Positions 1 to 28,225 of a stretch of DNA of 28,225 bases are shown in pieces. The notes below the pieces were generated by a model that had not been told where the DNA came from, ran no database searches, and worked only from the letters and a program-made list of their open reading frames with translations. A program made the translations under genes and the position numbers. Each line of letters begins with the position of its first letter. The first letter of the stretch is position 1. This DNA comes from a virus: positions 1 to 28,225 of the IMG/VR virus record IMGVR_UViG_3300021197_000111; one strand, 5' to 3'.

Positions 1-1
1 T

Positions 2-184
2 CAAAGATACTTTGAATACAAAGGTCTTGGAACTTTTGCAGGTAAAGGATTGATCATGGCTCATGATGATGAAGGAGATTCAAAAGCTACAACTCTTGAC
101 CTCATGGAAGTATCATCAATGATTGAGTTCAAGCCTGAAGGCTACAGTCAAGAACCATACATGGAGTTCAAGGCTTGGCAATGA
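2..184 (+). CDS. C-terminal end of a hypothetical protein (5' partial)
   Basis: An open frame runs from the first bases of the window to a TGA at 182-184, giving about 60 residues that end in EPYMEFKAWQ. The true start lies outside the window. The visible part is acidic and mixed, with no transmembrane segment and no motif I recognise. Its stop overlaps the next start as ATGA at 181-184, which suggests translational coupling and membership of the same early operon. Function unknown. Confidence 0.65.
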   Translation, partial: QRYFEYKGLGTFAGKGLIMAHDDEGDSKATTLDLMEVSSMIEFKPEGYSQEPYMEFKAWQ

Positions 185-471
185 ACAGTAAACAATTAAA
201 GAAACTTCGTAAGCTTATCAAACCTTTACAGGTTGAGTGGCTTCAATCTATATTGCCTGAAGATCAAGGCAAAGTAATTACTGTGGATAATGTTGAAGGA
301 CTTATGCCCGATCAAACTCATGCCTTTGGCAATCGTCAAATGCATTTATCTTTTATGTCTGACAAATGGATTATGAAAGTCTTAAAAGCTAATCCACATA
401 TTACAACATACAAGGAACTTGAAGAAGTAAATAAACAAGAACAACACAAATATTTAGATAGGAGATTTTAA
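181..471 (+). CDS. Small hypothetical phage protein
   Basis: Encodes 96 residues. I chose the ATG at 181, which overlaps the upstream stop (ATGA), over an in-frame TTG at 175. The N-terminus is basic (MNSKQLKKLRKLIKPL) and the rest is mixed alpha/beta-like with no membrane segment. No family is recognised. It ends in TAA at 469-471, sharing one base with the next ATG (TAATG), so it sits in a coupled chain of small early genes. It could be an early host-takeover protein, but only the position supports that. Confidence 0.7.
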   Translation: MNSKQLKKLRKLIKPLQVEWLQSILPEDQGKVITVDNVEGLMPDQTHAFGNRQMHLSFMSDKWIMKVLKANPHITTYKELEEVNKQEQHKYLDRRF

Positions 472-722
472 TGGAAGAATATTTAATAGATGTTTTGTTT
501 GATGGTAAGAAAGAACAGCTTAAAACTTTTAGTGCTTCACCTTTAGAAGCATTAGATAGTATGATAAACTTTGAAGATGTTGAAGCTGTGTATAAAATTA
601 CTAGACAAACAGATAAAAAGAACTGGTCTTTTGACAACAAACACCTTATAAAATTGAGGGAGTTGAGGGGCTTAATAAATAATGAAGGTGCTATCCTTCA
701 AGAATTAAGGAGGTCTCATTAA
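471..722 (+). CDS. Small hypothetical phage protein
   Basis: Encodes 83 residues starting MEEYLIDVLFDGKKEQLKTF. The ATG shares a base with the upstream stop and has a good ribosome-binding site, AGGAG, ending 7 bases upstream (within 460-464). The sequence alternates short strand-like and helical segments and ends in a basic helix (LKLRELRG-like). No conserved domain is recognised. It ends as TAATG into the next gene at 720-724, preceded by AAGGAGG-like sequence near 709-715. Function unknown. Confidence 0.7.
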   Translation: MEEYLIDVLFDGKKEQLKTFSASPLEALDSMINFEDVEAVYKITRQTDKKNWSFDNKHLIKLRELRGLINNEGAILQELRRSH

Positions 723-922
723 TGGATTTTATTATAATAAGTATAGCAGGGATAGTTCTTGTTGCAATGACAGGATTCTATATGTATTTGGTTGCCACAG
801 AAAAAATAGAACCACATGTCCCTACAAGAATACAACGTGGAAACTTTTGGGATGCAGAGACTAAAAAGTTTTACAAATGGGACGAGTTAATGAAACTTAA
901 AAAAGAAAGGGAAAAAAAATGA
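722..922 (+). CDS. Small single-pass membrane protein
   Basis: Encodes 66 residues. Residues 2-26 are strongly hydrophobic (isoleucine, valine and alanine rich) and should form one inner-membrane helix. The tail is cytoplasmic-like and charged, ending in a lysine-rich run (MKLKKEREKK). A shine-dalgarno AGGAGG lies just upstream, within the end of the previous gene. The stop overlaps the next start as ATGA at 919-922. Marine phages often carry such small membrane proteins of unknown role among their early genes; no specific homologue is claimed. Confidence 0.7.
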   Translation: MDFIIISIAGIVLVAMTGFYMYLVATEKIEPHVPTRIQRGNFWDAETKKFYKWDELMKLKKEREKK

Positions 923-1128
923 CACAACATAGTGGAGCTGTTGAACAGCAAAGAGAAATATTAAAGAAAGAAGCTGAAAATAATAAGGTTACTTCTATTG
1001 ATATTAGAATTAAAGATGGTAAGTGGACAGAGAGTACAACGTCTTACGCTTCGGGTAAAAGAATTACCGAGTTTAAAGATAGTCGTAAGAAAAATATAGA
1101 GGAATACTATGGCGAAGACATGGACTAA
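919..1128 (+). CDS. Small charged hypothetical protein
   Basis: Encodes 69 residues, rich in lysine and glutamate, starting MTQHSGAVEQQREILKK. It has no membrane segment. The start is coupled to the previous gene (ATGA) and preceded by AAAGAAAGGGA as ribosome-binding sequence. The end overlaps the next small gene, which starts at 1109 in another frame. No family recognised. Confidence 0.65.
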   Translation: MTQHSGAVEQQREILKKEAENNKVTSIDIRIKDGKWTESTTSYASGKRITEFKDSRKKNIEEYYGEDMD

Positions 1129-1258
1129 GAGTACGTATGCTTCTGCTACACAAGGCAGAGGTAAAAAGACAAGTCAAGGTAGAGGTAATGTTGGCACATC
1201 TACCATGAACAAGAACAAGAAAGCCAACTTAAAAAAATATCGAGGGCAAGGTAAATGA
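1109..1258 (+). CDS. Very small basic protein (49 aa)
   Basis: An ATG at 1109 opens a 49-residue frame to TGA at 1256-1258. AGAGGA lies just upstream at about 1098-1103. The product begins MAKTWTKSTYASATQGRGKK and is rich in lysine, arginine, glycine, asparagine and threonine, with almost no acidic residues, so it may bind nucleic acid (inference from charge only). It overlaps the preceding gene by 20 nt and the next one by ATGA at 1255-1258. It fills the only gap between its neighbours, which supports it as a real gene. Confidence 0.6.
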   Translation: MAKTWTKSTYASATQGRGKKTSQGRGNVGTSTMNKNKKANLKKYRGQGK

Positions 1259-1752
1259 ACATATTTTATTTTAACGAATGTCCAGTTGAATCAGCACTAG
1301 CACAACCAGATAAGATGCTAGTCAAGATGCCATTGGAAACAGCACAGATGTTATGCACAGCACACCGAGAACTGGATGGTGATGAGTGGGCAGACAAGCA
1401 CGGACTTTACAAACGAGCTTACTGGAACCATCCATGTACTATATGGGCTAGAGAATCTAGCTCTAACTATCAATGGTTGTATCGACACTTCGTAGCCTTA
1501 TCCATTGAGTACAGTCACAGATATGGTAGATCACATTTAAGTTTTGATAAACTATCAACACCTCTTATGCAACTACCACTTAATATAAACATCGGTGAAA
1601 TGACACCACTAGCACAGGCTATGCCGGAGGAGTACAAAAATGAAGATGCTATTGTTGCTTATCGTAATTATTGCATTAATGAAAAACACTATGCCAAATG
1701 GGAACACAATAGAGCTAAGCCTATTTGGTGGACAACACAGGAGATTACATGA
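1255..1752 (+). CDS. Conserved phage protein of unknown function
   Basis: Encodes 165 residues. The start MNIFYFNECPVESALAQ and the following motifs (KMPLETAQMLCTAHRELDG; NHPCTIWARESSSNYQWL; EYSHRYGRSH; QAMPEEYK; AYRNYC) match, from memory, a protein family widespread in marine T4-like and T7-like phages and annotated only as hypothetical. The conserved His, Cys, Trp, Arg and Tyr positions look enzyme-like, but no catalytic function is established that I can name. It is coupled to neighbours on both sides by ATGA overlaps. The gene is certain; the function is unknown. Confidence 0.85.
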   Translation: MNIFYFNECPVESALAQPDKMLVKMPLETAQMLCTAHRELDGDEWADKHGLYKRAYWNHPCTIWARESSSNYQWLYRHFVALSIEYSHRYGRSHLSFDKLSTPLMQLPLNINIGEMTPLAQAMPEEYKNEDAIVAYRNYCINEKHYAKWEHNRAKPIWWTTQEIT

Positions 1753-1970
1753 ACTATATATACGAAAGGATGATGGCTGATGGAGAGACAGCTATCTTTG
1801 ACAGAGATGAACTCAGAAAGTTTGAAGATTACGTAGCAAATAACTATGAATCTTTCTACGATAGTAAGGCTGGTTATGAAATAGAAAAAGATGGAGAAAA
1901 ATTCTTGGTCACTTTATTTGAAAACCCTGTTATAACAATGGAAGATATTTTGCTTGACATCAGAGACTAA
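1749..1970 (+). CDS. Small acidic hypothetical protein
   Basis: Encodes 73 residues from the ATG at 1749, which has AGGAG at 1739-1743 and overlaps the upstream stop (ATGA). The product is acidic (MNYIYERMMADGETAIFDRD at the start, DILLDIRD at the end) and soluble. Its last codons contain the -35 element of a strong promoter at 1954-1959. No family recognised. It is the last gene of the first + strand cluster. Confidence 0.7.
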   Translation: MNYIYERMMADGETAIFDRDELRKFEDYVANNYESFYDSKAGYEIEKDGEKFLVTLFENPVITMEDILLDIRD

Positions 1971-1982
1971 TTCTGTTATACT
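1954..1982 (+). promoter_or_regulatory. Strong sigma70-type promoter for the SSB unit
   Basis: The -35 box TTGACA (1954-1959) is followed by exactly 17 bases and the -10 box TATACT (1977-1982). That is 11 of 12 consensus positions at the optimal spacing, plus an extended -10 TG one base upstream. Transcription should start near 1989-1990. It lies at the end of one gene and directly before the SSB unit. Promoter activity is inferred from sequence. Confidence 0.8.
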
Positions 1983-1992
1983 CTGTATCACA

Positions 1993-2112
1993 ATGAGTAA
2001 CCAAACATATCAAGCCCTCTATCTCCAATTGAACAGATGGTTTGGTGCAGTTAATACTGTGGCTTCTAGGGTAGCTACTCACAACCCTTCCAACTTCACA
2101 ACAACGCTATAA
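1993..2112 (+). CDS. Candidate near-leaderless small protein (39 aa)
   Basis: An ATG at 1993 opens 39 codons to TAA at 2110-2112, giving MSNQTYQALYLQLNRWFGAV and a further 19 residues. It fills most of the only sizeable gap on the + strand. There is no ribosome-binding site before it. The start lies only 3-4 bases after the predicted transcription start of the promoter at 1954-1982, so translation would have to be leaderless. The alternative is that this is untranslated leader of the SSB message. Function unknown. Confidence 0.35.
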   Translation: MSNQTYQALYLQLNRWFGAVNTVASRVATHNPSNFTTTL

Positions 2113-2126
2113 AGGAGGAAACGCAT

Positions 2127-2543
2127 ATGGCAATATTAGAAGGAACAGCGTACTGGGCTAGTATAACGACACCCAATACGACATTTGAACCCGTGTACAC
2201 AGTCAACCTAGTGGTTGATGATGAGACTGCAAATGACTTTGCATCTCGTGGACACAAAGTAAAACAGATGGATGAAGGTCCTGCTGTTATAATCAAACGT
2301 AAAGTAAATGGTCCTAACGGAATGGTTAGACCTGCACCTCGTTTGATGAATGCTGAGAAGCAGGAAGTCACAACTGCTGTTGGTAATGGATCAAAAATTA
2401 AAGTCCAGTACAACGAATACAGTGGCGAAGGTAAGTTTGGTCCTTACACAGGATTAGATTTACAGGCAGTAATGATTACCGATCTTGTGCCTTACAAGAA
2501 TGGTGATGGTGATGAGTTCTTATCTGATGGAGAAGAATTCTAA
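2127..2543 (+). CDS. Single-stranded DNA-binding protein, T7 gp2.5-like
   Basis: Encodes 138 residues. It should coat single-stranded DNA at the phage fork and contact the polymerase and primase-helicase through its tail. The body resembles the OB-fold proteins of marine T7-like phages (WASITTPNTTFEPVYTVNLV near the start, then a KVQYNEYSGEGKFGPYTGLD-like segment). The C-terminus is acidic and ends in phenylalanine (DGDEFLSDGEEF), the usual feature of phage SSB proteins. It is shorter than T7 gp2.5 (232 aa). A strong AGGAGG (2113-2118) lies 8 bases before the ATG. It has its own promoter upstream and a terminator after the next gene, so high expression is likely. Confidence 0.85.
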   Translation: MAILEGTAYWASITTPNTTFEPVYTVNLVVDDETANDFASRGHKVKQMDEGPAVIIKRKVNGPNGMVRPAPRLMNAEKQEVTTAVGNGSKIKVQYNEYSGEGKFGPYTGLDLQAVMITDLVPYKNGDGDEFLSDGEEF

Positions 2544-2851
2544 TGATTATTACTATTAACAATGATGATGGTACTACCAACTTTGATGTCAATAACATTA
2601 CTGATGATGCAGTGAAGCAAGAAGCAACTGTTATTGTACAAAAGGTTGGTAACCTACAGGTTGTCATTGAAGCCTTAGACTTTGCTAGTCGTACCCACAG
2701 AGCTAACTTAGAAGAGTTACTCAAGGGTAGAGACGAAGCTATAGTCGAGCCTGAAAGGGCTAGGGATGATGAAGGTAAGTTTGTTGCAGACGACCCTGAA
2801 ACACCCGACACTAATGAAGCTTGGGAAGGTGGTAAAAAACCTGCTAAGTAA
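2543..2851 (+). CDS. Acidic hypothetical protein, partner gene of SSB
   Basis: Encodes 102 residues. The ATG shares a base with the SSB stop (TAATG). The first 60 residues look folded (IITINNDDGTTNFDVNNI, then a helix DAVKQEATVIVQKVGNLQ). The last 35 are charged and probably disordered, ending GGKKPAK. It lies inside the same promoter-to-terminator unit as SSB, so the two are probably made together. No family recognised; a helper of the replication complex is possible but rests only on position. Confidence 0.75.
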   Translation: MIITINNDDGTTNFDVNNITDDAVKQEATVIVQKVGNLQVVIEALDFASRTHRANLEELLKGRDEAIVEPERARDDEGKFVADDPETPDTNEAWEGGKKPAK

Positions 2852-2860
2852 TTTCAAACC

Positions 2861-2889
2861 GGCTAGGTGTAAAAGCCTAGCCACTTTTT
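2861..2889 (+). terminator. Intrinsic terminator after the SSB unit
   Basis: A perfect 7-bp stem GGCTAGG / CCTAGCC (2861-2867 with 2876-2882) encloses an 8-base loop and is followed by ACTTTTT (2883-2889). This is the form of a rho-independent terminator. It lies between the SSB unit and the primase-helicase, whose AAAGGAGA ribosome-binding site starts right behind it. It could lower expression of downstream replication enzymes relative to SSB. Confidence 0.8.
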
Positions 2890-2901
2890 AAAGGAGATAG
2901 A

Positions 2902-4563
2902 ATGCAAGAACAAAGTAAATTCGTACGACATAAATTACCCTGCCCTTCATGTGGTGGCTCTGACCCTGTGTCTATGAACGAGGATAAGTCTGCTCATTGC
3001 TTTAGCTGTGAGACACACTTCCCTAATTATATTGATGCTTGTGATGGTAAAATTATGGACACAAATCCTAAACCTAAAGTAAGTAATACTTTTCTCAACA
3101 CATATACTGGTAGCTTTGGTGCTCTTACAGACAGATGTATTTCTGAAGACACAGCTAAGAAGTATGGAGTAAGACGAGTAGTAAGTACAGATAACAAAGT
3201 ATCTCAACACATCTATCCATTCTTCAATGGTAACGAAGTGGTTGGGACTAAGACACGTTTTGTAGACAACAAGAACTTTGCATTTGCAGGTACGTATGAA
3301 GGCACTGGTTTATTTGGGGAACAGTTGTTCCGAAATACTGGTGGTAAGTATCTAACAATTGTTGAAGGTGAGTGTGATGCTATGGCTGCTTATGAATTGA
3401 TGCAGTCAAAGTGGGCATGTGTCTCGTTAAAGCGTGGTGCATCAGGTGCTGTTAAAGATATACGAGAAAGCATTGAGTTTGTTGAGTCATTTGAGAATGT
3501 AGTATTATGTTTTGATAATGACAAGGCAGGTAAAGAAGCAGCTAGAAAGGTTGCTCGTATATTAAAACCCGGCAAGGCTAAGATAGTTACACTACCTAAT
3601 GGTTGTAAAGATGCTAACGATATGCTTAGACAGAAGAAGTTTCAAGACTTTATGTCTGCATGGTGGGAAGCTAGAACCTATACACCATCAGGTATTATGG
3701 ACTTGTCTGCTAAAAAATCTGAGTGGTTACATCGAGAGACTAAGGAGAGCATAGCTTATCCTTGGGAAGGTCTCAACAAGAAACTATTTGGTATGCGTAA
3801 AGGTGAGCTAGTAACTCTGACAGGTGGCACAGGACTAGGTAAGTCTAGTGTAACTCGTGAGCTTGAACATTGGCTCATTAAAAATACTGAAGACAACGTA
3901 GGTATTGTAGCCCTTGAAGAGAATTGGTTACGAACTGCTGATGGTATCATATCCATTGAAGCTAATGATCGGGTGTATCTTAACGAAAGACGAGAACAGT
4001 ACAGTGAAGAACAACTAACTAATCTGTTTGATAAAGTCATACCCAAAGGTCGTGTATTTATTCATGCCCATCTTGGAGTCACAGATATTGATGAAGTATT
4101 TTCTAAGCTACGATATATTATTGTAGGATGTGAATGTAAGTGGGTGGTTGTAGATCATCTACATATGCTAGTCAATGTCATGGGTGAAGGTGATGAACGT
4201 AGAGGTATTGATGCACTGATGAATAGATTGCGTAGTCTTGTTGAAGAAACAGGAGTAGGTATGATACTGGTATCCCATTTACGTAGAGCATCAGGTGATA
4301 AAGGACATGAGCAAGGGATTGAAGTATCTCTTTCACACCTCAAAGGTTCAGCAGGTATAGCACAACTATCTGATTGTGTGATTGCATTAGAACGTAATCA
4401 ACAAGCAGAGAATCAAGACGAAGCTAACACTACGAAGGTACGTGTACTTAAATCAAGATACACAGGTGATACTGGATTAGCCTGTAGCTTACGTTACAAC
4501 AACGAAACTGGTAGGCTCTTTGAGTTATCAGAGGAGGAAACATTTGACAACACAGAATTCTAA
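2902..4563 (+). CDS. Bifunctional primase-helicase, T7 gp4-like
   Basis: Encodes 553 residues. It unwinds the fork 5'-3' as a ring helicase and makes RNA primers. Domains in order: a zinc-binding domain with C14-x2-C17-x15-C33-x2-C36, the same spacing as T7 gp4; a TOPRIM primase core (IVEGECDAMAAYELM and VVLCFDNDKAGKEAA carrying the acidic metal-binding residues); a RecA-like helicase with Walker A GGTGLGKS at residues 308-315, Walker B WVVVDHLHML, ILVSHLRR, and the LKGSAGIAQLSD segment. Length matches T7 gp4 (566 aa). Start ATG has AAGGAGA upstream. Its last 20 bases overlap the polymerase start. Tail is acidic and ends in F, like T7 gp4. Confidence 0.95.
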   Translation: MQEQSKFVRHKLPCPSCGGSDPVSMNEDKSAHCFSCETHFPNYIDACDGKIMDTNPKPKVSNTFLNTYTGSFGALTDRCISEDTAKKYGVRRVVSTDNKVSQHIYPFFNGNEVVGTKTRFVDNKNFAFAGTYEGTGLFGEQLFRNTGGKYLTIVEGECDAMAAYELMQSKWACVSLKRGASGAVKDIRESIEFVESFENVVLCFDNDKAGKEAARKVARILKPGKAKIVTLPNGCKDANDMLRQKKFQDFMSAWWEARTYTPSGIMDLSAKKSEWLHRETKESIAYPWEGLNKKLFGMRKGELVTLTGGTGLGKSSVTRELEHWLIKNTEDNVGIVALEENWLRTADGIISIEANDRVYLNERREQYSEEQLTNLFDKVIPKGRVFIHAHLGVTDIDEVFSKLRYIIVGCECKWVVVDHLHMLVNVMGEGDERRGIDALMNRLRSLVEETGVGMILVSHLRRASGDKGHEQGIEVSLSHLKGSAGIAQLSDCVIALERNQQAENQDEANTTKVRVLKSRYTGDTGLACSLRYNNETGRLFELSEEETFDNTEF

Positions 4564-4572
4564 AATTATATT
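4544..4572 (+). promoter_or_regulatory. Possible sigma70-type promoter inside the polymerase start
   Basis: TTGACA (4544-4549), exactly 17 bases, then TATATT (4567-4572): 11 of 12 consensus positions. The -35 box coincides with the TTG start codon of the polymerase (TTG ACA ACA), so it may be fortuitous. A transcript would start near 4579, inside the polymerase gene, and could only supply downstream genes. Confidence 0.4.
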
Positions 4573-6289
4573 TGATATAGAATGTGATGGTCTCAAACCA
4601 ACCAAGTTACATTGTATTGTAGCCAAAGAAGTTGGTGGTGAGGTACATGCTTTTACACCCGACAAACTTGAAGAAGGTTTAGAGTTTCTTAGCAATGCCG
4701 ATACATTAATCGGACACAACATCTTACGCTTTGATCTAGATGTTATTAAGAAACTAACTGGTGTAGATTTATATCACAAGAACATTGAAGATACTCTTGT
4801 TATGTCTAGGTTGTTTAAACCTATCCGAGAAAACGGACACAGTTTAAAGACGTGGGGTTATCGGGTAAACTTTGCAAAGCAAGAGCAACCTATAGACTTT
4901 GATGAGTATACACCACAGATGCTCGAGTATTGTATCAACGATGTTAAACTAAATGAATTAGTTTACTATGCATTACTTCAAGAACAAGTAGGGTTTAGTC
5001 AACAATCAATTGATCTTGAACACAGAGTTGCTCGGATAATGTCTGATCAAGAAAACAATGGGTTCAAGTTTGACGAACGACAGGCTACAACTTTACTGGC
5101 TGAACTTAAAACTAAGATGAATGAAATAGTCGAGGAAGTACAACGAACATTCAAACCTAGAATGGTTGATGTAAAATTAGTTGTACCTAAGTTTAAGAAA
5201 GATGGTGAGTTATCTAAGTCAGGATTACGAACTGAAGAATATGATAACTGTATAGCTACAAAAAACTACAAACCATTTATGCGACAAGAACTTAAAGAGT
5301 TTAACTTAGGTAGTCGTAAACAAATTGGTGAGTATCTTGTTGAGGTAGGTTGGAAACCTAAACGTTTTACACCTACAGGTCAGCCGATTGTAGATGAAGG
5401 CACACTTAAAAAGATTACCCACATACATGAAGCCAAACTAATTGCAGACTTCCTGCTGTATCAAAAGCGTATTGCTCAGATACAATCATGGTTGGATGCA
5501 CTAGAAGATGATGGTAGAGTACATGGTTCAGTCATTCCTAACGGAACCATTACTGGTCGTATGTCTCACAATCATCCTAACATGGCTCAGATACCAGCAG
5601 TATACAGTCCATTTGGTAAAGAGTGTAGAGCTTGTTGGACTGTAGACGAGGGTAATGTTCTGCTTGGAGTTGATGCTTCAGGACTAGAACTTAGAATGTT
5701 AGCACACTATATGAACGATCAGGAGTACATACATGAAGTGGTCAATGGAGACATACATACAACTAATCAAAAACTTGCAGGACTTGAATCACGAGATACA
5801 GCAAAGACTTTCATCTATGCCCTCGTATACGGAGCAGGAGATGAAAAGATTGGGAGTGTGGTTGGAGGATCAAGAAAGCAGGGTAAAGAACTTAAGCAAC
5901 GCTTTCTCGATAATCTCCCCACATTTAAAACTCTTAAGGACAAAGTACAAGGAGCTGCAAAACGAGGATACTTAATGGGTATAGATGGTCGTAAGATTTA
6001 TATACGACACGAACACGCTGCATTAAATAGTTTATTACAGGGTGGTGGTGCTATTGTAATGAAGAAAGCATTAGAGATACTTGAAGCAAGACTTAAGATA
6101 AATGGTGTACCACATAAGTTTGTAGCTAACATTCATGACGAATGGCAGATTGAAGTACCAGAATGTAATGCTAACAAGGTAGGACAACTGGCAGTAGATA
6201 GCTTGAAACAAGCAGGAGAACATTTTAATATGAGATGTCCTCTTGATGGTGAATATAAAATAGGAGGAGATTGGAGTGAAACACACTAA
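4544..6289 (+). CDS. polA: Family A DNA polymerase with 3'-5' exonuclease, T7 gp5-like
   Basis: Encodes 581 residues from a TTG at 4544. I chose this start because AGGAGGA (4532-4538) sits 5 bases before it; no ATG is available before the exonuclease motif. Exonuclease motifs: FDIECDG (D11, E13), LIGHNILRFDLD, and EYCINDVKLNE. Polymerase motif A is VDASGLELRMLAHY (D377), motif B RDTAKTFIYALVYGAG (R417, K421, Y425), motif C NIHDEWQIEVPE (D532). Tyrosine at 425 equals T7 Y526 and E. coli F762. It is about 120 residues shorter than T7 gp5 (704 aa), so it may lack the thioredoxin-binding loop. It overlaps the helicase by 20 nt and the HNH gene by 14 nt. Confidence 0.95.
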   Translation: MTTQNSKIIFDIECDGLKPTKLHCIVAKEVGGEVHAFTPDKLEEGLEFLSNADTLIGHNILRFDLDVIKKLTGVDLYHKNIEDTLVMSRLFKPIRENGHSLKTWGYRVNFAKQEQPIDFDEYTPQMLEYCINDVKLNELVYYALLQEQVGFSQQSIDLEHRVARIMSDQENNGFKFDERQATTLLAELKTKMNEIVEEVQRTFKPRMVDVKLVVPKFKKDGELSKSGLRTEEYDNCIATKNYKPFMRQELKEFNLGSRKQIGEYLVEVGWKPKRFTPTGQPIVDEGTLKKITHIHEAKLIADFLLYQKRIAQIQSWLDALEDDGRVHGSVIPNGTITGRMSHNHPNMAQIPAVYSPFGKECRACWTVDEGNVLLGVDASGLELRMLAHYMNDQEYIHEVVNGDIHTTNQKLAGLESRDTAKTFIYALVYGAGDEKIGSVVGGSRKQGKELKQRFLDNLPTFKTLKDKVQGAAKRGYLMGIDGRKIYIRHEHAALNSLLQGGGAIVMKKALEILEARLKINGVPHKFVANIHDEWQIEVPECNANKVGQLAVDSLKQAGEHFNMRCPLDGEYKIGGDWSETH

Positions 6290-6824
6290 AACATGTAGGG
6301 TTTGTGATGTAGTTTTAGTTGCAGGTAGTAGAGTAACTAACCCTAAAGGTAACACTTACCCTAGTAATATGCAAATAGGAAAACGTATTTGTAATTCTTG
6401 TATTAAATCTTATGTTAGAAAAAAAGAAAAGCAAAATAGAAAATTAAAACAGGTAGGAGATAGCCAACACCTTAGAGATATGCAAGAAGGAGCTAGAGGT
6501 CGAGCTAGAAAAAACAATGTTCCTTATGATCTAAGCATTCATGATTTACGAAAGTTAGTAACAGATAAATGTCCTATCTTAGGAATTAAGTTTGAATTAA
6601 ATAAAGAAGGAAGAAAGTGGGGTAAAGGTAAAGGTAAAAACAATTGGCAAAATTCTCCTTCTTTAGATAGGATAGTGCCTGAGAAAGGTTATGTAAAAGA
6701 TAATATTATTATTGTTTCTCTTATGGCTAACTCAATTAAAAACCAAGCAACACCTGAACAAATATTAACAGTAGGTAACTTTTACAAAAAGTTATACAAA
6801 GAAAAAGGAATAACTAATGACTAA
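6276..6824 (+). CDS. HNH / endonuclease VII-like nuclease with zinc ribbon
   Basis: Encodes 182 residues from GTG at 6276; AGGAGG (6262-6267) lies 8 bases upstream. The N-terminus has two cysteine pairs, C7-x2-C10 and C39-x2-C42, a likely zinc finger. A lysine-rich linker follows. The C-terminal half carries CPILGI, then SPSLDRIVPEKGYVKDNI and SLMANSIKNQAT, the pattern of small phage HNH or endonuclease VII-like enzymes (SLDRI...GYV..N...N..K). It should cut DNA. Its place between polymerase and exonuclease suits either a structure-specific nuclease or a free-standing homing endonuclease next to the polymerase gene. It is more lysine- and AT-rich than its neighbours. Overlaps: 14 nt with polymerase, 8 nt with the exonuclease. 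Confidence 0.75.
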   Translation: MKHTKTCRVCDVVLVAGSRVTNPKGNTYPSNMQIGKRICNSCIKSYVRKKEKQNRKLKQVGDSQHLRDMQEGARGRARKNNVPYDLSIHDLRKLVTDKCPILGIKFELNKEGRKWGKGKGKNNWQNSPSLDRIVPEKGYVKDNIIIVSLMANSIKNQATPEQILTVGNFYKKLYKEKGITND

Positions 6825-7617
6825 AGAAAAAGAACTTGACAACTTAGTGAAGGACAACTATAATAAGTTTAAGTCTGAATCAGGACACTGGTATACCCAA
6901 GAAGGTGAGCCTATGTATACTATCATAGGTGCTAATGGTAAAGAAAGAAACACTACACTCAGAGATGCTAAGTCTTTAGGTTTAGTTCCGTCTGTGACAA
7001 CTATCATGGGTATTATAGCCAAGCCATCTTTAGAGACTTGGAAACAAAAACAATTACTTAATTCTTTCCTTACTTTAGAACAAGGCGAAGACGAAACGAT
7101 TGAGTCTTTTTATTACAGATGTCAAACAGATTCTAAACAAGTAGGTATCCAAGCTGCCCAGCAAGGGACAAAGATACATGGTATGATTGAGAAAGGGTTT
7201 TTAGGTAAAACTAAAACCAAACCTTACAAAGCAATCAAGAAATATTTAGATGAAACTTTTCCTAATGAAGAGTGGATAGCAGAAGATTCTTTCTGTGCTG
7301 ATGCAGGTTATGGTGGTAAGATAGACTTATATTCTAAGTCAGGAATATTTATAGACTTTAAAACAAAAGATAATCTACAAGGTAAAGACCCAGCTAAGTT
7401 GGTGTTTGATGAACATGGAATGCAGTTGTCAGCATATGCTCAAGGCTGTGGCTTTGATGATGTTGAACGAGTATCTATATTTGTAGACAGAAAAGATACA
7501 GGTCTTATACTTCCGTTTGTTTGGGACAGAGAATCACAAAGTAAACACTTAGGAATGTTTAATGCTATGCTAACTTACTGGAAGTTAGTCAAGAACTATG
7601 ACTCGTCTGTATTATAA
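6817..7617 (+). CDS. PD-(D/E)XK (RecB/Cas4-like) exonuclease
   Basis: Encodes 266 residues. Motifs: GTKIHGMIEKGF (H121), GYGGKIDLYSKSG (D170), IDFKTKD (D180-x-K182, the core PD-(D/E)XK pair) and MQLSAYAQGCG (Q203, Y207). This order is that of RecB/Cas4-type nucleases. It probably fills the role of T7 gp6 exonuclease in degrading host DNA, processing ends and removing primers (inferred from position next to polymerase and endonuclease I). The ATG has AAAGGA upstream and overlaps the HNH gene by 8 nt. The stop overlaps the next start as TAATG. A consensus promoter lies inside codons 7-16, and M33 could be a second start (see findings). Confidence 0.85.
   Translation: MTKEKELDNLVKDNYNKFKSESGHWYTQEGEPMYTIIGANGKERNTTLRDAKSLGLVPSVTTIMGIIAKPSLETWKQKQLLNSFLTLEQGEDETIESFYYRCQTDSKQVGIQAAQQGTKIHGMIEKGFLGKTKTKPYKAIKKYLDETFPNEEWIAEDSFCADAGYGGKIDLYSKSGIFIDFKTKDNLQGKDPAKLVFDEHGMQLSAYAQGCGFDDVERVSIFVDRKDTGLILPFVWDRESQSKHLGMFNAMLTYWKLVKNYDSSVL
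6836..6864 (+). promoter_or_regulatory. Perfect-consensus sigma70 promoter inside the exonuclease gene
   Basis: TTGACA (6836-6841), 17 bases, TATAAT (6859-6864): all 12 consensus positions at optimal spacing. It lies within the first codons of the exonuclease gene on the coding strand. A transcript should start near 6871 and could feed the exonuclease remainder (from M33), endonuclease I and later genes. Activity is inferred. Confidence 0.6.
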
Positions 7618-8057
7618 TGGTAGGCTTTAGAAAACCTCGTAAACCAAGACCTAAAAAAACAGGTGTACCTAAAGGCTACGATAGTTTATGGGAAGTTAAA
7701 CTACATGAGACAGTTCTTAAAGATTGGGAACATCATTGGGAACTGTATGATTACATTGTTAAACATAAATATGAGCCAGACTTTGTTAAAGTAATTGATG
7801 GTAAAACTATTTTACTTGAAGCTAAAGGTAGGTTTTGGGACTACCCTGAGTATAGTAAGTACATACATATTAGAACAGCACTACCAAAGGATACTGAGTT
7901 AGTGTTTTTATTCCAAAAACCTTATGCCCCTATGCCGGGAGCTAAGATGAGAAAGGACAGAACAAAACGAACCCATGCTGAATGGGCTGAGAAAAACAAT
8001 TTTAGGTGGTATAGTGAAGACACACTACCTATGGAATGGAGTAACTATGGATTATAA
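7617..8057 (+). CDS. T7 endonuclease I-like Holliday junction resolvase
   Basis: Encodes 146 residues. The family is the gp3 endonuclease I of T7, which cleaves branched DNA and helps break down host DNA. Visible matches to T7: YDSLWEVKL (E26, equivalent to T7 E20), YEPDFV (D55), ILLEAKGRFW (E68, K70), the catalytic E-D-E-x-K set, and a basic C-terminal half ending in a TLPMEW segment like T7 LIPAEW. Length is close to T7 (149 aa). The first 20 residues are very basic. It should act as a dimer (known for the family). ATG shares one base with the upstream stop; its 3' end overlaps the next gene by 11 nt. Confidence 0.9.
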   Translation: MVGFRKPRKPRPKKTGVPKGYDSLWEVKLHETVLKDWEHHWELYDYIVKHKYEPDFVKVIDGKTILLEAKGRFWDYPEYSKYIHIRTALPKDTELVFLFQKPYAPMPGAKMRKDRTKRTHAEWAEKNNFRWYSEDTLPMEWSNYGL

Positions 8058-8310
8058 ATTTAATGAACGCAGACATATAATTGAACTAAAAGAATACATT
8101 GATGGTACATATGGTGAGCATTATGCTTCTGATAAATACCAAGCAACTGATGTTATCATTGACTCAGGTCATGGTGAGGGTTTTTGTATGGGTAATATTT
8201 TAAAGTATGCAAAACGATATGGTAATAAAGAAGGAAAGAACAGAAAAGACTTGCTTAAAATATTACATTATGCTATAATAATGCTTGACATACACGACAA
8301 CAATGACTAA
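8047..8310 (+). CDS. DUF3310-type protein (T7 gp1.7-like)
   Basis: Encodes 87 residues from ATG 8047; GGAG lies upstream at about 8037-8041. The core GEGFCMGNILKYAKRYGNKE followed by KDLLKILHYAIIML is the signature of the DUF3310 family (GNiiKYv.R...K....DL.Ka..Y). DUF3310 occurs in many phages, and T7 gp1.7, a nucleotide kinase, contains a related region; this protein is shorter, so kinase activity is not claimed. A role in nucleotide metabolism would fit the following ribonucleotide reductase genes. It overlaps its neighbours on both sides (11 and 8 nt). Confidence 0.8.
   Translation: MDYKFNERRHIIELKEYIDGTYGEHYASDKYQATDVIIDSGHGEGFCMGNILKYAKRYGNKEGKNRKDLLKILHYAIIMLDIHDNND
8251..8279 (+). 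promoter_or_regulatory. Extended -10 promoter before the reductase genes
   Basis: A perfect -10 TATAAT (8274-8279) is preceded by TG at 8271-8272 (extended -10, TGcTATAAT). Seventeen bases upstream is TTGCTT (8251-8256), a weak -35 with 3 of 6 matches. Transcription would start near 8286, just before the membrane-protein gene at 8303 and the reductase gene at 8520. Its place at the start of a functional block supports it. Confidence 0.5.
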
Positions 8311-8530
8311 AAACGAGGTAACAAATTACTGCACAGAATTTGTATATATAGTTGGGACAAGCATTGAAAGGTTTTTCTTTTGGTGTGTTGATGTTCTTGT
8401 ATTTATTGGTGAGTTTACAGGTGTGGGATACGCATTAGCAAATATTATAATCTTTGTTATTTTACAGCCTACATTAATTTTATTGTTTATGTGGTTATGG
8501 TTAAAAGAAAGGAAACAAAATGGAAGATAA
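8303..8530 (+). CDS. Small membrane protein upstream of nrdA
   Basis: Encodes 75 residues from the ATG at 8303; an in-frame TTG at 8285 is less likely. Two hydrophobic stretches, about residues 23-38 and 43-67, predict one or two inner-membrane helices. The C-terminus is short and basic (KERKQNGR). No family recognised. It overlaps the upstream gene by 8 nt and nrdA by 11 nt, so it is translated within the reductase block. Link to nucleotide metabolism is only positional. Confidence 0.7.
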   Translation: MTKNEVTNYCTEFVYIVGTSIERFFFWCVDVLVFIGEFTGVGYALANIIIFVILQPTLILLFMWLWLKERKQNGR

Positions 8531-10412
8531 AGTAGGTATCAAAGAATACCTTGGTATAAAAATTAATTACAGTAATGAAAAACTATTAGATAAGTTTAGT
8601 CTTGATACACTTAAGGACAGATACTTATGGGAGAATGAAACACATGCACAAGAAGCCTTCGCAAGAGCATCAGTCTTCGCAGCTACATACAAAGGTAACA
8701 CAGACTTTGAATTGGCTCAAAGGCTTTATCACTACAGTTCCAATTGCTGGTTCATGTTTAGCACTCCTATACTTAGCAACGGGGGAACAAGTCGTGGGCT
8801 TCCTATTAGCTGTTTCCTTAATTATGTACCTGATAGCAGGAATGGTTTATCAGATCACTATGATGAAAATATATGGTTGGCATCTTCGGGTGGAGGTATT
8901 GGTGGATATTGGGGTGACGTTAGGAGTAACGGTATATCTACTACTCACGGGAGTCGTTCTACTGGTTCAATTCCTTTCATGCATGTAGTAGACTCTCAGA
9001 TGTTAGCCTTTAATCAAGGCACAACAAGACGTGGAAGCTATGCAGCTTACATGGATATATCTCACCCTGAGATTGAAGAGTTCATCAACATGCGTAAAGA
9101 ATCAGGTGGTGATATCAATCGTAAGAATCTTAATCTTCACAATGGTATCAACATTACCAATGAGTTCTTGAAAGCTGTTGAAGAAGATGCAGACTTTAGA
9201 TTGATTGATCCTAAGACTAATGAGCCTACTAAGATTGTAAATGCTAGAGACTTATGGTGGCAGATCATCAACGCAAGAGCAGAGACAGGTGAACCATACA
9301 TGATTAATATAGATACATGTAACGAAGCATTACCCAAACAACAAAAAGATTTAGGATTAGAAATTAAACAAAGCAATCTTTGTTCTGAAATTACTTTACC
9401 TACTAACGAAGAAAGAACAGCAGTGTGTTGTTTGTCTTCTGTAAACTTAGAATACTTTGACGACTGGTCAGAGAATCCAATGTTCATAGATGATTTAATA
9501 ACTATGCTTGACAACGTTCTTCAACATTATATAGATCATGCAGTAGACACAGATAGTCTAGGAGAATACAATGCAAATTTTAAAAGGTTTCAAAAACACA
9601 TTAAAGAAGGCAGGGAAGGCTTTACTAAATCTGCCTATTCGGCTTATAGAGAAAGGTCACTTGGTCTTGGTGCGATGGGATTTCATTCGTATCTCCAATC
9701 ACGCAACATTCCTTTTGAAGGTATCTTCGCTACGGGCTTTAACTATAAAGCGTTTAAATATATTAAAACACAGGCAACCCGAGCTTCTGAAAGACTTGCA
9801 GAGGATCGTGGAGAAGCTCCTGATGTCAGTGGTAGTGGCAGGAGGAATGCTAATTTACTCGCTGTTGCACCTAATGCTAGTTCTAGTATTATATGTGGTG
9901 GTACTTCTCCTTCGATTGAGCCATATCGTGCTAACGTTTATACGCACAAAACTTTATCAGGTTCGTTCCAAGTTAAAAACAAATACTTAGAAGAACTATT
10001 AAAAGACAAGGGCTTAAAGAAAGATGAGTTGACTGCAGTTTGGAAAGACATTGCAGGTAACGAAGGTTCAGTACAACACCTTGATATTCTTACAGACGAT
10101 GAAAAAGAATTATTTAAAACTGCTAATGAGATAGATCAGATATGGATTATTGAACATGCATCTAAACGTCAAGAGTTTATATGTCAAGCACAGTCAGTTA
10201 ATCTTTTCTTTACTATACCTACAGCTACCGAACCACAGGAAGTACACGATGAGTACATGCAGTACGTTAATGATGTTCATTGGTATGGAATGAATAAACT
10301 AAAGTCTTTGTATTACTTTAGAACTAATGCTGCTCGTAATGCAGAGAATGTAAACACTAAAGTACAACGTATAAAATTAGACGATGCTGAATGTATCGCA
10401 TGTGAGGGTTAA
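8520..10412 (+). CDS. nrdA: Class I ribonucleotide reductase, alpha (catalytic) subunit
   Basis: Encodes 630 residues. With NrdB it reduces ribonucleotides to deoxyribonucleotides for phage DNA synthesis. Catalytic residues: ISCFLN (C98, equals E. coli C225); SNLCSEI (N286, C288, E290, equal to N437, C439, E441); AVCCLSSVNL (C303/C304, equal to C462). The C-terminal tail DAECIACEG carries C625 and C628, the redox pair reloaded by thioredoxin or glutaredoxin. The N-terminus is about 130 residues shorter than E. coli NrdA before the first catalytic cysteine, so the ATP-cone activity domain is missing and dATP shut-off is not expected (inference). AAAGGAAA precedes the ATG. Confidence 0.97.
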   Translation: MEDKVGIKEYLGIKINYSNEKLLDKFSLDTLKDRYLWENETHAQEAFARASVFAATYKGNTDFELAQRLYHYSSNCWFMFSTPILSNGGTSRGLPISCFLNYVPDSRNGLSDHYDENIWLASSGGGIGGYWGDVRSNGISTTHGSRSTGSIPFMHVVDSQMLAFNQGTTRRGSYAAYMDISHPEIEEFINMRKESGGDINRKNLNLHNGINITNEFLKAVEEDADFRLIDPKTNEPTKIVNARDLWWQIINARAETGEPYMINIDTCNEALPKQQKDLGLEIKQSNLCSEITLPTNEERTAVCCLSSVNLEYFDDWSENPMFIDDLITMLDNVLQHYIDHAVDTDSLGEYNANFKRFQKHIKEGREGFTKSAYSAYRERSLGLGAMGFHSYLQSRNIPFEGIFATGFNYKAFKYIKTQATRASERLAEDRGEAPDVSGSGRRNANLLAVAPNASSSIICGGTSPSIEPYRANVYTHKTLSGSFQVKNKYLEELLKDKGLKKDELTAVWKDIAGNEGSVQHLDILTDDEKELFKTANEIDQIWIIEHASKRQEFICQAQSVNLFFTIPTATEPQEVHDEYMQYVNDVHWYGMNKLKSLYYFRTNAARNAENVNTKVQRIKLDDAECIACEG

Positions 10413-10413
10413 T

Positions 10414-10563
10414 ATGGATTGTTGGCACTGTGGAAACAAAGTAATATGGGGAGGTGACGTTGACATTAGCCATGAAAGCGAAGACTTTCAAATGGAAACA
10501 AATTTAAAATGTACTAAATGTCATTCAGAAATTTTAGTATACTTACCAAAGGAAACAGAATGA
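10414..10563 (+). CDS. Tiny zinc-ribbon protein (49 aa)
   Basis: ATG at 10414, TGA at 10561-10563. Two cysteine pairs, C3-x2-C6 (CWHC) and C33-x2-C36 (CTKC), separated by 26 residues, make a zinc ribbon. The opening MDCWHCGNKVIWGGDVD and the end LVYLPKETE resemble, from memory, a small conserved phage protein often found near nrd genes in marine phages. GAGGG in the nrdA tail serves as ribosome-binding site, 1 nt separates it from the nrdA stop, and ATGA links it to the next gene. Role unknown; metal binding is likely. Confidence 0.75.
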   Translation: MDCWHCGNKVIWGGDVDISHESEDFQMETNLKCTKCHSEILVYLPKETE

Positions 10564-10739
10564 AACAATCAGAATTTAACAAGGTGTTTAGTCAGAAGTT
10601 TTCTGGCTTTACAAGTAGGATGTGGTTAGATTATTGTGATGAAAATAATAATCCATTCGCACAAACAAAAGATTACGCAGGATACGTAATTGAAAATTTA
10701 AAATATTTAGTTAAGAAATTTAACGAGGAGAACAGATGA
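10560..10739 (+). CDS. Small hypothetical protein between nrdA and nrdB
   Basis: Encodes 59 residues from ATG 10560, with AAAGGA upstream and an ATGA overlap with the zinc-ribbon gene. It begins MKQSEFNKVFSQKFSGF and ends in a lysine-rich helix. No membrane segment or known motif. It overlaps the nrdB start (ATGA at 10736-10739), so it is coupled to nrdB translation. Function unknown. Confidence 0.7.
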   Translation: MKQSEFNKVFSQKFSGFTSRMWLDYCDENNNPFAQTKDYAGYVIENLKYLVKKFNEENR

Positions 10740-11716
10740 GTTTATTAGACACAAGAGATTATTACAAACCATTCGATAACCCTTGGATGTTTGACTACTA
10801 TGTCTTACAAAACCAAATGCATTGGATGCCCGAGTCAGTACCTTTACACACCGATGTAAAAGACTGGCAAGATTTAGACCCCAAAGAAAAAAACTTACTT
10901 ACACAAATCTTTAGATTGTTTACTCAATCTGATGTGGATGTAGGTGCAGGTTATGTTGACAGATACATGCGTATTTTTAGAAAACCTGAAGCTAGAATGA
11001 TGATGGGTTCTTTTGCTAACATGGAATCTATTCATCAACATGCATACAGCTTACTACTTGATACAGTTGGTATGCCTGAGATAGAGTACAAAGCTTTTGC
11101 AGAGTACGAAGAAATGTCTAACAAACACGAGTACGTACATAAAATTAAAACAACTAAGTCAGATAAGAAAAGCATTGCAAAAACTTTAGCAGTCTATTCA
11201 GCTTTTACAGAAGGACTACAGTTGTTTAGTAGCTTTGCAATCTTGTTAAACTTCCCAAGGTTTGGTAAGATGAAAGGTATGGGACAGATAGTTACTTACT
11301 CTATCCGTGATGAGTCTATGCACGTTGAAGCTATGACTAAACTGTTCAGAGAATTTATTCAAGAGAACCTTGACATATGGACAGATGATTTTAAAGCAGA
11401 ACTCTACGAGATTTGTAGACAGATGGTAACACTAGAAGATAAATTCTTAGACCTAGTGTTTGACATGGGAGACCTTGAAGGTCTTACCAAGAAAGATATG
11501 TATGCTTACAATAGATACATAGCTGATAGAAGATTACTCCAGCTAGGATTAAAAACAAACTATGACCAACGTGAAAACCCTCTTGGTTGGTTGGATGAAG
11601 TGATGGGTGTTGAACATCAAAACTTCTTTGAAGGTCGTGCTACTTCTTATATGAAAGCAGGACTACGTGGTAGACAAGATAAAGTAAGTTTTGCAAGGAT
11701 TGGTGATGAGAACTAA
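10736..11716 (+). CDS. nrdB: Class I ribonucleotide reductase, beta (radical) subunit
   Basis: Encodes 326 residues. It stores the radical that starts ribonucleotide reduction in NrdA. Diiron ligands visible: D66 or D68 in FTQSDVDVG, E97 and H100 in MESIHQHAY, E159 in AFTEGLQLF, E193 and H196 in RDESMHVEA. Y104 is four residues after H100, as E. coli Y122 follows H118, so a tyrosyl radical type is likely. Length is a little below E. coli NrdB (376 aa). The start overlaps the previous small gene (ATGA) with AGGAG just upstream; the 3' end overlaps the next gene by 11 nt. Confidence 0.95.
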   Translation: MSLLDTRDYYKPFDNPWMFDYYVLQNQMHWMPESVPLHTDVKDWQDLDPKEKNLLTQIFRLFTQSDVDVGAGYVDRYMRIFRKPEARMMMGSFANMESIHQHAYSLLLDTVGMPEIEYKAFAEYEEMSNKHEYVHKIKTTKSDKKSIAKTLAVYSAFTEGLQLFSSFAILLNFPRFGKMKGMGQIVTYSIRDESMHVEAMTKLFREFIQENLDIWTDDFKAELYEICRQMVTLEDKFLDLVFDMGDLEGLTKKDMYAYNRYIADRRLLQLGLKTNYDQRENPLGWLDEVMGVEHQNFFEGRATSYMKAGLRGRQDKVSFARIGDEN

Positions 11717-11936
11717 ACGCACAGAAGCCAAGCTTGTAGGATATAATTTATTCTATGACTTAACAGGTAAGCTGGTCACCGAAAGAACCAGCACAGATAT
11801 TAAAGAACTTAAAAAGTTTTTTACACCTGAAGAATATAATACCCTAGCTACTGTAATCAGGGAGACTACAGCTAAACTAGATAAAATTCACAATGAAGTT
11901 GAAGCTCATCTAAACGCTAGGATATTAAAAGATTAA
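11706..11936 (+). CDS. Hypothetical protein, last gene of the + strand arm
   Basis: Encodes 76 residues from ATG 11706, with AAGGATT about 6 bases upstream inside nrdB. It begins MRTKRTEAKLVGYNLFYD and continues with helices (IKELKKFFTPEEYNTL; ATVIRETTAKLDKIH) that may pair as a small helical bundle. No family recognised. Its TAA (11934-11936) overlaps by 4 nt the stop of the converging - strand gene. No terminator follows. Confidence 0.7.
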   Translation: MRTKRTEAKLVGYNLFYDLTGKLVTERTSTDIKELKKFFTPEEYNTLATVIRETTAKLDKIHNEVEAHLNARILKD

Positions 11937-12289
11937 CCAGCTAAAGGATTCTTATTCTCTTCTTTAAATATTTTTATATCAGTCTTAACACTTTCGATAT
12001 CAGCTTTCATACCTGACATATCAGACTTGATAGACTCGAGGTTATTAATCTTAAGTAAAATAGTTTCATCAATAGTTTTATTAATATATTCTACTGATGT
12101 TTCTAACGCTTCAATTCTATTGATAACCTCATCAACTCCTTGCTCAGTTTCTTTAGCTTGTCTAGCTTTAGTTTCTAAGTTTTCAATTCTATTGACATAG
12201 GTTGCACCAGTATATCCAAACCCTGCAAGAGTTCCAATGATACCCATCAACGCAATAAACTGTGTTGTTTTATTTTGTAACCAATCCAT
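11933..12289 (-). CDS. Membrane-anchored coiled-coil protein
   Basis: Encodes 118 residues. Residues 11-31 form one hydrophobic helix (FIALMGIIGTLAGFGYTGAT); the rest is a long charged helix with heptad-like spacing (NRIENLET, VINRIEALETSVEYINK), a probable coiled coil. AGGAGA lies just before the ATG on the - strand. It is the last gene of the leftward late arm, behind the secreted proteins. The single membrane helix plus coiled coil could suit an envelope or lysis role such as a spanin-like protein, but no lipobox or partner is seen, so the function is open. Confidence 0.75.
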   Translation of the reverse strand: MDWLQNKTTQFIALMGIIGTLAGFGYTGATYVNRIENLETKARQAKETEQGVDEVINRIEALETSVEYINKTIDETILLKINNLESIKSDMSGMKADIESVKTDIKIFKEENKNPLAG

Positions 12290-12298
12290 AATATTCTC

Positions 12299-14548
12299 CT
12301 ATAATTTTGGTTGTAGTTCTTTCATTTCAATCAGTGTTTCTAAACTTTGACCTGCCATTTGATAAAAGCCTTCGATGTTATCTGACAACATATTGTTGGC
12401 ATAAATATCTGTTGACTCGTACCATGTATCTTGGTCGGGCAATGTAACTAACCTATAGTTATTAAAGTTAGGAACAAATCCCATGTAAGCTATGATAGTA
12501 TTTTCTGACCCATACTCACCCGTCTCTTCTTGTTTAGCTTCGACATCATCTTGAGCAGCTTGTAAGTTCTGGGCTATGACATTGGCTACAGTTTGTTCAG
12601 CTTCTGTGGCTGATGCATCTGTAGAAACTGACACATCTATTTGACTTTGTAAAGTTTCAGTAGGTGTTACAGCAGCTACGACACTCGTTGTCTCAACGGT
12701 TTGAGTTTCAACGTTTGTAGATGTTGTAGAATTTGTAGAGCTTGTAGAGCTAACAGAACTTGTAGAACTTGTAGAGCTAACAGAACTTGTAGAGCTTGTA
12801 GAATTACTAGTATTAAAGCTTGTACTCATAGCCAACACTTGATTGTTTTGTACTGTTGAGGATGCAAATTGTTCAGATATACTAGGTGAATTACTAATGC
12901 TTACACCACCACCCGAACTAGATGATGATACGCTAGAAGCTCCTGTCGTGCCCCCTGTAGCATGAATAGAAGTACCTGCTGTCGTACCACTTACACTAGC
13001 TTGAGCTGTGCTTAGAGTAGAGGAGACAACGTTCATTGCCATTTCTCTACTTATCGAACTTTTACCTTCTGTACTTTCAGCAATAAGTTTTTCTTCTTCT
13101 ATTGCTTCTTCTATAATTTTTTCTTCTTCGACAATCTCATCCACAAGCTCTTCTTCCTGCTCTTCTGCAGACGTAAGTTCTTCTTCCATTGCTGTCTCTT
13201 CCTCAAACCATTCCTCCAGTTCTTCAATTGTTTCAAATTCAATAAATGTTTCAGGTTCTAAATATTCTTCAACAAGTAAATTTTCTTGAAAGACAAACTC
13301 TTCAAAGATTACATCCTCCATTGGCATAAATATTTCTTCTTCATGCATAGGTAATTCAGGCAAAACTTCAAAAGGCTCTACAAATTCTTCACGTGGTTGA
13401 AACTGTTCAAAGATTATCTCTTCTTCAAATACAAACTCTGGCTCTTCAAAAGTTTCATACTCAAGTTCAAAGATATACTCTTCTAATATTTCTGGCTCTT
13501 CAAAAAGTTCTGGCTCTTCAAAAGTGTCATACATGTCATACTCTTCATACCCATAATCAAACACTTCTTCTTCTACAAAGTAAGCTACTGATTCTTCTTG
13601 TCTGTAACCTTGACAGAAAGGTCCATACTGTGGGTCTAAACTACACTGAAGGTCGTCATAAGCTTCCCAATAAAACGGACAAGACTCACTGTATAATTGT
13701 GTTATATCACATTGTTGAGATAAATAAGCTGCTGCGTAATAAGGACAAGACTCAGAATACAACTGGTCAATGTCGCATTGTTGAGTTTGATAAGCATCTG
13801 CATAACCTGTACAGCTTGTATCGTTTAAAGGATTACTACAGTCAATACTATTATTATCACTATATAAAGAACCACCATCTTTTAAGTTTTGATTTTTATC
13901 AGAGTTATTCCAGTCATAGTTATAACAAGATGAGGTATTAGTAGAGCCTGTATTACATTCATCGTGGTAGTAATAGGTGTATATCTCATCAGACTTACCT
14001 TGCTCACCAATTAAAACATCGTGCTGAATAATATCTAATTCACCATACCTATACTCAAAAGTATCGTTAGTCCATAGTATAACTTCAAAGCTGTTATCAG
14101 ATGCACGATTGTATTCACGCATATCATACCAACCAAAAACTGCTTTATCACTAAAGTTCTTGGCTAACATTTTAGAGTTGTTATCTCTAATGAGGTCAGT
14201 CCAGAATGGAAACAGGGTGTAGTTGTATTGTGGAAGTGGGTCAGGTGTATAATCTCCACAATAGTTATTATAGTTTACATTACCTGTACCTAATCCAAAA
14301 TGCAAACATCCATTCGTAGCCATACGAGCAGATGTAAAAGATTCTCCATAAAAATCAAAAGTAAAATCTAAATTAAATGCAGACGAAAGCTGGTCGTCTC
14401 CTGAGTTTAAATTGGTTGTGCCTGATTGATTGGTAAGGTCTATTAAAGACTGGTTGTCTTCGTAGATATATTGTGCACAAGCAGAGTTGGATAACCCTAA
14501 CAAGCCTATTAAAGCTAATCCAATTAAAACTCTAAAGTACTCACCCAT
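12299..14548 (-). CDS. Large secreted, multi-domain low-complexity protein
   Basis: Encodes 749 residues. Signal peptide: MGEYFRVLIGLALIGLLGLS, with a likely cleavage after ACA at about residue 25. Residues ~30-215 form a globular region resembling NIDO-type extracellular domains (FPFWTDL; NSFEVILWTND; FEYRYGELDI), a tentative match. Then four 22-residue cysteine repeats (~225-312), a glutamate- and aromatic-rich region (~316-488), a serine/threonine-rich region (~500-640) with SST triplets, and a C-terminal domain (ENTIIAYMGFVPNFNNYRLV; WYESTDIYANN; QSLETLIEMKELQPKL) that I recall as recurring in marine phage proteins. No clear ribosome-binding site precedes the ATG, 5 bases after the previous stop. 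Surface protein or virion appendage are both possible. Confidence 0.85.
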   Translation of the reverse strand: MGEYFRVLIGLALIGLLGLSNSACAQYIYEDNQSLIDLTNQSGTTNLNSGDDQLSSAFNLDFTFDFYGESFTSARMATNGCLHFGLGTGNVNYNNYCGDYTPDPLPQYNYTLFPFWTDLIRDNNSKMLAKNFSDKAVFGWYDMREYNRASDNSFEVILWTNDTFEYRYGELDIIQHDVLIGEQGKSDEIYTYYYHDECNTGSTNTSSCYNYDWNNSDKNQNLKDGGSLYSDNNSIDCSNPLNDTSCTGYADAYQTQQCDIDQLYSESCPYYAAAYLSQQCDITQLYSESCPFYWEAYDDLQCSLDPQYGPFCQGYRQEESVAYFVEEEVFDYGYEEYDMYDTFEEPELFEEPEILEEYIFELEYETFEEPEFVFEEEIIFEQFQPREEFVEPFEVLPELPMHEEEIFMPMEDVIFEEFVFQENLLVEEYLEPETFIEFETIEELEEWFEEETAMEEELTSAEEQEEELVDEIVEEEKIIEEAIEEEKLIAESTEGKSSISREMAMNVVSSTLSTAQASVSGTTAGTSIHATGGTTGASSVSSSSSGGGVSISNSPSISEQFASSTVQNNQVLAMSTSFNTSNSTSSTSSVSSTSSTSSVSSTSSTNSTTSTNVETQTVETTSVVAAVTPTETLQSQIDVSVSTDASATEAEQTVANVIAQNLQAAQDDVEAKQEETGEYGSENTIIAYMGFVPNFNNYRLVTLPDQDTWYESTDIYANNMLSDNIEGFYQMAGQSLETLIEMKELQPKL
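12726..12808 (-). repeat. Short-period repeat encoding Ser-Ser-Thr/Val triplets
   Basis: On the + strand the 9-bp unit CTTGTAGAG and variants (CTAACAGAA) recur in tandem, encoding SST/SSV triplets in the serine-rich part of the 749-residue protein. Near-identical units suggest slippage expansion. Confidence 0.65.
13611..13874 (-). repeat. Four tandem 66-bp units encoding 22-residue cysteine repeats
   Basis: The starts GGACAAGACTCA at 13677 and 13743 are exactly 66 bp apart. Protein units read C-x(8-9)-C-x2-Y-x2-AY-x3-QQ, for example CDIDQLYSESCPYYAAAYLS. The two middle units are most alike; the outer two (13611-13676 and 13809-13874) are diverged. Two cysteines per unit suggest disulfide-linked modules outside the cytoplasm. 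Confidence 0.7.
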
Positions 14549-14553
14549 GAGAC

Positions 14554-15744
14554 TTATTGAGTTCTATAAAATTCTTTTTTACACTGTCTCTTTGTTTTTG
14601 TTTTGGTTGTGTATAAAACTTTAACTGCACCAACTACATCTTTATTTATTTTATCTCTGTTAGGATTTTTATCGTGTGTACATTGTTGGATGTAAAGTTT
14701 TTCTTGGTCTTTAACATCGGGTCTCTTAGTCTTGTTTTCTGCCCAAGCCATTGATGCTTCTTTGCCTATTTTACCTTGGTAAGGGCAAGGAGTACCAGCC
14801 ATTTCCATAGCCTTAAATACTCTCGGGTCTTGACAAAGTATAGACACTGAAGCCACTTTCATACCGGTATCATACAGATACTTGGAAAGTTTTAAGCGTT
14901 CACAGTTCTCGTCAGTTACAGTAGCTCCTGTAGAGAACCCAAATACTTGCCCTTGAAAGGCACCAGAACGACCTACAGTACAGAGGTCTTGTGAGTAAGA
15001 CATAATACTAGGTGCAATCGCAGAAGCAGGAGGTGCTTTTGTTCTTACGTTCTGATTAATTGTTTGAGTAGAGTTAGATTCATTAATATTTCTGTTAGTG
15101 TTGTCAGATTTAGTATTGTTGTTATTAGTATTTGTGTTGTCCGTAGTCACATTAGAGTCTGACGTAGATTGATTAACGTTAGTATTGTTGTTAGTATTTG
15201 TATTGTTACTAGTAGAATTACTATTGTTATTTACGTTTTGGTTTACTGTTGAGTTTACAGTAGAGTTAGATGTAGACGTTGAAGTATTTACATTTGTGTT
15301 AGTATTATTATTTGTATTTGTATTGTTAGATGTAGAAGTATTAACGTTTGTATTATTCGAAGTATTATTATTGGTGTTAGTAGAAGTATTAACGTTTGTA
15401 TTATTACTAGTAGACGTATTAGTATTAGTATTTACATTGGTATTATTATTAGTATTGTTATTAGTATTTGTATTAGTATTTACACTTGTATTATTATTCG
15501 TGTTGGTATTAGTGTTGGTATTAGTGTTGGTATTTACATTAGTATTATTGTTCGTATTAGTGTTGGTGTTAGTATTGGTTGTCACCGTATTATTAATAGT
15601 TGTTAAACCATTGTCTTCACAGTACTGAGTACCTGAAGTACACGTGCCTGTTTGGTCTGCACTTGCAGCAAACGAAACTGTTAATAAACCTAATATAAAT
15701 AATGGTCCAAAAAAATCTTGATTTAACTTACGTCTTGTAAACAC
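14554..15744 (-). CDS. Secreted Asn/Thr-repeat protein with conserved C-terminal domain
   Basis: Encodes 396 residues from a GTG at 15742-15744; AGGAGG lies 6 bases upstream and the start shares a base with the upstream TAG stop. A signal peptide (FFGPLFILGLLTVSFAASA) should be cleaved after residue ~29. Residues ~46-232 are almost only Asn and Thr with some Ser and Val. The C-terminal ~150 residues look folded: APSIMSYSQDLCTVGRSGAF, VTDENCERLKLSKYLYDTGM, SILCQDPRVFKAMEMAGTPC, with cysteines likely paired. I recall this last domain from other marine phage proteins near lysis genes; function unknown. Probably periplasmic or surface-exposed, with the repeat as spacer. Confidence 0.85.
   Translation of the reverse strand: MFTRRKLNQDFFGPLFILGLLTVSFAASADQTGTCTSGTQYCEDNGLTTINNTVTTNTNTNTNTNNNTNVNTNTNTNTNTNTNNNTSVNTNTNTNNNTNNNTNVNTNTNTSTSNNTNVNTSTNTNNNTSNNTNVNTSTSNNTNTNNNTNTNVNTSTSTSNSTVNSTVNQNVNNNSNSTSNNTNTNNNTNVNQSTSDSNVTTDNTNTNNNNTKSDNTNRNINESNSTQTINQNVRTKAPPASAIAPSIMSYSQDLCTVGRSGAFQGQVFGFSTGATVTDENCERLKLSKYLYDTGMKVASVSILCQDPRVFKAMEMAGTPCPYQGKIGKEASMAWAENKTKRPDVKDQEKLYIQQCTHDKNPNRDKINKDVVGAVKVLYTTKTKTKRQCKKEFYRTQ
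15045..15605 (-). repeat. Long Asn/Thr-coding simple repeat
   Basis: On the + strand GTATTAGTA-, GTTAGTATT- and ATTTGTATT-like units recur with 6-bp and longer (18-36 bp) periods, encoding NTNT, NTNNNT and VNTNT blocks. The units are imperfect, so the tract is a mix of older and newer expansions. It fills about half of the host gene. Confidence 0.8.
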
Positions 15745-16142
15745 TACTGTCCTCCTTTTGAAAAGTCTCCTTTAGACTTTGATGAATTTGTATAGAGACC
15801 AAACCAAGCTGCTCCTGCCCCTACTACGACTGATATTAACCCTGATTGTTGCATGGTAGGGTCTTCTAATCCCATGAACCAAAATGTGGTATAGTATAAT
15901 AAATACATATACACACTTAAAAAAGCACGAGGAATTATTCTCCAACTATCAATAGCCTGTGCTATAAATATTAATTTTTGATAAGGATTATCGTTTTTGA
16001 TATCCTCTAACTCTCTTATTCTTTCTTTTAATTCGGACTTTTCTTGAAGCAAAGCCATGAATTTTTGTAGGTCAATCTCGACCTCGTTCCTATCCATGTC
16101 CCCACTAAAACCACCGTGAGGTGGGTACCCTCCATTACTCAT
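15744..16142 (-). CDS. Two-helix membrane protein, holin-like candidate
   Basis: Encodes 132 residues. Residues 1-20 are glycine-rich, 21-52 form a charged helix (LQKFMALLQEKSELKERIRE), and two hydrophobic helices follow at about 70-90 and 100-118 (LISVVVGAGAAWFGLY). The tail is lysine-rich. Neighbouring genes are a three-helix membrane protein and a lysozyme, so it may be part of the holin system or an antiholin; the sequence alone does not settle this. AGGATAAG precedes the ATG. Its TAG stop overlaps the GTG of the next gene. Confidence 0.7.
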   Translation of the reverse strand: MSNGGYPPHGGFSGDMDRNEVEIDLQKFMALLQEKSELKERIRELEDIKNDNPYQKLIFIAQAIDSWRIIPRAFLSVYMYLLYYTTFWFMGLEDPTMQQSGLISVVVGAGAAWFGLYTNSSKSKGDFSKGGQ

Positions 16143-16151
16143 TTTCTTATC

Positions 16152-16583
16152 CTATTTTTTAACTAAGCTGCCACCGAAGTACATACCTATAATTGCTGAT
16201 ACAAGGTTTGTATCTAGCTGTGTAATTACCAAACCTTGAAAAGTTATCCATTCAAAAACTTCTCTACCGTCTGTAAAAAATAAAAAGCCCGGATGAAATA
16301 GTGTATATCCTACCGTTACATCTACATCAGGATAATATACTGCTACTAGTTTCGGTAGTATAACAATTGCAAAGATAGATGAGAGTGCAATAATACGTCT
16401 TGTCCACTGAAACCCTACATTATCTACGTTACGTGCAGCATCGACAGCTTTAAGTTGAAACTCACCACGAGTAATCAACATCTTTTGCTCATCTTGTTTA
16501 GCTTTTAATCTCTGTGACCATAGGCTTAATAAACTACTAATTAAAGTAGAGCCTAACATTGTTATAATTTCAAATGGAAACAT
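16152..16583 (-). CDS. Three-helix membrane protein, probable holin
   Basis: Encodes 143 residues with hydrophobic helices at about 4-22, 63-83 and 124-141, joined by a charged loop (QRLKAKQDEQKMLITRGEFQ). The layout resembles the three-TM holins of gene-transfer-agent type; I did not verify a family match. It would form the membrane pore that lets the signal-less lysozyme reach the cell wall. It starts one base after the stop of the upstream small gene with no strong ribosome-binding site, so translation is probably coupled. Confidence 0.65.
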   Translation of the reverse strand: MFPFEIITMLGSTLISSLLSLWSQRLKAKQDEQKMLITRGEFQLKAVDAARNVDNVGFQWTRRIIALSSIFAIVILPKLVAVYYPDVDVTVGYTLFHPGFLFFTDGREVFEWITFQGLVITQLDTNLVSAIIGMYFGGSLVKK

Positions 16584-16584
16584 A

Positions 16585-16818
16585 TTAATCTAGTGTTAAA
16601 GTTGATTCAAGTAATTCGTTTACAGAGTCTATTAAATACTCAGGTATGTCTGTTCCTAATATATCATCTTCGCTGTAAGCAATCATATAAGATTCTAAAA
16701 GGTTTTCGTATAGAGGTCTAAAGTCCTCACGTTGAACCCAAGCTTCGTTACATTTTGTACGAGCTTTACAGTCTATTCGATACGCAACATCTAATTGCTT
16801 TTCTGTATAAAGTAACAT
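16585..16818 (-). CDS. Small acidic hypothetical protein in the lysis region
   Basis: Encodes 77 residues, starting MLLYTEKQLDVAYRIDCKAR and ending in an acidic tail (NELLESTLTLD). No membrane segment or known motif. ATG shares a base with the lysozyme stop (TAATG), and its own stop is one base from the holin-like start. It lies between lysozyme and holin candidates, which suggests a role in lysis control or merely shared translation. Confidence 0.7.
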   Translation of the reverse strand: MLLYTEKQLDVAYRIDCKARTKCNEAWVQREDFRPLYENLLESYMIAYSEDDILGTDIPEYLIDSVNELLESTLTLD

Positions 16819-17267
16819 TATTGATCAATGACAACCTGCTGTAGCTCAATGCTACGTCTACCTACTTGAGTAAACCATCTACTGTTCTGCATTTCTGCAG
16901 CCATTCTATTCCAGTCATGTTCTCTACAAGCCTGTAGCATATTTCTAAACTTTGAAAGTCTTGTACCACCTAAGTTAAAACACATATTAACTAACACATG
17001 TTGTATCTTTTCAGGTAGCTTATAAAATTCTTCTTGATTACCAAACACATGTATAGCTTCTGCATAATGCTTATCAAAGTCTATCATATAATATCTATCT
17101 ACTACTGATTGAGGTACAGGTGTACCAACTTCCCAAGAATATTCAGGGTCGTTAGGTTGACATAAATGACCAACTCCTAGAGTTTTATAGCCTAAACTAT
17201 CCATATAAATTTCTAGGACTTCGCCTTCGTGTCGTTTAATCTCTGCTTTGCATTGTTCAATGTTCAT
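16818..17267 (-). CDS. T4-type lysozyme (GH24 endolysin)
   Basis: Encodes 149 residues. It should cleave the peptidoglycan glycan chain to lyse the host. Catalytic triad E14, D23, T29 (RHEGEVLEIYMDSLGYKTLG) has the same spacing as T4 E11-D20-T26, followed by VGHLCQP. Later segments LVNMCFNLGGTRLSKFRNM and NRMAAEMQNSRWFTQVGRRS also fit the family. No signal peptide or anchor is present, so it needs a holin; two candidates lie downstream. ATG overlaps the upstream LysM gene stop (ATGA). Confidence 0.95.
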   Translation of the reverse strand: MNIEQCKAEIKRHEGEVLEIYMDSLGYKTLGVGHLCQPNDPEYSWEVGTPVPQSVVDRYYMIDFDKHYAEAIHVFGNQEEFYKLPEKIQHVLVNMCFNLGGTRLSKFRNMLQACREHDWNRMAAEMQNSRWFTQVGRRSIELQQVVIDQ

Positions 17268-18277
17268 AATAGTTTTCCTAAATTAATTCTTACAAAACTT
17301 CCTTCACCTTCATCACTTCCAAATATACTTCCAGCTTCTCTAAATGAACCATATATGGGGTCACTTGCTACTCGAGCTGCTTTCATAGCGTAGTCTTTAA
17401 AAGAGTCAGGATTTTCTTCGTTAAAATTATATCTGTCTATAACAACAGTTTCACCTTGATCGTTGGTAGTAATAGAAGCTTGACCAAGTAAAGTTTTCAT
17501 AGAAAAAGCAGGGTCTTTAAATTTTTTAATAGCTTTTTGTATTCCAATAGCATCACCACCAACATCATCATATGGGTTTTCAGAAGTTTGAAAATCATCA
17601 TACTCCAGAACTTGTTTGCCTTTATCTAAATTACTTTTAACAATTTTTTTTAGTGCTTCAATTTCATCGGGGGTTGTATCAGCTTCTGTAAAATCTTCCA
17701 TACCCATATTATATTTTCTTCGCATACGAGAAAGAGGATTAATATCATTAAGCAATTGTCTTACATTAGAAGGTAAGAATCTATCTTTGGGTTTTGATGC
17801 TGGTAAATTTACTCGTTTTTGAAAATCTTGTTGAGCATAAATACCAAATTGTGGTATATTTATTTTTTGTCCTATCCGAATATTGTTTGGATTTTTTATA
17901 GCACGATTTGCCCTTACTAATTGATCTATATTTAAACTATTATTCTTAGCAATTGTAGCAAGATTATCTCCTTTTTTAATTTGATAAGAAACAAATTTAG
18001 GTCTTTTAACTGGTTTTTTTCTAAACATACTTAAAAAACCTTCTTGCTTTGAAGGCTCTTTTGCTACAGGTGCTTTACCTTTACTAGGTATAAATATAGT
18101 ATCTCCTGCATAAATCTCATCAGGATTTTTAATCTGTGAATTTACTTCTAATAACTCAGCGATACTTAATTCATTATCTCTAGCAATAGAAAATAAAGTA
18201 TCTCCTTTTTTTAAAAGTAACTTAAGTAAGCCACCCTTACGATACTGTAGCCTGTTCATATCATTTTTAATTGTCAT
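17264..18277 (-). CDS. Protein with two LysM domains (cell-wall binding)
   Basis: Encodes 337 residues. Two LysM repeats at about 22-65 (KKGDTLFSIARDNELSIAEL; IYAGDTIFIP) and 98-143 (KKGDNLATIAKNNSLNIDQL; IRIGQKINIP), which bind peptidoglycan sugars. The C-terminal ~190 residues (SMKTLLGQASITTNDQGETV; DPIYGSFREAGSIFG) are not a known hydrolase but look conserved-type in marine phage virion genes. No signal peptide. It is coupled by ATGA to both the big ejection-type gene upstream and the lysozyme downstream, so it may be a virion protein that contacts the wall during entry. It carries the YxKGG motif (YRKGGLL). Confidence 0.85.
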   Translation of the reverse strand: MTIKNDMNRLQYRKGGLLKLLLKKGDTLFSIARDNELSIAELLEVNSQIKNPDEIYAGDTIFIPSKGKAPVAKEPSKQEGFLSMFRKKPVKRPKFVSYQIKKGDNLATIAKNNSLNIDQLVRANRAIKNPNNIRIGQKINIPQFGIYAQQDFQKRVNLPASKPKDRFLPSNVRQLLNDINPLSRMRRKYNMGMEDFTEADTTPDEIEALKKIVKSNLDKGKQVLEYDDFQTSENPYDDVGGDAIGIQKAIKKFKDPAFSMKTLLGQASITTNDQGETVVIDRYNFNEENPDSFKDYAMKAARVASDPIYGSFREAGSIFGSDEGEGSFVRINLGKLL

Positions 18278-21200
18278 AGTCCTAGTCCTTCCATTTGAGC
18301 TTTTAATGCTCGGTCTTCTTCGTCTTGTACAAACTCTGCAGTGCTGTTAAAAGGTACACCTGTTACTCTGCTTTGCATTTCATCAGGCTCATCAGTTACG
18401 TTAGGTACGTTCTTAACTATACCACCTTTAGAGTATTTAAAAGGTTCAAACTTTGAGTCGTCTTTTCTATACGTTCCTCTAGCCATAGACCTTATTTTCT
18501 TTTTAGTGCCTTCACCAAATATATTATCATAAGCTCCATAGTAAGGTAAGTTAGTAACAAACATTTCTCCAAAACCTTTTCTATATAATACCATATCTAA
18601 TATGTCTTGAGGAAAAGGACCACCTATAGCTTTCATTACAGAAGTTCCCGGACCTACATTTCGATCACTTTCACTTCGATATCTATAAGCATAGTCTAAA
18701 GGACCTAAACCACCCCAACGTCTAACAGCATTTTCTATAATTTCAGAATCAGGTTTTAGTTTTCCCGTTTCGTAATCAAGATTAGCCTTACCATTACTTC
18801 TAATTTGATTACCTAAATGAGCAACACTAGTCATAAGTATTGCAGTCATAGCAATTTTAGGAGCTTGGTGAACAAAAGATTCATTACCTTTTAAACCATA
18901 CTTTTTATTTTTATCTCTAGCTACCGGTGAAAATTCATTTATAAATCTTTTTAATATAGTATTATTAAAAACTGTAGGATAACCAGCAAACTGAATTAAA
19001 AATTGGGCATCAGGTCTACCAAACCAATCAGGTCTATTAGCTTCTGCTGCTCTAGGGTTTAAAATAATTTCTTTAGTAAATCTATTTGCACCACCCAACA
19101 TACTTTCAGAATAAAAAGTTTCATTACCGTTACCGTTCATACCTTTAGCTAAACTATCATCATATAAACCATTTTGGTCTAATGATTTTTTATACCAAGT
19201 AACTGCTTCATTTTCATCAATACCTAACTGTCTTAGTTCTTTTATAATTTGTTTTCTTTTACCTGCTCTTAATTTACCATAAGAAGTTTGACCAGTAGCT
19301 AATTTTTCTGCATGTTGTTTTATAATTCTTTTACCAGTATTAAACGATGCTAATTGTACTGCTTTAGTCCAAGGAGCTAACAAGTTACTGTTAAAAAAAA
19401 CTTCTTGTGCTCTTTTTGCAAACGGATTACTTAATGATTCACCTGCTAAACCTTCAATTCTTTCTTGAACTGCTTGTTCAAAAGCTAAACCTGTTTGATG
19501 TATTTCATCCCATGCTTCATCTGTTAAATCTTTAAAACCTTTTGTAGTTTTACCAGTTGATCTTTGAATTGCTTTAAATAACCTATCAAGACTTGAACCT
19601 GTTTGTTTTACTATAGATTTTTGTATATCATTTACTACATTAAGACCATCCAAACCACCTGCTCTTGATAATAGAATTAAAGGCTCAGTAATACTTGATA
19701 AGGTAGCAAACGGAAGTAAAGATGCTTGTTGAGTAAAAATAATTGTATCTTTAATATTTCTTAAATATTTATTTTTATTCAATGCAAAATTACTAAATGT
19801 TTCGTAGCCAGTAGCTCTACTATAAATTTGTTGTAATCCTTTTTGAACTTTTTTAATTTCAGCTTCACTATACTTTCTTGACCCATCTTTGTTTTTTGCA
19901 GCAAACATTTTATTAATAATTGGACCTAGTTCTTTTTTATCAAATTCATAAAGACTTGCACCAAAATATTTTTTACGTGCTATAGATTGTGATAGATTTG
20001 TAAAATAATTATTTAAAATAGTTTCAACATCATCTTCTAAAAATTTAGAAATTTCCCAGTCTTCAATATCTACAAACTTTCTAGGTTGTAAATAACCATT
20101 TGCATTACTTTTTCCTTTTGCTCTTAATTCAAACGGAGTAAATCTTTCTGTAAGCATATCATCTATAATTTGAAAAGCTTTTAAATTCTTAGCTGTAATT
20201 AGTTGCTCGGCTGTAGCATCAGCAATGTTTCCACTCTCAACTCCTGCATCTTGTAAAAAATTTCTTCCAAAAATATCTTCATCTAAACCAAGCTGACCTT
20301 TTGGGCTTCCCATAAATGTTTCCACACTTCCATCTGGATTTGTTACTTCAAAAGGTGTTAAGTCTTTTTTATTAACAGGGTCAGCATGTCCTTTAGCAAT
20401 TAATATATCTGCAAATTCTTCTTTGTTTTGATCTAGTTGATCATACTTATATAATCTAGGAAAGAAACCAGCTTTTCTAATTGTACCGGTTTTAAATAAA
20501 CCAACATTATTTGCATCGACATAGCCTTCATCTAACAAAGTTCTTAATCCTTTGTAAGCTTCAACTATATCAGGACTAACATCAATACTTAAATTTTCTG
20601 TAATATTTTTATCACCAACTCTATTTATTCGTTTATATGCAAACTGACCATTTACAAGTTTATTTTCAATATTAGATACTGTAACAGTTTTATCACTTAA
20701 TAAAATATTTAAAGTGTCGTTTGCTTTTGATTCTAGTTTACCAAAAAAATGATCATAACCAAGAGGATTAAAAATTTTAGCTAGTGCTGGAATATATTTA
20801 CCATGAAGTCTTCCATAAAACTCACCGTAGGTTCTAACCGATTCAGTTCCATCTGCAAGTTTAGCTTTAGTAGCTCCTTCAGTTCCTTCTTTTAAAATAC
20901 CAGCATCCCAGTCATATCTTAACTTTCTTAAAAAGTTTCCAATTAAAGGTTCATCTTCTACAAACTGGACCATTTCAGATGTAGATTTTCCAAATAAAAA
21001 GTTTAAACCAGTTCGTACACCTGCTGTTCCTTTATCTATTCGTGCAATTGTTTCTTCTGTAATTTGACCTTTCGGACCTAAAGTTTCTTCAACATTTAAC
21101 TCTTGATCAATTTTCCAATCAGCTTCAACTTCTTCTCTAACTCTAGGACCAACAAAATCTATATCAGAATTGTTAGCATGTTTAAATTCTTTTTCAACAA

Positions 21201-22047
21201 ACTTTGCATACTTTGAACCTTGACGAGCAGCTAATCCAGAACCTAAACCACCACCTATAACACCACCAGCTAACCCACCTATTAATCCTGAAAATGCAGT
21301 TTGATTTAAATCTATTTGATCAATCATATCAGTATCTACTGCAATGTCTTGCATAAAATAATCATGAAGTCCTCCCCAAACAGCTCCTTCTGTAGAAGTA
21401 ACAGCAGCTAAAGGTGCAGAACTTTTAACAGATTGTTTAAGTAATTGTTTAGTTCCTTGTCTAGCAGCTTCACCTAAGGCAGCCCTACCTGCTAAAACAG
21501 TACCACCTGTAGGAATTGCAAATAACAAACTTAAAATATTAAGAGGGTCTGCAACTATATCAAAACCTAAATCTTTTATTAAACCAAAATGTTCTTTAAA
21601 ACCTTTTAAGTCTGCATTTTGAAATTGTTGTGTTAAGTAACGATAATCTTGATCTTGTTGCTCAGTCCATTTATTTGCTTGTCTAGCTCTTACAATAGCA
21701 GAACTTAAACTGTATTCAGAGTCTCTTAAGTATTCAAATATATTATCGTTTGAACCAATGCTTTCTAAAAATCTTTGAGATATTGCAGCAAACTCATCGT
21801 CATTTGCAAGTTGTGTTAAACTTGGTTTACCAAAACGAACAGAAGGAACACTAATACTTTTTTCTAGTTGATTATAAACTTGACCTACATTGGTTTCATA
21901 ACCTAAAGGTTCATCTTGTTTTGGGGTAGCTCCTCCATGTAGACGAGCATAAATAGCAGCCAACTCTTCATTTTCTGTAGAGTCTTCTTGGTTATCTATT
22001 TGTGGGTTTTGTATTTTATTATAAATACTACTGTAATCAAATGCCAT
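18274..22047 (-). CDS. Very large internal virion / DNA-ejection protein
   Basis: Encodes 1257 residues, comparable in size to T7 gp16 (1318 aa). Such proteins leave the capsid with the DNA and form the channel across the envelope. Visible: hydrophobic helix ~162-180 (DIVADPLNILSLLFAIPTGG), a glycine-zipper-like segment ~253-273 (GLIGGLAGGVIGGGLGSGLA), and a long helical, charged body. The C-terminus carries YSKGGIVKNVPNV and VTGVPFNSTAEF, a tail type I recall from marine podovirus virion proteins. No lytic transglycosylase motif was recognised, unlike T7 gp16. Assignment rests on size, position and membrane-active segments. Confidence 0.75.
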   Translation of the reverse strand: MAFDYSSIYNKIQNPQIDNQEDSTENEELAAIYARLHGGATPKQDEPLGYETNVGQVYNQLEKSISVPSVRFGKPSLTQLANDDEFAAISQRFLESIGSNDNIFEYLRDSEYSLSSAIVRARQANKWTEQQDQDYRYLTQQFQNADLKGFKEHFGLIKDLGFDIVADPLNILSLLFAIPTGGTVLAGRAALGEAARQGTKQLLKQSVKSSAPLAAVTSTEGAVWGGLHDYFMQDIAVDTDMIDQIDLNQTAFSGLIGGLAGGVIGGGLGSGLAARQGSKYAKFVEKEFKHANNSDIDFVGPRVREEVEADWKIDQELNVEETLGPKGQITEETIARIDKGTAGVRTGLNFLFGKSTSEMVQFVEDEPLIGNFLRKLRYDWDAGILKEGTEGATKAKLADGTESVRTYGEFYGRLHGKYIPALAKIFNPLGYDHFFGKLESKANDTLNILLSDKTVTVSNIENKLVNGQFAYKRINRVGDKNITENLSIDVSPDIVEAYKGLRTLLDEGYVDANNVGLFKTGTIRKAGFFPRLYKYDQLDQNKEEFADILIAKGHADPVNKKDLTPFEVTNPDGSVETFMGSPKGQLGLDEDIFGRNFLQDAGVESGNIADATAEQLITAKNLKAFQIIDDMLTERFTPFELRAKGKSNANGYLQPRKFVDIEDWEISKFLEDDVETILNNYFTNLSQSIARKKYFGASLYEFDKKELGPIINKMFAAKNKDGSRKYSEAEIKKVQKGLQQIYSRATGYETFSNFALNKNKYLRNIKDTIIFTQQASLLPFATLSSITEPLILLSRAGGLDGLNVVNDIQKSIVKQTGSSLDRLFKAIQRSTGKTTKGFKDLTDEAWDEIHQTGLAFEQAVQERIEGLAGESLSNPFAKRAQEVFFNSNLLAPWTKAVQLASFNTGKRIIKQHAEKLATGQTSYGKLRAGKRKQIIKELRQLGIDENEAVTWYKKSLDQNGLYDDSLAKGMNGNGNETFYSESMLGGANRFTKEIILNPRAAEANRPDWFGRPDAQFLIQFAGYPTVFNNTILKRFINEFSPVARDKNKKYGLKGNESFVHQAPKIAMTAILMTSVAHLGNQIRSNGKANLDYETGKLKPDSEIIENAVRRWGGLGPLDYAYRYRSESDRNVGPGTSVMKAIGGPFPQDILDMVLYRKGFGEMFVTNLPYYGAYDNIFGEGTKKKIRSMARGTYRKDDSKFEPFKYSKGGIVKNVPNVTDEPDEMQSRVTGVPFNSTAEFVQDEEDRALKAQMEGLGL

Positions 22048-22048
22048 A

Positions 22049-23779
22049 TTAGAATAATAGTTTACTTGCGTAGTCTGGACTTAAAAAATTTACTTCTTTA
22101 GATGTTAAAATTTCACTTGCTTTTTCATCCATATATTCTTCATAAGTTAAATTATATGGGTTAGGTATATCACTAAATAATTTTTCTAACATCATTCTTT
22201 TTGCTCTAGGACTTACTTGTCCACTTGCTATTTCTCTAACTCTTAAATCAAACGAGTCTTGTCTGGTTTCAGTATTCATTAACTCCCAACTTTTATCAGT
22301 TACATAATTATTTGTTTGTGGGTTAAATTTAATTCCTTCACCTAATGCAGCAGAAACATCTCCTTTGTATCTATTATAATTATAGGTTTCATAAATTTTT
22401 TCATCAGTATCATAGTCATAATATTCATCTGTAGTAGTTAAAGTTCCTAATGGACTACCAGCTTGAAAACCTCTTTGTGCAGTAATAGCTGTTGCAATAT
22501 CAAATCTATATTGTTCACTTGAACTAATTTTACTTCTAAATTCTTTAATTTCTTTATCTGTATAACTAATGTTACTACGTTCTAAACCACTTCTGTATAC
22601 TCTTTCTGCAAAATCAACATCATTTTTAAATGCTAAAGACAGTCCAGCTATATCAGCTACCCATTCTTTTTTTTGTTGTTCATTGTCTCCTAATAAAATA
22701 TCATCAGCATAATTATTCCATTTTCTTCTATTACCAACAGTCATTTTATATTTATTATCTGAATCGTAAATTCTAGCTTTTCTAATATTTTTATCAAAAC
22801 TTGCTAAATTTTCTTCTGCTCTTTTTTGTAATTCTACATCTCCTTTAGCAAGGTCTGTTACAGATTCAAATGTATTTCTATACTTACCCATGCTTTTATC
22901 AACTGCTCCAATAATAAGACCTCCTAAGTCTAAGTTATTTAAAACATCATTTAAATTACCACCAGCTAAATTAGTTTCTTCAATATTTTTAAAAAGATTT
23001 AATCCACCTTGTTTTTCTTGTCTTAAACCAACTTGAGCTAGACCATCTTTAATAGTATTAAAAATTCCTCGATTTCTATATTGTAATTTTCTTTCAGCAA
23101 TAATTCTTTTTTCAGCTTGAGTTAAATCGTAAGCAGATATTCCTCTAGCTCGTTTAAATAAATCTAATCGATCCATGTCTCCTGCTTCTAAAACATTTCT
23201 TAGTTCATCTTCAAATCCTAAATAATTAGCTTTACCTGTATCTGGGTTTGTATCTAAATAGTCTGTTAAAAGTTCATGTAAAGCACTATCATAAGTTATA
23301 TCATATGTATCAGTATTAGCTTTAAAAGCATTAAATTTGTCTTCACCTATATCTTGTTTAATTAAACTATCAATAACAGGTTTAAATTTAACAGCAAGAC
23401 CATTTCCATCATATTCTTCTAAATACAATTTTACTTTTGAATTAATATCTAAGTCTTTGTTTTTTTTAGACCACTCAGCATCCGGCATATACTGCATAAT
23501 TCTTCCAAGCTGTGCAACTTCTTTAGCTTGACTGTCGTTATTAGATAACAAAAACATTTCGTGTTTGTCTAATTCTTTCATTCTTTTATTGTAAGAATTT
23601 TTAAATATCTTTTGACCAACACCAATCAAAGCTAATGTTTGTCCTATTCTTTTAGCCTTCTTAGCTTCTTTAGCTTGTTTTTTATTTATTGCAGCTTGTC
23701 TACTTAGTAAAGATGAACCAAGTTCTTCTACACTTTTGTTTTCAAAATCTTGAAATATGTTATTTAAGTCGTCTGCCAT
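22049..23779 (-). CDS. Virion structural protein, probable internal protein
   Basis: Encodes 576 residues. N-terminus acidic, then a very basic helix (KKQAKEAKKAKRIGQTLALI), then a long soluble charged helical body with no transmembrane segment. It directly precedes the 1257-residue gene (1 base gap) in what looks like the ejection-protein block, where T7 has gp14-gp15-gp16; it may equal gp15 (747 aa) by position. No sequence motif confirms this. Confidence 0.65.
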   Translation of the reverse strand: MADDLNNIFQDFENKSVEELGSSLLSRQAAINKKQAKEAKKAKRIGQTLALIGVGQKIFKNSYNKRMKELDKHEMFLLSNNDSQAKEVAQLGRIMQYMPDAEWSKKNKDLDINSKVKLYLEEYDGNGLAVKFKPVIDSLIKQDIGEDKFNAFKANTDTYDITYDSALHELLTDYLDTNPDTGKANYLGFEDELRNVLEAGDMDRLDLFKRARGISAYDLTQAEKRIIAERKLQYRNRGIFNTIKDGLAQVGLRQEKQGGLNLFKNIEETNLAGGNLNDVLNNLDLGGLIIGAVDKSMGKYRNTFESVTDLAKGDVELQKRAEENLASFDKNIRKARIYDSDNKYKMTVGNRRKWNNYADDILLGDNEQQKKEWVADIAGLSLAFKNDVDFAERVYRSGLERSNISYTDKEIKEFRSKISSSEQYRFDIATAITAQRGFQAGSPLGTLTTTDEYYDYDTDEKIYETYNYNRYKGDVSAALGEGIKFNPQTNNYVTDKSWELMNTETRQDSFDLRVREIASGQVSPRAKRMMLEKLFSDIPNPYNLTYEEYMDEKASEILTSKEVNFLSPDYASKLLF

Positions 23780-23782
23780 TTG

Positions 23783-24388
23783 TTACTCCGATGGTCCTAA
23801 TAAATTTTTCCTTGTGTCTGGTGCAGGTTTCTGTAATAAACTTGCTCGTATTTTAGCAGTATCTAGTTTTTCTAACCTGTCTTCAATATCTCTGCCAACA
23901 GCAGTTGGTTGAATAGTTTTAACTCTAACATCTCGAAACCCTTTTTTATTTTGCATGTCTTGGTTTCTTGAGTTGACAGCATCTTGTACAACGTCTTCAT
24001 CTTCATCTTCAAAGCCTTCACCATCACTATCTACAATAGGTTCTATACCTGACTTTTCTGCTATAGCCATAAGCATAAACATAGTAGGCTCTAATAAGTT
24101 TAACATCATATCAGGATTAAACTTACCTTTTCTAAATCCTTCTGTTAAAACTACTTCTGCTATTGTGTTTACAGAGATATCGTTTAACATTAAATCTTGA
24201 ACGCCTTTTAGTCTTTGAGGTTCTAGTAAGTCTAAAAATATTCTTTCTCTTGCTTCTTTAACAGATGTCATTTCGGGTGGTTGTTCCCAAGGATAAGCTT
24301 GATCAGGAGCATTGGTTAAAGATTGTCCTGCAATAGGTGCTTCAAACAATACGTCTTTTAAATTTTTTGGTGTTGGTCTTATTGCCAT
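23783..24388 (-). CDS. Hypothetical protein in the virion block
   Basis: Encodes 201 residues. Middle part has hydrophobic helices (MMLNLLEPTMFMLMAIAEKS) followed by a strongly acidic stretch (DSDGEGFEDEDEDVVQD); the ends are proline-rich and polar. It may be a virion or assembly protein given its place between two virion-type genes. No family recognised. Gaps to neighbours are 3 and 10 nt. Confidence 0.65.
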   Translation of the reverse strand: MAIRPTPKNLKDVLFEAPIAGQSLTNAPDQAYPWEQPPEMTSVKEARERIFLDLLEPQRLKGVQDLMLNDISVNTIAEVVLTEGFRKGKFNPDMMLNLLEPTMFMLMAIAEKSGIEPIVDSDGEGFEDEDEDVVQDAVNSRNQDMQNKKGFRDVRVKTIQPTAVGRDIEDRLEKLDTAKIRASLLQKPAPDTRKNLLGPSE

Positions 24389-24398
24389 AGTTATTCCT

Positions 24399-25397
24399 TT
24401 AAGCTCCTAAAATCCCACCATAAGCATTTGTTAGATTATATATATCTGTAGTGCTTGGGTTTGGATTATTAAAATCTATGTAATTGGTTGTAGGGTCTGG
24501 TCGTCTCATTAGTACAGAGTTTGCAGTATCTGCAAAATATTCAGCCTGTTGTTTTCTTAGTTGTTCTGCTGCAAACTTTTCTGCATCTTCACTAGCTTGA
24601 ATTGATGCTCCAGCAGCAGTCACAGGAGCAACTACTTTGTAAGCATTTTTTGCTCTTTGAAAATATTTACTACCGGGTTTTGGAGGTGTTATACCTTCAG
24701 AACTTTGTATTGTTGTTGAATATGATTCTGTAGCTGAATCACTAATATTTGCTCCTACAGTCTTACCTTTATAAAACTCATTTAAATCAGCCGGTTCATA
24801 AAACCCTGCTTTTAAATCAGTATCTATACCGTCTACAAATACAGCATCTTTTGACATACCTTTAGGTGGTTTAGGCATTTTAGGTCCACCAATACCTACT
24901 TGAGCTTCAGGGCTTATAGGTTCAATTGGCTCAACTTTAACCGGACCTCTAGGTCCTTGAACTAACCTAGCTTCTGTTGATCCTGTAATTGGTTCAATAC
25001 CTTCTGTGGAAGGTTCAATAAATCCACCTGTTGTTTCGCTTACCCAGTTTCTAAAGTTAGTACCTGTCATACCTTCACCACCAACAAAAGAACTTACTTT
25101 GTTCATGCTGTATTCGATAGCATCAGTTACTCTATTAAAAACTTTACCTACTCCATTCTTTACAAAATTACCAGCGTTGACTAAACCTTGAGCAATAGGA
25201 GCAAGAAAGCTACTACCTTGAGCTACGCTAGAAATCCACGTACCTATTCCCGGCAACATAAAAGATAAAGCAATAGAACCAATAGGACCTAATTTACCAA
25301 ATGCTTTAGCAATCTTACCTAAACCTTTTTTAAATTTCTTACCTACGCTTTTAATTCCTCTACCTATTTTCTTTCCAATCTTTCTTAATTTTCCCAT
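24399..25397 (-). CDS. Internal virion-like protein with cationic amphipathic N-terminus
   Basis: Encodes 332 residues. The first ~36 contain about 14 Lys/Arg alternating with hydrophobic residues (MGKLRKIGKKIGRGIKSVGK and on), followed by a hydrophobic segment (GPIGSIALSFMLPGIGTWIS). This looks like a membrane-active peptide fused to a soluble body with a proline- and glutamate-rich middle. In gene order it could match T7 gp14, the small ejection protein, but length and sequence differ. Similar N-termini are, from memory, recurrent in marine phages. Confidence 0.7.
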   Translation of the reverse strand: MGKLRKIGKKIGRGIKSVGKKFKKGLGKIAKAFGKLGPIGSIALSFMLPGIGTWISSVAQGSSFLAPIAQGLVNAGNFVKNGVGKVFNRVTDAIEYSMNKVSSFVGGEGMTGTNFRNWVSETTGGFIEPSTEGIEPITGSTEARLVQGPRGPVKVEPIEPISPEAQVGIGGPKMPKPPKGMSKDAVFVDGIDTDLKAGFYEPADLNEFYKGKTVGANISDSATESYSTTIQSSEGITPPKPGSKYFQRAKNAYKVVAPVTAAGASIQASEDAEKFAAEQLRKQQAEYFADTANSVLMRRPDPTTNYIDFNNPNPSTTDIYNLTNAYGGILGA

Positions 25398-25409
25398 AAT
25401 ATTTTCCTG

Positions 25410-27908
25410 TTAATCTAACCAGCCTTCTAGGATACTTGAGATAGCTTGTAAACTATCATCCCATACATCTTGTTTACCTACTCCAGCTTCGTTACCTAAT
25501 GCAGCAATAAGAAGTGAAGCTTTACGTTGCTGATCGTTATCCCATCTTTTAAATGCAAAGTCTGCTTCATCTCTTAGCTCTTGCCATAAAAAGTTATTAG
25601 CTGCTGATGTTAAGTTAAATGAATTCTGTGCGTTCTGTTGATTGATTGCATTAAAAGCAGCAGTGTCAGCAGTGTTAGCTTTACGTCTCCATTCAACATT
25701 AGACTGAGCAATTACAGTTGCATTTTGTACATTAAACTGTTCTCTTGCAAAGTCTTGTTGTGAATTAAACTTTGAAACATCTGTAGCCAACTGAGCTTCA
25801 ATTGTTTCTACTTGTAACTCATTAGCAACTCTTCTAGCTTCTGCAGCATTTTCTGCAGCAGCATTAAACTGTGCCATTGAATTTAATTGATTAGAATTAA
25901 ACTGTTCGTTTTGTTGTTGAACACTAGTCATAAATTGATTGACTTGGTTTTTACTAGTAGCATTAAATTGTTGTGCAGCATTTTCAGCAGCTTGATTACT
26001 TAATAATCTTTGTTGAGTTTGTTGAGCTTTTAACATACTTGATTGTTGCTCATTGCTTAAATTAGACATATCCATTTGCAAAAAAGCTTGAGCATTAGTA
26101 ATAGCATGTTTTGTATTTTGATCAGCTTCTGCTAAGTTTCTTTGCGACATTAACACAGCATCTTGCATAACTCCTTGTTGTTCCATTGTAGCATTCTGCA
26201 AACTAGCTGTTTGTAAAAACTTAGAGTTATTAATAGACCTTTGTTGATCAGCACTAAACTGAGCCATATCTAATTGAAATACATTCTGAGCATTAAACAA
26301 AGCTGTTTGTTGTGACATCTCTGCATCTTTTAAAGCTACAGTAGCTTCAATAGATTTTTGCTGTGTTATACTTTGTTGTATAGCTTGAGCATTAGATTGA
26401 GCTATTGGTAATGCTGATGTAATAATTGCATTAAGTAAAGAATCTCTACCTACAGTAGAAGCTTCCATACCACGTTGAGCTAACATAGCTTCAACACTAG
26501 CAACAGCAGGACTTGCCCATAAAGGTACTTTACCTTCTTCAATACCAGTTAATAAACTATCAATTTGATTAGATACTAAAGCTTCTTCAGGTAGTCCTTC
26601 AACCATTCCTCTTTGTTCTTCTGTAAAATCTGTAAGCCTAGCTTCAAGAGTTTCAGGATCATTTCCTAGTTCTGTAATATCTTCTTCACTTAACCCTGCA
26701 TTTCGTAATTGTTTTTTTGCACGAGTTACTTTAGCAAGAGATGTACCAGCTACTTTAGCAGCAGTGGCTTTAGCTGTAGAACTTAACGAACCTACAACTC
26801 TTTCTTGTAAAGCTCCGGGAATTACTTGAACTTCAGCAGAATCTATAATTGGAGTTGCTTGAACTCCAGCAGCTCTAGCTAATGTTTCAGAAACTTCAGG
26901 AGAAACAAAACCAACAGCAGCATCAACAACTGCATTTTCTGAAACTTTAGAAACATCGTCTGCACCAATCGTAGCAGCTTCAAAAGCTTTAGGTGTTGCA
27001 GCTTTAGAAACATCATCAATTGTACTGACTTGTTCAGGAGATATAGCACCTAGTGTAGCTGCTTTAGCTTCCTGAGTTGTTTGCATTTGTAACTCGGCTG
27101 CTTGTTCAGGAGTTATCTCTGTGTCTGCTCTATCAATTTTTTTAGGATCAGGAATTTTAGGAAGAGTTTCAGGTAACACACCTCGAGCCATATCTTGAGC
27201 ACCTTTACCTACTTCAATCATTCTAGCTCTACGTTCTTGATTAAACTCAGATTCTTGTTCAGTTTGTTGTAAATCTCTAATACGTTTAGCTTCTGCTGCA
27301 AGAGCTGCTAATCTAGCTTCTTCAGCTAACCTAGCTTCTTCATCTAATTTAGCTTGTTCTTCTGCAGCTAGTCTATCAGTTATTTGTTGTTGAGTTTCCC
27401 AAGTACCAAGGTCATTGTTCCAAACATCAGTTTCGCCTACACCTTCAGGTTTTACATAAGCTGTACCATTCCACACTAATCCAGTAGAATTATCAACAGT
27501 ACCTACTGCAATGTCACTGTCTGCTGCTGCAGGTGTTGGTGCAGGAGTCGGTGCAGGAGTCGGTGCAGGTGTTGGTGCAGGTGTTGGTGCAGGTGTTGGT
27601 GCCGGTGTAGGAGCTGGAGTTGGTGCCGGTGTAGGTGCTGGTGTTGGAGCTGGTGTTGGAGGAGTTGTAACTCCGGGGATAAAAGGTTTACCACCGCCAT
27701 CTACAAGGGGTACATCACCCATTCTTTGATTGCTTTTTGGAGAAGGAGGAGTAGTTTTACGTCCTTGATTATTTAAAAAACCTTCTATAACTTCACCAGT
27801 TTCTCTATCTACTACAACTCTACCACGCTGATATCCAACTCTACCACCATTAGTATAGTCTTCTCTAGCTATCCCACCGCTTCTTTTTCTATTTCTTCTT
27901 TTTGCCAT
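25410..27908 (-). CDS. Large repeat-bearing virion protein
   Basis: Encodes 832 residues. Layout: basic N-terminus ([12 protein letters not shown]) with [14 protein letters not shown]; a proline linker with eleven PTPA units (residues ~82-126); an alanine- and glutamate-rich helical part ([20 protein letters not shown]); a mixed middle; and a Q/N/A-rich helical C-terminal third with repeated modules such as [14 protein letters not shown] and [14 protein letters not shown]. No enzyme motif. Size, composition and place suggest an internal virion or fibre-like protein. A near-consensus promoter lies just upstream, and AGGATT precedes the ATG by 7-8 bases. Confidence 0.75.
27531..27662 (-). repeat. 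Eleven 12-bp tandem units encoding (PTPA)n
   Basis: On the + strand units are AGGTGTTGGTGC, AGGAGTCGGTGC and variants, in register from 27531 to 27662. Six units at the left end fall into just two sequence types; those to the right differ at third codon positions. All keep the Pro-Thr-Pro-Ala reading. Confidence 0.9.
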
Positions 27909-27927
27909 TATTAAATCCTATATATCT

Positions 27928-27956
27928 ATTTTACTTGACTTCAAAGAGTTTGTCAA
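27928..27956 (-). promoter_or_regulatory. Near-consensus sigma70 promoter for the virion operon
   Basis: Read on the - strand: TTGACA (27956-27951), exactly 17 bases, TAAAAT (27933-27928). This matches 11 of 12 consensus positions. Transcription should start near 27921, giving a leader of about 12 bases with AGGATT before the ATG at 27908. It overlaps the stop of the upstream 80-residue gene. Confidence 0.75.
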
Positions 27957-28173
27957 GCTTTTCACCGATTTTATCTATTCTATCCATGAGAATTGACATG
28001 TCGTCTTTTAATTCATTTTTTGTGACATATTCTTTTGCAATCTCTTCACGTGTCTTATTGACAAGTATTTCAAGTCTTTTGAGTTCTTGAGTGTTTATTC
28101 GTATGCTGTTTAAGATTGGTACGAACACCAATGTTATTATCATATTCCAAACTATCATTGGTATTTCTATCAT
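27931..28173 (-). CDS. Small membrane protein with coiled coil
   Basis: Encodes 80 residues. Residues ~5-23 are one hydrophobic helix (MIVWNMIITLVFVPILNSI); the rest is a charged heptad-like helix (ELKRLEILVNKTREEIAKEY; MDRIDKIGEKLDKLFEVK). From memory, this type (MIEIPMIVWN.. start) recurs in marine phage structural regions with unknown role. Starts 4 nt after the stop of the gene at the window edge. The promoter for the next gene overlaps its end. Confidence 0.75.
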   Translation of the reverse strand: MIEIPMIVWNMIITLVFVPILNSIRINTQELKRLEILVNKTREEIAKEYVTKNELKDDMSILMDRIDKIGEKLDKLFEVK

Positions 28174-28177
28174 AGTA

Positions 28178-28225
28178 TTATCTAAATTTTGGACCTTCTA
28201 CCCAAGCTACAAGACTTTTTCTTGT
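28178..28225 (-). CDS. C-terminal end of an unknown protein (5' partial)
   Basis: On the - strand an open frame enters from the right edge and ends at TAA (28180-28178), giving TRKSLVAWVEGPKFR. It is too short to identify. Gene direction and 4-nt spacing fit the late operon continuing beyond the window. Confidence 0.5.
   Translation of the reverse strand, partial: TRKSLVAWVEGPKFR

Follow-up and report, generated by a model that had tools for sequence, protein, structure and literature searches.

A double-glycine motif at protein ends and module junctions of late proteins in HMO-2011-related marine podophages: a possible tag for ejected cargo

The window analysed here is a whole stretch of viral DNA of 28,225 nucleotides (IMG/VR record IMGVR_UViG_3300021197_000111), and the genes of interest lie on its minus strand in the late region (Table 1). 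They encode a lysozyme, a protein with two LysM domains, a 1257-aa protein and three further late proteins of 576, 332 and 832 aa. The last of these starts with a basic N-terminus and the motif described below, continues with a Pro/Thr-rich stretch and ends in a conserved C-terminal part. The gene of the 1257-aa protein belongs to the late block and stands, in relatives, behind the presumed capsid and tail genes. Relatives were taken from the best 80 of 190 records in one search and the best 80 of 227 in another.

Table 1. Coordinates of the late genes and motif-bearing features in the window
Feature	Position	Strand	Basis
149-aa lysozyme gene adjoining the putative cargo gene	16818..17267	-	Pfam Phage_lysozyme 2.9e-7
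337-aa protein, two LysM domains and a C-terminal domain	17264..18277	-	Pfam LysM 3.3e-25
Extended motif RLQYRKGGLL, residues 9-18 of the LysM protein	18224..18253	-	pattern search
C-terminal 'anchor' module (GGIVKNVPNVTDEPDE...QDEEDR...GLGL)	18277..18435	-	comparison with relatives
Motif YSKGGIV, residues 1205-1211 of the 1257-aa protein	18415..18435	-	sequence search; anchor conservation
1257-aa protein resembling gp16-type ejection (internal core) proteins	18274..22047	-	PHROG matches, AF2 model, VIA-align
576-aa late protein	22049..23779	-	ORFs of relatives matched to it by gene order
332-aa late protein	24399..25397	-	ORFs of relatives matched to it by gene order
832-aa late protein	25410..27908	-	relatives in 25 phage records including HMO-2011 and HTVC103P/104P/115P
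Extended motif of the 832-aa protein, residues 15-24	27837..27866	-	N-terminus comparison

As judged from profile and fold comparisons, the 1257-aa protein resembles gp16-type ejection proteins, of the kind found inside the capsid. It matched phrog_7348 (2.3e-44), phrog_6958 (virion structural, 1.9e-14) and phrog_342 (internal virion protein with endolysin domain, 7e-6). The top four VIA-align matches of its model were all phage ejectosome or core chains (Z 8.4, 8.3, 7.2 and 6.5, the next row at 4.3; 248-308 residues aligned, rmsd 5.8-6.9 Å), a caution being that helical models can reach a Z near 8 through a common arrangement. Foldseek alone gave a weak result (E 0.011), and the AF2 model has a mean pLDDT of only 60.7, with the motif in a stretch below 50 that is probably flexible. 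The protein is like T7 gp16 and the PhiM1 ejectosome in its late-block position and in its best structural matches, which rank above all other rows: 8vb2 (PhiM1), 9jyy and 7eyb (T7) and 9vvp (E1004). It is unlike them in that Pfam found no lytic transglycosylase domain as in T7 gp16 (no family at 1e-3), in its conserved C-terminal GG anchor and in the C-terminal modules that part of the relatives carry.

Three late proteins of the window share the pattern Y-x-[KN]-G-G-x-[VLI]. A six-frame search located YRKGGLL at residue 12 of the LysM protein (18244-18224), YSKGGIV near the end of the 1257-aa protein (18435-18415) and YTNGGRV at residue 18 of the 832-aa protein (27857-27837), all on the minus strand, as the only three matches among five Y..GG places. 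A sequence-only reading of this DNA had reported these copies at chain ends beside basic residues; both the copies and their setting proved correct for the window. Where relatives carry additional modules at the C-terminus, many copies lie within the chain, at the module junctions. With the window's 24 ORFs taken as genes, 0.03 motifs were expected against 3 found, and at least three appeared in none of 3,000 shuffles of the window proteins.

Across 13 related contigs plus the window (366 late-strand and 331 early-strand proteins), the pattern was found in late-strand proteins seven times in the first 50 residues, four times in the last 60 and never mid-chain (shuffle means of 0.12, 0.08 and 0.5, respectively), and in no early-strand protein. 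These 11 end copies against 0.2 expected, which include the window's own three and belong to homologues of those three proteins, bear out the enrichment at virion-protein termini that the sequence-only reading would predict. A looser pattern, [YF]xxGG[ILVAMF], was enriched in late C-termini (10 vs 3.0, maximum 8) and at chance in late middles (14 vs 13.3) and late N-termini (3 vs 2.5), so that the GGR form of the 832 family and the LysM protein account for the enrichment at N-termini. The same patterns were at or near chance in the whole gene sets of T7, HTVC010P and HTVC019P, and in stretches of HMO-2011, CRP-2, HTVC033P and HTVC103P taken as gene sets, which rules out a general phage feature.

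A longer consensus, R-x-x-[YFM]-x-x-G-G, is common to the LysM protein, the 832-residue N-termini and the module junctions, the 1257-aa copy being excluded; it modifies the pattern first noted by adding an arginine at -6 and leaving the residue after GG free. The arginine is present in 31/34 junction windows, in 19/22 of those that are not module-B-like, and in just 5/59 anchor copies, which may represent a second motif type. In the 13 contigs, R..[YFM]..GG occurred 35 times in late proteins against 2.45 expected (maximum 10 in 100 shuffles) and not at all in early ones (0.99 expected). Outside the gp16-like, 832 and LysM families, the first 13 contigs held 15 extended motifs against 1.86, ten of them in a family whose genes lie upstream of the capsid gene; a further ten contigs, only two of which hold the capsid gene, were at chance outside the gp16-like and 832 families (2 vs 1.04). 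By family, the extended motif was found in 10 of 85 late families against 2.4 expected (maximum 7 in 200 shuffles), several of them being single small proteins.

Within the 832 family, 25 of 28 distinct N-termini contain [YFM]xxGG, the first copy has R at -6 in 22, and tandem copies lie 8 residues apart. Going by gene order rather than alignment, the ORFs at the 576-aa position in two relatives (L030, L036) end in NNGFV[SK]GGF.QT.KSLL, and those at the 332-aa position in three (L036, L063, L064) end in DYATGGTYG. In ten relatives, an ORF for a small protein lies upstream of the capsid gene and carries a domain, GPGxGVSDSIPARLSDGEFV, that matches tape-measure PHROGs in both relatives scanned and is followed directly by R-x-x-[LFM]-x-x-GG in 10/10 contigs. 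The shared domain is the point of likeness to tape-measure proteins; unlike these, it lies here on a separate small podophage protein, and its link to the motif is one of co-occurrence.

The anchor forms the end of the window's 1257-aa protein, and in part of the relatives extra modules come after it. When anchors were located without using GG, GG was present in 54/54 distinct relatives and [YF]xxGG in 51; in relative L072 the ejection protein has no anchor. Against annotated phages, the window's 68-residue C-terminus gave one insignificant match. In 82 relatives, not dereplicated, the gp16-like tails contained 100 motifs against 1.1 by shuffling (present in 78/82) and the cores 1 against 19 in shuffles, three of 84 relatives being left out for incomplete cores. 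Beyond the anchor, 28 non-redundant long tails (2 of 30 were dropped as redundant) contained 32 motifs against 1.34 expected (maximum 7 in 1,000 shuffles), at least one being found in 22 tails and the strict motif missing from 6. Homology blocks between tails started within 8 residues of [YFL]xxGG at 50/76 ends, compared with 12% at random, the pairs not being independent.

As far as sequence comparison goes, the motif thus introduces, in relatives, most of several non-homologous modules on the gp16-like protein. An ART-PolyVal module (PF18760) follows it in L129 (5.4e-9) and L123 (9.2e-8), both above the family cut-off, with a match just under it in L132 (5.4e-7), and a Phage_lysozyme module (8e-9) follows it in the isolates HTVC104P and HTVC103P, which also have a weak, sub-threshold methyltransferase match between two motifs. 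In HTVC104P gp54 the order is GG at 1203, a methyltransferase-like region at 1243-1388, GG at 1422 and lysozyme at 1503-1605; hhalign matches this carrier to the window family over 444 columns (E 7.6e-8), and the HTVC115P body only weakly (E 7e-4, Prob 26). Relative L196 has six motif-led segments past the anchor, and both L123 and L196 carry ART-PolyVal plus further modules without an assigned family. Module B with an anchor-like segment is also found on another body, of which hhalign aligns just the last 48 columns. Some junctions are degenerate (KAIGGI in L003, RLAVGGL in L126, KKFPGG in L128), an ART-like module in L198 follows GFAVGAL without GG, and some [YF]xxGG lie inside domains, such as that at HTVC104P residue 1573 within the lysozyme match. 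Thirteen isolates were inspected. HTVC103P, HTVC104P and, in a loose sense, HTVC115P were the only ones with appended modules introduced by a motif, most of the others having been viewed at protein ends and motif matches alone. Pfam gave no convincing family for most modules, a 688-residue part of the L196 tail had no match among annotated phages, and reading the letters suggests no more than candidate assignments as ADP-ribosyltransferase (L126, L186, L044), transglycosylase (L147, L058) or toxin-like (L012/L013).

A module of this sort can also be encoded separately and bring a motif copy of its own, as in the window's LysM protein, a putative stand-alone cargo. Its C-terminal domain is fused into the large gp40 of HTVC115P (tblastn, 35% identity, 5e-17), and the end region of phrog_7348 is found in both proteins. 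The motif is kept in 5/7 aligned LysM relatives, window included; it is absent from those of L003 and L072, and the ejection protein of L072 lacks the anchor as well, so the motif is not strictly needed. The model of the LysM protein places the motif in a pair of strands of moderate confidence; the fold search returned 14 matches at E ≤0.001, all LysM or LysM-type by title, and gave no identity for the C-terminal domain.

The sequences show enrichment and conservation of the motif in a small number of late-strand protein families. We propose that it acts as a docking tag by which cargo is loaded for ejection, a reading whose chances as a whole seem to us evenly balanced. That it serves as a tag or junction marker in this clade is very probable on the sequence patterns, and docking as its action is a tentative suggestion, somewhat less than even. 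An approximate form of the tag would be R-x-x-[YFM]-x-x-G-G-(hydrophobic or R)-[VA], for which the C-terminal end of the ejection protein has the variant [YF]-[SA]-[KR]-G-G-[IL]-V; its carriers would be proteins that a clade of marine podophages, with HMO-2011 and HTVC103P/104P as relatives, loads into the head and ejects. The modules may be effector or cell-wall-breaching cargo riding into the host with the ejection protein. With less assurance, the motif might act as a docking peptide: a shared binding partner, in the procapsid or the ejectosome, would hold and load each cargo unit, fused or separate, and avidity would gain from the tandem copies of the 832 family. A more extended version is rather doubtful: here R-x-x-[YFM]-x-x-G-G would be a portable ejection tag, and any protein bearing it, whether fused or separate, would dock on a shared head component and travel into the host together with the genome. 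In that version, the small protein encoded upstream of the capsid gene would perhaps provide the docking site in its tape-measure-like 'DSIPARLSDGEFV' domain, and in abundant marine phages the gp16-like carrier would bear an exchangeable effector arsenal. The sequence-only reading had suggested a packing, scaffolding or cleavage signal for proteins entering the capsid. This is supported in part, by the non-random placement at late-strand ends and the resemblance of the 1257-aa protein to gp16-type proteins inside the capsid, and it has to be altered in that the motif often precedes modules within one long chain in relatives and, given the near-chance controls, is not general.

Double glycine is a common protease recognition element, and a host or phage protease might cut at or near GG, which would free the individual modules of a polyprotein-like ejection protein and trim the 832-aa and LysM proteins at their ends. 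The placement of GG between domains in HTVC104P (1203 and 1422) and the low-confidence, probably flexible context of the motif in the 1257-aa model would suit this, and the likely processing of polyvalent proteins is a theme in the available part of PMC5512222. However, the stand-alone LysM protein retains the motif (5/7) though there is nothing to release, the roughly 50 residues past the anchor motif are themselves strongly conserved, at most 70 residues follow the anchor GG in 49/75 distinct tails, and the tandem copies of the 832 family are only 8 residues apart. Moreover, no Pfam peptidase was found in ten scanned late proteins of relative G011, a subset of its genes, so phage-encoded cleavage is not apparent, and we regard processing as unlikely.

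Codon comparison bears on another possibility, a recombination linker copied along with inserted cassettes and functionless in itself. Two junction pairs in L196 share codons at 8/9 and 4/4 shared residues, pointing to recent duplication of some junction DNA, and L052 has a QMEGLGLREP copy ahead of the next module, but other junction pairs encode the same residues by different codons (0/4, 2/7 and 3/5 identical), the LysM and 832-aa N-termini carry the motif yet are not fusion junctions, and GG persists in 54/54 located anchors while the preceding residues vary; we hold a linker to be improbable. GG might also cap a short basic amphipathic helix that enters or crosses the host membrane and helps pull modules through, as many junctions run on with hydrophobic and basic residues (GGIAKALTKTI, GGLVTRFLTRG, GGLLKLLLKKG, terminal GGFKQTLKSLLGR). 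This is not general, however: the anchor runs on as NVPNV..EPDE, other continuations are GGEVDTPENN and GGEVNEEED, and the 832 family has GGRVGYQRG, which leaves the helix a slim chance. Mere composition, with Gly and basic residues in disordered ends, could be invoked because the window's three copies are short and the 832 N-termini are rich in R (9%) and K (10%), but it is ruled out by composition-keeping shuffles within protein ends (0.2 vs 11 observed) and in the extra modules (32 vs 1.3), with T7, HTVC010P and HTVC019P near chance, and has practically no probability left.

The selection and loading of head-internal effectors is understood for few phages, the T4 targeting peptide being the textbook case. 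Like the T4 capsid targeting sequence as described in the accessible part of PMC9026906, the motif is a short sequence common to otherwise unrelated proteins, which here would be head-internal too; the T4 tag is N-terminal, the first 10 residues of IPIII suffice and it is processed, whereas here the copies are N-terminal (LysM, 832), internal and C-terminal, and repeated. Polyvalent proteins, as far as the consulted part of PMC5512222 presents them, offer another likeness, as several unlike domains (ART-PolyVal, lysozyme and a weak methyltransferase, in relatives) stand in one late-gene polypeptide encoded among virion genes, according to gene order in the window, G011 and HTVC103P/104P. Unlike them, the modules here sit on a gp16-like protein and are mostly split by a short repeated motif. 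None of the array proteins and modules scanned gave a zincin-like peptidase at the cut-offs applied, a domain present in about 36% of polyvalent proteins and not universal. In PHROG and Pfam comparisons, the window's own 1257-aa protein does not show at least two unlike enzymatic domains. The words 'linker', 'glycine' and 'GG motif' do not occur in the main text of PMC5512222, the available parts of PMC9038755 and PMC10504331 hold nothing on the motif, and no paper on it was among those listed for a GG motif in ejection proteins, gp16/ejectosome effectors or tape-measure DSIPA/GEFVV strings. We read the arrangement as a variant on the polyvalent and ejected-protein theme.

In a clade of marine phages with HMO-2011 and pelagiphages as relatives, swappable, mostly same-tagged modules appear to sit on a protein of the envelope-piercing type. 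If the motif is a loading signal, sequence would predict which genes of no known role are injected and offer a means to find injected effectors in uncultured phages, and this would be testable in culture, HTVC103P, HTVC104P and HTVC115P being isolates; if it is a cleavage site, ejected effectors would be released in a polyprotein style. On either reading, a region of 'hypothetical proteins' becomes testable. The idea that a separate lysozyme gene is swapped for an array module was rejected, as L026, which lacks the gene, has only a weak lysozyme match (0.11). The lysozyme class of the window's 149-aa gene is the one found as a motif-led module in HTVC103P/104P.

This 28,225-base virus record has its replication genes on the plus strand and its late block on the minus strand. 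The sequence-only reading had placed a shared Y-x-(K/N)-G-G-x-(V/L) motif in three late proteins, near the start of a 337-aa LysM protein (YRKGGLL) and of an 832-aa protein (YTNGGRV) and near the end of a 1257-aa protein (YSKGGIV), and a six-frame search of the window bore out all three positions. Y-x-[KN]-G-G-x-[VLI] matched nowhere else in the six frames; the expectation for the 24 ORFs treated as genes is 0.03, and at least three were reached in none of 3,000 shuffles.

The 1257-aa protein matches PHROG 7348, 6958 and 342, the last being an internal virion protein (7e-6). When residues 58-1257 were modelled with AlphaFold2 (43 sequences; mean pLDDT 60.7, below 50 in the motif stretch) and the model was compared with known structures, the top Foldseek row was the T7 core (E 0.011), and the top four VIA-align rows were phage ejectosome or core chains (Z 8.4 for PhiM1, 8.3 and 6.5 for T7, 7.2 for E1004), followed by a row at Z 4.3. 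This points, in our reading, to an ejection protein of the gp16 type. According to the accessible text of PMC11440229, PhiM1-type ejectosome proteins are ejected and build a channel across the periplasm.

Relatives of the 1257-aa protein were taken from the best 80 of 190 related loci. There, the core was complete in 81 of the 84 matching ORFs, giving 82 proteins with the window's own. In these 82 proteins, which were not dereplicated, [YF]xxGG[ILVAMF] occurred 100 times in the tails beyond the core versus 1.1 by shuffling, being present in 78 of them, and once in the cores versus 19 expected. The first tail copy begins a conserved anchor, GGIVxNVPNVxxEPDE; anchors found via the part after the motif had GG in all 54 distinct cases and [YF]xxGG in 51. 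In 49 of 75 distinct tails, as in the window, at most 70 residues follow the anchor GG, and in the other 26 the chain is longer. The modules appended there are mostly motif-initiated (GLGLREPYVxGGIAKALTK..., YREPFVFGGLAMLGRK..., YREPYVVGGLVKLFHGSG...): beyond the anchor, 28 non-redundant long tails held 32 motifs versus 1.34 by shuffling (maximum 7 in 1,000 shuffles), with at least one in 22. Moreover, 50 of 76 tail homology-block ends start within eight residues of [YFL]xxGG versus 12% at random, the pairs being non-independent. The longest array, in L196, has six motif-headed segments after the anchor; junctions are degenerate in L003, L126, L128 and L198. The 53-kb relative G011 presents a natural loss (locus L072), with no anchor in its ejection protein, no motif in its LysM protein and a motif retained in its 832-aa homologue.

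Some modules could be named. ART-PolyVal, the ADP-ribosyltransferase of polyvalent proteins, immediately follows the motif in L129 (5.4e-9) and L123 (9.2e-8, Pfam), and in L132 marginally under the Pfam cut-off. In the isolate HTVC104P, the carrier (hhalign E 7.6e-8 over 444 columns against the window family) is followed by FNIGGV, a methyltransferase-like domain (weak, 0.007), LSTGGR and a lysozyme (8e-9), an order shared by HTVC103P; as an exception, one HTVC104P motif copy lies within the lysozyme match. Most remaining modules had no match. Modules seem to be exchanged between carriers, because another carrier, the L131/L224 protein, also bears module B (including its FVIGGL) together with an anchor-like segment, and its terminal module reappears in a different order in L198 (read by eye). 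The L131/L224 protein aligns with the 1257-aa family over only 48 hhalign columns (E 4e-4), yet close to its N-terminus there is a PHROG match to an internal virion protein. The gene next after the carrier in L026, L085 and L131/G023 is not a separate lysozyme of about 149 aa; in L026 the carrier tail has a weak lysozyme match in its place.

The LysM protein has two LysM domains (Pfam), and its gene and the end of the ejection-protein gene overlap. PHROG 7348 is matched by both proteins, in its middle by the 1257-aa protein and at its end by the C-terminal half of the LysM protein. This half also shares 35% identity with a segment of HTVC115P gp40 that lies downstream of LNKGGA; thus one domain occurs separately as well as within a large late protein. 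The HTVC115P body aligns weakly with the window family (E 7e-4). Of seven aligned proteins of the separate form, five carry the motif (those of L003 and L072 do not), and a shallow LysM model (7 sequences, mean pLDDT 68.5) places it within a pair of short strands. Relatives of the 832-aa protein occur in 25 annotated phage records, including Puniceispirillum phage HMO-2011, Roseobacter CRP phages and pelagiphages HTVC033P, HTVC103P, HTVC104P and HTVC115P. [YFM]xxGG is present in 25 of 28 distinct N-termini of this family, mostly as YTxGGRV or MSKGGRV following a basic start; some N-termini have tandem copies (RPKYVTGGRVDMSKGGRV).

In the 832-aa family the motif has an extended form with R six residues ahead of GG, an R also found in 31 of 34 junction windows (19 of 22 without module-B-like ones) and in the LysM protein. 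Anchors have this R in only 5 of 59 cases, with K or R directly before GG instead. R..[YFM]..GG occurred 35 times in 352 late proteins versus 2.45 expected, and in none of 321 early proteins. Outside the gp16-like, 832-aa and LysM families, the extended motif was found 15 times versus 1.86 in the first 13 contigs, ten of these in a family of small proteins whose genes precede the capsid gene, and twice versus 1.04 in the second ten contigs, so that the case for a wider distribution depends largely on this one additional family. In ten contigs these capsid-upstream proteins have a domain and then R-x-x-[LFM]-x-x-GG (10/10); their shared segment is GPGxGVSDSIPARLSDGEFVFTAKAV, and both of two scanned had tape-measure PHROG matches.

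As to its action, we tentatively favor docking, judging from sequence patterns: the motif would be a tag on cargo, fused or stand-alone, which would explain its presence at non-fusion ends, its tandem copies and its retention on stand-alone cargo. The competing, somewhat less likely reading is a processing site between modules; cleavage would explain its location between folded modules. No Pfam peptidase was found in the ten late proteins of G011 scanned. At the junctions, some pairs use the same codons and others different ones, so constraint seems to act on the protein, with some linker copying. Cargo docking onto a head-internal partner would have a precedent in phage P1, where, in the accessible text of PMC12810830, loss of DarA and Hdf excludes the other injected Dar proteins. 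The tag might work like the T4 capsid targeting sequence as presented in the accessible part of PMC9026906, yet is distinct from it. The relatives' arrays fit the polyvalent-protein concept as outlined in the accessible part of PMC5512222, whereas the 1257-aa protein does not qualify. Among the papers listed in our literature search, none was found to name this motif.

G011 has an SU10-type portal match (4e-26) and weak small-terminase and capsid matches. After the capsid come presumed tail ORFs (our reading), then counterparts, assigned by gene order, of the window's 832-, 332-, 201-, 576-, 1257- and 337-aa proteins and a lysozyme, which we read as a podophage layout including an internal-core block.

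Coordinates of features in the window and in related contigs (G) and loci (L)
Feature	Location	Observation
Repeat protein	window 14554-15744 (-)	Asn/Thr repeats dominate (NTNTNNNT); one PHROG match, function unknown; secretion-signal-like start
Repeat protein	window 12299-14548 (-)	long Glu/Phe-rich repeats; no match; secretion-signal-like start
Capsid-upstream small proteins	G011 6818-7534; nine more contigs (loci L092, L095, L097, L100, L105, L108, L111, L115; G019 30689-31591)	GG motifs around shared segment; EF-hand-like D-x-D-x-D-G in some (our reading)
Tiny basic Met/Gly/Lys-rich proteins	G011 9595-9756; G010 24814-24966; G008 22853-23074	close to capsid gene; R-x-MYGxGG towards C-terminus
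611-aa glycosyltransferase-like protein	G011 17775-19610 (L113 775-2610)	GT25 glycosyltransferase 9e-21, PLOD-type GT 7e-48; near presumed tail-fibre gene
ORFs starting like the 611-aa protein	G003 52659; G004 50553
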